Below, piece by piece: positions 1 to 64,000 of a DNA stretch of 64,000 bases (its first letter is position 1; every line of letters begins with the position of its first letter). The stretch lies in assembly GCF_000155615.1 (NCBI RefSeq), contig NZ_DS989915.1, forward strand, positions 128,917-192,916, read 5' to 3'. The notes beneath the pieces were generated by a model. It did not search any database. It saw only the letters and a list, made by a program, of their open reading frames with translations, and had not been told where the DNA came from. The stretch is from Alcanivorax sp. DG881. GTDB lineage: Bacteria > Pseudomonadota > Gammaproteobacteria > Pseudomonadales > Alcanivoracaceae. A program made the position numbers and the translations under genes.

Positions 1-35
1 TGCAAACAAGATAATAGGGTATCGCGCGTTATTAA

Positions 36-1742
36 TTATCTCGTCGCAACGCTGATAAGCAGCAACACGGCCAGGACCACCACCGCGCCTTTCCACATCC
101 GTAATTGCCGAATATTACTGTCCGCTACCGGTTTATTGCTGCGTACCGGGCGGCGCAGTGCGTCGCGAAATTCTGCCGCATCGGTAAACCGCAATTTCGG
201 TTGCCGTTGCAGGGCTAACTGCAAGACGTTGTTGATCCAGAGCGGAATAAACGCATTGTGGCCTTGCAGGGGAGGAAGCGGGCGGTGCACCGATTTTTCA
301 TAACGGCCTTGCCAGGGCAGGGCGCCGGTGAGCATTTCATGAATAATCACGGCGGTGGAGAACAGGTCGCTCTGCTCACTGGGCGCTTCGCCTTCCACCA
401 GTTCCGGCGCACTGTAGTGCCGGGTCCCTAACGGAATGCTGGCGGTGTGCTGTTCCATGCCGCGGCAATGGCAGCTGCCAAAATCCACGATGCGGACCAG
501 CCCCTCGGTATCCACCATGATGTTGTCCGGTTTCAGGTCGCCGTGAATCACATCGGCACGGTGCAGGGCCCGCACGCCATTGAGTAATTGATCGGCCAGA
601 TACAGTTTTTCCTCAACCGGTGCATCCGGGTGTTCCTTTAACCACTGCTTCAAGGTCACACCGTCGATAAATTCCAGGTGTTGGTACAAACACGATGGGT
701 TGTCGGGCACGGGCAGGGCATGGAGTAAATGCGGGTTGCGTAACCGATTGCCCACCCAGCCTTCCATGACGAAACGCTCCAGGGCATCGCGGTCATCTTC
801 CAGATTCACCGATGGCGTTTTCAATACCGATTGTTTGCCGTCGTTGTCTTCCACCAGATACAAGTGGCTGCGCACACTGGCATAGAGCTCCCGTTTCACG
901 GTAAAGCCGTCGATACGGATACCGGCAGACAGTGGCGGGGGAAGCGGCAGGTTGCCACGCTGTTTCAGGGTTTCATCGGCACTGGCATCGGGCAAGCCTT
1001 CCACGTGCAGTACCTGGCAGCTGAGGTTGTCATCACTGCCGTTGGCCAGCGCCGCTTCCACCAGGGTTTGCGCCGCCAGTTCCGGCTGGTTGGCGCCACG
1101 CAAAATACCCTGCATGCGTGAGCGAGTGAGAAAGCCGTGCACGCCATCGCTGGTTAGCAGATAGACATCGCCCACTTGCAGATCGCTGTTGCTGTAATCC
1201 ACATCCAGACGTGTGTCACCGCCCATAACGCGGGTCAGTACCTGTCGATTCTCGCCGATCATGCGGCTGTGATCCCGGGTCAGGCATTCCAGCTTGTTGT
1301 TGCGCAGGCGCCAGACACGGGAGTCGCCCACCTGAAAGATGTGGGCGGTGCGTGAACGCAAAATCAACAGGGACAGTGTGCACAGATGACTTTCCCCGGC
1401 CAGGGTTTGTCGGCAGAGCCAGCGGTTCAGGGCTTCCAGCACCCGCTGGGCAGAGCGGGGCACGCTCCATAGTGCCGGGGTGGCGTAGTAATCGCTGATA
1501 AAACCGAGCACACAGGATTCCGCCGCTTCCCGGGCCGCGCCCGCACTGGACAGGCCATCGGCCAGTGCCGCCACAATGCCCTTGGTGCGCATCAGCGAGC
1601 CTTCCGGTATCTGCATGGCTAGGGCGTCCTGATTATGCAGCTTGGGGCCGCTGTCACTGAATTGGCCGATACGCACCCGTGGGTGCAGATCCGGTTCGAC
1701 CGGGGGGGCTGCCATGTTTGCCGGGGCGGTGGACGCATCCAT
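36..1742 (-). CDS. Bifunctional PP2C phosphatase / serine-threonine protein kinase
   Basis: This 568-residue protein fuses two opposing signalling domains. The N-terminal half is PP2C-like, with the metal-binding motifs NQDA, ADGLSSAG, GDSR, TSDGVHG and DDNLS. The C-terminal half is a Hanks-type kinase with HGDLKPDN, DFG and APE motifs. The catalytic loop reads HGD instead of HRD, so it is a non-RD kinase. One membrane helix closes the C-terminus (WKGAVVVLAVLLLISVATR), so the catalytic domains should be cytoplasmic and tail-anchored. I chose the ATG at 1742 because AGGAG lies about nine bases upstream; an in-frame ATG at 1802 would add 20 residues. It lies 96 bp downstream of narK1 on the same strand. 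Such fusions are known beside nitrate-assimilation genes in pseudomonads, so a role in nitrate signalling is plausible, but the substrate is unknown. Confidence 0.9.
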   Translation of the reverse strand: MDASTAPANMAAPPVEPDLHPRVRIGQFSDSGPKLHNQDALAMQIPEGSLMRTKGIVAALADGLSSAGAAREAAESCVLGFISDYYATPALWSVPRSAQRVLEALNRWLCRQTLAGESHLCTLSLLILRSRTAHIFQVGDSRVWRLRNNKLECLTRDHSRMIGENRQVLTRVMGGDTRLDVDYSNSDLQVGDVYLLTSDGVHGFLTRSRMQGILRGANQPELAAQTLVEAALANGSDDNLSCQVLHVEGLPDASADETLKQRGNLPLPPPLSAGIRIDGFTVKRELYASVRSHLYLVEDNDGKQSVLKTPSVNLEDDRDALERFVMEGWVGNRLRNPHLLHALPVPDNPSCLYQHLEFIDGVTLKQWLKEHPDAPVEEKLYLADQLLNGVRALHRADVIHGDLKPDNIMVDTEGLVRIVDFGSCHCRGMEQHTASIPLGTRHYSAPELVEGEAPSEQSDLFSTAVIIHEMLTGALPWQGRYEKSVHRPLPPLQGHNAFIPLWINNVLQLALQRQPKLRFTDAAEFRDALRRPVRSNKPVADSNIRQLRMWKGAVVVLAVLLLISVATR

Positions 1743-1838
1743 CGTGTTGGCTCCTGTGCCGTTAACGAGCGGTTCTTGTTTGTCTATGGGGTGGGCCGGC
1801 ATCCCTGCCGGCCTGGTCGCTACTTCGGAGGGAAAACG

Positions 1839-3308
1839 TTATCCCACCTCAATCAGCTGAACATTGCCGTCGTCATCAATTTCCGCAATGTGACCCTTGG
1901 GTTCGTCCAGGAACTGAACCGCGGCCAGAGACACTGCCGCGCTGGCGGCAATCACCAGGAAGAACGTGGACGGATCGACGAACGTGAGCACGGTCAGGAA
2001 GATCACCGCACCGGCATTGCCGTAGGCGCCGACCATGCCGGCAATCTGTCCGGTGAGCCGGCGTTTGATCAGTGGCACGGTGGCGAACACGGCGCCTTCA
2101 CCGGCCTGCACGAAGAACGAGCAACACATGGTGGCGATCACGGCCAGCGCGATGGGCCAGCTGCCAGCAATCTGGCTCATCATTCCGTAGCCCACCATCA
2201 GGCCACACAGCATGATCGCCAGGGATTTCTTGCGGCCAAACTTGTCAGAGACCCAGCCGCCGCCCGGCCGTGCGACCAGGTTCATAAAGGCGTAGCCAGA
2301 CGCGAGCAGGCCGGCGGTCACTGCAGACAGGCTGAAGGTGTCGGTGAAGAACAGCGGCAGCATGGAGACCACGGCCAGTTCTGAACCAAAGGTCACCATG
2401 TAGGCCAGATCAAGAATGGCCACTTGCTTGAAGCTGTAGCGGTCGTGTTCCTCGACGCCGGTTTTCAGGCGTTCATGGTTAACGCGCCAGGCCTGCCCCA
2501 GCTGCACGACTGCCAGGCTGACGATCAGCGCGGCCAGCATGATTTGCGTGGTGGTACCGAACAGATCCAGATTACTGGGGCCCAGGCGCCATACAATCAC
2601 CAGCAGCGCGATATACAGCGGCAGGCTCATCAGCAGGTAGAAAAACAGGTCCTTGCGGCTGCTGACTTCCAGTGCACTGGCTTTTTTTGGTTTGAAATAG
2701 GAGGCGCCCGCCGGGGTGTTGCGAGCCCGCCACAGGAAGAAAACACCGTAAGCCATCGCCAGTGCACCGGTGCTGGCAATTGCCAAGCGCCAGCCATTGT
2801 CACCGCCGAACAGCAGCGCCACGGTAGGAAGCGTAATGGCCGCAGCGGCAGAGCCGAAGTTGCCCCAGCCGCCATAGATACCTTCGGCCAGGCCCACTTC
2901 CCGGGCCGGAAACCATTCACTGATCAGGCGGATGCCGACCACGAAGCCAGCCCCCACAAAACCCATCAGCAGGCGGGTGACTGCCAGCTGTTCAAAGGTG
3001 GTCGACAGGGCAAAGGCCCAGCAGGGAAACGCGGCGAGTATCAGCAACAGGCCGAACACCCGCCGTGGGCCAAAGCGATCCACCAGCGAACCAATCACGA
3101 CGCGGGCAGGAATCGTCAATGCCACGTTAAGAATCAACAGCGCCTTGATCTGTTCTGCACTTAGATCGAAGGCTTCGCGCAGGTGGCCCATTAAGGGCGC
3201 GTGGGAGAACCACACTACAAAGGTAATAAAGAAAGCGAGCCAGCTCAGGTGCAACAGCCGGATGCGTGGCGCGGAAAAATTCAGCAGGTTCAGCTTGTCG
3301 GCGCTCAT
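1839..3308 (-). CDS. narK: NarK-type nitrate/nitrite MFS transporter (copy 1)
   Basis: A 489-residue major-facilitator protein of the nitrate/nitrite porter family, with about twelve predicted membrane helices. Both nitrate-signature segments are visible: GGWGNFG about a third of the way in, and GAYGNAG near the C-terminus. The ATG at 3308 (MSADKLNLL) has GGAG just upstream, whereas the upstream in-frame ATG at 3323 has no better site. A perfect sigma-54 promoter (3351-3366) precedes it. It is closely similar to the next gene upstream (3583-5055), a tandem paralogue. With nirBD and nasA nearby, its likely job is nitrate import, or nitrate/nitrite exchange, for assimilation. Confidence 0.92.
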
Positions 3309-3350
3309 GGTATCTCCATACACGGAAGCATTGATGACAAGTGTGGATAA

Positions 3351-3366
3351 AGCAATCTGCGTGCCA
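3351..3366 (-). promoter_or_regulatory. Sigma-54 (RpoN) promoter of narK1
   Basis: On the minus strand the bases read TGGCACGCAGATTGCT, matching the consensus TGGCACGN4TTGCW at every defined position. The -12 element ends 43 bases upstream of the narK1 ATG, leaving room for a short leader. Only half-sites resembling an NtrC box (GTGCAC near 3462) are visible upstream. Confidence 0.85.
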
Positions 3367-3500
3367 GTTTGTAACGTTATGATTTTAATGAATTAATTTT
3401 GTTTTCTTGTGCGTTTTCAGCAAGCGGGGTGCCTGTTGGTGAAACGACAAGCTGTAGGGTGGTGCACGAAAAGTGTTCGTGATTGGGGCATTGCTCCCTA

Positions 3501-3535
3501 CCCACAGAACCGGGATGGAGCCCCGGTCCTGTGGG
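3501..3535. terminator. Strong hairpin between narK2 and narK1
   Basis: A 14-base stem (3501-3514 with 3522-3535, one mismatch) closes a 7-base loop in the gap between the two transporter genes. It lies about 50 bp past the narK2 stop. There is no U tract on either strand, so it may be an mRNA-stabilising or processing structure rather than an intrinsic terminator. Confidence 0.45.
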
Positions 3536-3582
3536 TGGAGGATGGATGAGAGGCGCGATGAAGCGCGCGCATGTGGGGCCAT

Positions 3583-5055
3583 TCAGCTCACTTCGATTAA
3601 TTGAACGCGGCCATCTTCATCCACCTCTGCAATGTGCCCCTTGGGTTCGTCCAGAAACTGGACGGCAACCAGTACGGCGGTGGCACAGGCGGCGATTACC
3701 AGGAAGAAGGTACTGGCATCCACAAACGTCAGGGCGGTGAGAAAGACCACGGCGCCGGCGTTGCCGTAGGCGCCGACCATGCCGGAAATCTGCCCGGTAA
3801 GGCGGCGTTTGATCAGCGGCACAGTGGCGAAAATGGCACCGCCGCCGCCCTGAATAAAGCAGGAACAGACCATGGTGGCCGCCATGGCGAGAAGCACAGG
3901 CCAGCCGCTGTTGATCTGGCTGAGCAGCACAAAACCCATTAACAAACCGCAAAACAGAATAGTCAGGGATTTCTTGCGGCCAATGCGGTCAGAAAGCCAG
4001 CCGCCACCGGGGCGCGCCACTAAATTGGTGAAGGCAAAGGCGGACGCCAGCAATCCGGCGGTAACCGGAGTGACTTCGCTGAACGTGTCGAGGAAGAACA
4101 ACGGCAGCATGGAATTCACTGCCAGTTCCGAGCCGAACGTAATGAAGTAGGACAGGTTGAGAATGGCCACCTGCTTGAAGGGATAGCTGTCCTGTTCCGG
4201 GGCGCTTTGCTGCCAGCGTTCGCGATTGACCTGCCATATCTGTGATAACTGAATGGCGGCCAGCAAACTGACAGCGACGATGAAAATGGCCTGGGTGCTG
4301 TTGTCGTACAAGCGGAATCCTGCCGGGCCCAGCCGCCACACAATAATGTACAACGCGATGTACAACGGCAGGCTGGCGCCAATATAGAAGAACAGGTCAC
4401 GCCGGTTGCTGACTTCCAGCGCACTGGCTTTTTTCGGTTTGAAATAGGACGCGCCGGCGGGGGTATTGCGCGCGCGCCACATAAAGAACAGCCCGTACAG
4501 GAAGGAGATAAAGCCGGTGCTGGCCACCGCCCAGCGCCAACCGTCTTCGCCACCAAAAAACAGGGCCAGGGTGGGAAGTGTGACGTAAGAGGCAAAGGCA
4601 CCGAAGTTCCCCCAGCCGGCATAAATACCTTCAGCCAGGCCCACCTCCCGGGCGGGAAACCATTCACTGATCAGGCGAATGCCGACCACGAAACTGGCGC
4701 CCACAAAACCCAGTAGCAAGCGGCTGATCGCCAGCTGCTCGAAGCTGTTGGACAAGGCAAAGGCCCAACAGGGCAGGGCCGCACTCATCAGTAGGGTGGA
4801 GAAAACCCGCCGCGGGCCAAACTGGTCCACCAGGGAGCCGATCACCACGCGTGCCGGAATCGTCAGGGCCACGTTCAGAATCAGTAGTGCCTTAACCTGT
4901 TCGCCGGTCAGGTCGAAGACGTCGCGCAGGTGCCCCATTAAGGGGGCGTGGGAAAACCACAGGGCGAAACTGATAAAGAACGCCACCCAACTTAAATGGA
5001 GAAGGCGGATTCGTGGCAAGGAAAAATTCAGAAGATTGAGTCTATCTGCGCTCAT
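3583..5055 (-). CDS. narK: NarK-type nitrate/nitrite MFS transporter (copy 2)
   Basis: A 490-residue nitrate/nitrite porter, collinear and highly similar to the copy at 1839-3308 along its whole length, including the MSAD(K/R)LNLLNFS N-terminus and the C-terminal DEPKGHIAE segment. The signature segments GWGNFG and GAYGNAG are present. The start is the ATG at 5055, with GGAG eight bases upstream. It is transcribed away from nirB, and a near-consensus sigma-54 promoter lies at 5096-5111. The two copies differ most in the membrane segments of the first half, which suggests an old duplication with some specialisation (for example affinity or nitrate versus nitrite). Which copy does which cannot be read from sequence. 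Confidence 0.92.
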   Translation of the reverse strand: MSADRLNLLNFSLPRIRLLHLSWVAFFISFALWFSHAPLMGHLRDVFDLTGEQVKALLILNVALTIPARVVIGSLVDQFGPRRVFSTLLMSAALPCWAFALSNSFEQLAISRLLLGFVGASFVVGIRLISEWFPAREVGLAEGIYAGWGNFGAFASYVTLPTLALFFGGEDGWRWAVASTGFISFLYGLFFMWRARNTPAGASYFKPKKASALEVSNRRDLFFYIGASLPLYIALYIIVWRLGPAGFRLYDNSTQAIFIVAVSLLAAIQLSQIWQVNRERWQQSAPEQDSYPFKQVAILNLSYFITFGSELAVNSMLPLFFLDTFSEVTPVTAGLLASAFAFTNLVARPGGGWLSDRIGRKKSLTILFCGLLMGFVLLSQINSGWPVLLAMAATMVCSCFIQGGGGAIFATVPLIKRRLTGQISGMVGAYGNAGAVVFLTALTFVDASTFFLVIAACATAVLVAVQFLDEPKGHIAEVDEDGRVQLIEVS

Positions 5056-5095
5056 GACTACTCCATGCATGGGCGATTAACGGTGGGGGGTTGCG

Positions 5096-5111
5096 AGCAA
5101 CTCCTGTGCCA
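5096..5111 (-). promoter_or_regulatory. Sigma-54 (RpoN) promoter of narK2
   Basis: The minus strand reads TGGCACAGGAGTTGCT, one base off the TGGCACGN4TTGCW consensus. It sits about 40 bases upstream of the narK2 start. It shares the 324-bp divergent intergenic region with the nirB promoter and with NtrC-like boxes. Confidence 0.8.
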
Positions 5112-5163
5112 GCCAGTTAACTGTTTGATTTGTCTTGGGTAAGCGGTGTTGTTGCGAGGGAAA

Positions 5164-5180
5164 TGCACCGGCTGTGCGCA
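5164..5180. promoter_or_regulatory. Candidate NtrC box, narK2-nirB intergenic region
   Basis: The 17 bases TGCACCGGCTGTGCGCA fit the NtrC pattern TGCAC-N7-GTGCA with one mismatch in the right half. The site lies between the divergent sigma-54 promoters of narK2 and nirB, the usual place for an enhancer serving both. Confidence 0.6.
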
Positions 5181-5210
5181 AAGGGAGAGCGCGATTGTGG
5201 TTCATATCGG

Positions 5211-5226
5211 TGCACATAAAAGTGCA
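5211..5226. promoter_or_regulatory. Second candidate NtrC box, narK2-nirB intergenic region
   Basis: Perfect inverted half-sites TGCAC and GTGCA are separated by 6 rather than the usual 7 bases. A further GTGCAC and GCGCA pair follows at about 5235-5247. The one-base shortening lowers confidence, but the cluster of half-sites suggests a compound enhancer. Confidence 0.5.
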
Positions 5227-5323
5227 TTCATCTCGTGCACTGGCGCATTAAAAGAAAGCAGGTTTTTTGTGGTTATTCGGAAAAAAAGAGAATAAATCCA
5301 TAAATTACATAGAGTTATAAAGT

Positions 5324-5339
5324 TGGCATAGGGATTGCT
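5324..5339 (+). promoter_or_regulatory. Sigma-54 (RpoN) promoter of the nirBD-nasA operon
   Basis: TGGCATAGGGATTGCT matches TGGCACGN4TTGCW at all but two positions and keeps the invariant GG and GC at the correct 10-base spacing. It lies 40 bases upstream of the nirB ATG. Confidence 0.82.
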
Positions 5340-5379
5340 GTAGTGCGGGTGTCAGTTACGCACCGCGAGGGTGAGCCTT

Positions 5380-7911
5380 ATGGCAAAGCAACAACTTCTT
5401 CTGATCGGCCACGGGATGGTCGGACAACGTTATCTGGAGTCTCTGGTGGCCCAGGGTGGCCGGGAGCACTTTGATATTACGGTACTGTGTGCCGAGCCGC
5501 TGCCGGCCTATGACCGCGTAGGGCTGACCAGTTACTTTTCCGGCAAGACCGCCGACGACCTGTCGCTGGTGCCGGAAGGCTTTTTTGAAGAGCACGACAT
5601 TACGCTGAAACTGAATACCAAGGTGGACGCGATTGATCGGGCTGCTAAAACGGTCACCACCAACACCGGTGAGAGCCTGCCTTATGACAAGGTGGTTCTG
5701 GCCACCGGTTCCTATCCGTTCGTGCCGCCGATTCCCGGTAATGATCGCGATAACTGCTTTGTGTACCGCACCATTGATGACCTGGATGCCATGATTGCCG
5801 CCAGTAAAACCGGCAAGGTGGGCACGGTTGTCGGTGGCGGCCTGCTGGGCCTGGAAGCGGCCAAGGCGCTTCACGATCTGGGCCTGGAGACCCACGTGGT
5901 GGAATTCGCCCCGCGCCTGATGGCCGTGCAGGTGGATGATTTTGGTGGCGGTTTGCTGAAAGACAAGATTCAGGAACTGGGCGTCACCGTGCACACCAGC
6001 ACCGGCACCCAGGACATCGTGGATGGTGAACACTGCACGCACCGCATGAATTTCGGTGACGACCAGCATCTGGAAACCGATGTGATTGTCTTCTCTGCGG
6101 GCATTCGTCCCCAGGACGAACTGGGCCGGGCCTGCGAGCTGGCCATTGGTGAACGCGGCGGCATCGTGGTCAACAACCATTGTGTCACCTCCGATGAGCA
6201 CATCTATGCCATTGGCGAAGTGGCGTTGTGGGAAGGTCGCATCTTTGGTCTGGTGGCGCCGGGTTACCAGATGGCCGAGGTGGCCGCTGAACACCTGATG
6301 GGCAAAGCCGAACAGGAATTTGCCGGTGCGGACATGAGCACCAAGCTGAAACTGATGGGCGTGGATGTGGCATCCATTGGTGATGCCCACGGCAATACGC
6401 CCGGTTGTCGCAGCACCGTGTTCATGGACCAGACAGCCGGTGTCTACAAGAAGGCGGTAATCAGTGAGTGTGGCAAGAAACTGCTGGGTGCTGTGTTGGT
6501 GGGCGATGCCGCGGATTACGGCAACCTGTTGCAGCTTTGCCTGAATGAAATGGACCTGCCCGGTGACCCGTCTGCCCTGGTAGCACCCATGTCAGATGGT
6601 GCGCCGCTGCTGGGCGCCGATGCACTGCCTGACACAGCGCAGATCTGTTCCTGTAATAACGTTTCCAAAGGCGATTTGTGTGCCGCCATCGACGGTGGCG
6701 CCCAGACCGTGGGCGACCTGAAAGCCTGCACCAAAGCATCGGCTACCTGTGGCGGTTGTTCCGCGCTGGTGAAGCAAGTGCTGGACAGCGAGCTGGAAAA
6801 ACGCGGTGTGGAAGTGAACAACCACATTTGCGAACACTTCGCGTATTCCCGTCAGGAAATCTATCACCTGGTACGCGTCGGGCAGATCACCACCTTTGAC
6901 GAGCTGCTGGAAAAACACGGTAGCGGTGACGGCTGTGACATCTGTAAGCCGACCGTGGCCAATGTGCTGGCTTCCTGCTGGAACGACTGGGTGCTCAACA
7001 AACCCCATGCCGGGCTGCAGGACACCAACGACTACTTCCTGGGCAACATGCAGCGCGACGGCACCTATTCCATCGTGCCGCGCGTGGCGGGCGGTGAAAT
7101 CACCCCGGACAAACTGATCGTGCTGGGGGAAGTGGCCAAGCAATACGACCTTTATACCAAGATCACCGGCGGCCAGCGGGTGGATTTGTTCGGTGCCCGT
7201 GTCGAGCAGTTGCCGGAAATCTGGAAAATCCTGGTGGATGCCGGATTCGAAACCGGTCACGCCTACGGTAAATCCCTGCGTACGGTGAAATCCTGTGTGG
7301 GGTCCACCTGGTGTCGCTATGGAGTGAAAGACTCCGTAGGCACCGCCATTCAGGTGGAAGACCGCTACAAGGGCTTGCGTAGCCCGCACAAGATCAAGAT
7401 GGCGGTGAGCGGCTGTACCCGTGAGTGCGCGGAAGCGCAAAGCAAGGACGTGGGCGTGATCGCCACCGAGAAAGGCTGGAACCTGTATGTGTGCGGTAAC
7501 GGCGGCATGCGTCCGCGCCATGCGGATCTGTTCGCGTCGGATCTCACCGATGAGCAGCTGATTAAAACCATCGACCGTTTCCTGATGTTCTACATCAAAA
7601 CGGCGGATCGCCTGCAGCGCACCAGCGTCTGGCTGGAAAACCTGGAAGGCGGACTGGACTACCTGAAAGACGTGATCCTGAACGACTCCCTGGGCATGGG
7701 CGACGAACTCGAAGCGCAGATGCAGCACGTGATTGAGACCTATCAGTGCGAGTGGAAGTCCACCATTGAGGATCCGCAAGCGGTGAAACGCTTTAACCAC
7801 TTCATCAATGAGACCGCCGAAGCGGATGACAACCTGGCCTACGTGCGTGAGCGCGGCCAGCGTCGTCCCGCCTACGAGCATGAACGCATCGAACTGGTCG
7901 AGGAGGCGTAA
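5380..7911 (+). CDS. nirB: Assimilatory nitrite reductase [NAD(P)H], large subunit
   Basis: An 843-residue NirB, of normal length, reducing nitrite to ammonium in the cytoplasm with NAD(P)H. Order: N-terminal FAD/NAD(P) reductase (GHGMVGQRY start, second Rossmann motif GGGLLGLEAAK), a BFD-like [2Fe-2S] domain (CSCNNV ... CGGC), a second cysteine-containing segment (CDICKP), then the sulfite/nitrite reductase half with siroheme-4Fe4S cysteines in CVGSTWC and CTREC plus CGNGG. The ATG at 5380 is preferred over a GTG at 5371 because GAGGGTGAG sits just upstream of it. It is the first gene of nirB-nirD-FAD reductase-nasA, driven by a sigma-54 promoter. Confidence 0.97.
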   Translation: MAKQQLLLIGHGMVGQRYLESLVAQGGREHFDITVLCAEPLPAYDRVGLTSYFSGKTADDLSLVPEGFFEEHDITLKLNTKVDAIDRAAKTVTTNTGESLPYDKVVLATGSYPFVPPIPGNDRDNCFVYRTIDDLDAMIAASKTGKVGTVVGGGLLGLEAAKALHDLGLETHVVEFAPRLMAVQVDDFGGGLLKDKIQELGVTVHTSTGTQDIVDGEHCTHRMNFGDDQHLETDVIVFSAGIRPQDELGRACELAIGERGGIVVNNHCVTSDEHIYAIGEVALWEGRIFGLVAPGYQMAEVAAEHLMGKAEQEFAGADMSTKLKLMGVDVASIGDAHGNTPGCRSTVFMDQTAGVYKKAVISECGKKLLGAVLVGDAADYGNLLQLCLNEMDLPGDPSALVAPMSDGAPLLGADALPDTAQICSCNNVSKGDLCAAIDGGAQTVGDLKACTKASATCGGCSALVKQVLDSELEKRGVEVNNHICEHFAYSRQEIYHLVRVGQITTFDELLEKHGSGDGCDICKPTVANVLASCWNDWVLNKPHAGLQDTNDYFLGNMQRDGTYSIVPRVAGGEITPDKLIVLGEVAKQYDLYTKITGGQRVDLFGARVEQLPEIWKILVDAGFETGHAYGKSLRTVKSCVGSTWCRYGVKDSVGTAIQVEDRYKGLRSPHKIKMAVSGCTRECAEAQSKDVGVIATEKGWNLYVCGNGGMRPRHADLFASDLTDEQLIKTIDRFLMFYIKTADRLQRTSVWLENLEGGLDYLKDVILNDSLGMGDELEAQMQHVIETYQCEWKSTIEDPQAVKRFNHFINETAEADDNLAYVRERGQRRPAYEHERIELVEEA

Positions 7912-7914
7912 GCC

Positions 7915-8259
7915 ATGAACAGCGCAGTGACCGTGGAATGGAAAGCAATCTGCAGCGTTGACGACGTATTGCCGGGCACAGGAGTGGGCGTGCGTCTGCC
8001 CTCTGGGCAGGCGGCATTGTTCCGCACCCGTGATGGCAATTTCTATGCGTTGGACAACATGGACCCGTTTAGCCATGCCAACGTACTCAGCCGGGGACTG
8101 CTGGGCTCATTGGGTGACAAACGTGTTGTCGCCTCACCGCTGTACAAGCAGCACTTTGAGCTGGAAACCGGGCAATGCATCGAAGACGACAGCGTTAAGC
8201 TGACCGTGTACCCGGTGCGTGTGCAAGGTGATGTGATCGAACTGGCCACCCCGGCCTGA
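7915..8259 (+). CDS. nirD: Nitrite reductase small subunit
   Basis: A 114-residue NirD with a Rieske-like beta fold. As expected for assimilatory NirD, the Cys/His ligands of true Rieske proteins are missing (YALDNMDPFSHANVLSRG, then SPLYKQHFELETGQC). It partners NirB in the cytoplasm. It starts three bases after the nirB stop, with GAGGAGG overlapping the end of nirB, so translation is probably coupled. Confidence 0.95.
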   Translation: MNSAVTVEWKAICSVDDVLPGTGVGVRLPSGQAALFRTRDGNFYALDNMDPFSHANVLSRGLLGSLGDKRVVASPLYKQHFELETGQCIEDDSVKLTVYPVRVQGDVIELATPA

Positions 8260-8284
8260 AACAAATCGACAGGACGACGCGCGC

Positions 8285-9538
8285 ATGAAGCGACTGGTTG
8301 TAGTGGGTAATGGCATGGCGGCTTGCCGCCTGCTGGAAGAGCTGACCCGCCTGGCACCGGATCTGTATCAGATCACGGTGGTGGGGGATGAGCCCTTCGC
8401 CGGCTATAACCGCGTCATGTTGTCGCCGCTGTTGGGTGGTGGCACCGATGAGAAAACCATTACCACGCACCCGCACCAGTGGTATCGGGATCGCAATATT
8501 CGTTTGATTACCGGCACCCCGGTGGTGGCTATTCATCGCCGCCGCCGGCAGGTGGAAACCGCCGCCGGGCACCTGCTGGATTATGATCGGTTGTTGCTGG
8601 CGACAGGTGCGGCACCGCGCCAGTTGCCGGTGGAAGGTGTCACCCTGGATGGTGTTGTCAGTTTTCGTGACTTGTACGACGTGCGCCGGTTGTTGTCGCT
8701 CCCGGCTGCCCGGGTGGTGGTTGTGGGCGGCGGTTTTTTGGGTCTGGAAGCCGCGGACGCGCTGGTGAAGCAGGGGCACGACGTGACTCTGGTCCACAGT
8801 CGCGGCCATCTGCTCAACCAGCAGCTGGATGAAAGTGCAGGGCATCGCCTGCAACAGGACCTGGAGGCCCGCGGGCTCAAGTTCGTCATGCAGGCGCGTA
8901 CCCAGTCCATCGAAGACAACGGCCAGGGCGCGGTTGCGGCTGTGCACCTGGCAGATGGCCAGCGGTTGCCCGCGGATTATGTGGTGCAGGCGGTGGGCAT
9001 TGTGCCCCGTGCCGAGCTGGCCGCCAGTGCCGGGCTGACCGTGAATCAAGGGGTGCGGGTGGATGACACCCTGCAGACCTTTGATCCGGCCATCTATGCC
9101 ATCGGTGAGTGTGTGGAGCACCGCGAGCGCACCTTTGGCCTGGTGGCGCCGCTGTACGAGCAGGCGTCGGTCTGTGCCAGCCACCTGGCCGAGCTGGGCC
9201 ATCGCCGTTATCTGTATGCGGATTCCGCCACACGATTAAAAATTTCCGGTATCGATCTGGTGTCCTGTGGCGATTTTCTCGGTGACCGGGGCAAGGGAAC
9301 AGAGCAGGGGGAAACCCTGCAGCTGAATCTGCCCGGCAGCTACCGGCGTGTACAGATTCGCGATAACCGTGTGGTCGGCATGGTGTTGTACGGCGATGTG
9401 TCTGACGCCCCGTTTTTCGAAAAACTGTGGAAAGAAAAGACGGACATCGGCGCGCTGCGTGAAGCCCTGTTGCTGGGCGAGGTTTTCTGCAAACGCCCCG
9501 GCGACAGTGATGAGCATTCGGAGGAAGTCGCTGCGTGA
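8285..9538 (+). CDS. FAD/NAD(P)-dependent reductase for nitrate reductase (NasB-like)
   Basis: A 417-residue pyridine-nucleotide disulfide oxidoreductase-type flavoprotein. It resembles the N-terminal half of NirB (VVGNGMAACRLLEEL, ATGAAPRQ, VVGGGFLGLEAAD, YAIGE) but stops before any siroheme or BFD domain. In the operon it sits between nirD and nasA, and its stop overlaps the nasA start (GTGA). The most likely role is passing electrons from NAD(P)H to the C-terminal iron-sulfur domain of NasA. A nitrite-side or rubredoxin-reductase-like function cannot be excluded from sequence alone. Confidence 0.85.
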   Translation: MKRLVVVGNGMAACRLLEELTRLAPDLYQITVVGDEPFAGYNRVMLSPLLGGGTDEKTITTHPHQWYRDRNIRLITGTPVVAIHRRRRQVETAAGHLLDYDRLLLATGAAPRQLPVEGVTLDGVVSFRDLYDVRRLLSLPAARVVVVGGGFLGLEAADALVKQGHDVTLVHSRGHLLNQQLDESAGHRLQQDLEARGLKFVMQARTQSIEDNGQGAVAAVHLADGQRLPADYVVQAVGIVPRAELAASAGLTVNQGVRVDDTLQTFDPAIYAIGECVEHRERTFGLVAPLYEQASVCASHLAELGHRRYLYADSATRLKISGIDLVSCGDFLGDRGKGTEQGETLQLNLPGSYRRVQIRDNRVVGMVLYGDVSDAPFFEKLWKEKTDIGALREALLLGEVFCKRPGDSDEHSEEVAA

Positions 9539-12195
9539 GTGTTGAAGCGAAGATCCAGGAAACGGAGCCAAAGAACGCCCCGTTATCTACCTGTACGACC
9601 TGCCCGTACTGCGGCGTCGGTTGTGGTATCCGCACCGACGGCGTAACCCTGAAAGGGGACACGCAGCACCCGGCCAATGCCGGGCGGCTATGCGTCAAAG
9701 GCTCATCGGTACTGGAAACCCTGGGTGATCAAGATCGCCTGCTGAATCCGGAAGTGGATGGCGAAGTGGTGTCCTGGGACCAGGCGCTGGATGAAGTGGC
9801 AGGGCGCTTCCGGCGTATCGTTGACGAACACGGCCCGGATGCCGTGGCGTTCTACGTTTCCGGCCAGCTGCTGACAGAAGATTATTACGTGGCCAACAAG
9901 CTGATGAAGGGCTACATCGGCAGCGCCAATATCGATACCAATTCCCGCCTGTGCATGAGCAGCGCTGTGGTGGCCCACAAGCGGGCGTTTGGTGAAGACG
10001 TGGTGCCCGGCTGCTACGAAGATCTGGAGCTGGCGGATCTGGTTATCCTCACCGGGTCCAATACCGCCTGGGCGCATCCCATCGTGTACCAGCGCATCGT
10101 GGCCGCCAAACAGGCGCGCCCGGATATGAAAGTGGTGGTGATTGATCCTCGCCGCACGGCTACCTGTGACCTGGCTGATCTGCATCTGGCCATTCGCCCG
10201 GGGCAGGACGTGCCGCTGTTCAATGGCCTGCTCACCTGGCTGGACGACAACAAGGCGCTGGACCAGGCCTACATCGATGCTCACACCGAAGGCTTTCAGG
10301 CCACCCTGGAGACTGCCCGCAGACAGGGCAACGATTGGGAAGCACTGGCCGCGAAGATGGGCGTGAGCAAGGTGGACCTGACCACGTTTTACCACTGGTT
10401 CGCCGCCTGCGAGCGCACGGTCACCGTGTTCTCCCAGGGCGTGAACCAGGCCCGCAACGGGTCTGACCAGGGCAATGCCATTATCAATGCCCACCTGGCC
10501 ACCGGCCGTGTCGGCAAGTCCGGCGCCAGCCCGTTTTCAATCACCGGCCAACCCAACGCCATGGGGGGCCGGGAAGTGGGGGGGCTGGCCAATCAGCTGG
10601 CCGTGCACCTGGATATCGATAACCCGGCGCACCACGCCGCCGTGGCGGACTTCTGGCAGGCGCCGGCGTTGGCCACAAAAAATGGTCTTACAGCGGTTGA
10701 ATTGTTCGAGGCGGTTTCCAGCGGCGAGGTGAAAGCCGTGTGGATCATGGCCACCAACCCGGTGGACTCCCTCCCGGAAGCGGACAAGGTACGCCAGGCC
10801 CTGATGGCCTGCGACACCGTGGTGGTGTCCGACTGCGTGGCCAGCGGTGACACGCTTGCCTGCGCGGATATTCGCTTGCCGGCCCTGGGCTGGGGCGAGA
10901 AATCCGGTATGGTCACCAACTCAGAGCGATGCGTATCGCGCCAGCGGCCATTTGTGCCAGCCCCCGGGCAAGCGAAAGCAGACTGGTGGATTATTACCGA
11001 AGTGGCTCAACGCATGGGCTTTGCCGACGCTTTTCCCTACCAGCATGAACACGACATTTTTGCCGAGTACTCGGCGCTCACCGCGGTGGCTGGCCAATTT
11101 GGCAAGCGGCTGGATTTGACCGGAGCCGCGGATCTGAGCGCCGACCAATATGCCCAGTGGCAGCCACAGCACTGGCCGCTGAACGGCGACCCTCGCTGCT
11201 ATGCCGACGGCCAGTTTTCTACTCCCAGTGGGCGGGCCCGTTTTGTGAGCTGTGAAAATCCACCCGCGCGCCAGATCGGTGATGCCTTCCCGATTATTCT
11301 CAACAGCGGGCGGATTCGGGACCAGTGGCACACCATGACGCGCACCGGCCGTGCCGGGCGTCTGTTTGCCCACCTCAGCGAGCCCTTTGCGGCGTTGCAT
11401 CCCCAGGATATTGAGCGTTACCGGCTGCAGGAGGGCGGCTTCGTGCGCCTGACCAGCCGTGTCGGTGATGCGTTGGTGCGGGTCACCCGCGATACCGGGC
11501 AGCGCCCCGGCACCGCGTTCATGCCCATGCACTGGACCGATCAGTTTTCTCGCCGCGCCCGGGTGGATGCCCTGGTGCCGGCACGTCTGGATCCGCATTC
11601 CGGCCAGCCGGCGTTCAAGCATACGCCGGTGAATGTCAGCGACTGGCAACCCCGCTGGCATGGCTGGTTGTTCACGGCGGCGTCCCCACCCGCCGTGGAG
11701 TACTGGGCCCGAGTTCCCGTCGATGCATTTTTGCAGGCGGGCCAGGTACAACGCTATCGGCTGGCCGGCGATGCGGACCTAACCGAACAACAGCTTCACG
11801 ACTGGCTGCCCCAGGCTGCCCAGTGGCTGGCGCTGAACGATCCCGCCACGGGACACTACCGGCGCGCGGCGCTGGACAAGGACGGCCACTTGCTGGCCTG
11901 GCTGGCCATCGGCGAAACCCTGCCAGTGTGTGATGTGGATTGGCTGGCAGACTGTTTTGCTGTGGAGGCGGACATCCAGCACATGGCGATCCTGGCCGGG
12001 CAACCGGCGGATGCCGGCCCGGATCTGGGGCCAGTGATTTGCAGTTGTTTCCAGGTCCGTCAGAAAACCATCGAGGGTGTGGTGGAAGAGGGCGCGGATT
12101 CCGTGGAAGCCATTGGCAAAGGCTGCCAGGCGGGCACCAATTGTGGCTCCTGTATTCCGGAGCTGCGGGGCTTGCTGGAAACCTGCACCAGCTAA
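9535..12195 (+). CDS. nasA: Assimilatory nitrate reductase catalytic subunit
   Basis: An 886-residue molybdopterin oxidoreductase reducing nitrate to nitrite in the cytoplasm. The N-terminal 4Fe-4S ligands are C23, C26, C30 and the cysteine of GRLCVKG. The Mo-bisMGD domain follows (NSRLCMSSAV, SQGVNQ, TGRVGKSGASPFSITGQPNAMGGREVGG), then the molydopterin dinucleotide-binding domain (NSGRIRDQWHTMTRTG). It ends in a BFD-like [2Fe-2S] domain (ICSCFQV ... GTNCGSCIPEL), typical of NasA proteins reduced by a partner flavoprotein. It starts at a GTG overlapping the previous stop, with GGAGG 10 bases upstream. Its TAA stop lies inside the target duplication of a MITE-like element. Confidence 0.95.
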   Translation: MSVEAKIQETEPKNAPLSTCTTCPYCGVGCGIRTDGVTLKGDTQHPANAGRLCVKGSSVLETLGDQDRLLNPEVDGEVVSWDQALDEVAGRFRRIVDEHGPDAVAFYVSGQLLTEDYYVANKLMKGYIGSANIDTNSRLCMSSAVVAHKRAFGEDVVPGCYEDLELADLVILTGSNTAWAHPIVYQRIVAAKQARPDMKVVVIDPRRTATCDLADLHLAIRPGQDVPLFNGLLTWLDDNKALDQAYIDAHTEGFQATLETARRQGNDWEALAAKMGVSKVDLTTFYHWFAACERTVTVFSQGVNQARNGSDQGNAIINAHLATGRVGKSGASPFSITGQPNAMGGREVGGLANQLAVHLDIDNPAHHAAVADFWQAPALATKNGLTAVELFEAVSSGEVKAVWIMATNPVDSLPEADKVRQALMACDTVVVSDCVASGDTLACADIRLPALGWGEKSGMVTNSERCVSRQRPFVPAPGQAKADWWIITEVAQRMGFADAFPYQHEHDIFAEYSALTAVAGQFGKRLDLTGAADLSADQYAQWQPQHWPLNGDPRCYADGQFSTPSGRARFVSCENPPARQIGDAFPIILNSGRIRDQWHTMTRTGRAGRLFAHLSEPFAALHPQDIERYRLQEGGFVRLTSRVGDALVRVTRDTGQRPGTAFMPMHWTDQFSRRARVDALVPARLDPHSGQPAFKHTPVNVSDWQPRWHGWLFTAASPPAVEYWARVPVDAFLQAGQVQRYRLAGDADLTEQQLHDWLPQAAQWLALNDPATGHYRRAALDKDGHLLAWLAIGETLPVCDVDWLADCFAVEADIQHMAILAGQPADAGPDLGPVICSCFQVRQKTIEGVVEEGADSVEAIGKGCQAGTNCGSCIPELRGLLETCTS

Positions 12196-12373
12196 GGAGC
12201 CTCTGCAAAACCCCTTGCATGCTCAGCCTGGAAGACCCGAAGGGCGCGGCCTGAAGCGCCCATCTGCTGCGTCTTGCCTCTAGGAAAGGGAACCACCCTG
12301 TCCGTCGAGACAAGTCACAACAGCTGCACGCTTCAGGCCACGCTGAGCACGTAAGGGATTTTGCAGAGGCTCC
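12196..12373. mobile_element. MITE-like element with CTAA target duplication
   Basis: A 178-bp element with long imperfect terminal inverted repeats. Both ends read GGAGCCTCTGCAAAA inward, and the match extends for about 36 bases with about four mismatches. CTAA flanks both ends (12192-12195 and 12374-12377), the 4-bp YTAR-type target duplication used by IS5-family elements. It has no coding capacity. The nasA stop codon TAA is part of the left duplication, so the gene was not shortened. Family assignment to IS5 is inferred only from the target duplication. Confidence 0.8.
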
Positions 12374-12462
12374 CTAATTCTTATTTTCTCCCTGGCATCA
12401 TTTTGCTTGTAACGCGGGTTCCCGTTTCGCATCTTATCCACTGATTCGAAACGGGAACGACG

Positions 12463-13314
12463 ATGAAAAGCCTTAAATCACTGTTTATCTCCACGTTTAT
12501 TTCCCTGGCGGTGTTCACCACCGGCATGGCGCTCTGGCAGCTGTTTACCGGTGGCGGCTGGCCGTGGGCGGTATTGCTGCTGACCTGTGTCCCCTCGGTG
12601 GGATTCTTCAGTTATCTGTTCGTATTGAAGCCGGCTCGCACCAGCGAGAATTTGCCAACGGTATTTTGGCCGACCTTGCTGGGTACGCTGGCGGTCATCA
12701 GCCTGGCATTGGCCGGGCAGGCCTGTGTGGTGATGGTTAGCCTGGCGATTCTCAACCTGCTCGGGGTGCACGCTTATATCCGCTGGTATAGCCGCTACGG
12801 CACTCGCGAGGCGAATGTGGCACTGGGTGAATCGTTGCCGGCCGTCACCTTCACGAACCTGGAGGGCAAGCCGGTAACCGTGGCGGATTATGCGGGCCAG
12901 CCAATGGTGATGCTGTTCTTCCGCGGCAACTGGTGCCCGTTGTGCATGGCACAGATTCGTGAAGTGGCAGCGCAATATCAGTCACTGCAGGCCCAGGGGG
13001 TTCGGGTGGCATTGATCAGCCCGCAATCCCATAGCCAGTCTGCGGACCTGGCGAAGCAATTTCAGGTGGACTTCGAGTACCTGCGTGATGATAACAACCA
13101 GGCGGCGCGAGCCCTGGGCATTATGGATGCCGGCGGTACCCCGGCCGGGTTGGAAGCGCTGGGTTACGACAGCGATACGGTCATGCCAACGGTGTTTATC
13201 GTCGATGCCGAAGGTCGGCTGGTGTATCAACACCTGACAGACAATTACCGGGTCCGCCCGGAGCCTGACCTGTTTATTCAGGTGTTGCGCGAGAAGGGCC
13301 TGATTGACAGTTAA
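12463..13314 (+). CDS. Membrane-anchored peroxiredoxin/redoxin-like protein
   Basis: A 283-residue protein. Three hydrophobic segments occupy roughly residues 5-30, 33-57 and 67-108, followed by an AhpC/TSA-thioredoxin-like domain. The redox site reads RGNWCPLCMAQI, a CxxC at the thioredoxin position preceded by the peroxiredoxin-style FFRGNWCP. The domain ends with VMPTVFIVDAEGRLVYQHLTDNYRVRPEPD. Its side of the membrane is not clear from sequence. It is likely to reduce peroxides or protein disulfides. It is transcribed alone, downstream of the MITE-like element. Confidence 0.78.
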   Translation: MKSLKSLFISTFISLAVFTTGMALWQLFTGGGWPWAVLLLTCVPSVGFFSYLFVLKPARTSENLPTVFWPTLLGTLAVISLALAGQACVVMVSLAILNLLGVHAYIRWYSRYGTREANVALGESLPAVTFTNLEGKPVTVADYAGQPMVMLFFRGNWCPLCMAQIREVAAQYQSLQAQGVRVALISPQSHSQSADLAKQFQVDFEYLRDDNNQAARALGIMDAGGTPAGLEALGYDSDTVMPTVFIVDAEGRLVYQHLTDNYRVRPEPDLFIQVLREKGLIDS

Positions 13315-13325
13315 AAGCAGGGGCG

Positions 13326-13486
13326 AGCTACGAGCTACGAGCTACGCTCGCTTCGATAAAGAAAGGCGGAAAAGTTCCTCAGCAGCTGCTTTTCTACGAA
13401 GCTGCTGTAGGAGCACCGTTTAGGGTGCGAACCGAGCGAAGCGAGAACATCGTCCGCAGGACGATCAAAGCTAGAAGCTAGAAGCT
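13326..13486. repeat. Heptad-bordered inverted-repeat element, copy 1
   Basis: Three 7-bp repeats AGCTACG (13326-13346) face three inverted heptads of the form AGCTTNN (13466-13486 on the other strand), enclosing 119 bp. The interior carries a REP-like palindrome (13405-13432). It lies between convergent genes. Its architecture matches the elements at 20373 and 42414. Confidence 0.65.
13405..13432 (+). repeat. REP-like palindrome 1
   Basis: CTGTAGGAGC is followed by a stem (GCACC/GGTGC, loop gtttag) and GCGAAC. It shares the TGTAGGAGC...GCGAA frame with four other sites in the window, and this resembles Pseudomonas REP sequences. Confidence 0.7.
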
Positions 13487-13504
13487 AAAAACCTGCCGCT
13501 TTCT

Positions 13505-14335
13505 TTAATCATCCGGTCCTTTCAGGGAAAGCTTCGGTAATTCTTCACCGCATTGCAGGCAAAAGCGGGCATCGGGCTCGTGGGAATGGCGGTGGCATCC
13601 TGGGCATTCACGCTCATAGCGCATGCTCACGCGGGCGGCGGAAATCTCGGCGGTCACAATCCCGGTGGGCACGGCAATAATCGCATAACCGGTGATCATG
13701 GCCAGTGAGGCGATAAGTTTCCCCAGGCCTGTCTGCGGTGAAATATCCCCATAGCCAACCGTGGTGATCGTCACAATAGCCCAGTAAATGCTCTGGGGAA
13801 TACTGGAAAAACCATTCTCGGGGCCTTCCACCACATACATCAGGCTGCCGAAAATAATAATCACCACGAACACGGAAAACATGAACACGGCGATCTTGCG
13901 TCGGGTGCGGATCAAGGCAATACCCAACTGGTTGGCCTCGCCCATGAACTTGGCCAGTTTCATCACCCGGAATACGCGCAGTACGCGCAAGGCCCGGATG
14001 GTGAGCAGGTAATTGGAGCCGGGGATCAGCAGGCTCAGGTAGGTGGGGATAATCGACAACAGATCCACAACGCCAAAAAAGCTGCGTGCATAACGGAGCG
14101 GTCGTTCGCTGACCCACAGCCGGATGGTGTATTCAATCGTAAACAGAATGGTGAAGAACCATTCGGCGGCGTACAGCGCGACACCGTATTCTTCGTGCAG
14201 GCTGGACACACTGTCGAGCATCACGGCAATAACACTGCCCAGAATCGCCACAATCAGAATGATGTCGAATAACTGCCCGGCGGGGGTGTCGGTGCCGAAA
14301 ATAATGTGTTGCCAGCGTTGCCGCAGGGTTTCCAT
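13505..14335 (-). CDS. Voltage-gated (Kv-type) potassium channel with C-terminal zinc ribbon
   Basis: A 276-residue ion channel with six membrane segments. The S4-like helix is arginine-spaced (TIRALRVLRVFRVMKL), the pore carries the potassium filter TVGYGD, and S6 is followed by a cytoplasmic tail holding two CxxC pairs (CPGC ... CLQC) that look like a zinc ribbon. I chose the ATG at 14335 (METLRQRW, AAGGA upstream); a longer reading frame to 14461 would only add an unconvincing N-terminal extension. It runs divergently from the esterase at 14445. Confidence 0.88.
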   Translation of the reverse strand: METLRQRWQHIIFGTDTPAGQLFDIILIVAILGSVIAVMLDSVSSLHEEYGVALYAAEWFFTILFTIEYTIRLWVSERPLRYARSFFGVVDLLSIIPTYLSLLIPGSNYLLTIRALRVLRVFRVMKLAKFMGEANQLGIALIRTRRKIAVFMFSVFVVIIIFGSLMYVVEGPENGFSSIPQSIYWAIVTITTVGYGDISPQTGLGKLIASLAMITGYAIIAVPTGIVTAEISAARVSMRYERECPGCHRHSHEPDARFCLQCGEELPKLSLKGPDD

Positions 14336-14444
14336 ACGCGGGTTGAATCCTTGACCGTGGATGAACAAAGTGTGACTTATTGTGGCTTGTTCAAGCCGGG
14401 ATGACCACTTAGGCTCAAGTCTCCATTGTGGGACGGCCAAAAGC

Positions 14445-15464
14445 ATGGCAGACAACAACAAGAAACATTATCCGGCCCGGAGCTGGCAAGGAAAAGTGAT
14501 CACCCGGACCATCAAGGGTGTGGTCAAACCGGTGGTCAGCCGTATCCGTTTTAGCCGCCGTTTCATGAAATTCTCTCAACTGGGGTTTGATGCCGTTACC
14601 CTGGCTTTACCAGTGCCTTCGTCAGTGCATATTGCCCGCGCTCATATGGGGGGCGTCCCCGGTGAGTGGTTGATTGCCGGGCGCAACGTGCGCAGTAATC
14701 GGGTGGTGCTGTATTTTCACGGCGGTGCCTATTTTTTCGGATCGCCCCGTTCCCATCGGGCGGTGACCTGGCGACTCAGCCGCGAGTGCCGCGCCAAAGT
14801 GCTGGCGCTGGATTATCGCCAGCCCCCGGACTGGGCCTACCCTGCACCCCTGGAAGATGCGGTGCGCGCTTACAAGGCGTTGCTGGATACCGGTTACCGG
14901 CCGGAGCATATCGTGCTGGCGGGGGATTCCGCTGGTGGCAATCTTTCCCTGGTCACCTTGCTGCGATTGCGTGAACTGAATCTGCCGTTACCTGCTGCGG
15001 CTGTGCTGATCAGCCCCTGGGGCGATCTCACCTGCAGCGGAGAGAGTATTCATCGCAACGCAGAAAGCGATCCGTTGATCCCGCTTGGCGCATTGCGCTT
15101 TGTGGCCAAGTCTTACAGCCGGGGCCAGGATGCTGCTGCGCCCTTGCTGTCCCCCGTGTTTGCCGATTACACCGGGTTGCCACCATTGCTGATTCAGGTG
15201 GGCAGTACCGAGGTGCTTTACAGTGATGCGGTGCGGGTGGCGGACCAGGCCGAGCGGGCGGGGGTAGAGCATACGCTGCAGGTTTGGGAGCAGATGCCCC
15301 ATGTGTTCCATGCCCTGGCCGCCTGGTTGCCCGAGGCTAGTATGGCACTGCGCGAGATTGGCGTATTTGTAAATGCCAGGCTAGGCCACAGTGATGAGGC
15401 TGCCCATGTACGGGCCCGTGCGCAGATTGCCGGAGGCAATTCCTGGCGCTCTGCCAAGGGGTAA
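14445..15464 (+). CDS. Alpha/beta hydrolase (HSL-type esterase/lipase)
   Basis: A 339-residue hydrolase of the hormone-sensitive-lipase-like group. It has the oxyanion-hole motif HGGAYFFGS, the nucleophile elbow GDSAGGN, a late acidic-residue region (LIQVGSTEVLYSDAV), and the catalytic histidine candidate in MPHVFHAL. There is no obvious signal peptide, so it is probably cytoplasmic. The ATG at 14445 (MADNNKKHY) is chosen; an upstream ATG at 14382 is in frame but lies in the divergent promoter region. Likely substrates are short- to medium-chain esters. Confidence 0.85.
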   Translation: MADNNKKHYPARSWQGKVITRTIKGVVKPVVSRIRFSRRFMKFSQLGFDAVTLALPVPSSVHIARAHMGGVPGEWLIAGRNVRSNRVVLYFHGGAYFFGSPRSHRAVTWRLSRECRAKVLALDYRQPPDWAYPAPLEDAVRAYKALLDTGYRPEHIVLAGDSAGGNLSLVTLLRLRELNLPLPAAAVLISPWGDLTCSGESIHRNAESDPLIPLGALRFVAKSYSRGQDAAAPLLSPVFADYTGLPPLLIQVGSTEVLYSDAVRVADQAERAGVEHTLQVWEQMPHVFHALAAWLPEASMALREIGVFVNARLGHSDEAAHVRARAQIAGGNSWRSAKG

Positions 15465-15652
15465 TTCCGCAGACTGTAATCAAAAAGTTGTCTTGAGCCT
15501 TGTTCAGACACTAATGGGTAACGCTGGCTACGCTTGTTAACAGTCTACCAACCTCCTTGCTCTACAGCAGATTGCACATCCCTTCCATAGTCGTTGATAC
15601 CAGCTCCTGTTCTGGGGGCCATAACGACAAAGATATGATGGAGGGGTTCATC

Positions 15653-18600
15653 TTGGCTAATCAATTCAAACTTCTGGTCGGCAGCAGCGCCCTTGCGGCA
15701 ATGCTGGCAGCCTGTGGTGGGGGAGGCAGCAGTTCAGCGCCAGCTTCCAACACCTCGGACGCTGCCACGCGCGCGCTACCACCGGAAATCGCAGAGATCA
15801 TCGACGAACAGAATGAGCTCACCGATGCCTTGTGTCCGGATGCGTCTGGCGACGCCGGTGAAGGGGGATCCATGGATCCCGGTGAGTGTTTGACTGAAGG
15901 TGAAGAAGGGTCGGAAGACGACACCGGTTTCGAGCTGTCACAGGACATGATTGTCCAGCAGTTCTGCCCGGATGCGGCGGTGGCCTTTGATCCTGCCGGC
16001 CTGTTTGATCCGGCCATGCTGCAGGAAGATCCGCAGGCTGCCCTGACCGGGTTCTTCGAGCAGTCCGGCACCTTTGCTGCGGCTTGTTTGCAGGAAGCGG
16101 CGGGCAATCTTCAGAACGCAGGCGATCTGCTGGGCGGTTCCAACCCGATTACCGAGGCGATCTGCCCGGAAGAATCCCTGGACGGTAACGTTGACCCGGC
16201 CAACTGCTTCGCAGAAGCCGCTGCTGGTGGCAATTTGCCCGGTGGTGGTGACGGTGGCGATGGCGCCGCAGACCCGATTGCCGAGCAGCTTTGCCCGGAA
16301 ACCGGCTCGATTGCGCCCAACCCGGCCTCTCCAACCGCGTGTCTGGATGAAGCCAGCCGTGTCTATATCACCATCATCGACATGATCACCGCGCCCAATC
16401 CGCTGACAGAACAGATCTGTCCTCAGGATGCGGCGGATGGCCGAGTGAACCCGCCGGATTGCTTCGCCGAAGCGACCATGGGTATTGGTGGTTTCCCCGG
16501 CGACCCGGGCGGTGGCGATGGCAGCAACCCGTTTGCGCCGGTACTGGAACAATTCTGTCCGGATACCGCTGCCGCACCGATCGGCCCGACAACCCCTGTG
16601 GACTGTCTGGCGGAAGCGGGCGGTGATTTCGAAGATGTGCAGGACTTGCTGCTGGGCCCGAACCCGCTGACCGAGAACCTGTGTCCGGAAGCGGCCCAGA
16701 CCACGCCGATTGATCCAGCAGCCTGCTTCATGGAAGTTGGCGGTGGCGGACTGCCCGGTGGCGGTGGTGGCGATAACCCGCTGGCGCCAGTACTGGAACA
16801 GTTCTGTCCTGAAACCGCTGCAGGTGAAGTGGGCCCGACCACGCCCATCGACTGTCTGACTGAAGCCGGTTCTGCGTTTGGTGACGTTCAGGACCTGTTG
16901 CTGGGCCCGAACCCGCTGACGGAAAACCTGTGCCCTGAAGCGGCTCAGACCACGCCGATTGACCCGGCAGCCTGCTTCGAAGAAGCGGCCGGTGGTGCTG
17001 GCGGTCTGCCCGGCGGTGGCGGTGATAACCCGCTGGCGCCAGTGCTGGAACAATTCTGTCCGGAAACCGCTGAAAACGAAGTCGGCCCGACCACCCCGGT
17101 AGATTGCCTGGCGGAAGCCGGTGGCAACTTCCAGGACGTGCAGGATCTGCTGCTCGGTCCGAACCCGCTGACAGAAAACCTGTGCCCGGAAGCGGCCCAG
17201 ACCACGCCTATCGATCCGGCTGCCTGCTTTGAAGAAGCGGCCGGTGGTGCTGGCGGCCTGCCCGGTGGTGGCGGTGATAACCCGCTGGCACCGGTGCTGG
17301 AGCCGTTCTGTCCGGAAACCGCTGCAGGCGAAGTGGGCCCGACCACGCCCATCGACTGTCTGACCGAAGCCGGTTCCGCCTTTGGCGACGTTCAGGATCT
17401 GATCTCCGGTTCCAACCCGCTGACCGAGGCGCTGTGCCCGGAAGAGTCTGCTGACGGCACGGTTGATCCGGCTGCCTGCTTTGAAGAGGCTGCCGGTGGT
17501 GCAGGCGGTCTGCCCGGTGGTGGCGGTGATAACCCGCTGGCGCCGGTGCTGGAACAGTTCTGCCCGGAAACCGCTGAAAACGAAGTCGGCCCGACCACCC
17601 CGGTAGATTGCCTGGCGGAAGCCGGTGGCAACTTCCAGGACGTACAGGACCTGCTGCTGGGTTCCAACCCGCTGACCGAGCAACTGTGCCCGGAGGCGTC
17701 TGCGGATGCTCCGATTGATCCGGCAGCCTGCTTTATGGAAGCGGCCGGTGGTCTTGCACCGGGCGGTGGTGAGCTGCCGGGTGCTGATGGCAACCCGCTG
17801 GAACCGGTACTGGCTCAATTCTGCCCGGACACCTCCGAAGCAGATTTGGGCCCGACCACGCCGATCGATTGTCTGACTGAAGCTGGTGGCAACTTTGGCG
17901 ATGTGCAGGACCTGTTGCTGGGCAGCAACCCGCTGACCGAGCAGCTGTGTCCAGAAGCCTCTGCGGATGCACCCATTGATCCGGCAGCCTGTTTCATGGA
18001 AGCGGCCGGTGGTCTTGCGCCAGGCGGTGGTGAGCTGCCGGGTGCCGATGGCAACCCGCTGGAGCCGGTACTGGCACAATTCTGCCCGGACACCTCCGAG
18101 GCGGATCTGGGACCGACCACTCCGCTGGATTGCTTGACCGAAGCGGGCGGTAACTTTGGCGACGTGCAGGACCTGCTGCTGGGCAGCAATCCGCTGACCG
18201 AGCAACTGTGTCCGGAAGCCTCTGCAGATAGCCCGATTGATCCGGCAGCCTGCTTTATGGAAGCGGCCGGTGGTCTTGCGCCAGGCGGTGGTGAGCTGCC
18301 GGGTGCCGATGGCAACCCGCTGGAGCCGGTACTGGCTCAATTCTGCCCGGACACCTCCGAAGCAGATCTGGGCCCGACCACTCCACTGGATTGCCTGACC
18401 GAAGCGGGCGGTAACTTTGGTGACGTACAGGACCTGCTGTTGGGCAGCAACCCGCTGACCGAGCAATTGTGTCCGGAAGCCTCTGCAGATAGCCCGATTG
18501 ATCCGGCTGCCTGTTTCGAAGAAGCCGCTGGTGGTTTTGCTCCGGGTGGTGGTGGCCTGCCGGGTGCCGATGGCAACCCGTTGGCGCCAGTACTGGGTCA

Positions 18601-18940
18601 GTTCTGCCCGGATGCTTCCGAAGCGGATCTGGGGCCGACGACGCCTTTCGATTGTCTGATTGAAGCCGGTTCTGCTTTCGGAGACATTCAGGATGCAATC
18701 TCGGGCTCCAATCCGCTGACCGACCAGATTTGTTCAGAAGAGTCTGCCGACGGTAACGTGGACCCTGCGGCGTGTTTCATGGAAGCCATCAGTGGTGGCG
18801 CTGGCGGTGACGGCACGCCGCTTGATCCGATCCTTGATGGAATCTGCCCTGATGCAGCAGCGGGTGGCCTTAGCCCGACGCTGGCATTCGAGTGTTTGCT
18901 GGAGGGAGGTTCTGGCTTGGCCGGTTTGTTCGGCGGCTAA
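15653..18940 (+). CDS. Giant repeat lipoprotein with four-cysteine tandem repeats
   Basis: A 1,095-residue protein that I do not recognise as a known family. The start is inferred to be the TTG at 15653, because GGAGGGG lies seven bases upstream and the signal peptide then reads cleanly to a lipobox (AMLAAC) followed by GGGG. After a degenerate N-terminal copy come eleven repeats of 76-88 residues. Each typically holds four cysteines in the order LCPE, ACF, FCP and DCL, a glycine-rich linker (LPGGGG) and the spacer VQDLLLG. Units 3-6 are 84 residues and units 7-10 are 87. It is strongly acidic with very few aromatic residues. It is probably exported to the outer membrane or cell surface, with disulfide-linked modules. 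It is followed by a terminator and seems monocistronic. Confidence 0.85.
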   Translation: MANQFKLLVGSSALAAMLAACGGGGSSSAPASNTSDAATRALPPEIAEIIDEQNELTDALCPDASGDAGEGGSMDPGECLTEGEEGSEDDTGFELSQDMIVQQFCPDAAVAFDPAGLFDPAMLQEDPQAALTGFFEQSGTFAAACLQEAAGNLQNAGDLLGGSNPITEAICPEESLDGNVDPANCFAEAAAGGNLPGGGDGGDGAADPIAEQLCPETGSIAPNPASPTACLDEASRVYITIIDMITAPNPLTEQICPQDAADGRVNPPDCFAEATMGIGGFPGDPGGGDGSNPFAPVLEQFCPDTAAAPIGPTTPVDCLAEAGGDFEDVQDLLLGPNPLTENLCPEAAQTTPIDPAACFMEVGGGGLPGGGGGDNPLAPVLEQFCPETAAGEVGPTTPIDCLTEAGSAFGDVQDLLLGPNPLTENLCPEAAQTTPIDPAACFEEAAGGAGGLPGGGGDNPLAPVLEQFCPETAENEVGPTTPVDCLAEAGGNFQDVQDLLLGPNPLTENLCPEAAQTTPIDPAACFEEAAGGAGGLPGGGGDNPLAPVLEPFCPETAAGEVGPTTPIDCLTEAGSAFGDVQDLISGSNPLTEALCPEESADGTVDPAACFEEAAGGAGGLPGGGGDNPLAPVLEQFCPETAENEVGPTTPVDCLAEAGGNFQDVQDLLLGSNPLTEQLCPEASADAPIDPAACFMEAAGGLAPGGGELPGADGNPLEPVLAQFCPDTSEADLGPTTPIDCLTEAGGNFGDVQDLLLGSNPLTEQLCPEASADAPIDPAACFMEAAGGLAPGGGELPGADGNPLEPVLAQFCPDTSEADLGPTTPLDCLTEAGGNFGDVQDLLLGSNPLTEQLCPEASADSPIDPAACFMEAAGGLAPGGGELPGADGNPLEPVLAQFCPDTSEADLGPTTPLDCLTEAGGNFGDVQDLLLGSNPLTEQLCPEASADSPIDPAACFEEAAGGFAPGGGGLPGADGNPLAPVLGQFCPDASEADLGPTTPFDCLIEAGSAFGDIQDAISGSNPLTDQICSEESADGNVDPAACFMEAISGGAGGDGTPLDPILDGICPDAAAGGLSPTLAFECLLEGGSGLAGLFGG
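16142..18940 (+). repeat. Tandem coding repeats (252-261 bp units)
   Basis: Eleven head-to-tail units within the lipoprotein gene. Units 7-10 begin at 17666, 17927, 18188 and 18449, exactly 261 bp apart, and are nearly identical in DNA. Units 3-6 are 252 bp. The N-terminal units are more divergent, so the array seems to have grown recently toward its 3' end. Confidence 0.92.
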
Positions 18941-18965
18941 GTTAGCCCTGCTAACCGTTTGAAGA

Positions 18966-18992
18966 AGCCCGGCAATTGCCGGGCTTTTTTTG
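18966..18992 (+). terminator. Intrinsic terminator of the repeat lipoprotein gene
   Basis: The stem AGCCCGGC/GCCGGGCT with an AATT loop is followed by a run of seven T, starting about 25 bp after the stop codon. Confidence 0.92.
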
Positions 18993-19085
18993 TGCGCTTA
19001 GCGAAGAAGCGCTTTTGCACTGGGGATTTGTCTGCAAGCGAAGTGGGCTATACCTGCAGTGAGTCTCCATAGGGGAACGCCCACA

Positions 19086-19114
19086 AAAAAGCCGCCCTGA
19101 AGGCGGCTTTTTTG
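19086..19114 (-). terminator. Intrinsic terminator of aroG (bidirectional shape)
   Basis: The stem AAGCCGCC/GGCGGCTT is flanked by A and T runs on both sides, so it can act in either direction. It lies just past the aroG stop. Confidence 0.9.
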
Positions 19115-19129
19115 TCAGCAACGGGGCGA

Positions 19130-20203
19130 TTACTTCTGCCGTTTCGGCAGCACCTCGCGCAGTTTGTCGGCCATGCTGCGAATGGCTTCTTCGGTGGTGT
19201 CCCAGGCGATACAGCCGTCGGTGATGGACACGCCGTATTCCAGGTCGTCCAGATTTGGCGGGATCTTCTGGTTGCCGAATTTCAGGTGCGATTCCACCAT
19301 CAGGCCGAGGATGGAGTCGTTGCCTTCCAGAATCTGGTTGGCGATGTTTTCCATCACCAGCGGTTGCAGGCCCGGGTCCTTGTTGGAGTTGGCGTGGGAG
19401 CAATCCACCATGATGTTGGTGGAGACACCGGCTTTCTCCAGTGCCTGTTCAGCCAGCGCCACGGATACGGAATCGTAGTTCGGCTTGCCGCCACCGCCAC
19501 GCAACACAACATGACCATACTGGTTGCCTTTGGTGGTGGTCAGCGCCACGCGGCCTTCCGGGTCGATGCCCAGGAAACGGTGCGGGTGCTTTACGCTGAG
19601 CATGGCGTTTACGGCCACATCCAGGCTGCCATCGGTACCGTTCTTGAAACCCACCGGGCTGGACAGGCCGGAAGACATTTCCCGGTGCGTCTGGCTCTCG
19701 GTGGTGCGCGCGCCAATGGCGTTCCAGGCGATCAAGTCCTGCAGGTACTGCGGGGTGGTCGGGTCCAGCGCCTCGGTGGCGGCAGGCAGGCCCAGTTCAG
19801 CCACATCCAGCAGCAGCTTGCGGGCGATATGCAGGCCGTCTTCCACCTTGAAGGAATCGTTCATGTAAGGGTCGTTGATCAGCCCTTTCCAGCCCACAGT
19901 GGTACGCGGCTTCTCAAAGTAGACACGCAGCACCAGGTAGATGGTGTCGCTCACCTCGTCGGCCAGCTTCTTCAGCCGGGCGGCGTATTCCATGGCGGCG
20001 TCCGTATCGTGGATAGAGCAGGGGCCAATCACCACGAACAGGCGATGGTCCTTGCGGTCCAGAATATTACGGATGGTCTCGCGGCCGCTGATAACAGTCT
20101 GGCGGGCGTTATCGCTGAGAGGCAATTTTTCCTTCAGCGCGTTGGGCGTAATCAGTACGTCCTGCGAGGCAATGTTAAGGTCGTCTACCTGCTTGTCGGT
20201 CAT
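19130..20203 (-). CDS. aroG: 3-deoxy-7-phosphoheptulonate synthase (DAHP synthase)
   Basis: A 357-residue class I DAHP synthase, condensing phosphoenolpyruvate and erythrose 4-phosphate in the first step of the shikimate pathway. Family landmarks include GPCSIHD, the YFEKPRTTVGWKGLINDP segment, and the C-terminal motifs VDCSHANSNKD and SVTDGCIAWD-like (SITDGCIAWD). Length and N-terminus (MTDKQVDDLNI) are normal. It is monocistronic with its own terminator. Which aromatic amino acid gives feedback cannot be called with certainty. Confidence 0.95.
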   Translation of the reverse strand: MTDKQVDDLNIASQDVLITPNALKEKLPLSDNARQTVISGRETIRNILDRKDHRLFVVIGPCSIHDTDAAMEYAARLKKLADEVSDTIYLVLRVYFEKPRTTVGWKGLINDPYMNDSFKVEDGLHIARKLLLDVAELGLPAATEALDPTTPQYLQDLIAWNAIGARTTESQTHREMSSGLSSPVGFKNGTDGSLDVAVNAMLSVKHPHRFLGIDPEGRVALTTTKGNQYGHVVLRGGGGKPNYDSVSVALAEQALEKAGVSTNIMVDCSHANSNKDPGLQPLVMENIANQILEGNDSILGLMVESHLKFGNQKIPPNLDDLEYGVSITDGCIAWDTTEEAIRSMADKLREVLPKRQK

Positions 20204-20372
20204 GATGTGCTTTGCTACCTGTAGTTGCTGGAGGCCCCGTGCCCCGTTCTTGCGCGGCGGGCTCTGGCTGACACTCCCTTTGTAGAGGTCCAGCAGTCTA
20301 GCGGAATCAGCCGGTTATAGAAATATCAAGGGGCCTGTCTGCGCCATAGGGTGGGGCAATGAAGGAAAGGCC

Positions 20373-20521
20373 AGCTATTAGCTACGAGCTGCTAGCTACC
20401 AGGCGCGAGGTGGTCCTGGGGTACGAATAGTCAGTGCCCGCGTTCCGACCGAATCCGCATACCTGACAGGTTATTTAAGAAACGGGTGTTCCTCGCAGCT
20501 AGAAGCTCGTAGCTAGCAGCT
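20373..20521. repeat. Heptad-bordered inverted-repeat element, copy 2
   Basis: Four consecutive 7-bp repeats of the form AGCTNNN (20373-20400) face four inverted heptads of the same form (20494-20521), enclosing 93 bp that begins AGGCGCGAGG. The two arms can pair as a stem of about 28 bp. The right arm overlaps the last codons and the stop of cobB. The rest of the aroG-cobB gap (20204-20372) holds the aroG leader and nothing else I recognise. Confidence 0.75.
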
Positions 20522-21229
20522 TAGTCCTTCAATCAACTCTTCCGCATAGGCCGGCACCAGTTCGCTGGCCAGCCCATGCTGGTGTTCGGCAAAGGCGGTG
20601 AGCCGCTGGGAGGGCTCCAGATTCAGTTCCACGGTGTGCGCACCATGGCGGTTGGCCTCTTCCACAAAGCCGGCGGCCGGGTACACGTTGCCGCTGGTGC
20701 CGATGCTGATAAAGCGGTCACACTGGGACAAGGCGCGGTAGATGGTCTCCATCTGCAGGGGCATTTCCCCGAACCACACCACATGGGGGCGCAGGCAGCC
20801 TTTGCCGCCGCAGAGCGGGCAGGGCAGGTTGACGGTCAGGTCGTGGTCCAGGTCCACCAGGCCGCCGCTGGTCTGGCAGCGGCCCTTGAGCAGTTCGCCG
20901 TGCATGTGGATCAGATTGCGGCTGCCAGCCCGTTCGTGGAGGTCGTCGATGTTCTGGGTCACCAGCAGTACCTTGCCCGCCGGGAAGGCTTTCTCTAACT
21001 TGGCCAGTGCCCGGTGGGCCGCATTGGGCTGAATGGCCGGTGTGAGCAGCTGTTGGCGGCGCTGGTTGTAGAAGTTCTGCACCAGCAGGGGATTGCGCAG
21101 GAAGGCTTCCGGGGTGGCCACATCTTCTACCCGGTGGTTTTCCCACAGCCCGTCGGCGGCGCGGAAGGTCTTGATCCCGGATTCCGCAGAGATTCCGGCG
21201 CCGGTAAGTATTACAATGTTTTCAGCCAT
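20513..21229 (-). CDS. cobB: NAD-dependent protein deacylase (sirtuin)
   Basis: A 238-residue SIR2-family enzyme removing acyl groups from protein lysines with NAD+. The signatures are [23 protein letters not shown] and the catalytic histidine in IHMHGEL. The Y-x-x-R motif (FYNQRR) marks class III sirtuins, which prefer succinyl- and malonyl-lysine. A zinc ribbon is suggested by GRC and CPLCGGKGC. The last residues (LSC) and the TAG stop are encoded by the arm of a heptad-repeat element, so the native C-terminus may have been replaced. It is divergent from the 124-residue gene at 21264. Confidence 0.93.
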
Positions 21230-21263
21230 TTATCCGCCCGTATTACGTAAGGTTTCAGATTCT

Positions 21264-21638
21264 ATGGACACCATTATCGACCTACAGGAAAACCTCAGCC
21301 TGCCACCGCGCGGTAACGTGACCCTGCTCCACTTTCATCAGGGCATGGTGCTGCTGGTCGGCGAAGACGCGGTGGGCCTGTATCGCGACCGGGTCGCCAT
21401 CGATGACCCTCTGGCCAATGGTGTCATCGGCTACGAAACCATTCCACCTTCATTGCAGCCGCAGTGGAGCGAGGTGTGCGGTTTTGTCCGCGAGCATCAA
21501 TCCGGCTTTGTTGGCCTGAATGAAGGGGGCGTGCTTTTTATTCGCCCCGATGGGGTGGCGCTCTATCCCAGTGGCATGCATGCGTTGCAGAATCAGGACA
21601 TGAGCTGGTTGATTACCTTCCCGCCACTGAATGCCTAA
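21264..21638 (+). CDS. Conserved-looking hypothetical protein (124 residues)
   Basis: I do not recognise the family. The protein begins MDTIIDLQEN, has no signal peptide or membrane segment, and looks like a compact mostly-beta cytoplasmic protein (VTLLHFHQGMVLLVGEDAVGLY is one strand-rich stretch). The ATG at 21264 is preferred over earlier in-frame starts because those would overlap the cobB coding region on the other strand. It lies 34 bp from cobB, divergently, and upstream of the GNAT-nitrilase gene. Confidence 0.7.
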   Translation: MDTIIDLQENLSLPPRGNVTLLHFHQGMVLLVGEDAVGLYRDRVAIDDPLANGVIGYETIPPSLQPQWSEVCGFVREHQSGFVGLNEGGVLFIRPDGVALYPSGMHALQNQDMSWLITFPPLNA

Positions 21639-21791
21639 ATAGAGAAGCAACACGCGGCACGCAACACGGAAAAGCAAAAACCGTCGTAACCTGCAGCATT
21701 GAAGCGCGGCTGCGGCATTGAAGAGATGAATAGACCTGTATCGCGTTGTGGCGTTGAGCGTGACGCGTGCAGCGAAAAACGGAGTTTTTTT

Positions 21792-23324
21792 ATGGCCGAA
21801 GAAACAACCCGCCTGCGTTTGCGTACGCTCACCGAAGACGATTACCCGGCGTTGGCGCGTCTTATGAATCAGGTCTATCACGATATCGGTGGGGCCTGGC
21901 CGGAAGACACCATCAAGACCCTGATCCGCATTTTTCAGGATGGGCAGCTGGTGATCGAAGACAATGGCGAGCTGGTGGCCACGGCGCTGACCATCAAGGT
22001 CAAATACGACCGTTTCTCCAACCCGCACCGCTACGAAGACCTGATCACTGATGACAAGGTGCGCTCCCACGACAAGAAGGGGGATGCCCTGTACGGCCTG
22101 GACGTGTTTGTGGACAAGGAGTACCGCGGCTACCGTCTGGGGCGTCGTCTTTACGAAGCTCGCAAGGAGTTGTGCCGGGAAGAAAACCTGCGCGCCATTC
22201 TGGCCGGGGGGCGCCTGCCGGGGTTCACCAACTACGCTGACCAGATGAAGGTCACCGAGTACATCGAACAGGTGGAATCCCGCGCCATTTACGACCCGAT
22301 TCTGTCGTTCCAGCTTTCCAATGGCTTCGATGTGAAGCGTTTGATGAAAGCGTACTTGCCGGAAGACGAAGACTCCCACGGCTACGCCACCCTGCTGGAA
22401 TGGGACAACATCCTCTACGAACCGGAAGATGACGACGCCGAATGGCCGCGCCGTACTGTAGTGCGTGTGGGGGTAGTCCAGCGCCGCATGCGCGCCGCCC
22501 GTGACGTGCAGGACCTGCTCAATCAGGTGGAATTCTTTATCGATGCGTTGTCCGATTACCGGGCAGACTTCGCCGTGTTGCCGGAATTCTTTAGCGCCCC
22601 GCTCATGGGCCTGCGCCCGGAATTGAACTCCGTGGAAGCGGTGCGCTTCCTGGCCAGCTTCACCGAAGAAGTCCGCGATGCGCTGGCGGACATGGCGGTG
22701 AGCTACAACATCAACATCGTCGGCGGCTCCATGCCGGTGATCGAAGATGACAAGGTCTACAACGTGGCCTACTTGATGCGCCGCGATGGCTCGGTGGAAT
22801 CCCAGTACAAGATCCACATCACCCCCCATGAACGCCGTGACTGGGTGATTCAGGGTGGTGACAAGCTGCAGGTATTCGACACCGACGCGGGCCGGGTGGG
22901 CATCCTGATCTGCTACGACGTGGAATTCCCCGAACTGGGCCGGATTCTCGCCGATGAGAAAATGGATATCCTGTTCGTGCCGTTCTGGACCGACACCAAG
23001 AACGGCTACCTGCGCGTACGTCACTGCGCCCAGGCCCGCGCCATCGAAAACGAATGTTACGTGGCCATCTCCGGCTCCGTGGGCAACCTGCCGCGGGTGG
23101 ATGCGGTGGACATCCAGTACGCCCAGTCCTCGGTATTTTCCCCCAGCGACTTCTACTTCCCCCACGATGCCATCATCAGTGAATCGGTTCCCAACACCGA
23201 AATGCTGATGTTTGCGGATGTGGATCTGGAAAAACTGAAGCTGCTACACCGGGAAGGGTCGGTGACCAACCTGCGCGACCGGAGAGATGATCTTTATAGT
23301 CTGGATTGGAAGAATAAAGACTGA
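21792..23324 (+). CDS. GNAT acetyltransferase-nitrilase (carbon-nitrogen hydrolase) fusion
   Basis: A 510-residue two-domain protein. Residues about 5-200 form a GNAT N-acetyltransferase (LRLRTLTEDDYPALARLMN, then the acetyl-CoA loop VDKEYRGYRLGRRLYEARK). From about residue 220 follows a nitrilase-superfamily domain with the catalytic Glu-Lys-Cys set: E in VLPEFFSA, K in SQYKIHITPHE, and C in ILICYDVEFPE. The ATG at 21792 has GGAG seven bases upstream. Fusions of this type are known in proteobacteria, but the substrate is unsettled. An amide hydrolase coupled to an acyltransfer is the simplest reading. Confidence 0.9.
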   Translation: MAEETTRLRLRTLTEDDYPALARLMNQVYHDIGGAWPEDTIKTLIRIFQDGQLVIEDNGELVATALTIKVKYDRFSNPHRYEDLITDDKVRSHDKKGDALYGLDVFVDKEYRGYRLGRRLYEARKELCREENLRAILAGGRLPGFTNYADQMKVTEYIEQVESRAIYDPILSFQLSNGFDVKRLMKAYLPEDEDSHGYATLLEWDNILYEPEDDDAEWPRRTVVRVGVVQRRMRAARDVQDLLNQVEFFIDALSDYRADFAVLPEFFSAPLMGLRPELNSVEAVRFLASFTEEVRDALADMAVSYNINIVGGSMPVIEDDKVYNVAYLMRRDGSVESQYKIHITPHERRDWVIQGGDKLQVFDTDAGRVGILICYDVEFPELGRILADEKMDILFVPFWTDTKNGYLRVRHCAQARAIENECYVAISGSVGNLPRVDAVDIQYAQSSVFSPSDFYFPHDAIISESVPNTEMLMFADVDLEKLKLLHREGSVTNLRDRRDDLYSLDWKNKD

Positions 23325-23627
23325 ATCCTGCCAAGGCAGGGCCGCCCGGCCCTGCCGATTGCCTTCGCACCGTTATCAACTGTAGGAGCGCCACTTGAGG
23401 CGCGAACTGCACCGTTATCAGACAGAAGAAACCGGGATCAGAAAACGACGCCTTCCTCATATCACAGCCGCCTGAAAAGGGCTTCGTTGTAACCCATTGA
23501 GATTTCTGCTTTTATCGGTGGTATATAAATTTTATAAATGTGGCATGAAATCGGTGCGTTTATTGGGTATTCGAGCGGGTTTCCTAATAGCTGTAATACA
23601 CCTTAGCCCGCACCTATAGAGGACGAA
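23325..23627. other. Gene-free stretch before the cassette-like region
   Basis: This 303-bp gap holds a REP-like palindrome (23380-23407), then DNA that becomes noticeably AT-rich (for example GTATATAAATTTTATAAATG at about 23520), where a promoter for the first cassette gene could lie. I found no complete attC or attI core that pairs with the first cassette. Confidence 0.6.
23380..23407 (+). repeat. REP-like palindrome 2
   Basis: CTGTAGGAGC leads into the stem GCGCC/GGCGC with loop acttga and ends GCGAAC. It lies 55 bp past the GNAT-nitrilase stop. It faces REP-like palindrome 3 in inverted orientation, and the two bracket the cassette-like region. Confidence 0.75.
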
Positions 23628-24059
23628 ATGCGTATTGATTTGGACTACATGGCTCGCCTGCTAGATGTTTTCCTAGAGGCAGATGCCGCCCATATTTCTG
23701 TCCCCGAAATTGAGCGCTCTGGTTTACAGATAGCCGGGGAAAATGGCCTGGATGAAAAGTTTCTTTTCCATTTCCAGTTGGCTGCTGAAAATGGTTTGAT
23801 CAGTAACCGAGATCTTCAGGTAAACGGTCTCAAGTCACTGGGTGTTACTATTGGGGCCGGAGGCGGGGTTTCGCTTGTATCGACCCCAATACGCCTTACC
23901 CAGTCGGGCCATGATTTCGCCAATGCATTGCAAAACAAAGAGGTTTTGGTGAGGCTTCGGTCGGAATTGAAAGACGCTCCATTCAGAGTCCTATTCGACG
24001 GCAGCCAGAAGCTGCTAGAACATTTCCTAAAGAAAAAGCTAGATCAGCTATTGGAGTAA
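23628..24059 (+). CDS. DUF2513-like hypothetical protein, putative integron cassette gene A
   Basis: A 143-residue cytoplasmic protein resembling the DUF2513 family (MRIDLDYMARLLDVFLEAD opening; IRLTQSGHDFANAL near the end), a group of unknown function often found in mobile DNA. The predicted content is helical, with a winged-helix flavour. GAGGACGAA precedes the ATG. The coding region is less GC-rich than neighbouring chromosomal genes. An attC-like site begins six bases after its stop. Confidence 0.72.
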   Translation: MRIDLDYMARLLDVFLEADAAHISVPEIERSGLQIAGENGLDEKFLFHFQLAAENGLISNRDLQVNGLKSLGVTIGAGGGVSLVSTPIRLTQSGHDFANALQNKEVLVRLRSELKDAPFRVLFDGSQKLLEHFLKKKLDQLLE

Positions 24060-24064
24060 GCTGT

Positions 24065-24148
24065 GTCTAGCAAGTGCAGACACAGCCACGGCTTTTCCAT
24101 TCCGGCTGCACCTCTATTACAAAGCCGCGCGTGCTGCGGGCGTTACAT
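24065..24148 (+). other. attC-like recombination site A
   Basis: An R''-like box GTCTAGC (24065-24071, one base off RYYYAAC), a 4-base spacer, an imperfect stem (GCAG...CGGCTTT with AAAGCCG...CTGC), a 4-base spacer and GCGTTACAT at the right end (R' GTTACAT, 24142-24148). The 84-bp length is normal for attC. The R' box is the exact complement of the R'' box after the next gene, as expected if the sequence from TTACAT onward belongs to cassette B. Confidence 0.6.
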
Positions 24149-24159
24149 GGAAAGAGTAA

Positions 24160-24657
24160 GTGAATCACACTGAGAACTCATCATTTCGAGAAAAGCTCAT
24201 AGAGCATCTGTTTATTGGAGAGCTACTAAAGCTCTCTTGGAAGAGTTCTAATTGCACGCTAGAGGTGGCCAGCCCAGAAGTCGATAATGCTGGATACGAT
24301 GTAATAGCGGAAGACAATGGAATAGTAAGGCATATACAACTAAAAGCCTCATACATTGGCGGTAGAACAGCTAATCAGAAAGTCCATACAAGACTTTCTG
24401 ATAAACCATCTGGGTGTGTTCTCTGGATTTACTTTAACGAAGATACCTTAGAGCTTGGTCCATTCCTCTTCTTTGGGGCACAGCCAGGCGAACGACTTCC
24501 AGCCCTTGACGGGCTCAAAGTCGCAAAGCATACCAAGGGTGATCAGGACGGGTTTAAGGCTGAAAGGCCGAATATCAGAGTCCTTCCAAAGGGTAAATTT
24601 AGAAAAATTGAATGTGTCGACGAAGTCTATGCGGCCTTGTTCGGTGCAACTATGTAA
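24160..24657 (+). CDS. PD-(D/E)XK nuclease-like protein, putative integron cassette gene B
   Basis: A 165-residue protein starting at a GTG with GGAAAGAG upstream. The segment DNAGYDVIAEDNGIVRHIQ followed by LKAS fits the D...(E/Q)xK core of the PD-(D/E)XK nuclease fold (D in GYD, then Q and K in QLK). The family is unnamed to me. Small proteins with this core are frequent among integron cassettes and restriction-like systems. No other domain is visible. It is flanked by attC-like sites on both sides, and its base composition is lower in GC than the core genes. Confidence 0.72.
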   Translation: MNHTENSSFREKLIEHLFIGELLKLSWKSSNCTLEVASPEVDNAGYDVIAEDNGIVRHIQLKASYIGGRTANQKVHTRLSDKPSGCVLWIYFNEDTLELGPFLFFGAQPGERLPALDGLKVAKHTKGDQDGFKAERPNIRVLPKGKFRKIECVDEVYAALFGATM

Positions 24658-24701
24658 CAAAGACCATGCACGCGACTAGTGCGTGCATGGCGACGTTGGG
24701 C
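24652..24701 (+). other. attC-like recombination site B
   Basis: R'' box ATGTAAC (24652-24658, overlapping the stop of the previous gene), a short spacer, a perfect 10-bp stem CCATGCACGC/GCGTGCATGG, spacer CGAC and R' box GTTGGGC (24695-24701). The 50-bp length is short for an attC. The R'' box pairs perfectly with GTTACAT at the left edge of this cassette. Confidence 0.62.
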
Positions 24702-24720
24702 GTCATAAGGAGAGCATTAA

Positions 24721-25467
24721 ATGCCAGCAATGTACGACAAGCCTGTCCGAATTCTCATGCAGGAAATGATCCCCGCCCTTAAACTTTCTCCAGGTGATAC
24801 CTTCACCCGGGAACAAGCTGTCCAATGGTTCGCTGAAAATTATCCAAAGATTAAACAGGGCACTGTCGCTGCACACTTAGTCCGTCTCTCGACCAATGTG
24901 CCGACCAGGCTGCAATATAGCGTTCGGCCAGACGGGTCGGATGATCATTTCTTCAAGATCGATAGCAGCACTTTTCGCCTATACGAACTAGGAAGAGACC
25001 CAACGCCGATCTCAGAATCCACCCCGGCCAGTGAAGAGCCGGCTGAAGCCACTTCAGAGGGAACTGGTCAGTTTGCTTATGAGCACGACCTTCGAGATTT
25101 CCTTGCTAGGAATCTTCAACTTCTTGAGCCAGGCCTTACTCTGTACTCCGATGAAGGTATCACTGGTGTGGAATTTCCAGTCGGCGGCCGTTTCATCGAT
25201 CTACTAGCTGTTGATTCATCTGGGAATTACGTCGTGATCGAGCTCAAGGTATCGAAGGGCTATGATCGGGTAGTCGGCCAGCTCCTTCGCTACGTGAACT
25301 GGATCAAGATCAATCAAGCTGACGAAGGTCAGAGCGTCAGAGGCGTGATTGTCGCAAAGAACATTAGTGAAGATCTTCGGCTCGCCTGTGCGGGCTTGCC
25401 AGATGTTGCATTGGCGGAATACGAATTGGCAGTGTCGATTAAACCAATTGCCGGGCTGAAGTCATGA
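24721..25467 (+). CDS. NucS-like (DUF91) endonuclease-domain protein, putative cassette gene C
   Basis: A 248-residue protein. Residues 1-100 look like a winged-helix or DNA-recognition domain (FTREQAVQWFAENYPKIKQ, then TVAAHLVRLS). From about residue 115 comes a NucS/DUF91-type nuclease domain: an E in FAYEHDLRDFLARN, the D of FIDLLAVD, and the catalytic E-x-K in VVIELKVSKG, followed by a QLLRYVNW helix. AAGGAGAG precedes the ATG. The left edge of the cassette is the R' box at 24695. A matching R''-like box, GCTCAAC, starts two bases after the stop. It could cleave or process DNA; a defence function is inference. Confidence 0.82.
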   Translation: MPAMYDKPVRILMQEMIPALKLSPGDTFTREQAVQWFAENYPKIKQGTVAAHLVRLSTNVPTRLQYSVRPDGSDDHFFKIDSSTFRLYELGRDPTPISESTPASEEPAEATSEGTGQFAYEHDLRDFLARNLQLLEPGLTLYSDEGITGVEFPVGGRFIDLLAVDSSGNYVVIELKVSKGYDRVVGQLLRYVNWIKINQADEGQSVRGVIVAKNISEDLRLACAGLPDVALAEYELAVSIKPIAGLKS

Positions 25468-25516
25468 GGCTCAACATTTCGTTGCAATGGACATTGGCAG
25501 CTAGACAGTAAGGTCT

Positions 25517-25540
25517 TGCCAAGAGCCCATCGGCTCTTGG
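25517..25540. repeat. Hairpin after cassette gene C
   Basis: GCCAAGAGCC and GGCTCTTGG can pair around a CATC loop. No U tract follows, so it is a structure of unknown role at the right edge of the cassette-like region. Confidence 0.45.
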
Positions 25541-25550
25541 TGGTCAGGCT

Positions 25551-25578
25551 GTTCGCGCCTCGAGAGGCGCTCCTACAG
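25551..25578 (-). repeat. REP-like palindrome 3
   Basis: The inverse orientation of REP 2: GTTCGC, stem GCGCC/GGCGC with loop tcgaga, then GCTCCTACAG. It lies on the right side of the cassette-like region. Confidence 0.75.
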
Positions 25579-25671
25579 CAGGCTCTCGGGTCAGTGTAGA
25601 AATGTCGATCTTGTTGTTCGCCTGACAAGCTGAATGAAATCAAAATAATCCTCAAACCCTCTGGAGAGACA

Positions 25672-26070
25672 ATGAACGCCAACCTGGTTAGAAACGGCTT
25701 TATCGCCGCCGCCTTGATGAACATCGGCGGTGTCCTGCTTTTTTCCCGTGCCTTCACCAATGACGCTATCAACCAGGCCGATCCGGTGGTCATGTCCAAC
25801 TTCGGGCTGCTGATGATTGTGGTCTGGGGGCTGGCCTATCTGGGGGCGGCGTTTATCCAGGGCAATATCCGCTGGCTGGCGGCGGCGTTTGCCGTGGAGA
25901 AGCTGGTGTACGTGGTGGCGTGGGGGCTGTGGATGGCGAACCATAGCCTTGGCGCGGTGTATGAGCAGGATCTGTTTGCCGGGGTGTTTTACAGCATCTA
26001 TGGGCTCAACGATCTGGCCTTTATGCTGTTCTTTGGCTGGGTGTTCCTTTCGCAGCGTTCCAAGGGCTGA
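25672..26070 (+). CDS. Hypothetical four-helix membrane protein
   Basis: A 132-residue integral membrane protein with about four hydrophobic helices (for example GLLMIVVWGLAYLGAAFI and LAFMLFFGWVFL). I do not recognise a named family. GGAGAG lies about 8 bases before the ATG. It is followed seven bases later by a methyltransferase gene, so the two are probably co-transcribed. Confidence 0.8.
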   Translation: MNANLVRNGFIAAALMNIGGVLLFSRAFTNDAINQADPVVMSNFGLLMIVVWGLAYLGAAFIQGNIRWLAAAFAVEKLVYVVAWGLWMANHSLGAVYEQDLFAGVFYSIYGLNDLAFMLFFGWVFLSQRSKG

Positions 26071-26076
26071 TTGCCC

Positions 26077-26691
26077 ATGGACCCCACTGAAACCGGGAAG
26101 AAGTACGACACCCTGACCCACCTGTGGGAAAGCGAGAAGTTCAATCGTCAGAATGGCGTTGAGGCGCACAAGCGGGCGCTGCAGTTTGTCCGCCGCAAGG
26201 GCCGGGCGCTGGATGTGGGGTGTGGGTGTACGGGCCGGTTTATTGATTTGCTGCAGGAGCAAGGCTTTACGCCGGAAGGCGTGGATATTTCGGCGAAGAT
26301 GCTGAGGCTGGCCCGCGATCGCCACCCGGATGTGACGTTCCATCATCAGGATATCTGCCAGTGGGACAGCCCTGCTGATTATGCTTTTATCACGGCGTGG
26401 GACAGCATCTGGCATGTGCCTCTCTTGGAACAGGAAAATGTTATCACCCGGCTGGTGAACAGCCTGAAAGCGGGCGGGGTGTTGATCTTCTCGTTTGGCG
26501 GTAGCGATGAACCGGGAGATCACCGGGATGATTTCATGGGGCCGGAAATGTATTACTCCTCACTGGGGGTTAACGGATTCCTGGCGCTGGTATCCCGGCT
26601 TGGCGGTGTGTGCCGGCATCTGGAGTATGACCAGTATCCCGAGCTTCATACCTACATGATTGTGCAAAAGCCTGAGGCATCTGTTGACTGA
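26077..26691 (+). CDS. Class I SAM-dependent methyltransferase
   Basis: A 204-residue Rossmann-fold methyltransferase. Motif I is ALDVGCGCTGRFIDLL, the acidic residue of motif II is in GVDISAKML, and motif III is HHQDICQW. The C-terminal part (FSFGGSDEPGDHRDD) is family-typical of small-molecule methyltransferases. The ATG at 26077 is preferred to a TTG at 26071. The substrate cannot be deduced. Confidence 0.87.
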   Translation: MDPTETGKKYDTLTHLWESEKFNRQNGVEAHKRALQFVRRKGRALDVGCGCTGRFIDLLQEQGFTPEGVDISAKMLRLARDRHPDVTFHHQDICQWDSPADYAFITAWDSIWHVPLLEQENVITRLVNSLKAGGVLIFSFGGSDEPGDHRDDFMGPEMYYSSLGVNGFLALVSRLGGVCRHLEYDQYPELHTYMIVQKPEASVD

Positions 26692-26804
26692 TTTTCTCCT
26701 TCGGCAGTGTGCCGGTTGCTGGCGCTCAGGGGGGATGCGATGAGCATATTCTACTGTCTTAACATCGTAACGCTGGCGGCCCGCCAGTAAGCCGGGAGAC
26801 GTTA

Positions 26805-27416
26805 ATGCCGCTGTCGATCAAACGTGTGGTGCCACTGGAGTCGTTCAAGCTGATCATCGAGTTCGATGATGGCAGTTTTCGCCAGTTTCCCTCTGCCCGG
26901 GTCGCGGATACACCGCTGTGGTTTCTGGCGTTTCCTCTCAAGCTGCGAGCCTGTGACGTCACCCCCGGGGCGATGAGCTGGACGGCCCTGGATAAAACCC
27001 AGATGTGGGATGGCCAAAATGTGTGGGAGCAGGAAGCGTCGCTGGACGTGCCGGCACTGCTGGAGTGGTCTGAAACAGTGGATTTTGCGGATTTGAAGAC
27101 GGCGACCTTGACCCTGGGCATGGAGAACCGTGCACCCACTGAGCAGGATCAGCGGCATCATGTGTATACCGTTTCCATACGGCCCTTCTGCGATGACAAA
27201 TGGTTGGTGTTGGGAGAAAGCATTGGTGGAGGGTTTGCCGAGCGGGGCGGTTCGGTGGCTCTGACGCTGGACAGTATCGATACGTTTGGTGACTGGAAGC
27301 GGCATTGTCAGCTTGCCGGTTGCGATTGGGTTGTTCCGTTTTTCCTCCGTGTTGATATGGATCATGCAGAGCGGGTGGACGACATCCTGCGGGCTTACCG
27401 GAACAGACTTCCCTGA
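26805..27416 (+). CDS. Hypothetical protein with DUF2442-like N-terminus
   Basis: A 203-residue cytoplasmic protein. The first 70 residues (RVVPLESFKLIIEFDDGSFRQF) resemble the DUF2442 fold seen in small accessory proteins. The rest (WSETVDFADLKTATLTLGMEN, and a late DIDTFGDWKRHCQ-like stretch) is unfamiliar. GGGAGACG precedes the ATG. It is followed 51 bp later by a secreted DUF1287 gene. Confidence 0.68.
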   Translation: MPLSIKRVVPLESFKLIIEFDDGSFRQFPSARVADTPLWFLAFPLKLRACDVTPGAMSWTALDKTQMWDGQNVWEQEASLDVPALLEWSETVDFADLKTATLTLGMENRAPTEQDQRHHVYTVSIRPFCDDKWLVLGESIGGGFAERGGSVALTLDSIDTFGDWKRHCQLAGCDWVVPFFLRVDMDHAERVDDILRAYRNRLP

Positions 27417-27467
27417 TGGCGGTCGGATAATGGATCTGAATGATTGGAAAGCGAGCGGGGTAGGGGT

Positions 27468-28079
27468 ATGTCACAACGCCTGGGATGCGGGTTAGCGTTA
27501 CTTTTGGGGCTGTTGTCAGGCGTTGTGCAAGCAAACGCTTTTCAACAGGATCTGGTGTCGGCGGCGCTTGAGCGCACGCAGCATCAGGTTAGCTACAACG
27601 GCGCCTACTATCGGTTGGATTACCCCAATGGTGATGTGCCGGCGAATATCGGTGTCTGCACCGATGTGGTGATTCGCGCTTACCGTACTCTGGGCGTGGA
27701 TCTTCAGGTTTTGGTTCATGAGGATATGGCAGCCAACTTCGCGGCTTATCCGTCCAAACGGATCTGGGGGCTAAGTTCCACCGATCGCAATATCGATCAC
27801 CGCCGCGTGCCGAACTTGCAGGCTTTCTTTGCTCGCCATGGCAAGTCATTGCCGATAAGCCAGACTCCGTCGGATTATAAGCCCGGAGATTTGGTGACCT
27901 GGATGTTACCCGGGAATCTGCCTCATATTGGCATTGTTACCGACAAGCTGGCGGCGAACACGGGCACTCCGAAGGTCGTGCATAACATTGGTGCGGGGCC
28001 TCGCCTGGAAGACATGTTGTTCGACTACCGCATCACCGGGCATTATCGGTATGAGCCTGCGGGCGATCATTCTGAATAA
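27468..28079 (+). CDS. DUF1287 secreted protein (NlpC/P60-like fold)
   Basis: A 203-residue protein with a cleavable signal peptide (LALLLGLLSGVVQANA). The mature part has the DUF1287 landmarks: GVCTDVVIRAYRTLGVDLQ with the likely nucleophilic cysteine, DRNIDHRRVPNL, and GDLVTWMLPGNLPHIGIV with the histidine. The family is distantly related to cysteine amidases acting on cell wall, so a periplasmic hydrolytic role is plausible. GGGG-TAGGGG precedes the ATG at 27468; an upstream in-frame ATG at 27444 would spoil the signal peptide. Confidence 0.82.
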   Translation: MSQRLGCGLALLLGLLSGVVQANAFQQDLVSAALERTQHQVSYNGAYYRLDYPNGDVPANIGVCTDVVIRAYRTLGVDLQVLVHEDMAANFAAYPSKRIWGLSSTDRNIDHRRVPNLQAFFARHGKSLPISQTPSDYKPGDLVTWMLPGNLPHIGIVTDKLAANTGTPKVVHNIGAGPRLEDMLFDYRITGHYRYEPAGDHSE

Positions 28080-28094
28080 GCGAAGGAGGGAGAG

Positions 28095-28505
28095 ATGGCG
28101 ACCTATCCAATCGACGGTGCTTGCCAGTGCGGTGCGGTGACCTACCAGTTATTGGCTGAACCCCAGAAAGTACTGGCCTGCCACTGCAAGGCGTGCCAGA
28201 AGCTGTCCACCAGCGCATTCAGCCTTACCGCGGTTGTGCGCGCCCAAGACATTGTGTTTCACGGTGAAATGCGCGAATGGCTGCGTACTGCGGACAGTGG
28301 CAATACCAGTGCGGCAATGTTCTGTCCCACCTGCGGCAATCGCATTTACCACGTTAACCCGGATGAGCCAGGCAGTATCAAACTCAAACCAGCCAATCTG
28401 GCGGATACCAGCATTCTTGAGCCGCAGGCACATATCTGGATCAGCGAAAAACAGGATTGGTTCAAGATTCCGGAAGGGGTGAAAACCTTCGATAAGCAAC
28501 CCTGA
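28095..28505 (+). CDS. GFA family protein (glutathione-dependent formaldehyde-activating-like)
   Basis: A 136-residue zinc protein of the GFA/CENP-V fold. Metal-binding cysteines are CQCGAV, CHCKACQK and FCPTCGN. The family name comes from a formaldehyde-glutathione enzyme, but most members have no proven activity. GGAGGGAGAG gives a strong start. It is spaced 15 bp from the preceding gene and may share its transcript. Confidence 0.88.
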   Translation: MATYPIDGACQCGAVTYQLLAEPQKVLACHCKACQKLSTSAFSLTAVVRAQDIVFHGEMREWLRTADSGNTSAAMFCPTCGNRIYHVNPDEPGSIKLKPANLADTSILEPQAHIWISEKQDWFKIPEGVKTFDKQP

Positions 28506-28632
28506 TTGTGGTCCTCCCGGGGCTGAGATATGGTCAACATTCCAGGGGAGCGGCAGCGTGTACTGGCTTGCGGGTTACGGTGAAACGCTGTGCTAGGATC
28601 TGCCTACATCTTCAGCGATAAGGACATTGATA

Positions 28633-29721
28633 ATGATGAAACAATGGATCATAGTCGGTTTGGCGATAATGCTCGGGGCTTGCTCGGAAGAGCCCGGGAA
28701 AGCACAAGAGCCGGTGGATAAAAGCGCTGGCGTTGAGAAAAAAGCCGTGGCGGATACTGTCGCGGTGACTGATGCGAATTATTCCACGGCCATGTCCGAC
28801 TTGGCCATGCAGAAGGAATTTGCGCAGGGAGCGAGCAACACCCAATGGCATCACCATCGCACCATCATGGAGCTGGACAAGCAGCCCGCGCCGATGATGA
28901 ACCGCGATACCCTGTATTCCTTCTCCATTCTCGATGGTGGCGGTGACGTGGCAATTACCCTGCCGGAGACAGATGGCCGCTATCAGTCGCTGCATGTCTG
29001 GAACCATGATCATGTGACCTATAAAACCTTCTATGGTCCCGGTCGGTATGTCATTCCGGCGGACAAGACCAGCGATTTTTTTGTTGCCAATGTCCGCACC
29101 CAGGTCGACGCTTCCAGCCCGGGTGATGTGAAGAAGGTCAATGGCTATCAGGATCAGTTGAAAATCGAGTTTCTCAACGGCTATGAGCCCAAACCTTTCA
29201 AAGTCACTAACTGGAACATGGATGATTTCAATAAAGTGCATGCCAAGTATGTGGCCATTGCCGGGAAAGAAGGGGTGATGGGTACGATGGGCACGCTTGA
29301 ACACCCGGTGTCCCAGGAAGACAGAAATCGCGGCATTTCCATTGCCACCGGGCTGCTGCCAGACAAGGAAGCCGTTTACCTTACGGCGTCCTATCAGGCT
29401 GGGCAGGGCAAGACACTAAAAGCGACCTATCCGGTGCCTGGTATGGCAGACCCGGACCTGGGGTTTTATTCCATCACAATTTATGGCGATGACCAGTACT
29501 TGCACACGGACAAGGGGTCTACCATTAGCAACAAGGAAATTACCCTCAACGAGGATGGCAAGAGCTTTGATCTGTACTACGTGCCGGAGTCGGAATACGG
29601 CAGCCATGACAATGAGTTGATCGTTCCAACGGAAACGTTCTGGATCAATTTTCGTGTGTACCTGCCGGCGGAGTCCGTCATTTCGGGAGAATACACTTTG
29701 CCGGAACCGACTCAGCCCTGA
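28633..29721 (+). CDS. DUF1254/DUF1214-type lipoprotein
   Basis: A 362-residue exported protein. The lipobox is LGAC after a short hydrophobic stretch (IIVGLAIML). The mature region begins with acidic and alanine-rich linkers. Further on, NRDTLYSFSILDGGGDVAITLPE and YPVPGMADPDLGFYSITIYGDDQ match the DUF1254/1214 pair of domains. The family is common in marine proteobacteria and its function is unknown. AAGGA lies about nine bases upstream of the ATG at 28633. Confidence 0.82.
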   Translation: MMKQWIIVGLAIMLGACSEEPGKAQEPVDKSAGVEKKAVADTVAVTDANYSTAMSDLAMQKEFAQGASNTQWHHHRTIMELDKQPAPMMNRDTLYSFSILDGGGDVAITLPETDGRYQSLHVWNHDHVTYKTFYGPGRYVIPADKTSDFFVANVRTQVDASSPGDVKKVNGYQDQLKIEFLNGYEPKPFKVTNWNMDDFNKVHAKYVAIAGKEGVMGTMGTLEHPVSQEDRNRGISIATGLLPDKEAVYLTASYQAGQGKTLKATYPVPGMADPDLGFYSITIYGDDQYLHTDKGSTISNKEITLNEDGKSFDLYYVPESEYGSHDNELIVPTETFWINFRVYLPAESVISGEYTLPEPTQP

Positions 29722-30092
29722 TTGCCTTCCTGTGAGACTTTCGGGCGCGCTGCCCGAAAGTCTTGCGGCAGATGCGCCATGAATTCATGGAAGGGAGAGC
29801 CTGCCGCCAACCCCGGTCCCTCATTCGCCGATTGCCTGTATGGTGTCCTCAGCGTCATTTCCACCCCCAAACACTTTTGCCTTGGTGGCTTTCACTGCGA
29901 AGTGTGCTGCAAGCGGCCCGGCGTTTACGCAGTTCAGCAGCAACTGCACCGTACTAGCCCGTCGCATTGTGTCTGCGACGTGACAGTGGCGCTGAAACCG
30001 TCCACCATCCAGTGGGCGTGGTATGAAACTGCGGTAAACGCGATTACGCCACAAGGGTGCGTTAGAAAAGTCCTTCACAAGGGAAGCGGTCA
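29722..30092. other. Gene-free stretch (371 bp)
   Basis: Apart from the hairpin at its start, I see no gene here with support. The frames open on either strand are short, rich in cysteine and proline, lack a good ribosome site and match nothing I know. It could be the remnant of a decayed gene. Confidence 0.6.
29736..29762 (+). terminator. Hairpin after DUF1254 lipoprotein gene
   Basis: A perfect 11-bp stem, GACTTTCGGGC with GCCCGAAAGTC, encloses a 5-base loop 15 bp after the stop. Only TTG follows, so as an intrinsic terminator it is weak. Confidence 0.6.
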
Positions 30093-31556
30093 ATGGGGCA
30101 GTGGTTTGTTCTGGTGAAACAGGTATTCCTGTTAATTGGGGTGATGGGATTGCTGTGCGGCTGTGTGGGGACGCCGGTGGCTGATGTGGATGCCGTGCGC
30201 GAACAGGTTGACTGGAAAACCGACAAGGCGCTGCAACAGTTCTCTGCCGAGATGCCGGAGCTGCAACAAAAACTGGATGCTGCCCCGGGTTACATTGTCG
30301 GCACCACCGATGTTTTGCTTCTGGGTCCCCTGGGGGGTGGCACGTCGGTGGCGGTATTACACGACCAGCGCGATAACACCCATACCTACCTGGATATTCA
30401 TTCCGTTCGCATGGGGCTGGGGATTGGTGCGCGGGCGGAGCGCTTTGTGGCGGTGATTAGCGACCCGGCTGTGATCGACCAGATCACACGGGGCAAGTGG
30501 CTGTTACGCTCCAATGCAAGTTCCAATGTGGGCAACAGTGATGAGCAGTTGGGCTCTGCCAATGCAGGTATTGAGCTGTTCACTGCCAGCGAATCCGGAG
30601 TGTCAGCCGGGGCCAGCATGGATATCAGTCAGGTGCGGGTGAACCATCGTCTGACCAACACCGGTCTGTCCCAGTATAACTATCCCAACCGTCGCTCAGC
30701 GCTCGACAGTAGCGGCGACGATGTTCCCCGTTACTGGAACCACCCGTTGCCATTTCTGGGCAAGCAGGCGGTGGCCCGTGGCTATGATTTGCCTATGCCT
30801 TTCGGGATTGGCGTGCTGCGGGCAGATGTACGCCAGGATATGCGGATTGAAAACCTGGAAGTGGGCTTTAATGACAATGGCACCCGGCCGTTCCAGTTCG
30901 TGTCCTTTGGTGCCGACAGTGACTTGATTACCGAGCAGATCAAGGTGGACGCCTGGGTGCTGCCGTTCCTGAATCTGTATGGCACCTTCGGGCAGGTAAA
31001 CGGGGATCTGGATCTGGATATTCAACTGGATGGCGATACTCTGCTGGCTCAGACCGGCAAGGATTGCACCGGCGCCATCAGGCCGCCGGTGTGCTATCTG
31101 TTTGAAGGCAAGCAGGTGCGTTTCCCCATTGATGTGGACCTTAGCCCGATGAATTACGGCGCCGGGGGCGTGGTGGCCTCCGGGTGGCGGGACTGGTTTT
31201 TATTGGTGCCGTTTAACGTCACCTGGACCGATTCCGACAAGACAACGCTGGAGGGGCGCGCCTTCACCGTCAGCCCGCGAGTGGGTCGCGGCTTTGCATT
31301 AAACCGGGCAGGGCGGTTGACGGTGTTTGCCGGGGGGAACTATCTGGATGTGCGGACGGTGGCAGCCGGTAGCCTGGCGATTCCGGGTACCGATCAAGTG
31401 CTGGATTACAAGGTGGATCAGAGCAATTCGGATCGCTGGAATCTGGTGGCGGGAGCCAACTGGGACGTAACGCCGCGGCTATCGGTGATGCTGGAATACG
31501 ATGGATTTATCGGTACTCGCGATGCGTTTATTTCGGCCGTTACCGTGCGCTTCTAA
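30093..31556 (+). CDS. SYLF/YSC84-like domain fused to an outer-membrane beta-barrel
   Basis: A 487-residue envelope protein. A hydrophobic N-terminus ends in a possible lipobox (LCGC). Residues about 60-150 (VLLLGPLGGGTSVAVLHDQ, then VRMGLGIGARAERF, VAVISDPAVIDQITRGKW) resemble the SYLF/YSC84 lipid-binding fold. The second half consists of amphipathic strands with alternating aromatic ends and closes in VTVRF, a terminal phenylalanine typical of outer-membrane barrels. The likely place is the outer membrane, with the SYLF-like part in the periplasm. It has no obvious operon partner. Function is not known. Confidence 0.72.
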   Translation: MGQWFVLVKQVFLLIGVMGLLCGCVGTPVADVDAVREQVDWKTDKALQQFSAEMPELQQKLDAAPGYIVGTTDVLLLGPLGGGTSVAVLHDQRDNTHTYLDIHSVRMGLGIGARAERFVAVISDPAVIDQITRGKWLLRSNASSNVGNSDEQLGSANAGIELFTASESGVSAGASMDISQVRVNHRLTNTGLSQYNYPNRRSALDSSGDDVPRYWNHPLPFLGKQAVARGYDLPMPFGIGVLRADVRQDMRIENLEVGFNDNGTRPFQFVSFGADSDLITEQIKVDAWVLPFLNLYGTFGQVNGDLDLDIQLDGDTLLAQTGKDCTGAIRPPVCYLFEGKQVRFPIDVDLSPMNYGAGGVVASGWRDWFLLVPFNVTWTDSDKTTLEGRAFTVSPRVGRGFALNRAGRLTVFAGGNYLDVRTVAAGSLAIPGTDQVLDYKVDQSNSDRWNLVAGANWDVTPRLSVMLEYDGFIGTRDAFISAVTVRF

Positions 31557-31569
31557 TGGCTTTTCTTCC

Positions 31570-31597
31570 CTGTAGGAGCCTCACTTGAGGGGCGAAA
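31570..31597 (+). repeat. REP-like palindrome 4
   Basis: CTGTAGGAGC, stem CCTC/GAGG, then GGGCGAAA, 13 bp after the stop of the barrel gene. With REP-like palindrome 5 it forms an inverted pair 155 bp apart (a BIME-like arrangement). Confidence 0.7.
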
Positions 31598-31724
31598 TCC
31601 AAACCTGAAAAGACATCTGCCAATGCCAATTCTCATAGAGGGAATGGAGATCACAGGGTAGAACCATTAATTGTCTTTGTGGTTTCTGCTCTGTGGTGAG
31701 ACGAGTTTCGATCTCCCCGTCGCT

Positions 31725-31752
31725 GTTCGCCCCTCAAGTGGCGCTCCTACAG
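31725..31752 (-). repeat. REP-like palindrome 5
   Basis: GTTCGCCCCTC ... GGCGCTCCTACAG, inverted relative to palindrome 4. It lies 20 bp downstream of the stop of the 53-residue membrane protein gene. Confidence 0.7.
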
Positions 31753-31771
31753 TCGTCTGCTGTGGCGGGGG

Positions 31772-31933
31772 TCAGTGTCGTTTGGCGTAGGCGTAAATCA
31801 CGGCGGCCACCGGGATGCCCAGGCCCAACCAGGATACTCCGTCGTAGATGCCATCGCCGAGCAGGGCGGCCAGAAGCCCCACGATACTGGTGATACCAAT
31901 GAACAGCGGAAGGGCAAAGGTTCGGCTCATCAT
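31772..31933 (-). CDS. Small membrane protein (53 residues) coupled to PepSY gene
   Basis: A short gene whose start (ATG at 31933, or the adjacent ATG at 31930) overlaps the stop of the PepSY gene in an ATGA arrangement. The protein begins MMSRTFALPLFIGITSIVGL and has two hydrophobic segments separated by GDGIYDGVSW. Similar small proteins that follow PepSY genes are familiar in proteobacteria, but I know no name or function. Translational coupling and location suggest it works with the PepSY protein in iron uptake. Confidence 0.75.
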   Translation of the reverse strand: MMSRTFALPLFIGITSIVGLLAALLGDGIYDGVSWLGLGIPVAAVIYAYAKRH

Positions 31934-33039
31934 GCACATCCAGCGTTGCTGCTACGCCGCCGCACCCACCACAGGTACAGGCCGGTCACCAGCACCACAA
32001 TGGTAAACAGGTCCAGCACAAACCAGAGAATCTTCAGCGGTAATCCGCCGTAATCTCCAAAGTGTAGTGGCCCGGAAAGGGCGAGTGCCTTGTTGTACCA
32101 GGGCATCTCCCGCTTGCCGGCAAACTCGCCGGTGCGCGCATCAATCAGCACCGGGGTGGTGATGTGCGAAGTCAGCGGCGTGTTGCCGTGCAGGAAAATG
32201 GCGTAGTGATAGTTGGTGGACCAGGAACCACCGGGGAAGGCCACGAATTGCAGGGTCATGTCCGGCGCTGCTTCCACTGCCTGCTTGACGGCATCATCCA
32301 GCGAGGCCATCTCAGCCGGGGTGGGAACGGTGTCACCCTGGTAGCCGGCAGTCAGGTCGGCCAGTGCCTGGGTTCGCCAGGTAGTGGTGATAGGGTCCGC
32401 AAGGCTGTTCACCACGCCGGTGAGGCCCACCACGGTGAGCCAGGCGACGGTCACGATGCCCAGCAGGTTGTGATAGTCCAGCCACTTGATGCGTTTGGCG
32501 CGCTGGGTGCGCAAGGCGCCGAATTCCAGTTTGCGCATGAAGGGCGCGTAGAGCACAACGCCGGACACAATGGCGATGATCAGCAGCAGGCCCATGGCGC
32601 CCAGGAACAGCATGCCGGGTAAGCCCAGGAACATGTCGGTGTGCAGTTGCAGCAGGAATTCCATGATGTCGAAGCCATCGTGACCGGGTACCGGCTCGCC
32701 GCTGGTTCGATCGAAAGATGCCATGGTCATGTCGCGTCCGGGGGAATCCGGCGCGGGACCACTGGTGACGTTGATAACCGGGCGGTCGATATCGAAGCTC
32801 ATGTACAGCGGGACTTCACCAGAGCGGTGCTGCGCCGCCTGCTCGAGAATATCGTCCAGACTCAGCAGCGCACCGTCAGGGTTGGCGGGTTGCCAGTGGT
32901 CACTGTGGAGAACGCTGTCGAGTTCATCATGAAAGATCAGCGGCAGTCCGGTGATGCAAAGCATTAACAGGAAGGCGGTGCTGATCAGGCTGGTCCAGGT
33001 GTGCAGAGAAGACCAGATTCGGAACGTGCTTTGTTTCAT
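31930..33039 (-). CDS. PepSY-associated membrane protein (putative ferric-siderophore reductase)
   Basis: A 369-residue PepSY_TM protein. The first helix follows the family opening (HTWTSLISTAFLLMLCITGLPLIFHDEL). Further helices lie at about residues 140-170 and 190-220, with one near the C-terminus. Large periplasmic PepSY loops lie between them, and histidines sit in the helices. In this family some members help reduce iron from siderophores. The gene follows the TonB-dependent receptor on the same strand. The ATG at 33039 is preferred (MKQSTFRIWS). Its ribosome-binding region lies in a hairpin (33048-33067). Confidence 0.87.
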   Translation of the reverse strand: MKQSTFRIWSSLHTWTSLISTAFLLMLCITGLPLIFHDELDSVLHSDHWQPANPDGALLSLDDILEQAAQHRSGEVPLYMSFDIDRPVINVTSGPAPDSPGRDMTMASFDRTSGEPVPGHDGFDIMEFLLQLHTDMFLGLPGMLFLGAMGLLLIIAIVSGVVLYAPFMRKLEFGALRTQRAKRIKWLDYHNLLGIVTVAWLTVVGLTGVVNSLADPITTTWRTQALADLTAGYQGDTVPTPAEMASLDDAVKQAVEAAPDMTLQFVAFPGGSWSTNYHYAIFLHGNTPLTSHITTPVLIDARTGEFAGKREMPWYNKALALSGPLHFGDYGGLPLKILWFVLDLFTIVVLVTGLYLWWVRRRSSNAGCA

Positions 33040-33047
33040 AAAAGATT

Positions 33048-33067
33048 GCCCCGGCACAGGCCGGGGC
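33048..33067 (-). terminator. Hairpin between siderophore receptor and PepSY gene
   Basis: The stem GCCCCGG/CCGGGGC with a 6-base loop lies in the short gap between receptor stop and PepSY start. The 3' arm contains the GGGGC that serves as ribosome site for the PepSY gene, so folding would lower its translation. It could equally be a partial terminator. Confidence 0.5.
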
Positions 33068-33079
33068 GTTTCCCTGGGA

Positions 33080-35227
33080 TCAGAATTCGTAGGTGCCGGA
33101 TAGCATAACGGTACGCGGAGCGCCTACGGTCAGGTAGCTGGAGCCGGGGAAGCCGCCGGCGGAAGCCCAGTAGTCCGCATCTGCCACATTCTCTACCCGG
33201 GCGCGCAGGGTCAGCATCTTAGCGTCTCCGACCGGGATCAGATAGCGGGCACCGAGATCCAGGCGGGTCCAGTCCGGTATTTTCTGGGTGTTGGCGGCGT
33301 TGGTATATTGGGAACTGGTGTAAATCACGCGGCCGTCCAGGGACAGGCCTTCCGTGCCGGGGACAGCCCAGTCCACATTCAGGTTGGCCTGGGTGTCCGG
33401 GGAGCCAATGGCGTCTTCACCATCCACGTCGGTATCCAGCAGGCTGACACCGCCGAGCACCGTCAGGCTGTCCAGTGGCTTGCCGTAGGCCATCAGTTCC
33501 AGGCCGTTGTTTGTCTGGTCGTCTACGATTTCAAACTTGTTGTTGCCGTCGAAACCGGTGATGGGCTTCTTGCTCTGGAACAGGGAAACGCTGCCGCCCA
33601 GATTTCCGGCGTCGAACTTCATACCCAGTTCGGTCTGTTCGGTGGTGAAGGGGGCAATGGTTTCCCCGGCGTTAGCCACCGGCTGGCTGTTGTTGTTGGC
33701 GGGAGCGTTACCGCCAGCCACCAGGCCTTCGATGTAATTGGTGTAGAGGGAGACGGAATCGGTGAGGCGGTACAGTACGCCAACGGACGGGGTCACATCG
33801 TTGTCTTCGTACTTGTTGCCTCGATCACCGGTGTTGTAGTCGTAGCTGGTGTCTTCGATTTCCTGGTAGCGGGCACCGAGCGTCACCAGTAGTTTATCGT
33901 CCAGCATGGCAAGCTGGTCAGCCAGTGCGACGCTGCGCATCTGGGTTTTGATGGTGGTTTTGGGATCGTTGAGATCGCCACCGGCGAAACCCAACGCCGG
34001 CATGGGAGCCGTCTGGGGGTTATAGATATTGCCGGTGATGCCTCCCCCAAAAATAAAGGCGTTCTTGGAGTCCAGTTCATAGCTGGCAGTGGACAGGCTC
34101 AGGGTGTGGCCTACCTCGCCGGTTGCCAGTTCCCAGCGAACCCCGGCTTCGCCAGTGATGACGGTATCTTCCCGGACATTCTCGAAACGGCTCGCGGTGT
34201 AATCGCCAGCGGTATTGTTAACAGTGGGGTTGGCGAAGATGGCATCTTCGTCGCCCTGGCGGGCCCCGGCAGCGAGCCAGGCGGTGACGTTATCCGCAAA
34301 GTCATACTCGGCGCGCAGGGTGCCAAACAGGTCTTCAGAGTTGGAGTAAGTCCAGGGTTGGGCGATGCTCTTGTCGGCATCCGGGGTTTTCTGGATTGGC
34401 ACGCCGGAGGCAAAGGTGATGCTGGGCATGGATGCATCCATGCTGAATTTCTGAAAGCCCAGGTCGGCGGAGAGACGCAGATTCTCTTCGCGGAAATCCA
34501 CACCGATATGTGACATGGATATTTTCTGGTTCTCACCATCCACAGCGGTGTCGCCATCGCGGCGGGCGGCGTTGATACGGATGCCGGCACGGCCGTCGTC
34601 ACTACGGCGCGCCAGGTCCACAGCACCGTAACCCTGGCCGCCGCTCTCCACGCCGAGGGTAAACTGGTTCACCGCGTAGTTGGGGGCGCGCTTGGGCAGT
34701 ACGTTGATTGCGCCGCCCAGTCCGCTGCCACCGGGCGCGGCGCCGTTCAGGAACGCATTGGCACCGCGGAATACCTGGACGCGCTGAATGAACTCCGAAG
34801 ACAGGTATTGGCGAGGGAGCAGCCCATACAGGCCGTTGTAGCTCATGTCGTCGGAGTACACCGGCAGGCCGCGCACCAGATAGACTTGCTGGAAGTTGCC
34901 GAAGCCGCGGGCAACACGCACTGCCGGATCATTCAGCAGCACATCACCGACACTCTCCGCTTGCTGGTCTTCGATCAGCAGTTCTGTGTAGTTGGTGAAA
35001 TTGTAAGGGGTTTCCAGACTATCCTGCTTGCCAAGGATCCCCAGAGAACCGCCTTCGGCCACCTGGCCACCGGCGTACGCTTCACTAAGACCTTCCTTGG
35101 AGGCGTCGGCACTGCTTTGTACTTTTACGGTTTCAAGAACATGGCTCTGTTCCTCGTCTGCATGGGCAAAGGAGGCGGTGAAACAGGCGAGTGTCAGTGC
35201 GGTCAGGCGATAGGGAAAGGTCGACAT
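33080..35227 (-). CDS. TonB-dependent siderophore receptor
   Basis: A 715-residue outer-membrane receptor. The signal peptide is FPYRLTALTLACFTASFAHA, followed by a TonB-box-like stretch (LETVKVQSS), a plug domain (VRVARGFGNFQQVYLVRGLPV; FRGANAFLNGAAPGGSGLGGAINVLPK), and a 22-strand-type barrel ending in a terminal phenylalanine (SGTYEF). It matches the siderophore-receptor subgroup by the QLGG/GGAINVLPK segment. The ATG at 35227 has AGGA upstream; the longer frame to 35356 has no signal peptide at its start. It probably imports a ferric siderophore. The ligand cannot be told. Confidence 0.92.
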   Translation of the reverse strand: MSTFPYRLTALTLACFTASFAHADEEQSHVLETVKVQSSADASKEGLSEAYAGGQVAEGGSLGILGKQDSLETPYNFTNYTELLIEDQQAESVGDVLLNDPAVRVARGFGNFQQVYLVRGLPVYSDDMSYNGLYGLLPRQYLSSEFIQRVQVFRGANAFLNGAAPGGSGLGGAINVLPKRAPNYAVNQFTLGVESGGQGYGAVDLARRSDDGRAGIRINAARRDGDTAVDGENQKISMSHIGVDFREENLRLSADLGFQKFSMDASMPSITFASGVPIQKTPDADKSIAQPWTYSNSEDLFGTLRAEYDFADNVTAWLAAGARQGDEDAIFANPTVNNTAGDYTASRFENVREDTVITGEAGVRWELATGEVGHTLSLSTASYELDSKNAFIFGGGITGNIYNPQTAPMPALGFAGGDLNDPKTTIKTQMRSVALADQLAMLDDKLLVTLGARYQEIEDTSYDYNTGDRGNKYEDNDVTPSVGVLYRLTDSVSLYTNYIEGLVAGGNAPANNNSQPVANAGETIAPFTTEQTELGMKFDAGNLGGSVSLFQSKKPITGFDGNNKFEIVDDQTNNGLELMAYGKPLDSLTVLGGVSLLDTDVDGEDAIGSPDTQANLNVDWAVPGTEGLSLDGRVIYTSSQYTNAANTQKIPDWTRLDLGARYLIPVGDAKMLTLRARVENVADADYWASAGGFPGSSYLTVGAPRTVMLSGTYEF

Positions 35228-35422
35228 GGCAATCCTGTAGTGACAGCGGAGGGAGCATTTGGATAACGGCCCAGCGGCAGTGGAGCAAAGCGTTATCCTG
35301 GGAGCTCTTGGTAAAATTATGACTGCTAATGGGAACTGTTTGTATTCTCTTTTCATAATAGTCTTTTTCTAATGGCTAAATAGCATTTAGCTATCACGGT
35401 TTGAATGGCCGGCAGGTAAACT

Positions 35423-36154
35423 GTGCCGATGCCAAGCCGCTACCACCGTCTCGATCGTTTTCTCAGCCAGGTTCTGCAAGTCAGCCGCAGCGGGCTGCGA
35501 CCAGTGCTGGCTGCGGGGCGGGTGCGGGTAAATGGCGTGCCGGTACGGGATCGCCAGCAGCGAATCGGCCCGTTTGATCGGGTAGAGCTGGACGGTCAAC
35601 CACTGCAAAGTGAAGCGCCGCGTTACTTGATGGTGAATAAGCCCGCCGGCGTGGTCAGTGCCACCAGTGACGATCAGCACACCACCGTGATGGATTTGTT
35701 GCCTGCGTCACAGCGCCAGGGTTTGCATCTGGCCGGCAGGTTGGATTTCAACAGTACCGGACTGGTGTTGCTGACCAATGATGGCGCTTGGTCCCGGCAG
35801 CTGAGCCAGCCGCAGAGCCAGGTTCGCAAGCACTATCGGGTGACGGTGGAGCAGCCTTTGACGGAGGCGTATGTGGCCGCATTTTCCGAAGGCATGTGGT
35901 TCGCATTCGAGGGCATCAAGACACGCCCGGCAGAGATCAAGATTCGCAGTGCTTACGAGGCGGATGTCTGGCTGTGCGAAGGCCGCTATCACCAGATCAA
36001 GAGAATGTTCGGACGTTTCGATAACAAGGTGCTGACGTTGCACCGTCTGGCTATTGGTCATCTGGTTCTGGATGAAAGCCTGGCCCCGGGGGAGAGCCGT
36101 GACCTGATGCCTGGGGAGGTGGCCGGTATCGCGGGATTGTCCTCCCGGGGTTAG
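35423..36154 (+). CDS. rsuA: 16S rRNA pseudouridine synthase (RsuA-type)
   Basis: A 243-residue enzyme that isomerises uridine in small-subunit rRNA (position 516 in E. coli). An S4 RNA-binding domain comes first (RLDRFLSQVLQVSRSGLRPVL), followed by the catalytic domain with the aspartate in AGRLDFNSTGLVLLTNDG, the tyrosine in VRKHYRVTV, and the LCEGRYHQIKRMFG motif. I chose the GTG at 35423 because CAGG lies six bases upstream; the ATG at 35429 is a close alternative. Confidence 0.9.
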   Translation: MPMPSRYHRLDRFLSQVLQVSRSGLRPVLAAGRVRVNGVPVRDRQQRIGPFDRVELDGQPLQSEAPRYLMVNKPAGVVSATSDDQHTTVMDLLPASQRQGLHLAGRLDFNSTGLVLLTNDGAWSRQLSQPQSQVRKHYRVTVEQPLTEAYVAAFSEGMWFAFEGIKTRPAEIKIRSAYEADVWLCEGRYHQIKRMFGRFDNKVLTLHRLAIGHLVLDESLAPGESRDLMPGEVAGIAGLSSRG

Positions 36155-36217
36155 CGTCAGGCCGCCGGCGCCAGCCTCCGGCACAGTGCGACAGGTTTAC
36201 GCGCGTCCGCGATGACC

Positions 36218-37102
36218 TTAAATCAGCGGTTTGCCTTTTTTCAGCCGGCGACGGAAGTCCCAGAGCGGCAGCAGATAAGCGGCCTGGCGAATAGGGCGAG
36301 GAAAGAGACGGCTGATACGACCAGCCATCCGCACAAAGCGTTCAAATTTGCGCTGCTTGTCGTCGTTCCATTCCAGCTGCATCTGATCGCGGAGTTCTTG
36401 AGGAAGAAAGCCGGTGGTGATGAACCGGTTGAAGCGGCCGAACAGGAACTGGCTGACCGGGCTGAGAAACTTCAGGTCGGCGATGATCATCAGAAACTCC
36501 CGCACACGCTCATCAATGCTCAGGTGCTTCAGGCCGTTTTGCCAGTACGCCTCAAAGCCGTCCAGATCCTTTGGCCACATGTCCTGGCGCACCTGCAAGG
36601 TGGTGCCGAGCGGGTGAGATAACCGGTAGAACGCTTCCTGCTCCGCGTGGCTCAGCGGCCGGTTAACTTTCTGGTAGGTATCCACAAAGCCCCAATACAG
36701 GCAGGCGGCCACCCACATCTGCAATTCGGGATCGAAAGCGTTGTACTCCACCGGCGAGCTGTCGGTGGAATAGACCTGCCTGTGCGCCCCGTTGACGGCC
36801 TTGCGATAGGCCAGTTTTTCCTCGTTGGTACCCATCATGGCCACGGCCAGATAGGTAAAGGTGGTGCGGGTGCGTTTGAACGGGCGGTGCAAAACGGAGC
36901 CACTTTTCACCCGGCTCTCGGCAACGCCATAACCGACGGCGGGGAGGGCCAGTTGCATGATGATATTGGCGCCGGCAGACAACATGACGGTGCTGTCCAG
37001 AATGCCGGGGAATGTGCGGTCCAGCTCTTTGGCGCTGAGGGGGGCCGGCCATTGGTTCTCAAGCCGGTTTTTTTTGTCGAAAGCAGAGGCTTGTGCGGTC
37101 AT
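36218..37102 (-). CDS. MpaB/rubber-oxygenase-like protein (DUF2236)
   Basis: A 294-residue heme-containing oxygenase-like protein of the DUF2236 group. Family features are an RTTFTYLAVAMMGTNEEK opening, the mid-protein VNGAHRQVYSTD (histidine in the heme-binding position), and YWGFVDTYQKVNRPLS. Members include the mycophenolic-acid pathway enzyme MpaB and latex-clearing proteins, but most bacterial ones are unassigned. CGAGGATG precedes the ATG. It is transcribed toward rsuA. Confidence 0.85.
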   Translation of the reverse strand: MTAQASAFDKKNRLENQWPAPLSAKELDRTFPGILDSTVMLSAGANIIMQLALPAVGYGVAESRVKSGSVLHRPFKRTRTTFTYLAVAMMGTNEEKLAYRKAVNGAHRQVYSTDSSPVEYNAFDPELQMWVAACLYWGFVDTYQKVNRPLSHAEQEAFYRLSHPLGTTLQVRQDMWPKDLDGFEAYWQNGLKHLSIDERVREFLMIIADLKFLSPVSQFLFGRFNRFITTGFLPQELRDQMQLEWNDDKQRKFERFVRMAGRISRLFPRPIRQAAYLLPLWDFRRRLKKGKPLI

Positions 37103-37236
37103 TGTTGTTCATCCTCGAAAGCCGGCGGCTAAGCCGGTCATACGCTCGTTTCAATTTATGCTAACGAGGATGTATTCATTAAACAATGAGACAAAATTAA
37201 TTATTTGTATCGTTTCTCGGCATGCGTTGTGGCCCA

Positions 37237-38121
37237 CTATAACCGCAGTGCCCGGAAGACCGCCCGTACATGACCGGCGAGTACGTGGGTGGCTGACCCT
37301 TCTTCCCCGCGGTAAAGCATGGCGATCTGATAATCGCCCAGTTCGGGGAGGGCGTATTCGTCACCCAGTTGCTGCAAGGGTGGCTGGATCAGGCTGAGGG
37401 GGAAGGGGCCAATGGCCAGATCTGCCTGCATGGCAGCTTCCTGGCCGGCACAATGTTCGCTGGTATAGGCGACCCGGTAGCGATGCTGGCTGTGGTCCAG
37501 CGCTTCCAGCGCCATTTTGCGCCAGGGGCAGCCCTGGCTGGCCAAGGCCAGGGGTAGAGGATTCTGGGTGACCGCGATACCACTCTGGGCGCCTGCCCAT
37601 ACCAGCGGCTCGCTATGCACCACTTCCCCCCGTGCCGGCCGCGCCTGTTTGCCCGTGGTTACCATAATCAGGTCCAGTTTGCCGGCATCCAGTTGCTGCA
37701 ACATGTCGGCGCTGCGACCGACAATCACATTCACCTGCACCGCAGGGTGGGAACGGGAAAACTGGGTCAGCACCTGGGGCAGAATGCGGGTGCCGATATC
37801 ATCCGGGGTGCCCAGCCGTACGGTGCCTTCCAGCTCCGGGGCGGTGAAGTGGCTGATCGCCTCCTGGTTCAGTTTCAGTAGCCGCCGGGCGTAACCGAGC
37901 ATGGCTTCCCCTTCGGCGGTCAGGCTGACTCGCCGGGCTTCGCGGAGAAATAGCCGTTGGCCAACCTGTTCCTCCAGGCGCTTGATTTGCATGCTCAACG
38001 CAGAGGGGGTGCGGAACACTTCGTTGGCGGCCTGGGTGAAGCTCTCGGTTTCAGCAATGGCCACGAAACTGCGCAGGATTTCCGTATCCAGCAGGGGCTG
38101 GAGAGGGGTGTTGGGTGGCAT
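37237..38121 (-). CDS. LysR-family transcriptional regulator
   Basis: A 294-residue LysR regulator. The helix-turn-helix is LRSFVAIAETESFTQAANEVF with RTPSALSMQIKRLEEQ, followed by a type-2 periplasmic-binding fold. The ATG at 38121 (MPPNTPLQP) has AAGG six bases upstream; the longer frame to 38205 overlaps the divergent promoter. LysR regulators often control the gene they diverge from, here the small gene at 38251. Confidence 0.92.
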   Translation of the reverse strand: MPPNTPLQPLLDTEILRSFVAIAETESFTQAANEVFRTPSALSMQIKRLEEQVGQRLFLREARRVSLTAEGEAMLGYARRLLKLNQEAISHFTAPELEGTVRLGTPDDIGTRILPQVLTQFSRSHPAVQVNVIVGRSADMLQQLDAGKLDLIMVTTGKQARPARGEVVHSEPLVWAGAQSGIAVTQNPLPLALASQGCPWRKMALEALDHSQHRYRVAYTSEHCAGQEAAMQADLAIGPFPLSLIQPPLQQLGDEYALPELGDYQIAMLYRGEEGSATHVLAGHVRAVFRALRL

Positions 38122-38250
38122 GGTTAACCTTTCAGAAAAATTGAACGATAGGTGCAGTTCTTTTCGATTTACTGATGATAAACCTAATTGCATTATGGAG
38201 GCCAATCACAGCCCAGCCACTCCATATTGTCATCAGACAGGGAGGAGACC

Positions 38251-38454
38251 ATGAAGCACAACGAAACCCAGCCACTTGAAGCCCCGGTACGGATTCAGTC
38301 CCGCAAACCGGACCTGCACATGCCGGCCATGCCTCCGCTGGCGATGATGGATGCCCTTGATTATCGCATTCGTCTGGCCTGGTACCGCCTGCGCAAGAAC
38401 CGTGCGCAGCAGCGTGCCCGGGTTATCCAGCGTCTGCAGAGACCTCTGGCCTGA
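38251..38454 (+). CDS. Small basic protein (67 residues), divergent from LysR
   Basis: An arginine-rich small protein with a very strong ribosome site (GGAGGAGACC then ATG). The C-terminal half is a predicted basic helix (YRIRLAWYRLRKNRAQQRAR). It is vaguely like DUF1127 small proteins but lacks their conserved terminal motif, so I leave it unnamed. A terminator follows at 38498. Confidence 0.78.
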   Translation: MKHNETQPLEAPVRIQSRKPDLHMPAMPPLAMMDALDYRIRLAWYRLRKNRAQQRARVIQRLQRPLA

Positions 38455-38497
38455 CCCTTTTTGCCGGGCTGTCAGGGTTTGACAGTCCGGCCATAAC

Positions 38498-38527
38498 AAA
38501 AAAGGCGCCTGAAAAGGCGCCTTTTTT
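38498..38527. terminator. Bidirectional terminator
   Basis: AGGCGCCT/AGGCGCCT stem with GAAA loop, flanked by A and T runs on both sides. It serves both the small basic protein gene and the ETF-ubiquinone oxidoreductase gene. Confidence 0.9.
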
Positions 38528-38555
38528 GTTTGTGACACGGAAGCCGTGACGGGAA

Positions 38556-40211
38556 TTACATGTTCGGGTAATTCGGGCCGCCGGTGCCTTCCGGAGCCAC
38601 CCAGTTGATGTTCTGGGTCGGGTCCTTGATGTCACAGGTTTTGCAGTGGACACAGTTCTGGGCGTTGATCTGGAAACGATTTTCGCCGGTGTTTTCGTCT
38701 TCCACCACTTCGTACACGCCCGCCGGGCAGTAACGCTGGGCCGGCTCGTCCCACTTGGGCAGGTTAACCTCAAGCGGCACGCTCGGATCTTTCAGCGTCA
38801 GGTGACAGGGCTGATCTTCTTCGTGGTTGGTGTTGGACAGGAACACGCTGTCCAGCTTGGCGAAGGTGATCTTGCCGTCCGGTTTCGGGTAGTCAATTTT
38901 CTTGCTCTGGTCAGCCGGCTTCAGGGTAGCGTGATCCGGGGTGGTATCGCGCATGGTGAAGGGCAGCTTGCCGTTGAACAGGTTCAGGTCGACAAAGGCA
39001 AAAGCGGAACCGATCAGGTTGCCGAACTTGTGCTGGGCCGGGCCGAAGTTGCGCTGCGCGTGCAGCTCTTCGTACACCCAGCTCTTCTCAAAGGCATCCT
39101 TGTATTCGGTCAGCTCGTCGCTGCCGCGGCCGGCTTTCAGTGCTTCAGCCAGTACTTCGGCAGCGATCATGCCGGACTTCATGGCCGTGTGGGTGCCTTT
39201 GATCTTGGCGAAGTTCAGCGTGCCGGCGTTGTCGCCAACCAGCAGGCCACCGGGAATGGTCATCTTGGGCAGGGACTGCAGGCCGCCCTTGACGATGGCA
39301 CGGGCGCCGTAAGAGACACGCTTGCCGCCTTCCAGATGCTTCTTGATTTCCGGGTTGGTCTTCCAGCGCTGCATCTCATCGAATGGAGAAACGTGCGGGT
39401 TGGAGTAGGCCAGGTCGGTGATCAGACCCAGGGCAACCTGGTTGTTTTCAATGTGGTACAGGAAAGCACCACCCGGAGAGCCGGATTCAGTCAGCGGCCA
39501 GCCTGCGGTGTGAACGACTAGGCCTTCCTGGTGCTTGGCGGGATCGATGTCCCACAGTTCCTTGATACCGATACCGTAGTGCTGGGGGTCGGTGCCTTCG
39601 CGCAGGTTGTATTTTTCCTGCAGCTGCTTGCCCAGATGGCCACGGCAGCCTTCGGAAAAGATGGTGTACTTGGCGTGCAGTTCCATGCCCGGGGTGTAGC
39701 TGGGCTTGTGCTCGCCGTCATGGCCGATGCCGGAATCGCCGGTGGCGATGCCTTTAACAGACCCGTCTTCGTTGTACAGCACTTCGGTAGCGGCGAAGCC
39801 GGGGAAGACTTCGATGCCCAGGCCTTCGGCCTGCTCGCCCAGCCAGCGGCACAGGTTACCCAGGGAAATAATGTAGTTCCCTTCGTTGTGCATGGTTTTG
39901 GGGACGAACATGTTGGGCACTTTCTGTGCCTTTTCCGGGCCGGTGAGGAAGAAGATATCGTCGCCGGTCACCTTGGTGTTCACCGGGGCGCCCAGTTCCT
40001 GCCAGTTGGGGAACAGTTCATTCAGGGCGCGCGGCTCAAGCACCGCACCGGAAAGGATATGGGCGCCCACTTCGGAGCCTTTTTCTACCACAACAACACT
40101 GATTTCCTGACCGGTTTCCTGGGCGATCTGACCCAGACGGCAGGCAGTTGCCAGACCGGAAGGACCGGCGCCGACGATGACTACATCGACTTCCATAGAT
40201 TCGCGTTCCAC
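38556..40211 (-). CDS. Electron transfer flavoprotein-ubiquinone oxidoreductase
   Basis: A 551-residue inner-membrane-associated enzyme that passes electrons from reduced ETF into the quinone pool. The N-terminal FAD motif is VVIVGAGPSGLATACRL, a ubiquinone-binding region follows, and the C-terminal 4Fe-4S cluster ligands are CPAGVYE and NCVHCKTCD. The GTG at 40211 is chosen because GAGGAGACAGGCT precedes it and orthologues begin MERE-MEFDVV. It is divergent from etfBA, so this is a complete ETF unit for fatty acid beta-oxidation. Confidence 0.95.
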   Translation of the reverse strand: MERESMEVDVVIVGAGPSGLATACRLGQIAQETGQEISVVVVEKGSEVGAHILSGAVLEPRALNELFPNWQELGAPVNTKVTGDDIFFLTGPEKAQKVPNMFVPKTMHNEGNYIISLGNLCRWLGEQAEGLGIEVFPGFAATEVLYNEDGSVKGIATGDSGIGHDGEHKPSYTPGMELHAKYTIFSEGCRGHLGKQLQEKYNLREGTDPQHYGIGIKELWDIDPAKHQEGLVVHTAGWPLTESGSPGGAFLYHIENNQVALGLITDLAYSNPHVSPFDEMQRWKTNPEIKKHLEGGKRVSYGARAIVKGGLQSLPKMTIPGGLLVGDNAGTLNFAKIKGTHTAMKSGMIAAEVLAEALKAGRGSDELTEYKDAFEKSWVYEELHAQRNFGPAQHKFGNLIGSAFAFVDLNLFNGKLPFTMRDTTPDHATLKPADQSKKIDYPKPDGKITFAKLDSVFLSNTNHEEDQPCHLTLKDPSVPLEVNLPKWDEPAQRYCPAGVYEVVEDENTGENRFQINAQNCVHCKTCDIKDPTQNINWVAPEGTGGPNYPNM

Positions 40212-40675
40212 AGCCTGTCTCCTCGCTATCGATTGCGTGTTTGGCCCGGGAGCCACTGAGAAAGATGTTCTGACATTAGTGGTAACAGAAAACCTTTCTC
40301 AGTGGCCAACCGAGACCAGCCTTGGGGTGGCGCGGAGTATATAGAGATAGAAGAAACCACACCACTACTGGGGTTGACCCTGCGGACGCGAACTTGTGTC
40401 AACATTTGAACCGGCGCAGGGCACTTTCAAACAAGTGTTTGGATTATCTCTTGCTAGATGGTTGATTTACAAGAAAATCGCCGACCGACAGGTCACAAAA
40501 AGTGGACACTTTGTGTGGTCTATTTGCAGCAAAATCATCTGCTTACAGATTTTCGGCCTATTGACCTGTTGTGGGCGAGCGTTCAAGATAGCGGCTCTTT
40601 CGCGGGGGTGGACCCGGCAACGGCGTCATGTCGCCTCCTTCTACAAGTCACCCAATGGAACATTCCGAGGATCCT
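40212..40675. other. Divergent intergenic region of the ETF genes
   Basis: This 464-bp gap contains the divergent promoters and a PsrA-like operator (40428-40441). I see no further gene. Two frames open on the plus strand run into etfB but lack starts with ribosome sites. Confidence 0.6.
40428..40441. promoter_or_regulatory. PsrA-like operator upstream of etfBA
   Basis: CAAACAAGTGTTTG is a perfect palindrome fitting the published pattern (G/C)AAAC-N4-GTTT(G/C) of PsrA, the fatty-acid-responsive repressor that controls beta-oxidation genes in pseudomonads and relatives. The site lies between the two divergent ETF transcription units. Confidence 0.6.
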
Positions 40676-41425
40676 ATGAAGGTTCTTGTACCCATCAAGC
40701 GAGTCGTTGATTACAACGTCAAGGTTCGCGTGAAGGCTGACAACACTGGTGTTGATCTCGCCAATGTTAAAATGGCCATGAATCCCTTTTGTGAAATCGC
40801 TGTAGAAGAAGCGGTGCGTCTGAAAGAAAAGGGTGTAGTTACCGAAATCGTTGCCGTTTCCATCGGTCCTAAGACCGCTCAGGAACAGCTGCGTACTGCC
40901 ATGGCTCTGGGCGCTGACCGCTCCATCCTGGTCGAAACCGACGAAGACGTTCAGCCGCTGGGCATCGCCAAAGCGCTGAAAGCCATTGTTGATGAAGAGA
41001 AGCCTGAGCTGGTTATTCTGGGCAAGCAGGCTATCGATGGCGACAACAACCAGACTGGCCAGATGCTGGCTGCGCTGGCTGGCATGCCGCAGGGTACCTT
41101 CGCTTCTGAAGTGAATGTGGCTGACGGTAAAGTGAAGGTGACCCGTGAAATCGACGGTGGCCTGCAGACTGTTGAGCTGAGCCTGCCGGCAGTGGTTACC
41201 ACTGACCTGCGCCTCAACGAGCCGCGTTACGCGTCTCTGCCGAACATCATGAAAGCCAAGAAAAAGCCGCTGGACACCAAGACCGCAGCTGATCTGGGCG
41301 TTGACCTGACTCCGCGTGTAACCACCGAGAAAGTGGAAGCACCGGCCGAGCGTCAGGCTGGCATTATCGTTGGCTCCGTTGACGAGCTGGTCGAGAAACT
41401 GAAGAACGAAGCGAAGGTGATCTGA
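40676..41425 (+). CDS. etfB: Electron transfer flavoprotein, beta subunit
   Basis: A 249-residue ETF beta. The opening [19 protein letters not shown] and the [11 protein letters not shown] loop are diagnostic. The recognition helix [24 protein letters not shown] contains the etf-beta signature. GAGGATCCT precedes the ATG. It is coupled to etfA by a TGATG overlap. Confidence 0.97.
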
Positions 41426-42354
41426 TGAGTGTATTAGTTTACGCCGAACACGATAACGCCGCGCTCAACAAAGTTACCCTGAGTGTGGTTGCTGCTGCCA
41501 AAGAAATCGGCGGCGACATCACTGTACTGGTAGCCGGTAAAGGCTGTGGTGCTGTTGCTGAAGAAGCGGCCAAGGTTGATGGCGTTTCCAAGGTACTGTG
41601 CGCAGACAATGATGCCTACGAGCATCAGCTGGCTGAAAACATTGGTGACCTGGTTGCTGAAGTGGGTGCGGATTACAGCCACATCTTGGCGGCTGCCACC
41701 ACCACCGGCAAGAACTTCGCGCCCCGCGCGGCGGCTCTGCTGGACGTGGCCCAGATCTCCGAGATCTCCGACGTAATTGATGCGGACACCTTCAAGCGTC
41801 CGATCTACGCCGGTAACGCTATTGCTACCGTTAAGTGTGGCGATGCCAAGAAAGTGATCACCGTGCGTGGTACTTCTTTCGACGGCGTTGCAGCAGAAGG
41901 CGGTTCTGCTTCTGTTGAAAACATCGACGTTGCAAAAGACGCGGGCATTTCCTCCTTCGTGGGCGAAGAGCTGGCCAAGTCTGACCGTCCTGAGCTGACT
42001 TCTGCCGAGATCGTGATCTCCGGTGGTCGTGGCATGGGTAACGGTGACAACTTCGAAATCCTGTACAAGCTGGCTGACAAGCTGGGCGCTGGCGTGGGTG
42101 CATCCCGTGCTGCCGTTGACGCAGGCTTCGTACCCAACGACATGCAGGTCGGTCAGACCGGTAAAATCGTTGCGCCGAACCTGTACGTTGCTGTGGGCAT
42201 CTCCGGTGCCATTCAGCATCTGGCCGGCATGAAAGACTCCAAGGTCATCGTTGCTATCAACAAGGACGAAGAAGCCCCCATCTTCCAGGTGGCGGACTAC
42301 GGCCTGGTGGCTGACCTGTTCGAAGCTGTACCGGAGCTGGACGGCAAGCTGTAA
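41425..42354 (+). CDS. etfA: Electron transfer flavoprotein, alpha subunit
   Basis: A 309-residue ETF alpha with the FAD-binding C-terminal domain. The signature [21 protein letters not shown] and the [24 protein letters not shown] segment are typical. Start ATG overlaps the etfB stop. A terminator follows. Confidence 0.97.
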
Positions 42355-42378
42355 AAACAGCTCGCAGTTAAGCACCAG

Positions 42379-42407
42379 AAAAACCCGGCCTTGTGCCGGG
42401 TTTTTTG
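42379..42407 (+). terminator. Intrinsic terminator of etfBA
   Basis: Stem ACCCGGC/GCCGGGT with a CTTGT-type loop and a run of six T, 25 bp after the etfA stop. Confidence 0.92.
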
Positions 42408-42413
42408 TTTTTG

Positions 42414-42565
42414 GTTGAAAGTTCAAAGTTTAAAGTTTAAAAGCGCGAGGAAGTTGCTCTGATTTTGAATGGGCATGCCCGCGCCATTACCGATAATCGC
42501 GGTGCCGGCCCGGCAGGATTCTCGGCCCTTGTCCGCGTTTTAACTTTACACTTTGAACTTTCAAC
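42414..42565. repeat. Heptad-bordered inverted-repeat element, copy 3
   Basis: Four 7-bp repeats of the form GTTNAAA (42414-42441) face four inverted heptads (42538-42565), enclosing 96 bp that starts AGCGCGAGG. The two outermost heptads on either arm match exactly (GTTGAAA, GTTCAAA). Same architecture as the element at 20373, though the heptad itself is different. It lies directly between the etfBA terminator and the SDR gene. Confidence 0.78.
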
Positions 42566-42588
42566 TCATGGTCCCTCCGAGATACCCC

Positions 42589-43371
42589 ATGCAAACCTTC
42601 AACGGAAAAACCGCGTTAATTACCGGCGCCTCCAGTGGCATCGGTGAACAGATGGCGAGGCAGCTGGCTGCTGTGGGCTGCAATCTGATTCTGGTGGCGC
42701 GTCGCACGGACAGGCTGGATGCGCTGGCCAGGGAGTTACAGTCGGTGCAGGTGGATGTGATTACGGCGGACCTTGCTGATTCACACAGCCCTCAGGCGGT
42801 GTTCGATCAGGTTCTAAATCTGCAGCGGAACGTCCATGTTCTGATTAACAATGCGGGTTTCGGCTTTCAGCAACCGATGCTGAACATTCCAATGGTCGAG
42901 CAGATGGGTATGGTGGACGTGAACGTCCGCAGTCTGCTGGCACTCACGCAGCTTTTTGCCGTGCCCATGGCCGAGCGCGGAGAGGGCTGGATACTGAATG
43001 TCGCGTCAGTGTCTGCCTGGTTCCCCATTCCCGGTATGGCGACTTACGCGGCCAGTAAATCCTTTGTGCTGACCTTGGGTAGAGCCCTGCACGAGGAGTG
43101 GAAGTCTGCTGGTATCACCGTGACCACCCTCGCTCCCGGCGGCACTCGCACGGAATTTTCCGGCAAGGCCCGTGACAGCCTGGACCCGAACCTGGAAAAG
43201 GCCATGATGCCGGCGGATTCGGTGGCGGCAGCGGGGCTGCGTGGCCTTGTCCGGGGTAAGCCGGTTGTAGTACCGGGCTGGCACTACAAGGCGCTGGCTG
43301 CAGTGGTGAGATTGTTGCCAATGAGCACGGTGGTTCGTTTGGCCGGAGCGGTTATGGGGCGCCACCGCTGA
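42589..43371 (+). CDS. Short-chain dehydrogenase/reductase
   Basis: A 260-residue classical SDR with the NAD(P) motif TGASSGIG, the NNAG motif, and the catalytic Ser-Tyr-Lys set (VASVSAWF; YAASK). RRTDRL after strand 2 suggests NADP preference. The ATG at 42589 (MQTFNGKTA) is chosen; an earlier ATG at 42568 touches the heptad element. The 3' end overlaps the convergent lipoprotein gene by 20 bp. Substrate unknown. Confidence 0.88.
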   Translation: MQTFNGKTALITGASSGIGEQMARQLAAVGCNLILVARRTDRLDALARELQSVQVDVITADLADSHSPQAVFDQVLNLQRNVHVLINNAGFGFQQPMLNIPMVEQMGMVDVNVRSLLALTQLFAVPMAERGEGWILNVASVSAWFPIPGMATYAASKSFVLTLGRALHEEWKSAGITVTTLAPGGTRTEFSGKARDSLDPNLEKAMMPADSVAAAGLRGLVRGKPVVVPGWHYKALAAVVRLLPMSTVVRLAGAVMGRHR

Positions 43372-44935
43372 CCGGGAAACTGTCTAAGGTGATGCCGCTG
43401 ATCGTGACGCCCGACAGGTTAAGGTCTGAGATGAGCAGGGACGACGTATCCAGCGTAATGTCCATAGCGCTATTTCCCTGAGTTTGGGACAGCAATGACA
43501 GGCTTGGGAAGTAGCCATCAAGTAGCTCCCCGTACAACGCCACCTGCAGGTTTGGGGCAACTGGAGTCTTCGGTATAACGGGGAAGTCGCCAATAAAATC
43601 AACCATGTGGGGTTGAGGAGCCAGAACGGTCTTGTGTCTCAGGACAAGCTGGTCGAGCGTATCGGAGTGACGCTTCTCGTCGATAGTGATGGTTCCATCA
43701 TTTTCATAGTGGTATTGCCGTTGCTTATCAAGCTCACCGTCTATGAAATGGTCTATCTGATCGGGTTGTCCTGTGGGCGTATAGCGAAAGTGATATTCAT
43801 AGTAGGGCGTTTCAATCATGAGTGGTTGCCCACTTGAATTCAGGCTGGCTCGGTAGGTGACTTGTTGCTCATCATCGTCAGTGAACCAGACCTGGTCCGG
43901 GCCTTTTTCCAAGGTGTAGCGGCTAACTTCCTGAGTGTTGGAAAAGTCTGTTACCTTCAGAAAGGTGTCGTCCTGTGAGGGCGGGAAGTCGCCGGCTCCC
44001 AGATCATAAACACGTTGCGCAGTTTCATCGTAATAGCGATTGCTGTTCTCTATATCGTGGGGGTAGAGGCCGTAATAGCGTTGGCTATTAACGTCTGCCT
44101 GGAAGCTGTTGAGAGATAGCTCGCTTTCACGTTTTAGGCCCCAGCATGCAGGCCCTGTCAGAGTCAGTTCAAGAATGAAAGACGGGGACTCCGGACAGTT
44201 CTCGGCGGCAAATTCTGGCAGGGAAAAATCGAGGCCTTCTCCAATTGGAGGTAGCGGGGCGACAGATTGCTCGGTAATACGGGTGGGGATGCCACTGGCA
44301 TCGTAATGCACTTCCATCAATTGAGTGAAATAAAGGTACAGGGAGCCCGCCTGCCCATTATTCATTGGGCTCAGGGTCATTTGCTGCTGCAACACCCGGC
44401 CGGGTTGCATGTCGTTGGATATTTGCAGGTTACCGACTGGGCCGAGCAGCGCTTCACATCGCTCCGATTCGCAGCTGTTTTTTTCTTCTACCAGGTTACT
44501 AAGCAGCCTGCTGGGGCAGCGCTGTAACCCGGTAGCTGGAGAGTTGATACCTAGCACTTCCTCGAATATCTGGCCGAAGAATATGGACTCTTTGAGCGAA
44601 AGTACAAAAAGCGGGAAGGGGGTGGGTGCCATAAACCCTTCATCCTGGTAGCGACACAGGGTATGGCCGTCTGCCAGGTCATCCGGGGTACCCCAGATCT
44701 CGTCTGCGCCAGGGCCGGTATAGAGTACGGAATCGAACTCACTGACGCTCTGGTAGGTAAACTGCTCCAGGGCTTCAGGCTCGCCGGTTTCAGAATAGTG
44801 GATGATGGTTTCGGGAGCCAGCGAGGCGCGAGGCTGCGTAGTGTTACCTTGATCTATCTGGTCGCTTTCCCAATAACAGGCAGTTAACCCAAGCGAACAC
44901 AGCAGCAAGGCCGTGCAATAGCGTGTTTTAATCAT
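43352..44935 (-). CDS. Hypothetical lipoprotein (527 residues)
   Basis: An exported lipoprotein (LLLCSLGLTAC lipobox). The mature part is rich in short repeats of aromatic and acidic residues (YDASGIPTRITEQ, YEYHFRYTPTGQPDQIDHFIDG) reminiscent of RHS/YD-type beta strands. I do not recognise a family. GGGAAGGGAA precedes the ATG. It converges with, and slightly overlaps, the SDR gene. Base use is a little more AT-rich than the neighbours, which may point to transfer. Confidence 0.75.
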   Translation of the reverse strand: MIKTRYCTALLLCSLGLTACYWESDQIDQGNTTQPRASLAPETIIHYSETGEPEALEQFTYQSVSEFDSVLYTGPGADEIWGTPDDLADGHTLCRYQDEGFMAPTPFPLFVLSLKESIFFGQIFEEVLGINSPATGLQRCPSRLLSNLVEEKNSCESERCEALLGPVGNLQISNDMQPGRVLQQQMTLSPMNNGQAGSLYLYFTQLMEVHYDASGIPTRITEQSVAPLPPIGEGLDFSLPEFAAENCPESPSFILELTLTGPACWGLKRESELSLNSFQADVNSQRYYGLYPHDIENSNRYYDETAQRVYDLGAGDFPPSQDDTFLKVTDFSNTQEVSRYTLEKGPDQVWFTDDDEQQVTYRASLNSSGQPLMIETPYYEYHFRYTPTGQPDQIDHFIDGELDKQRQYHYENDGTITIDEKRHSDTLDQLVLRHKTVLAPQPHMVDFIGDFPVIPKTPVAPNLQVALYGELLDGYFPSLSLLSQTQGNSAMDITLDTSSLLISDLNLSGVTISGITLDSFPVSGGAP

Positions 44936-45133
44936 TTTCCCTTCCCTGGTTCTTTACCTTGTAACGGCTATTTTTATTGATGCTGATGCCGGGAGTTATT
45001 CTACCTTTTTCATTGGTGAATAGCAGGAATCGGCTTATCTCAATCAGGTTCTACAGGGGGGCTGTTTTCCCGGCAATCGGTTGGTGTTTGAATGGTGCCG
45101 TTCGCTTGGGCTCAGTGGCACCCTAGGTAAGAG

Positions 45134-46237
45134 CTAGCTGTGCTTGGCAATGTCTTCTGCAATGGCCAGTGCCGCAGTCAGCCCCGGTGATTCAATCCCC
45201 AGCAGGTTGATCATGCCTTTGATGCCGTGCTCCTTTTCTCCCTGCAGCAGAAAATCCCGATAGGGCTCTCCTTTTATAAACAGCTTGGGGCGGATGCCGG
45301 TGTAGGCAGGGGAGAGTCTGTCTGTGTTCAGGTCTGGCCAGTAGCGTCGTATCGCTTCTTCGAAGTGCGGCAGCCGGGCGCTGTTGACCTGGTAATCCCT
45401 GTGTTCGATCCATTCCACATCCGGGCCGAAGCGGGCCTGGCCGGCCAGGTCCACGGTGAGGTGGATGCCCAATCCGTCTGCTTCCGGTGGCGGATAGATC
45501 AGCCTTCGGGTGGGGCTGTGTCCACTGAGGGAAAAATAATTGCCCCGGGCCAGCCGTTGTTCGGGAATCTTTTTTGCGGGAAAGCCGCTGCAGCGTTTCA
45601 GTAGGGGAACGGCATCCAGGCCGGCGGTATTGATCAGTTGTCGGCACTGTAATTCGAAAGGGCTGTCGTCGCTGTCCACCTGGAGCAGGAAATGTCCGGG
45701 TTCACAGTTGATCCGGCGCACCCGGTGGCGATAGCACAGCAGGGCATGATGTTCCTGTGCCTGCTCGGCAAGGCGCCCCATCAACGCATGGCTGTCGAGG
45801 ATGCCACTGTTTTCGCTGAGTAGGGCCTCGCTGGCATGCAGCCAGGGTTCTTGCCGCTGCAGCCACTGCTGAGTGCAGCGGTGTAATCCTTCGGCACCGC
45901 TGTTCAAAGCGTTGTGATGTAGTTGCTCCAGTGAGTCCTGCTGTCCTGCATTGGCTACGATCAGCTTGCCGCACCGTCGGTAGGGGATGGTTTGTTCCTG
46001 GCAATACCGGTACAGCAGGGTGTTGCCGCGCAGGCACAGGCGGGCTTTCAGGGAATCTGGCGGGTAATAGAGGCCGGCGTGGATGACTTCGCTGTTGCGG
46101 GAGGAGAGGTGCTCGCCAAAGTGGCTTTCTTGCTCGAGTAGAACCACTGACCTTGAAGGGGCAAGTTCACGAGCGATAGCCAGGCCGATCATGCCGGCAC
46201 CGATAATGACGGTATCGATGGTTTCCCGTGGTTGCAC
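45134..46237 (-). CDS. FAD-dependent oxidoreductase (L-2-hydroxyglutarate oxidase-like)
   Basis: A 367-residue DAO-superfamily flavoprotein with the dinucleotide motif VIIGAGMIGLAIARELA. The SSRNSEVIHAGLYYPP segment that follows is characteristic of the L-2-hydroxyglutarate oxidase/dehydrogenase group, and YTGIRPKL occurs near the C-terminus. It probably oxidises a small 2-hydroxy acid. It is located just downstream of the LTA-synthase-like gene on the same strand, after a hairpin. Confidence 0.85.
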   Translation of the reverse strand: MQPRETIDTVIIGAGMIGLAIARELAPSRSVVLLEQESHFGEHLSSRNSEVIHAGLYYPPDSLKARLCLRGNTLLYRYCQEQTIPYRRCGKLIVANAGQQDSLEQLHHNALNSGAEGLHRCTQQWLQRQEPWLHASEALLSENSGILDSHALMGRLAEQAQEHHALLCYRHRVRRINCEPGHFLLQVDSDDSPFELQCRQLINTAGLDAVPLLKRCSGFPAKKIPEQRLARGNYFSLSGHSPTRRLIYPPPEADGLGIHLTVDLAGQARFGPDVEWIEHRDYQVNSARLPHFEEAIRRYWPDLNTDRLSPAYTGIRPKLFIKGEPYRDFLLQGEKEHGIKGMINLLGIESPGLTAALAIAEDIAKHS

Positions 46238-46258
46238 TTGTGGTCAGCCCATAAATGA

Positions 46259-46283
46259 TAACGCCCTCAGTCTGAGGGCGTTA
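46259..46283 (-). terminator. Hairpin after the LTA-synthase-like gene
   Basis: A perfect 12-bp stem TAACGCCCTCAG with CTGAGGGCGTTA, 25 bp downstream of the stop. A weak U-rich tail (TCATTTAT) follows on the minus strand. Confidence 0.6.
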
Positions 46284-46308
46284 CCGGTAGCCCACAAGAG
46301 GCTGGAGG

Positions 46309-48345
46309 TTACTTGTCCACGTTGTCGTAGAACATGTAGCGCGCGGTTTCGTATTGCCCGCGGGCCAGGTCATAGAGTTTTTCAAACACGTCCGGGTGCT
46401 GCTCGGCGTGGTCGGTTTCCGGGTCGTCGCTGTGCAGGTCGTGGAGGGTGGCATTGCTGCCATCGTGATTCATGCGCACGAAGTAATCCTTGGTCAGGGC
46501 GCCATACACCGGACGCGGCCCTTCCTGCATGACCACAAAACTGGCGCGGTCGCCTTCTGGCGCCGGGCTCTGAATGTCCCGGCCCAGGGTTGTGTTGCGG
46601 TAGGTCAGGCCCAGCATGCCGGCGATGGTGGGCATCACATCGGTTAGCCCCATTGATTGTTCAATAACGCGGGGTTTCAGGTAAGCCGGTGCATAAATCA
46701 TGTGTGGCACGTGATTGCTCTCCAGCCCCAGTTTTTCCATGGCCGGTGGCATGTGGGGGATGGTGGTAATGCGATTGTTGTGGTCGCCGAAGAACACAAA
46801 AATCGTGTTGTCGAAATAGTCACTGGCGCGTGCCATTTTCATGTATTCGCCCACGTTGTAATCCAGCAGACGCACGGCGTTGTATTGGGCGGGGTTGCGG
46901 AATCCGTGCTCTCTCAGCTCTTCTTCCGGCATATCGCGCACTTCGAAATCCCCGTTCTTTTCGGGGATAGTGAAGGGGCGGTGATTGCCGGCGGTCTGGA
47001 TAAAGGCAAAGAAAGGTTGATCGTTGGGCAGGTCGTCGAGAATCTGGTTGGACTCGCGAAATAGCTCCAGGTCGGAAATGCCCCATACGTCTACGTTGGG
47101 CGCTTTCCAGTCCCCTTCCTCGTACAGCTCAATCCCGTCAATGCTCTGCTTAATCAGCCCGTCGATGTTTGCCCAGCCGGCGTTGCCGCCGACAAAGTAG
47201 AATTTGCGGTAGCCCTTGAATTCATTCAGCACCATGCGTTGATGGCTGGTGAGAGGGTTACGGCTGGCGCTTTCCGTAGGCGCCACATCAGGAATGCCTG
47301 TGAAGGTGGCCCAGATGGTTTTGGCGGTGCCGGTAACCGGTACGTAGAAGTGTTTGAAGAGCCAGCCGTCGTCGGCAATCTGGTCCAGATGCGGGGTGGG
47401 GTTGAACGGGGTGCCGTAGGCGCCGACACGGCTGGCGCCGAGGGACTCCAGCATCACGAATACCACGTTCGGCGGTTGGTCGTAATTCAGTTTGTGGGGC
47501 TGCACATCCACAACACGGTCGAAGTTGAGCTCCTGGCGCTGCTCTGCCGGAATGCCCAGATAATCCGCCATGACGGGGTAATACTCTTTCACCGCGTCCT
47601 TGTCGTAGGGGGAGGCAGGGATGAGGGTGGTGTCGTAGAAGTACAGCACCGGGTTTAGCCCCAGCGATCCTACCGCCTTGTTACCGGTGGCGAAGGCTTC
47701 GCTCCAGCGCAGCGGGATCGGGTTAAGAATATTGATGTCGCTGACCCGACCCAGGATCGCAAAGAAGAACAGTGCGAAACAGACGAAAAAGCCGAATGTG
47801 GCCTGGCTTTTGGCAATGCGGGTTTGCGGACGGCCGAGCAAGGTTTTCTCAATCCACAGGGCGGCCCAGAAGGTGAGCGCGGTGGTGAGCAGCCAGCCCA
47901 GGGTAATCCAGATAACGGGGTAGCTTTCCCAGACCATCTGGGTGGAAATAGCGGTGTCTTCCAGGAAACGCAACGCGGTGACATTGAGCCGGTCGCCCAG
48001 GTAGGCATAGTGGCCAAAATCGAGAATATAGGTGAGCACCACCAGCAACAGGGCCAGCAGCAGATAGGCATGACCCACAAAGCGGGCAATGCTGCTGCGT
48101 AGCAGGTTCAGCCAGGGCAGGTAGGCCAGGGCCGCCAGCGGGAGCATCAGCAGCAGGGCCAGGCGCAAGTCAAAGCGAAGGCCAATGCCCCAGGCAGTGA
48201 GAATGGTGTCGGTGGCGATGTCACTGTCACCGGACAAAGGGGAAAAGCCGAAATAAAACACGGCGCGCAGTACAACCATCAGCGAGAAAAAGAGAGCAGT
48301 GATGGCCAACAGGTACTGAAGGCGTCGGGATTTCAACCAGGTCAT
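46309..48345 (-). CDS. LTA-synthase/MdoB-like phosphoglycerol transferase-family protein
   Basis: A 678-residue protein. Five N-terminal membrane segments (through about residue 200) precede a periplasmic sulfatase-fold domain of the LtaS/MdoB type. It has the VFVMLESLGASR opening with the threonine-like nucleophile region (FYVPVTGTAKTIWATFTGIPD), the FYFVGGNAGW motif, and IFVFFGDHNNR with the metal-binding D and H. In Gram-negatives this family decorates osmoregulated glucans or lipids with phosphoglycerol or phosphoethanolamine. Which acceptor it uses is unknown. GGAGATAA precedes the ATG. Confidence 0.88.
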   Translation of the reverse strand: MTWLKSRRLQYLLAITALFFSLMVVLRAVFYFGFSPLSGDSDIATDTILTAWGIGLRFDLRLALLLMLPLAALAYLPWLNLLRSSIARFVGHAYLLLALLLVVLTYILDFGHYAYLGDRLNVTALRFLEDTAISTQMVWESYPVIWITLGWLLTTALTFWAALWIEKTLLGRPQTRIAKSQATFGFFVCFALFFFAILGRVSDINILNPIPLRWSEAFATGNKAVGSLGLNPVLYFYDTTLIPASPYDKDAVKEYYPVMADYLGIPAEQRQELNFDRVVDVQPHKLNYDQPPNVVFVMLESLGASRVGAYGTPFNPTPHLDQIADDGWLFKHFYVPVTGTAKTIWATFTGIPDVAPTESASRNPLTSHQRMVLNEFKGYRKFYFVGGNAGWANIDGLIKQSIDGIELYEEGDWKAPNVDVWGISDLELFRESNQILDDLPNDQPFFAFIQTAGNHRPFTIPEKNGDFEVRDMPEEELREHGFRNPAQYNAVRLLDYNVGEYMKMARASDYFDNTIFVFFGDHNNRITTIPHMPPAMEKLGLESNHVPHMIYAPAYLKPRVIEQSMGLTDVMPTIAGMLGLTYRNTTLGRDIQSPAPEGDRASFVVMQEGPRPVYGALTKDYFVRMNHDGSNATLHDLHSDDPETDHAEQHPDVFEKLYDLARGQYETARYMFYDNVDK

Positions 48346-48553
48346 GCGTTTATCTCCGTACTGGCGAAACTGAAAAAGAGGCGCCTATGCTACCGGCAAG
48401 GGGCGCCAAGCGCATGGGGAAAACACTTTTTCCGCTTGTTTTATGCGCACTCTTGTTGGTTATGGCGCCGTTTCGGGATAATGACTTTTACCGATCTGGC
48501 GGGGATGGTACATAAAGGGCCGCTATTTTCAGGCATGCAAAAAGTGAGAGATC

Positions 48554-49339
48554 ATGACATTCGATGAAATTTTGGCCACGGTGGATGGCAAGGGCAGTGC
48601 CTCCTTCCCTGAAGGCTGGGGGCAGGGCCGGGCGCTGTTTGGCGGGCTGGTCGGTGCAGTGTTGTTTGACCATCTGCAAAAGACAGTGGCGACTGGGCGA
48701 TTCTTGCGCAGTTTCTCTCTGTCTTTTGTGGCGCCGGCATCGCCCGGTGAGGTTGCATTGGAAGCGACGGTGTTACGGGAAGGGAAATCGGTGATGCAGG
48801 CGATGGTGTCCGCTCGCCAGGGGGAGCAGGTGGTCGCGGTTATGCTGGCCAGCTTCGGTGTGGGCCGGGAGTCCAAAGTGGTGGTGGAAGGGCCGTCTGC
48901 GCCAGGTTTGAAAGGGGCGGAACAAAGCATCGCGCTACCGTTTATCAAGGGGCTGACGCCGGATTTCCTGTCCCATTTTGATATCCGCTATGCGGAGGGC
49001 ATGCCACCGTTCAGCGCCAGCGCAGCGCCGGATTTCGGGGGGTACATGGGCTTTGCCGTACCCCCGGAAACCATGAGTACAGCGGCGCTGATTGCTCTGG
49101 TAGATACCTGGCCGCCTTCGGTGCTGCCACTGCTTAAAGGTCCGGCTCCGGCCAGCTCTCTGACCTGGACCATGGAATTGCTGGATGATCCAGAGTCTCG
49201 ACCGGCGGATACTTTGTGGCAATATCGGGTAAACACGGACCAGTGCAGTGACGGCTATGGCCAAAGCCAGGCGGTGATCTGGGACGCGGCCGGGAAGGCC
49301 GTGGCACTGAGTCGACAGACTTTTACGGTATTTGCATGA
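48554..49339 (+). CDS. Acyl-CoA thioesterase family protein (double hotdog)
   Basis: A 261-residue protein with two hotdog-like halves, as in TesB-type thioesterases (GRALFGGLVGAVLFDHLQKTV near the N-terminus; FDIRYAEGMPPFSASAAPDFGGYMGF in the middle; WTMELLDDPE late). It is expected to hydrolyse acyl-CoA. Its stop overlaps the next gene, a phospholipid acyltransferase, by ATGA, so the pair is co-translated. Confidence 0.83.
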   Translation: MTFDEILATVDGKGSASFPEGWGQGRALFGGLVGAVLFDHLQKTVATGRFLRSFSLSFVAPASPGEVALEATVLREGKSVMQAMVSARQGEQVVAVMLASFGVGRESKVVVEGPSAPGLKGAEQSIALPFIKGLTPDFLSHFDIRYAEGMPPFSASAAPDFGGYMGFAVPPETMSTAALIALVDTWPPSVLPLLKGPAPASSLTWTMELLDDPESRPADTLWQYRVNTDQCSDGYGQSQAVIWDAAGKAVALSRQTFTVFA

Positions 49340-49980
49340 AATCGGAACTGGCACCGCTGACAGCGCGAACACTGGGGGATCAGGTGCCCCGTCGCGGCCA
49401 CTGGCTGCTGGCGGGGTTGGGTAAATTGATACTGGGGGCCATGGGCTGGCGCATTGTTGGCCGCTTGCCCAATGCGCCCCGTGTGGTTCTGGCGGTCGCA
49501 CCGCACACCTCGAACATTGACGGGCTGATCGGCATCAGTGCCATCCAGTCGCTACGGGTGCAGGTGCGCTTCATGGGCAAACACACCTTGTTTGAAGGGC
49601 GTCTGGGCCGGCTCATGTACTGGCTGGGAGGCATCCCGGTGAACCGTGACAGCGCTCGGGATGTGGTGGATCAGACCACGGCGGTAATGCGCGAGACGCC
49701 GTTCTGGCTGGGGCTCGCCCCGGAGGGCACCCGTACTGGCGCCAAGCGGTGGAAAACCGGGTTTTACCGTATTGCCGAGCAGATGGCGGTGCCGATTGTG
49801 GTGTTGGGCTTTTGCTATCGGCGCCGTCAGGTGCGCATTGTCGATTGTTTCCTGCCTACCGGGGATATGGATGCGGACATGGCCCGGATGGTGGCATCGC
49901 TGGCGGATATTGTGCCGCGTAAGCCGGCGCTGCTGTCCGCCCCGCTGAAAGCGGCCAAGGCCGCACGAGGTATTGACTGA
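49336..49980 (+). CDS. 1-acyl-sn-glycerol-3-phosphate acyltransferase-like (PlsC family)
   Basis: A 214-residue acyltransferase. The catalytic HX4D motif is HTSNID and the EGTR-type motif is APEGTRTGAKRWKTGF. A single hydrophobic segment near residues 25-45 is consistent with membrane association. It lies in an operon with the thioesterase. PlsC in the strict sense is longer, so this may be an accessory acyltransferase for another lipid. Confidence 0.87.
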   Translation: MKSELAPLTARTLGDQVPRRGHWLLAGLGKLILGAMGWRIVGRLPNAPRVVLAVAPHTSNIDGLIGISAIQSLRVQVRFMGKHTLFEGRLGRLMYWLGGIPVNRDSARDVVDQTTAVMRETPFWLGLAPEGTRTGAKRWKTGFYRIAEQMAVPIVVLGFCYRRRQVRIVDCFLPTGDMDADMARMVASLADIVPRKPALLSAPLKAAKAARGID

Positions 49981-49997
49981 CGCAGCTGCAAAGCCGG

Positions 49998-51224
49998 TTA
50001 GGCGCGGGTGCCGGCGGCCTGATCCAGGAATTGCTGGCGCCGTTGCGCGGATTGCAGCGCAAAGGCGAGAGGGCGATGCAGCTCGTTGATCAGCGTCTGT
50101 TGTTCCTGATCAAAAGCCTGGGTATTGGCGATCTCAATGATGCCCAGGGGGTGGTCTCCCTGTATCAGGGGCCATAGCAGCACGGCACCCGGTGGTCGTT
50201 TCCCCTGGCCCGTTTCCAGATCCAGATAGTCCTGTGGTACGTGATGTTGCTGCATCAGCAGCCGCTGGTTTAGCGCGGCGCCGAGCAGACCTTCGTCCGC
50301 GGGCAGGGTGTCGCGGCGTTGAGCTGAGTCGTTCAGTGCCCAGCCGGCCTGGCGCACCAGGGTGTCCTCTTCCAGCGTGTAGGCCGCGCCTACCTGCGCA
50401 TTCACTTGCTGAACCAGATAACCCAGCACCCGTTCCAGTAGCTGTGTGGGGGTCAGGTTGCCGGCGATTTGCTCCATGAACGTATTGAGCTGTTGCTGCC
50501 GACGGGTATCTTTTTCTGCCTGCTCCCGCCAGTGCTTCAGTTGCTCGGATTCATGGGCCAGCAACAGGTTGTTGGCAAAATTTCGCCGTGCACTGATATC
50601 CAGGATATAGCCGTTCAGGGTGCAGATGATCAGCGGGATACCGAACGACAGGGACACCAGCAACAACGGAAGCTCCAGGCGCATAAGCAGGCTGATTGCG
50701 AAGGCCACCACGGCGGCCAGGGTGCAGGCGATCAACGTCTGCCGGGGCGGCAGACGCAGAATCGAGAAGCCAATAATGAGCAGATAAATGGTTTCAAACG
50801 AGGAAATCTGCCCGGGGAAGCTGCCATCGAAGCGGATCGCCCCTAAAACGGTACCGGACAGGGACAGGCCCAGCGCCAGATACATGACACCAATGGCGTG
50901 GGGGCGCAGCCAGCTCAGCCGGGTGCAGCACCACAGCCCAATCAGGGCGACGGCGATGGGGTAAACGCCGTAGCTTCGCCAGGCGGCCATTTCCGGCGTT
51001 TTGACCAGCATAATGACCGGTAGCACAACCAACAGGTACAGCCCCATCAGCAGGTAAACGGAGCGATTGATCAGATCCCGCGCGCGTTGATGCGCGTGCT
51101 CGCCGTATCGCCGTTCCAGGGCACGGTCGAATTGCACCAGAAAAGTATTGAGGGCATTACGAAGAATGCCTTCCTGCTGCTGGTCAAGACTCTGGCTGGC
51201 CTGGGATTGCCCTGCGTCGCTCAT
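49998..51224 (-). CDS. Membrane GAF-domain sensor protein
   Basis: A 408-residue protein with six predicted membrane helices (residues about 50-220), a short coiled coil (ESEQLKHWREQAEKDTRRQQQ), and a C-terminal GAF domain (LERVLGYLVQQVNAQVGAAYTL to WPLIQGDHPLGIIEIAN). No kinase, GGDEF or helix-turn-helix output follows, which is unusual for this layout. It probably works with a partner elsewhere. Its stop is 17 bp from that of the convergent acyltransferase gene. Confidence 0.8.
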   Translation of the reverse strand: MSDAGQSQASQSLDQQQEGILRNALNTFLVQFDRALERRYGEHAHQRARDLINRSVYLLMGLYLLVVLPVIMLVKTPEMAAWRSYGVYPIAVALIGLWCCTRLSWLRPHAIGVMYLALGLSLSGTVLGAIRFDGSFPGQISSFETIYLLIIGFSILRLPPRQTLIACTLAAVVAFAISLLMRLELPLLLVSLSFGIPLIICTLNGYILDISARRNFANNLLLAHESEQLKHWREQAEKDTRRQQQLNTFMEQIAGNLTPTQLLERVLGYLVQQVNAQVGAAYTLEEDTLVRQAGWALNDSAQRRDTLPADEGLLGAALNQRLLMQQHHVPQDYLDLETGQGKRPPGAVLLWPLIQGDHPLGIIEIANTQAFDQEQQTLINELHRPLAFALQSAQRRQQFLDQAAGTRA

Positions 51225-51354
51225 GGCGTAACCTGGTTATTCTTCGTTTTGGTTGTGTTGGTATGTTGATTCATCCGCGATCACAGCGCACTATTTCCTG
51301 CAGAAATTAAGGCCCGAGCCTTATACAACAATGATCACATCGACAGGAAACATC

Positions 51355-51621
51355 ATGACCGATACTGCCCGATTTGAACAAGCCCAGAAAGATGTCAAAA
51401 CTCTCGACAGCAAACCGTCCAATGATGATCTGCTGTTTCTCTATGCGCACTTCAAGCAGGGAAGCACCGGAGATGTGACCGGCAAGCGCCCGGGAATGCT
51501 GGATATGGTGGGGCGCGCCAAGTATGACGCCTGGGCCAAGCTCAAAGGATTGGGGGCAGACGAGGCCAAGCAGAAATACATCGACAAGGTGGACGCCTTG
51601 TTGAAAAGCCACAAGGGGTGA
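51355..51621 (+). CDS. Acyl-CoA-binding protein
   Basis: An 88-residue four-helix ACBP. The signature LYAHFKQGSTGDVTGKRPG and the following KYDAWAKLKGL match eukaryotic ACBPs residue for residue in the ligand-binding positions. ACBPs bind long-chain acyl-CoA in the cytoplasm. ACAGGAAAC precedes the ATG. Bacterial ACBPs are scattered and are common in lipid-rich marine genera. Confidence 0.95.
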   Translation: MTDTARFEQAQKDVKTLDSKPSNDDLLFLYAHFKQGSTGDVTGKRPGMLDMVGRAKYDAWAKLKGLGADEAKQKYIDKVDALLKSHKG

Positions 51622-51682
51622 GGGTGCGGGAGCCTGTGACGATGGCTATCGTGGTTCAGGCATCCCGCATCAGGCGTTCCCT

Positions 51683-52864
51683 TCAGGATTTTTTCTGCAG
51701 CAACTGGGCCTTGCCCAGTTGCGCTTCCCCCGCCAGATTCCGGTAGAACGTTTCCAGTTCCGGAAGCTGCGCTTGCAGCGCTTCGCGCACCCGGCGCCGT
51801 GCGTCGGTCAGATTTGATTCCACCTGCTGTTTTTCCCGTGCCAGCTGGTCTTTGCGTTGCTGGAGTGCCGCGGGCAGCGCGGTGCCGCCGAGCTTATTGA
51901 GTCGGGTATTCAGCCGCTCCAGCCGTTCCTGTGCATCGACCAGCTGCGCGTTTAGTTCGTCGGCATCCGGGGCGTTTTGCAGGATACGCTGCAGGTCTGC
52001 AATTTCCTGTTCGGTGGCGGTTTTTTCGCGTTTTGCGGCGGTGCGAAAGGCGCCGTTGGTCAGGTCTCTGGCGGTGGCATGCTGGATGGCGTTGTGCAGA
52101 TCGGTTTCCCGGCGATCCAGACACTTCTGTTGATGGTGCGCCGCTATTAACTGGCGGGTGGCGGTGAGTACCTGGCTGTCGTTATCACGAACCATGGCCA
52201 GTACCAGCTGGTCCATCACCGTGGTGCTGTTGCCCGCAACGGTGTTGGTCAGGGTGCGGTAGAGCTGCTCCGGCTGGCTGGAGAGTTGATCCAGGGCATT
52301 GAGGTTCTCCGCCGCCTTGGTCAGCGCCAGGTTGTACACCGGCAGGGCCAGCGCATCGGCGCCCTGATTGCGCCAGTCATCGCCGGCCAGCACCAGCCCG
52401 GATACTGCCCGGGGGTTGCCCGGGAAGCGCGCGGCAATACGGATAAACCAGGCTCGGGCCCGTTCCTCGTCACCGTCGCGCCGATAGCTCTCTGCCAGCA
52501 GGAAGGCGGCATCGACAGCAGCGGGGCTGTTTTGCTCCACTTCGCTGAGTTGCTGACGGGCAAAGGCGGTATCGCCGTCTTTCAGGGCCAGTGCGGCCAG
52601 CCGCAGGCGCGCGTAATTACCCAGAATCGGTTTGTTGATGCTGCTGGCATGCTGGTTATAGGCAAGCAGTGTACGGGCTTGCGTTGTGGTCGCCTGGTGG
52701 CCCAGCAGGTCCAGAAGCTGTTCATCATCCTGGCTGATGGCCAGTGAGGAGGATGAGGCAGCGAAGGGGGCTGCGCTCAGGCAAGCCGAGTCGGCCATGC
52801 TGGCGAGGGGCAGCAATGTCAGGGTCAGGCTGGCGAGAGCAGCACGTGAGAACGGTCCCATCAT
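51683..52864 (-). CDS. Hypothetical exported protein with TPR-like and coiled-coil regions
   Basis: A 393-residue protein with a signal peptide (LASLTLTLLPLASMADSA). The first half contains TPR-like helices (LRLAALALKDGDTAFARQQL; AFLLAESYRRDGDEERARAWF). The C-terminal third is a long coiled coil (EQEIADLQRILQNAPD and onward). Its likely place is the periplasm, as a scaffold. I do not recognise a named family. Confidence 0.75.
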   Translation of the reverse strand: MMGPFSRAALASLTLTLLPLASMADSACLSAAPFAASSSSLAISQDDEQLLDLLGHQATTTQARTLLAYNQHASSINKPILGNYARLRLAALALKDGDTAFARQQLSEVEQNSPAAVDAAFLLAESYRRDGDEERARAWFIRIAARFPGNPRAVSGLVLAGDDWRNQGADALALPVYNLALTKAAENLNALDQLSSQPEQLYRTLTNTVAGNSTTVMDQLVLAMVRDNDSQVLTATRQLIAAHHQQKCLDRRETDLHNAIQHATARDLTNGAFRTAAKREKTATEQEIADLQRILQNAPDADELNAQLVDAQERLERLNTRLNKLGGTALPAALQQRKDQLAREKQQVESNLTDARRRVREALQAQLPELETFYRNLAGEAQLGKAQLLQKKS

Positions 52865-53035
52865 TATGTCAGTCTTTTTTTATTGGCATTATTGGGCCCA
52901 AATGGTGCGCCAACTGGCGAATGAGAGAAGGAACTGGGTCACACGGGAGTAGACAAAGTCGTCAGGTGGGGCTTGCCGGAGGGGGAATGCTCCCCGCTTC
53001 ACGGGTGTTGTGAAGCAGGGATGTGGGGATGGAGA

Positions 53036-53650
53036 TCAGAATCCTCGATAGCTGGTTGCGACAATGGCAACCGCAGCAATGACCACCAGGATCCCCACGA
53101 TGAACATCACTGTGGCCAGAATGCCCAGCACCTTGCCCGCCAGCGTCATGCCTTCACCGCTGTTATCCATATTGCCCTGGCGCATGGCAGCTAAATCCTT
53201 GTTGCCCAGGATCCAGGCGACAATGCCGACAGGGGCAAAAAGCAGTACCCCCAACAGGCCAAGTGTCAGTACCAGCCCACCACGGTGCGGCGCCGCGTTG
53301 GTGTTGATGGCGGGGTTTTGCGGGGCGTTTGTCACAGGCTGATGGCGACCGCTAAAGGCGGCACCCAGCATCAATGCGCTGATGATCAGGTACAGCCCGT
53401 TGTAGATGCCGCTGGAGATCAGGGCAAAGAGATCGCCAGATATCTTGTCGTCATACAGCATTTCTATCAGCACGAATTGCTGCAGGCACATATAGGCGAT
53501 ATGGACCAGGCTGAGCAGCGAGGCGATCAATACCAGAATGGCGGCGGTCCGTGCCTTTGGCATGAAAATGCCGGCCAGTACAAAGCCGGCGATGGCGACC
53601 AGAAAGGTCGGTAGCGTCATGGTGATGAGTTGCGCTATTTCTCCACCCAT
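53036..53650 (-). CDS. Membrane protein with DUF4190-like C-terminus
   Basis: A 204-residue protein with five hydrophobic segments. The last two (GGLVLTLGLLGVLLFAPVGI and VLGILATVMFIVGILVVI) frame the GNKDLAAM segment that is typical of DUF4190-like proteins. AAAAGGAGTTCC gives a good start. The gene upstream on the same strand is an EamA transporter (11 bp gap). Confidence 0.78.
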   Translation of the reverse strand: MGGEIAQLITMTLPTFLVAIAGFVLAGIFMPKARTAAILVLIASLLSLVHIAYMCLQQFVLIEMLYDDKISGDLFALISSGIYNGLYLIISALMLGAAFSGRHQPVTNAPQNPAINTNAAPHRGGLVLTLGLLGVLLFAPVGIVAWILGNKDLAAMRQGNMDNSGEGMTLAGKVLGILATVMFIVGILVVIAAVAIVATSYRGF

Positions 53651-53661
53651 TGGAACTCCTT

Positions 53662-54627
53662 TTACTTTGGGGTTGAAACAAAAAGCCGGCTCAGGAAAAC
53701 CTTGAGGAGGCTGCGTACAGCTCGCCAGCGATTGACCAGAAGCGACAGAAAGATCAGCGCGCAGCCTGCCAGTTGCAGCAGTGTCATCTGTTCACCGAAC
53801 CAGGCGGCTGCCATCAGTGCGGTCCACATGGGTTCCAGCACCATAATGACAACACCATGGCTGTGCAGTGACAGGCTTTGCGCATAGGTTTGTACCAGAA
53901 AACGCAGGGCGGTGCCTACCGTGGCACTGAGTACCACCCACAGGGCCAGTATGGGTGTGGCGTTGGCCGCAACACTTTGCCAGGGTTCAAAAATGGCGGA
54001 CAACACCCCGGTTAGTATGCCCACCACGGCGAGCACTACCGTGGTCAGCGCCAGGGCAGGGACGCGTGGGTGTTCAATACACTCGCCATTCATGCCCTGC
54101 GTGGAGAGGGTATTGGCGGCGCGGGTATTGAGATTGAAATAGAGCGCAAAAATGGTGGCGGCGGCCACAAAAAATAACTGCCCGGCTTCCAGGTGCAGTC
54201 CCTGATCCAAGGACAGCAGGGCCAGCCCCGCAGCGGCCACCGGCAGTGCCAGCCAGGTACTGCCAGGCACCGGCTCGGCAAAGATCAACCGGCCTATCAC
54301 TGGCACCAGCACCACTCCCAGGCTGGTCAGAAAGGCGCCTTCCCCCACGTGCTCGCCCATGGCCAGGCCCATTACCCAGCAGCTCATGGCAATGCCGAAA
54401 ACGGTACCGACCCGGACACAACGCAGCAGTTGCTGGCCGCTCAGGCGGCGCAGCTGGCGGTGCGCCGCCATGGCCAGCAGGCTTGCGGCCAGCAGGAAAC
54501 GCAGCGACATGAATAGCAGGGGAGGCATGGCCAGCACGGCTTCTTTGGAGAACATCCAGCTGATGGCAGCCAGAAGCGTGACCACCAGAAGCAGCAGGTC
54601 AGCTTTATGAGCTTGGTGGATAGACAC
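53662..54627 (-). CDS. EamA/DMT-family transporter
   Basis: A 321-residue drug/metabolite transporter with ten predicted helices in two EamA halves (LLLVVTLLAAISWMFSKEA start; LEPMWTALMAAAWFGEQMTL in the second half). The start is a GTG at 54627 without a strong ribosome site, so the exact N-terminus is uncertain. Substrate unknown. Confidence 0.85.
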   Translation of the reverse strand: MSIHQAHKADLLLLVVTLLAAISWMFSKEAVLAMPPLLFMSLRFLLAASLLAMAAHRQLRRLSGQQLLRCVRVGTVFGIAMSCWVMGLAMGEHVGEGAFLTSLGVVLVPVIGRLIFAEPVPGSTWLALPVAAAGLALLSLDQGLHLEAGQLFFVAAATIFALYFNLNTRAANTLSTQGMNGECIEHPRVPALALTTVVLAVVGILTGVLSAIFEPWQSVAANATPILALWVVLSATVGTALRFLVQTYAQSLSLHSHGVVIMVLEPMWTALMAAAWFGEQMTLLQLAGCALIFLSLLVNRWRAVRSLLKVFLSRLFVSTPK

Positions 54628-54767
54628 TGAACACTATTCGCAGCAGAGACAGGCGGCGATGGTAGCACAGGCGTACCGGCCGGTAACGACTGGTGAAACG
54701 CCGCGATCATGGTCAAAGTAGACACCGGTAATCACAATACGACCAAGCAATCACGTGAGGGCAGTGC

Positions 54768-55529
54768 ATGTTTGCAGCCTGGAAGAACTGGCGGGACGCT
54801 CGCCGGGTCAGGAAGATGGGATATACCCGGCAGGAGTGGGAGGCCGCAGTATCGGACTGGCCGTTAATGGCCCGGTTCGCGGGTGAAGAGCGGGATGCGT
54901 TGTTTGATCTCTCGCTGCGTTTTCTGGCCCGAAAAAGCATCGCCTCGGGCGGTGGGTTCGCTTACACCGATGCCATGTGCCTGAAAGTGGCGACCATGGC
55001 CTGTGTGCCCATTCTGTACCTGGGACTGGATTGGTATGACGGTTGGTACACGGTGATTTTGTATGAAGGCGCCTTTATTCCCAATCGACCACACCTGAGC
55101 GAAGACGGTGTAGTCCATGCCCAGGGGCCGGTGCTGGCTGGCGAGGCCTGGCATCAGGGCCCGGTGATTCTGTCCTGGGACGCGATCTGTGATGCCTGCG
55201 CGCCGGAAAACCGGGCCAGCAATGTGGTGATTCACGAGATGTCCCACAAACTGGATATGCGCCGCAATGGCGCCAACGGCAGGCCGCCGTTGCATACCGG
55301 GATGAACCCGAAACAATGGCATGAAACCTTCACCGCGTGTTGGGAAGAGTTGCTGAGCGACTATCAGCACCACCGGCCCATGCCGGTGGATGCTTATGCG
55401 CTGACCGGTCCGGGTGAGTTTTTTGCGGTGTGCAGTGAGGCCTTTTTCGAAGGGCCGGATCAGCTCTACAAGGACTGGCCGGCTCTGTACCGCCTGTTGG
55501 CACAGTTTTATCGACAGGGAGAGCGATGA
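54768..55529 (+). CDS. mtfA: M90-family zinc peptidase (MtfA-like)
   Basis: A 253-residue metallopeptidase with the zinc site HEMSH in VVIHEMSHKLDMRRNGANG, as in MtfA, which in E. coli interacts with Mlc and alters sugar PTS expression. The DIMYDGWY-like region (LDWYDGWYTVILYEGAFI) is family-typical. It is coupled by ATGA overlap to the next gene. Without an Mlc gene in view its target is unknown. Confidence 0.88.
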   Translation: MFAAWKNWRDARRVRKMGYTRQEWEAAVSDWPLMARFAGEERDALFDLSLRFLARKSIASGGGFAYTDAMCLKVATMACVPILYLGLDWYDGWYTVILYEGAFIPNRPHLSEDGVVHAQGPVLAGEAWHQGPVILSWDAICDACAPENRASNVVIHEMSHKLDMRRNGANGRPPLHTGMNPKQWHETFTACWEELLSDYQHHRPMPVDAYALTGPGEFFAVCSEAFFEGPDQLYKDWPALYRLLAQFYRQGER

Positions 55530-55837
55530 TGAAATTTATTTTTGAGGTACGCGTCAAGCCGGGTTTTAGCGTGGAGGAATATGCCAAGGGTTGGGTTGAG
55601 GCCAGCGAAATCATTCAGCAAAGCGAAGGAGCAAAAGGTACTTATTTACACCGCAAGATCGGCTACCCGGACACAGTACTGGCCATCGCCCATTGGGAAA
55701 GCAAAGCACACCGTGATGCCAAGGACGACAGCCGCAGCGCCAGGGTCAAGGCGATTCTGGAAAAGCACGCCAAAGTGGTTGAGGTCAGCGTGATCGGTGA
55801 GTACGACGAGCCGGAGTGGCAGGTGTTACCGCAGTGA
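55526..55837 (+). CDS. Dimeric alpha/beta-barrel (ABM-like) protein
   Basis: A 103-residue protein of the antibiotic-biosynthesis-monooxygenase-like ferredoxin fold (KFIFEVRVKPGFSVEEYAKGW; LAIAHWESKAHRDAKD). Its start overlaps the mtfA stop. Members act as monooxygenases or as stress proteins. No catalytic assignment can be made. Confidence 0.75.
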   Translation: MMKFIFEVRVKPGFSVEEYAKGWVEASEIIQQSEGAKGTYLHRKIGYPDTVLAIAHWESKAHRDAKDDSRSARVKAILEKHAKVVEVSVIGEYDEPEWQVLPQ

Positions 55838-55938
55838 GAAGGGGGCAGGTGGGTTTGCCCGAAGTGAGATGAGGCAGGGAGGTAGAGGTCGCCCCTGCGC
55901 TGCAGTGGTTGCCAGCAACAGGGGCGATCGCCATGGAA

Positions 55939-56190
55939 TCAGGCTTCCGGCAGGGTGATATTCAGTTCGAGAATTTCACAGCCGGATTCCCGGTCCATCT
56001 GGACGTTCACGGCGTCCTGGTCCACAGGGACATATTTACGCACCACTTGCAGCAGTTCTTCCTGAAGCTGCGGCAGGTAATCCGGGCCACCGCGGGTGGA
56101 GCGTTCGCGGGCGACAATGATCTGCAGGCGTTCTTTTGCCACAGATGCCGTGTTCTGCCTTTTAGGAAGCAGATAACTGAAGATGCTCAT
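55939..56190 (-). CDS. minE: Cell division topological specificity factor
   Basis: An 83-residue MinE. The N-terminal SIFSYLLPKRQNTASVAKERLQ segment is the MinD-activating region, and the beta-strand domain follows. It drives MinCD oscillation so that the division septum forms at mid-cell. It is the last gene of minC-minD-minE. Confidence 0.96.
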   Translation of the reverse strand: MSIFSYLLPKRQNTASVAKERLQIIVARERSTRGGPDYLPQLQEELLQVVRKYVPVDQDAVNVQMDRESGCEILELNITLPEA

Positions 56191-56193
56191 CCG

Positions 56194-57009
56194 TTAGCCT
56201 CCAAACAGACGGCCGAATAGACCTTTCTTGTTAGTGGTAAGAAAGCGGTGCGGCAGCTGGTCACCCAGGAAGCGGGCAACGGCATCGCTGTAGGCCTGCC
56301 CGGCATCGGAATCCGTATCCAGGATGACCGGGCTGCCGGAGTTACTGGCATTGAGCACCGCCTGGGATTCCGGGACCACGCCAAGCAGTTCAATGGCGAG
56401 AATTTCCTGGACGTCTTCTACCGATAGCATCTGTCCGTTCTCTACCCGTTCCGGGGAGTAGCGGGTCAGCAGCAGGCGGGAGGGGATGTCCCCGTCGCCC
56501 AGTTCGGCGTGGCGGGTCTTGCTGGCCAGAATGCCGATGATGCGATCGGAGTCCCGTACACTGGAGACTTCCGGGTTGGTGACGACCACGGCCTCGTCGG
56601 CGAAGTAGGCGGCCATGAGGGCGCCTTTTTCGATACCGGCGGGGCTGTCGCAGATAATGTAGTCCATCTGCATGTCATCACGCAGGGCGTTGAGCACGCC
56701 TTCCACGCCTTCAATGGTGAGGGCGTCCTTGTCGCGGGTCTGGGAGGCGGGGAGGATGAACAGGTTGTCCACCTTCTTGTCCTTGATCAGCGCTTGCTTG
56801 ATGTTGGCATCGCCACTGATCACGTTGACCAGATCATAGACCACACGACGTTCGCACCCCATGATCAGGTCCAGGTTGCGCAGGCCTACATCAAAATCAA
56901 TCACAGTGGTTTTAAAACCGCGCAGGGCAAGGCCTGTGGCCAGCGCTGCACTGGTGGTGGTTTTGCCGACGCCACCCTTGCCGGATGTCACGACCACGAT
57001 CTTCGTCAC
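56194..57009 (-). CDS. minD: Septum site-determining ATPase
   Basis: A 271-residue MinD with the deviant Walker A KGGVGKTT, the switch residues IDFDVGLRNLD, and a C-terminal amphipathic helix (KKGLFGRLFGG) for membrane binding. The GTG at 57009 is chosen because AAGGAG lies six bases upstream; a longer frame to 57030 adds MEGKEKS without a better site. Middle gene of the min operon. Confidence 0.96.
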   Translation of the reverse strand: MTKIVVVTSGKGGVGKTTTSAALATGLALRGFKTTVIDFDVGLRNLDLIMGCERRVVYDLVNVISGDANIKQALIKDKKVDNLFILPASQTRDKDALTIEGVEGVLNALRDDMQMDYIICDSPAGIEKGALMAAYFADEAVVVTNPEVSSVRDSDRIIGILASKTRHAELGDGDIPSRLLLTRYSPERVENGQMLSVEDVQEILAIELLGVVPESQAVLNASNSGSPVILDTDSDAGQAYSDAVARFLGDQLPHRFLTTNKKGLFGRLFGG

Positions 57010-57042
57010 GCTCTTCTCCTTACCTTCCATGTTTCATGCACG

Positions 57043-57774
57043 CTAGTTCAGCGCGGTAAAATGCATCGCTTCGCCCTGCATGTATAGATGCACGGGCCGG
57101 TTACGGTATGACTCGGGCAGGTCTTCGGCCACCCGATAATGGCCGGCAATGGATACCAGTTCGGCATTCAGTTGCTGGCAAAAAATACGTGCGCTGGTAT
57201 CGCCGCGAACCCCGGCCAGGGCGCGACCGCGCAGGTTGCTGTACACATGAATGTTGCCGTCGGCCATGATTTCCGCGCCGGTGCTCACCGGGGCGAGCAC
57301 GATCAGGTCGCCACGGCTGTAGACCTGCTGACCGGAGCGTACTGGCTGGTCGATGACCATGGTTTCAACCTGCTGCGCAGCGGGCTTGCTGTCCGCAGCA
57401 CCATCGTCCGTGGCCGGTGCGGGTTCGGCGCGGCGGGGTACATCACGGCCGCCGGCCAGGCTCAACGTGCCCAGACCCAGCATGCTTGCTGTGTCCGCAT
57501 CAATGTTCTCGCTGCGGGCCAGGGCAACCAGATTGACCCCCAGGCTGCGCAGCGTATCCACAGCGGCCATCAGCGCCACTGGATCGCTATCCAGCTCCGG
57601 GCTTACATCGATTACCACGGGGGCTTCCTGTAGCCACTGGGCGGCGTCTTCCAGGCGCTGGCTCACCTGCTGGTGGAGGACATTGGCATCCAGATTTTTC
57701 AACTGGAGGACCGTCATCATCAGCATGCGGCCCTTGAATTCGATTGCGGTTTTTTCTTCGACGACTGCTGTCAT
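57043..57774 (-). CDS. minC: Septum site-determining protein (FtsZ inhibitor)
   Basis: A 243-residue MinC. The N-terminal domain inhibits FtsZ polymerisation. The C-terminal beta-helix (VRSGQQVYSRGDLIVLAPVS; GNIHVYSNLRGRALAGVRGD) binds MinD. A proline/alanine-rich linker (PAPATDDGAADSKPAAQQ) connects the two. First gene of the min operon. Confidence 0.96.
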   Translation of the reverse strand: MTAVVEEKTAIEFKGRMLMMTVLQLKNLDANVLHQQVSQRLEDAAQWLQEAPVVIDVSPELDSDPVALMAAVDTLRSLGVNLVALARSENIDADTASMLGLGTLSLAGGRDVPRRAEPAPATDDGAADSKPAAQQVETMVIDQPVRSGQQVYSRGDLIVLAPVSTGAEIMADGNIHVYSNLRGRALAGVRGDTSARIFCQQLNAELVSIAGHYRVAEDLPESYRNRPVHLYMQGEAMHFTALN

Positions 57775-58112
57775 TACTGACCTGTTGTCCGAGGGGCAAA
57801 GGGAGGCAAAAAGGCGCTCCGGGCCCAGTGGGGCGTAATTTGGGCAAGACTAGACGAAAGCGACCATGCGTAAAAGCGCCAAAAGGGTGATCTGAATGTT
57901 AAATCTCTGTGAGATGGAGCGGGCAGGGGATTAACTGCTGGAAAAAGCAGCGTTTTGGGTAAAAACGGCAGCGTTGCATTTTTGTGAAAATGAGTACTGG
58001 TTAATGTTTGTGCATCGCAAACATTGGGCGCACGCAGGGGGCAGGGAGACAGCAGGTGGGAGAGGAAAAGCAGGGAAGGGCGGAATGGTGAACACCATCC
58101 CGCCCCGGTGGT
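57775..58112. other. minC-fadE intergenic region
   Basis: A 338-bp gene-free stretch holding the min promoter and the 3' flank of fadE. An inverted repeat AATGTTTG/CAAACATT with a 7-base gap (58003-58025) is the only strong structure. It sits about 230 bp upstream of minC. Confidence 0.6.
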
Positions 58113-60569
58113 TTACATCATTGGCCGTTCGGCGTGGACCTTCACTTCTTTCAGGTTCTTGTCGAAGGCGTCGGTGAGCAGGCAGTCGTAACGCATGGCG
58201 TCGTACTCGTTGATGGCGTCTACCTGGCTCTCGTTGATGATGCCCTTGCGGGCCGCATCCTGCAGTTTCTCCAGCACGGTCTTGCCTTCCAGCTGACCTT
58301 TGCCTTCCGCTTTCAGATACGCCAGGAAGCCGGGTTCCACTTCCAGCAGCTTGTTGAACGTGGCTTCCACGCGGCCGATGGAATCCTCCGGATCCTGGGA
58401 GATATAGGCGGGTTCCGCCAGCGCATCACGCACCGAGCTGGGTTCCATGATCATCTGCCCCAGAGTGCGTATCTGATCGTCGCTGGGTGCCTGCGCCTTG
58501 CAGGGGCGACCCAGCGGGAAGAACAGGCGCTTGAGCACGTGGCCGATGCCGAAGAAACCGAAGTTGCGCGAGAACGCTTCCAGGGAGTCGTGGGTCCGGC
58601 TGAAGGCCAGCCGCAGCGCATAGTGCGCATGGGCATCGTTGGCCTCATCGCGGGGCAGGGTGGCGTGGTACTTGAGAATGGCGCAGGCAATCAGCAGCTG
58701 GCTGTGCACATCACCCAGGCGGGCAGACAGCAGCTCGCGCCGCTTCAGATCGCCGCCCAGCAGCGCCAGGGCCATGTCCGAGACGCTGGCCAGTACCGCA
58801 CTGTAGCGGCTGACCAGACGATACCAGGGCGCACTGAACGCATCGGAATTGCCGGGGGCATCAGACAGGTAGGGGCCCGCCAGAGCCTGCACGATGGCAC
58901 TGCTGATATTGCCCAGGGTATGGCCTGCATGGGAGAAGAACAGGTCATCGAAGTCCTGTAGCCCCTGCTTCTTGTCTTCCGCCTGGATGGCTTGCAGTTC
59001 GTCATAGAGGAACGGATGACAGCGCATGGCCCCCTGCCCGAAGATCATCAGTGAGCGGGTGAGGATGTTGGCCCCTTCCACGGTGATGGCAATGGGGGTG
59101 GACTGATAGGGCAGGGCCAGGAAGTTACGTGGGCCCAGCTGAATGCCGCGACCACCGGCGATATCCATACCGTGGTTGATTAGCTCACGCATCATTTCGG
59201 TGGCATGGTATTTGGCCATGGCGGTAACCACGGACGGCGCTCCGTCTTCCAGCGAACGGGTCACCAGATGGCGGTAGGCTTCCAGGGTGTAGGCCAGTGC
59301 CGCCACATCGGCGGACGCTTCCTGTACGCCCTCGAATTCGCCGACTGCCGTATTGAACTGGCGACGAATGCGACCGAAGGCACCGGTCATGCGGTAGCCC
59401 ATTTCGCCACTGGCGGTGGCCAGCGCGGGCAGGGAGACGCCGCGGCCGGCACCGAGACATTCAATCAGCATGCGCCAGCCACGGCCTGCCATATCCGGAC
59501 CGCCGATGATGGCATCGAGAGGCACGAACACATCCTTGCCGTTGATGGGGCCGTTCATGAACGGGGAGCCGGGGTAGTGCCGGCGGCCGATCTCCACGCC
59601 TTTGGTATCGGCGGGAATCAGTGCGCAGGTAATACCGAGTTCTTCCGTGTCACCCAGCAGTTTTTCCGGGTCATAAAGCTTGAAGGCAAGGCCGACCACC
59701 GTGGCCACCGGGGCCAGGGTGATCCAGCGCTTGGCGAAGTTCAGGCGCATGCCCAGCACTTCCTTGCCGTCGATCTTGCCTTTGCAGATGACGCCGGTAT
59801 CGGGAATGGCGCCGGCATCGGAACCGGCTTCCGGCCCGGTAAGGCCAAAGCAGGGAATCTCGTCACCCTTGGCAAGGCCGGGCAACCAGCGGTCTTTCTG
59901 CTCCTGGGTGCCGTATTCCGCCAGCAGTTCGCCTGGGCCGAGAGAGTTGGGCACCATGGCGGTGACGGCGGCGGTGAGCGAGCGGGTGGCAATCTTGCTC
60001 ATGATGCGGCTTTGCGCATAGGGCGAGAACGCCTTGCCGCCGTACTCAGTGGGAATGATCAGGCTGAAGAAGCCCTTATGCTTGAGGAAGTCCCAGACCT
60101 CTTCGGGCAGGTCTCGCAGTTCGTGGAAGATCTGCCACTCATCAAGCATGTCGCACAATTGCACCACTTCGTTATCAATGAAGGACTGTTCGTCATCGGT
60201 GAGCGTGGTGAATTGAATGTGGGCGAATTTTTCCCAGTCCGGACGGCCGGAGAACAGGTCGGCTTCGAACCAGGTGGTGCCCGCCTCGATGGCTTCGCGT
60301 TCGGTATCGCCAATGGCAGGCATGACTTTGCCCAGCGCGTTGTAGACCGGTTTGGTGATGAACTTCTGGCGCAGGTCCACGTGGTTGAGCACGGTAACGC
60401 CGGCGGCGAGCAGAATCAGGGAAATGGGATGGAACAGCCAGGAAGCGAGGAAGCCGCAGAGCAGCCACACAATAACGAAAACGGCACTGCCAATGCCTCG
60501 GCTGATTTGCTGATAGAAGAGGGTCATCAGCGTGGCAATTAACAACACAATAGCCAATAGGCTAAGCAT
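58113..60569 (-). CDS. fadE: Acyl-CoA dehydrogenase (FadE-type)
   Basis: An 818-residue enzyme catalysing the first step of fatty acid beta-oxidation. N-terminal hydrophobic segments (LSLLAIVLLIATLMTLF; FVIVWLLCGFLASWLF) precede the acyl-CoA dehydrogenase core (CFGLTGPEAGSDAGAIPDTG; PITEY-like IIPTEYGGKAFS; ITVEGANILTRSLMIFGQGA), and the C-terminal DUF1974 domain typical of FadE follows. Length is as in E. coli FadE. AAAGGAGATC precedes the ATG at 60569. Electrons go to ETF. Confidence 0.95.
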   Translation of the reverse strand: MLSLLAIVLLIATLMTLFYQQISRGIGSAVFVIVWLLCGFLASWLFHPISLILLAAGVTVLNHVDLRQKFITKPVYNALGKVMPAIGDTEREAIEAGTTWFEADLFSGRPDWEKFAHIQFTTLTDDEQSFIDNEVVQLCDMLDEWQIFHELRDLPEEVWDFLKHKGFFSLIIPTEYGGKAFSPYAQSRIMSKIATRSLTAAVTAMVPNSLGPGELLAEYGTQEQKDRWLPGLAKGDEIPCFGLTGPEAGSDAGAIPDTGVICKGKIDGKEVLGMRLNFAKRWITLAPVATVVGLAFKLYDPEKLLGDTEELGITCALIPADTKGVEIGRRHYPGSPFMNGPINGKDVFVPLDAIIGGPDMAGRGWRMLIECLGAGRGVSLPALATASGEMGYRMTGAFGRIRRQFNTAVGEFEGVQEASADVAALAYTLEAYRHLVTRSLEDGAPSVVTAMAKYHATEMMRELINHGMDIAGGRGIQLGPRNFLALPYQSTPIAITVEGANILTRSLMIFGQGAMRCHPFLYDELQAIQAEDKKQGLQDFDDLFFSHAGHTLGNISSAIVQALAGPYLSDAPGNSDAFSAPWYRLVSRYSAVLASVSDMALALLGGDLKRRELLSARLGDVHSQLLIACAILKYHATLPRDEANDAHAHYALRLAFSRTHDSLEAFSRNFGFFGIGHVLKRLFFPLGRPCKAQAPSDDQIRTLGQMIMEPSSVRDALAEPAYISQDPEDSIGRVEATFNKLLEVEPGFLAYLKAEGKGQLEGKTVLEKLQDAARKGIINESQVDAINEYDAMRYDCLLTDAFDKNLKEVKVHAERPMM

Positions 60570-60778
60570 GGTGATCTCCTTTGCCTGGGTGGAATACCTT
60601 CCAGCATGCGGGTGCCGCCATGGAGAGGGCGTGAAACTGTCGCCATGAACTTCAAACCGCACACCTGTCTTTCAGTCTAACGCGCAGATGGCATAAGTTG
60701 CACAGGATTTAACCGGATTTAATCTGGATGATGCCTTACACTTGGCGCCACTTTGAATGCGTTTTCAGGAGCATAGCG

Positions 60779-61648
60779 TTGCAGCCGAACAGCCCTATCA
60801 TTGAAGCCACCGAGCAGAATATTCAGCAAATTCTTGAGCAATCCCAGCAAATCCCGGTGATCGTGGATTTCTGGGCCAGCTGGTGCCAGCCCTGTTTGCA
60901 AATGGCGCCGATCCTGGAGCGGCTGGTCAATGAATACCAGGGCAAGGTGCTGCTGGCGAAAGTGAATGCAGATGAGCAGCAAATGCTGGCCAGCCAGTTT
61001 GGTGTGCGCAGCCTGCCCAGCCTGAAACTGGTGTACCAGGGGCAATTGGTCAGTGAGCTGGATGGCGCCCAGACGGAAGGCGCGCTGCGCCAGTGGCTGG
61101 CACCGGTAGTTGACCCTGAAGCTGCGCAACAGCAACAAGAAGAAGGTTTTATCGAGCAGGTGCGCATGGCCATCGAGGCGGGCCACACGGAGCAGGCGGA
61201 AGGTGCGCTACGGCAGACTCTGGAACAGAGCCCGGACAAGCATGCCATTCGTGCCCTGCTGGTGGAGTTGCTGTTGGGGGAAGGGCGCCTGGATGATGCC
61301 CAGTCGGTGCTGGCGCAAGTGACAGAAGATGCGGAACCGTTACGCCCGTTCCGGGCACGTTTCGCGTTGCTGGAAAAGCTGGAAGGGACCGGGCAAAGTC
61401 TGGCGGAGCTGTCCGCCCGTATCGCCGACAAGCCCACCCCGGAAGATCTTTATGCCTACGGCTTGCAGGCCGCCGCGGCGGGCCAGTTCGAAGCGGGGCT
61501 TGAGTCGCTGCTGACGCTGCTGCGTGATTATCGCGATTTCCGCGACGGGGTGGCCCGCAGTGCGCTGCTGGAAGTGTTTGAATGCCTTCCCAAAGGCGAC
61601 CCTTTAGCCAGTGAATATCGCCGCAAGATGTTCAACTACCTCTACTGA
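60779..61648 (+). CDS. Thioredoxin-TPR protein (YbbN/CnoX-like)
   Basis: A 289-residue protein with an N-terminal thioredoxin fold and C-terminal TPR helices, the layout of CnoX (YbbN). The active site keeps both cysteines (WASWCQPCLQM), unlike E. coli YbbN, which has a single one; members that keep the CxxC can also reduce substrates. The start is a TTG at 60779 with AGGAG eight bases upstream; upstream in-frame sequence carries no ATG with a ribosome site. It is a chaperone-holdase candidate for proteins damaged by chlorine-type oxidants. Confidence 0.87.
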   Translation: MQPNSPIIEATEQNIQQILEQSQQIPVIVDFWASWCQPCLQMAPILERLVNEYQGKVLLAKVNADEQQMLASQFGVRSLPSLKLVYQGQLVSELDGAQTEGALRQWLAPVVDPEAAQQQQEEGFIEQVRMAIEAGHTEQAEGALRQTLEQSPDKHAIRALLVELLLGEGRLDDAQSVLAQVTEDAEPLRPFRARFALLEKLEGTGQSLAELSARIADKPTPEDLYAYGLQAAAAGQFEAGLESLLTLLRDYRDFRDGVARSALLEVFECLPKGDPLASEYRRKMFNYLY

Positions 61649-61805
61649 GCCTGCCTCCAACTTCCTCCCCGCGGGCAGCGGATGTCCCCGTTGCCCGTGT
61701 CTATCCTGCCTGCTTTTCCGTGCTGACGGCGATTGCCGGGCCGCTGCTCGCCCGCTGTTTTTTGGTGCGTGATTCGCTTTCCCTCCCTGTGTAAGGCCGG
61801 ATCTC

Positions 61806-61822
61806 TGCGCCACTTTGATGCC
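61806..61822. promoter_or_regulatory. NtrC box 1 upstream of glnK
   Basis: TGCGCCACTTTGATGCC matches the NtrC pattern TGCACC-N5-GGTGCA with a few mismatches (TGCgCC...GaTGCc). Confidence 0.6.
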
Positions 61823-61840
61823 AATAGTGTTCACCCGTGG

Positions 61841-61857
61841 TGCGCAAATAAAGTGCA
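61841..61857. promoter_or_regulatory. NtrC box 2 upstream of glnK
   Basis: TGCGCAAATAAAGTGCA fits TGCAC-N7-GTGCA with one mismatch and lies 35 bp from box 1 and about 70 bp from the promoter. Confidence 0.65.
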
Positions 61858-61925
61858 GTGTTCTTTTGTGGTGCGGCATGAATTCTATTCAGTGCTAACT
61901 GATTGAAATGGCGTGCACTATTTTG

Positions 61926-62345
<420 letters not shown>

Positions 62346-62356
62346 GGGGCCCGACG

Positions 62357-63643
62357 ATGAAAAAATTGATAGCTGTATTGTTGATGTTGCCTTCGCTGGC
62401 GCTGGCCGATGGCCTGGATACCGGTGACAGTGCCTGGATTCTCACCGCCACCGCGCTGGTGCTGTTCATGACGCTGCCGGGCTTGAGCCTGTTCTACGGC
62501 GGCCTGGTGCGCGCCAAGAACATTCTGTCTGTTTTGATGCAGTGTTTCGCCATTACCTGCGCGGTGTCGCTGGTGTGGCTGATTTGCGGTTATTCCCTGG
62601 CGTTTTCCGATGGCGGCAGCATGAATGCCTGGATCGGTGGCCTGGACCATGTGTTTTTTTCCGGGATTACCCGGGAGACGCTGGAAGGCACCTTGCCGAA
62701 AAGCCTGCACGGGCTGTTCCAGATGACTTTTGCCATCATTACGCCAGCCCTGATCGTCGGTGCTTTTGCCGAGCGCATGCGCTTCGGGCCGATGCTGGCG
62801 TTTTCCGTGCTCTGGCTACTGGGGGTGTATATCCCGGTGTGTCACTGGGTCTGGGGCGGCGGCTGGCTGGCTGACCTGGGGCTGTATGACTTTGCCGGTG
62901 GTACCGTGGTGCATATCACTGCCGGTGTGGCAGCGCTGGTGGCCGCCGTGGTGCTGGGCAACCGTAAAGGCTTCCCGACCCAGGGCATGATGCCGCACAA
63001 CATGACCATGACCGTTACCGGTGCCGGCATGCTGTGGGTGGGCTGGTTCGGTTTCAATGGTGGTTCGGCCCTGGCGGCCAATGGTGATGCGGCCATGGCC
63101 ATGCTGGTGACACACATTTCTGCGGCCGCCGGTTCGCTGGCCTGGATGGCCATGGAATGGAAAAAGTTCGGCAAACCTTCTGCCCTGGGCATTGCTACCG
63201 GCATGGTGGCGGGCCTGGGCACAATTACCCCGGCATCCGGCTTTGTCAGCCCGGCTGCGGCCCTGGTGATTGGCCTGTCCGCTGGTGTCATCTGCTTCTA
63301 CATGGTGATTTTCGTCAAGCACAAGCTGAAGATTGACGATTCCCTGGACGTTTTCCCGGTCCACGGCATTGGTGGCATCCTGGGTACCTTGCTTGCCGGT
63401 GTGTTTGCTTCCACGGAACTGGGCCTGTTCTCCGGTTACGGCTTTGCCAAGCCGGAGTACACCATGCTGGATCAGCTGGGCGTCCAGGCACTGGGCGTGG
63501 TGGCCACCTTTGTCTATACCGCACTGGTAACCTGGGTATTGCTCAAGCTGATAGGCCTGTTTGCACCATTGCGTGTGACCGGCGACGAAGAGACACAGGG
63601 GCTGGATATCGCCCTGCATGAAGAGCGTGGCTACGACCTCTGA
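62357..63643 (+). CDS. amtB: Ammonium transporter
   Basis: A 428-residue AmtB with a cleavable signal peptide (LIAVLLMLPSLALA) and eleven predicted membrane helices. Hallmarks: WILTATALVLFMTLPGLSLFYGGLVR, DFAGGTVVHI with the first pore histidine, and LDVFPVHGIGGILGT with the second. It transports ammonium at low concentrations. Its terminator follows at 63676. Confidence 0.97.
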   Translation: MKKLIAVLLMLPSLALADGLDTGDSAWILTATALVLFMTLPGLSLFYGGLVRAKNILSVLMQCFAITCAVSLVWLICGYSLAFSDGGSMNAWIGGLDHVFFSGITRETLEGTLPKSLHGLFQMTFAIITPALIVGAFAERMRFGPMLAFSVLWLLGVYIPVCHWVWGGGWLADLGLYDFAGGTVVHITAGVAALVAAVVLGNRKGFPTQGMMPHNMTMTVTGAGMLWVGWFGFNGGSALAANGDAAMAMLVTHISAAAGSLAWMAMEWKKFGKPSALGIATGMVAGLGTITPASGFVSPAAALVIGLSAGVICFYMVIFVKHKLKIDDSLDVFPVHGIGGILGTLLAGVFASTELGLFSGYGFAKPEYTMLDQLGVQALGVVATFVYTALVTWVLLKLIGLFAPLRVTGDEETQGLDIALHEERGYDL

Positions 63644-63675
63644 TTGTCTGTTTGAAGCTGATTTAAGGCGCTCGA

Positions 63676-63705
63676 AAAGCCCGGCATTTTGCCGGGCTTT
63701 TTTGT
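63676..63705 (+). terminator. Intrinsic terminator of glnK-amtB
   Basis: Stem AAGCCCGGC/GCCGGGCTT with an ATTTT loop and a T run, about 30 bp after the amtB stop. Confidence 0.92.
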
Positions 63706-63868
63706 CCTATAAGGACACATCTGCGGCTATTGCCACCCTCTGAGCCTTTCTATAAGGTACGGGTAAGTTTCGAACGCTCGTTTGAATTGGCTAGCAGCAA
63801 TAAAGCCTGTGCCAGCCCTGTGAAAGGGGGCGTCGAAGTCATATCGATAGGTTTAAGGAGAAACAAGA

Positions 63869-64000
63869 ATGAGCCTGGAATTTCTGTCTGACGAGTGGTT
63901 TGCAAAAGTAAAAGAAATCCGTGATGGCGCGGGTAATGTTGAAGCGCCGGCAGCACTGGCTGACCTGGTAATCAACATCACTGTTAATGCTGACGGTGGC
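63869..64000 (+). CDS. SCP2-like sterol/lipid-binding protein (5' part, cut by window end)
   Basis: AAGGAGAAACAAGA followed by ATG opens a frame that runs to the window edge. The visible 44 residues (MSLEFLSDEWFAKVKEIRD, then APAALADLVINITVNADGG) resemble the start of small SCP2 sterol-carrier-domain proteins. The identity is tentative because only the N-terminus is visible. Confidence 0.6.
   Translation, partial: MSLEFLSDEWFAKVKEIRDGAGNVEAPAALADLVINITVNADGG

Follow-up and report, generated by a model that had tools for sequence, protein, structure and literature searches.

Saposin-like proteins are helical, disulfide-locked and acidic, measure about 80 residues and are repeated within one precursor. 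The units of a large lipoprotein encoded in Alcanivorax sp. DG881 would resemble them in all of these traits and differ in that saposin-like proteins carry six cysteines in another pattern; the lipoprotein unit has four, and no SapB model was found among the matches listed. The Cys_rich_FGFR repeat (PF00839) is likewise cysteine-rich and shows weak profile similarity around C...CL.E, with E values up to 1 in 8 of 54 family members (best E 0.025), but member 1 reached 13.6 bits where the cut-off is 22. Across 115 genomes of the order the PF00839 search returned no member, and its control was silent everywhere as well. CW_7 (PF08230) and DUF1482 (PF07358) reached 23.6 and 22.8 bits over the whole protein against a threshold of 25, no single stretch passing alone, and the unit profile, run against PDB sequences, brought up unrelated enzymes at best (E 0.89). 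A first-pass annotation had recognised no family with this pattern, and this still holds: Pfam, NCBIfam and PDB models gave no match above cut-off, and membership of a known repeat family was rejected for the libraries searched.

We analysed the gene within a 64-kb stretch of contig NZ_DS989915.1, hereafter the window, and compared it with its counterparts at the same locus in related genomes, which we call type A. The lipoprotein is encoded by a single gene with its own conserved upstream region, a strong ribosome-binding site, a conserved TTG, a lipobox and a terminator-like hairpin (Table 1). The start proposed earlier, 15653, is a TTG, and it is backed by a TTG at the same position in all 23 type-A loci read (window counted), preceded by GGAGGGG in 22 and by GGAGGGA in the remaining one. 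The upstream regions of these loci were aligned by genus, in two sets, and inspected by eye; CTACA-N(16-23)-[CT]ATAGTC is present in all 23, ending 42-83 nt before the start. This motif occurs once in the 64-kb window; genome-wide, its N(17-21) form has two matches, and so has the control. A sigma-70 consensus scan called no promoter, and no structured RNA matched Rfam at gathering score. The hairpin downstream of the gene is absent from the list produced by the terminator pattern scan.

Table 1. Coordinates of the lipoprotein gene and its parts in the window.
Feature	Position	Strand	Basis or remark
Conserved upstream region, probable promoter, including CTACA-N19-CATAGTC at 15562-15592	15526..15592	+	
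Ribosome-binding site GGAGGGG	15640..15646	+	sequence; 22 of 23 loci alike, one with GGAGGGA
Gene of the acidic, putative disulfide-bead lipoprotein	15653..18940	+	TTG start, 1095 aa
Signal peptide, residues 1-20, MANQFKLLVGSSALAAMLAA (Met for the TTG start)	15653..15712	+	sequence
Predicted lipidated cysteine, residue 21, then GGGGSSS	15713..15715	+	lipidation from lipobox
Lone half-module at the N-terminus, Cys 61 and 79	15833..15889	+	
Unit 1, 109 aa; Cys 105, 145, 171, 185; long first loop	15932..16258	+	Cys positions
Unit 2, 88 aa	16259..16522	+	
Unit 3, 83 aa	16523..16771	+	
Unit 4, 84 aa; modelled alone and together with unit 5	16772..17023	+	
Unit 5, 84 aa	17024..17275	+	
Unit 6, 84 aa	17276..17527	+	
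Unit 7, 87 aa	17528..17788	+	
Unit 8, 87 aa	17789..18049	+	
Unit 9, 87 aa	18050..18310	+	
Unit 10, 87 aa	18311..18571	+	
Unit 11, 80 aa	18572..18811	+	
Lone half-module at the C-terminus, Cys 1065 and 1081, with the Gly-rich tail	18812..18940	+	
Probable intrinsic terminator, hairpin and T run	18961..18990	+	RNA fold -22.1 kcal/mol, z -5.9

The N-terminus agrees with the earlier description of a lipoprotein behind a lipobox: LANQFKLLVGSSALAAMLAA followed directly by cysteine has the lipobox and the invariant cysteine of a bacterial lipoprotein signal peptide, its boundary being placed by the lipobox rule. A lipobox is also present in the 24 family fragments retained out of 30, the other six having been dropped for N runs, a missing N-terminus or lipobox, or a wrong frame. 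The protein contains 49 cysteines, one in the lipobox and 48 in the mature chain, where two kinds of half-module, C-x15-C and C-x13-C, alternate and give 24 cysteine pairs. The first-pass annotation had counted eleven repeats of 76-88 residues, typically with four cysteines in a fixed pattern. The eleven units and the pattern stand, but every unit has four cysteines, ten units measure 80-88 residues and the first 109, and one lone half-module is added at each end. Judging by this sequence pattern, the repeat unit is better read as a two-cysteine half-module, each four-cysteine unit being two of them. Tandem repetition is visible at the DNA level too. The glycine-rich linkers and acidic composition noted before are both present; the 1075-residue mature chain has 183 Asp and Glu, 3 Arg and no Lys, a net charge of about -180. 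Lys and Arg together account for 0.4% of this ORF; the 42 other long ATG-started ORFs of the window average 9.3%, and none has less than 4.4%.

The cysteines are conserved among homologues, so that neither this check nor the family search refutes the first-pass reading. Profile alignment of 161 units, taken from the window and relatives, gives Cys in 160, 161, 161 and 161 of them at the four cysteine columns, a conservation beyond chance, and the unit's Cys, Asn, Pro and Glu are almost invariant. The sole exception among 104 non-redundant rows is unit 1 of the window, whose 40-residue Cys gap shifts the alignment. Among 18 homologues, consecutive cysteine pairs lie exactly 14 or 16 apart in 276 of 324 cases and the gaps between pairs range from 19 to 62; a nearly fixed spacing within pairs together with such gaps points to one disulfide within each half-module. 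All 24 family proteins counted, 4 of them incomplete, have an even number of cysteines besides the lipid cysteine. The gap from an A half-module to the next B is also nearly fixed in Alcanivorax (26 in 73 of 80 cases, 29 in 7), whereas in Alloalcanivorax it varies from 26 to 34, which disfavours other cysteine pairings; on the spacing statistics of the 18 proteins, disulfides between half-modules are less likely.

In the single-unit model, helices are predicted at residues 5-8, 13-16, 24-44, 48-53 and 65-75, with a mean pLDDT of 76.4, about 90 for residues 1-30 and below 50 for the tail (77-84). The two-unit model reached a mean pLDDT of 65.6, and pTM was low in both (0.46 and 0.44), so that a compact bead fold per unit is plausible at this level of prediction. 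The longest predicted helix includes an amphipathic stretch of 17 residues with a moment of 0.34, a value that 2.65% of shuffles reached; the shuffle test covered this one stretch. The fixed spacing within pairs, the even number of cysteines and a unit predicted to be helical, its linker modelled at low confidence, are consistent with the disulfide-linked beads suggested by the first-pass annotation. Any of the three forms that it proposed, a surface fibre, a metal- or calcium-binding coat or a spacer, may apply.

Profile searches placed the family only in three genera, Alcanivorax, Alloalcanivorax and g4; they scored no more than 14 candidates in each genome of the order and no more than 2 in each genome of the class, a depth at which distant relatives may be missed. 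All 37 genomes searched in these genera encode some member. Matches in 17 other genomes in the class-wide search with profile A3 (E 4.9e-6 or weaker) were taken as chance composition, because each of the 17 starts within the signal peptide, at one of the first nine profile positions, and 14 of them reach no further than position 73. The type-A gene sits at one locus, adjoining DAHP synthase, and its complete proteins have 3 to 11 full units by profile count. Excluding loci at contig ends or with N runs, the full-length frame is open in all type-A loci but L060. Five genomes of the three genera (G015, G029, G025, G064 and G059) read without the gene at the locus; G015 and five genomes of the genus Alloalcanivorax gave type-B matches only, which makes type A dispensable. 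A phage or mobile origin was rejected, as no relative was confirmed in viral_contigs and the chromosomal locus is constant. In the metagenome-assembled genome L036 the flanks on both sides are mostly 95-98% identical to the window while the lipoprotein gene is only about 70-83% identical, being nearer to that of L034 (89-93%), whose flanks are more distant. Such a mosaic locus would be expected of a surface gene; this is one MAG contig, and a chimeric assembly is possible. Of 97 units, only 28 were strictly nearer to another unit of their own protein than to any unit in the other proteins compared, limiting homogenisation to some arrays.

Type-B proteins (for example L109 and G015 45380-47296, the latter carried instead of type A) share with type A a lipobox followed by a Gly/Ser-rich stretch, an acidic composition, few Lys and Arg, and CP...C half-modules in their first part. 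They differ in lying elsewhere in the genome and in a chain made mostly of hydrophobic IPVLGDLL repeats, and their cysteines are fewer: the type-B and hybrid frames (L109-L111, L113-L117) have 15-18. The L109 protein matches several type-A proteins at E of about 1e-4 to 2e-6, the alignments falling on internal residues within 162-328. This search and a profile search both show the N-terminal half-modules of types A and B to be homologous; the profile includes the hybrids L074 and L075, so that its E value is not independent. None of the window's six frames contains the IPVLGDLL motif, and in the window's own genome the type-B query found only a weak match, to a hydrolase-like lipoprotein and covering query residues 5-113. 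Hybrids in g4 (L074, L075, L110-L112) have type-A half-modules at the N-terminus, the promoter motif CTACA-N-TATAGTC in 5 of 5 and, in the two counted (L074 and L075), an even number of cysteines; they differ in their later repeats (CDPADPASC-type and IPVLGDI) and in that none of the window's seven compared neighbours adjoins them.

From these sequence features we tentatively favour a chain of disulfide-locked helical beads, anchored in the outer membrane, resistant to proteases and probably exposed at the surface, which would serve as a coat, spacer or adhesin. A lipobox alone carries no surface signal, disulfides form in the periplasm and no exporter was found among the neighbour genes compared, and the anchored chain might instead stay inside, as an acidic polymer filling or spanning the periplasm; however, 3 to 11 full units are ill-suited to a fixed span, and the near-absence of Lys and Arg with the mosaic locus better suit exposure outside, making a periplasmic spacer or envelope strut somewhat unlikely. 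No support for a poly-Gly stretch as a surface signal was met in the literature, the available part of PMC7857515 included.

We give a low likelihood to the idea that amphipathic bead helices retain alkanes or glycolipid on the surface of the cell in a saposin-like action. Its attraction lies in a family limited to three genera that include the hydrocarbon degraders Alcanivorax and Alloalcanivorax, in the amphipathic stretch of the predicted helix and in the hydrophobic repeats of the type-B and hybrid proteins, but no saposin profile was among the matches listed and so acidic a chain is not obviously greasy. The same charge could let the beads take up calcium or other divalent ions, forming a coat or cross-linked gel; we rate this lower still, no calcium-binding family having matched and metal binding through thiols being weakened by the strict cysteine pairing seen in the sequences. 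Finally, varying unit number, homogenisation of some arrays and the gene's absence from the locus in five genomes would suit an array that grows by recombination under low constraint, its length without function, yet the near-invariant unit residues, the conserved upstream region, ribosome-binding site and TTG, and the open frames make this highly improbable.

For the favoured surface chain, what is generally known of Gram-negative lipoproteins suggests that Sec would carry the protein across the inner membrane, Cys 21 would be lipidated, Dsb would oxidise the chain in the periplasm and Lol would deliver it to the outer membrane. According to the sequence pattern, each half-module would shut one disulfide over its loop, clamping a helix-loop-helix; two half-modules would make one small helical bead, and the chain, strung together by glycine-rich linkers, would be long, flexible and very acidic. 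With almost no Lys or Arg, it would offer few trypsin-type cleavage sites, and recombination would alter its length and sequence. Most likely it would serve cells at oil-water interfaces as an extended polymer on their surface that resists proteases, be it a coat, a spacer or an adhesin, although both the surface location and oil binding are what we infer. We found no paper tying the lipoprotein to oil or biofilm, and it is not named in the available parts of PMC4981847, PMC7187450 and PMC12046545. The part of PMC7187450 consulted places a hypothetical protein 2342 in an Alcanivorax exoproteome, and that of PMC12046545 describes flagella and glycolipid as other contributors to adhesion.

A bolder possibility, which we consider improbable, is that the family represents a new class of modular surface proteins evolved in one family of oil degraders, in which dozens of helical mini-beads, each locked independently by disulfides, on a lipid anchor would form a protease-proof, hydrocarbon-holding interface, type B being its greasier branch. 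The hold that Alcanivorax, an oil-degrading marine bacterium, has on oil is of practical weight and, to our knowledge, not fully explained. The lipoprotein belongs to a large envelope protein family that is nameless in the libraries searched; in cultured species its members are open to deletion, shaving and purification. Should they lie exposed at the surface, they would represent a new design among repetitive surface proteins.

The mature lipoprotein follows a signal peptide that ends in LAA-C, with GGGGSSS next. Of the 49 cysteines of the whole protein, Cys 21 is the lipid cysteine and 48 more belong to the mature chain. The gaps between the latter are mostly 16, 26, 14 and then 24-32, so that the four-cysteine repeat described in the first-pass annotation resolves into two half-modules, A (C-x15-C, consensus ...NPLAPVLEQFCPET...GPTTPxDCLTEAG...) and B (C-x13-C, consensus NPLTExLCPE...DPAACFxEA..., then a Gly/Pro linker). 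The chain consists of a lone two-cysteine half-module, eleven A+B units and another lone half-module (11 x 4 + 2 + 2 = 48 cysteines). The count of eleven repeats held, and the proposed length of 76-88 residues had to be corrected: ten units measure 80-88 residues and the first 109, because the cysteines of its A-type pair lie 40 apart. The original observation was thus confirmed and sharpened. The features are collected in the table.

Coordinates of the lipoprotein gene, its upstream region and the related type-B gene
Feature	Position	Strand	Description
Acidic lipoprotein gene, putative disulfide beads	15653-18940	+	open frame, 1095 residues
TTG start codon	15653-15655	+	six bases downstream of GGAGGGG
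Conserved upstream region with CTACA-N-ATAGTC motif	15526-15592	+	upstream alignments
Type-B lipoprotein, IPVLGDLL repeats	L109:7381-9297 (G015 45380-47296)		relatives L113-L117, L140

Cysteine conservation was analysed across the family. The four cysteines are invariant across 40 non-redundant units, occupy their columns in 160, 161, 161 and 161 of 161 units, and show in a 104-row set a sole exception, a misalignment at the long-loop unit of the window. Besides the lipid cysteine, the count was even in all 24 proteins counted, four of them incomplete, after 6 of 30 fragments had been left out for N runs, a missing lipobox or, in one case, a wrong frame. In 18 proteins the two cysteines of a pair stood 14 or 16 residues apart in 276 cases out of 324 (13, 15, 17, 18, 20 or 40 in the remainder), and gaps between pairs ranged from 19 to 62. 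Conservation, even counts and pair spacing agree in pointing to one probable disulfide within each half-module, a pairing also favoured by the terminal lone half-modules, which have just their own two cysteines nearby. A point of caution is that the A-to-B gap is nearly fixed too in nine Alcanivorax proteins (26 in 73 and 29 in 7 of 80); it is looser in nine Alloalcanivorax proteins (26 in 9, 29 in 25, 31 in 2 and 34 in 4 of 40).

Structure prediction of one unit (104 rows) gave a mean pLDDT of 76.4, about 90 for residues 1-30, and a pTM of 0.44, with helices at 5-8, 13-16, 24-44, 48-53 and 65-75 and a tail (77-84) below 50. The two-unit model (54 rows; mean pLDDT 65.6, pTM 0.46) was all-helical, with the linker 75-84 below 50. 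These models support helical segments and a flexible linker, and fall short of establishing a compact fold. The mature window chain contains no Lys, 3 Arg and 183 Asp+Glu, and the mature chains of the 23 other proteins counted contain 0-2 Lys and 1-7 Arg, the 7 coming from the interrupted frame L060. Lys+Arg make up 0.4% of the window ORF, versus a mean of 9.3% and a minimum of 4.4% in 42 other long, ATG-started ORFs chosen mechanically from the window.

The start is TTG in all 23 type-A loci (this lipoprotein and its counterparts at the DAHP synthase locus) with a readable N-terminus, the window included; 22 of them have GGAGGGG as ribosome-binding site and one has GGAGGGA. In Alloalcanivorax TTG is the first possible start, since the open frame opens one codon ahead of it. 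It is unusual for a weak start to be fixed in this way, in 23/23 loci and with a near-perfect ribosome-binding site. In one genome the type-A frame (L060, G006 C1 about 422-424 kb) is interrupted, by either a mutation or an assembly error, which leaves one open stretch of 718 residues and another of 337.

DAHP synthase adjoins the gene in 21 of 26 type-A loci and the remaining five stop at a contig end; on the opposite side, contig permitting, lie potassium-channel, redox or alpha/beta-hydrolase genes. Some loci are contig-end halves of one gene (L038+L042, L045+L050), and the 26 therefore represent fewer than 26 genomes. A terminator-like hairpin lies downstream of the lipoprotein gene. About 70 upstream bases look conserved in both genera, as judged by eye from two separate alignments, and CTACA-N(16-23)-[CT]ATAGTC was present in 23/23 type-A loci, and in 5/5 hybrids of a third genus (g4), which lie at a different locus; 10 type-B loci all lacked it. 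The N(17-21) form occurs twice in the whole genome and a reversed control equally often, so the motif by itself is not rare enough for significance; its constant place, rather than the motif, is what is significant. A sigma-70 scan of the upstream region recognised no promoter. Upstream of the type-B genes of Alloalcanivorax (L114-L117) there are ATGACGTAAATCAC-like sites, which we take to resemble a CRP-type operator.

In the named genome collection 23 loci were confirmed as relatives, labelled Alcanivorax, Alloalcanivorax, Alcanivoracaceae and, once, a Pseudomonadales MAG; the viral contigs searched yielded no confirmed relative. Of 46 genomes in the family, 37 matched the unit profile at E <= 0.001 (Alcanivorax 17/17, Alloalcanivorax 13/13, g4 7/7); the nine without a match make up the five remaining genera. 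An order-wide search covering 142 genera matched 16 of 390 genomes, every one in these three genera. The 37 do not all match in the same gene, some matches being type B, related lipoproteins at another locus. G015 and five Alloalcanivorax genomes (G025, G029, G057, G059, G064) match only in a type-B lipoprotein elsewhere in the genome, and the lipoprotein gene was absent from the DAHP synthase locus in all five read (G015, G025, G029, G059, G064); in G015 the potassium-channel match stops about 200 bases short of the DAHP synthase match. The window's genome has type A, and its sole type-B match is weak (query residues 5-113, in a hydrolase-like lipoprotein). A type-B gene at least 70% identical to that of G015 (L109) occurs in 8/17 Alcanivorax-genus genomes, G015 among them. 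A third, more diverged copy, 35% identical to the type-B query, is found in two genomes (L139:4539-6305 and G004 C1:517184-518692). The g4 hybrids carry type-A half-modules at the front and CDPADPASC-type and IPVLGDI repeats behind. The L109 protein alone matches several type-A proteins (internal residues, E about 1e-4 to 2e-6), so the two types look homologous, with common composition possibly raising these scores. A Pfam scan of L109 and L114 gave no match above cut-off; the hybrids L110 (22.7 bits) and L074 (19.1) fell just under the DUF4112 cut-off of 23.3.

By the profile criterion, the number of full units in a complete type-A protein ranges from 3 to 11. Among 97 units from 12 proteins, 28 resembled another unit in their own protein strictly more than any unit in the others, chiefly mid-array in L031, L062 and the window, and their closest partner was often two units away. 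In L034, unit 3 equals unit 5 and unit 4 equals unit 6 across the compared 70 residues. Last units mostly match those of other species, the window and L031 excepted. This pattern is what would be expected if one or two units at a time were gained, lost and homogenised, in a subset of the arrays only. The nearest relative, L036, a single MAG contig, has flanking proteins 97-99% identical to the window's and a quite different lipoprotein. Per 500-base step, identity to the window was 93-97% over the first 2,500 bases, 79-87% over 2,501-5,000, about 70-83% in the lipoprotein gene (5001-7301) and 97-98% over 7,501-10,000; with L034 it was 89-93% in the lipoprotein gene and mostly 82-90% in the flanks. 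Allele replacement is common among surface proteins, and the L036 gene looks like one replaced by the allele of another species or lineage, an assembly chimera being a possible source of the same mosaic.

The first-pass interpretation was partly supported: the analysis shows an unusual, conserved, lineage-restricted lipoprotein, and suggests disulfide-locked helical half-modules on flexible linkers. This is a new repeat family of an already known general kind, the repetitive lipoprotein. The chain's size, its variable length, its scarcity of Lys and Arg and the mosaic speak for the cell surface rather than a strut in the periplasm. The odds of the readings are pulled both ways by the mosaic locus, the limited extent of homogenisation and an A-to-B spacing that is nearly fixed in Alcanivorax. 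Flagella and a glycolipid are known, or have been proposed, to contribute to adhesion (PMC12046545). Because the family is restricted to oil degraders, a role of the lipoprotein at the interface is attractive, if unproven.
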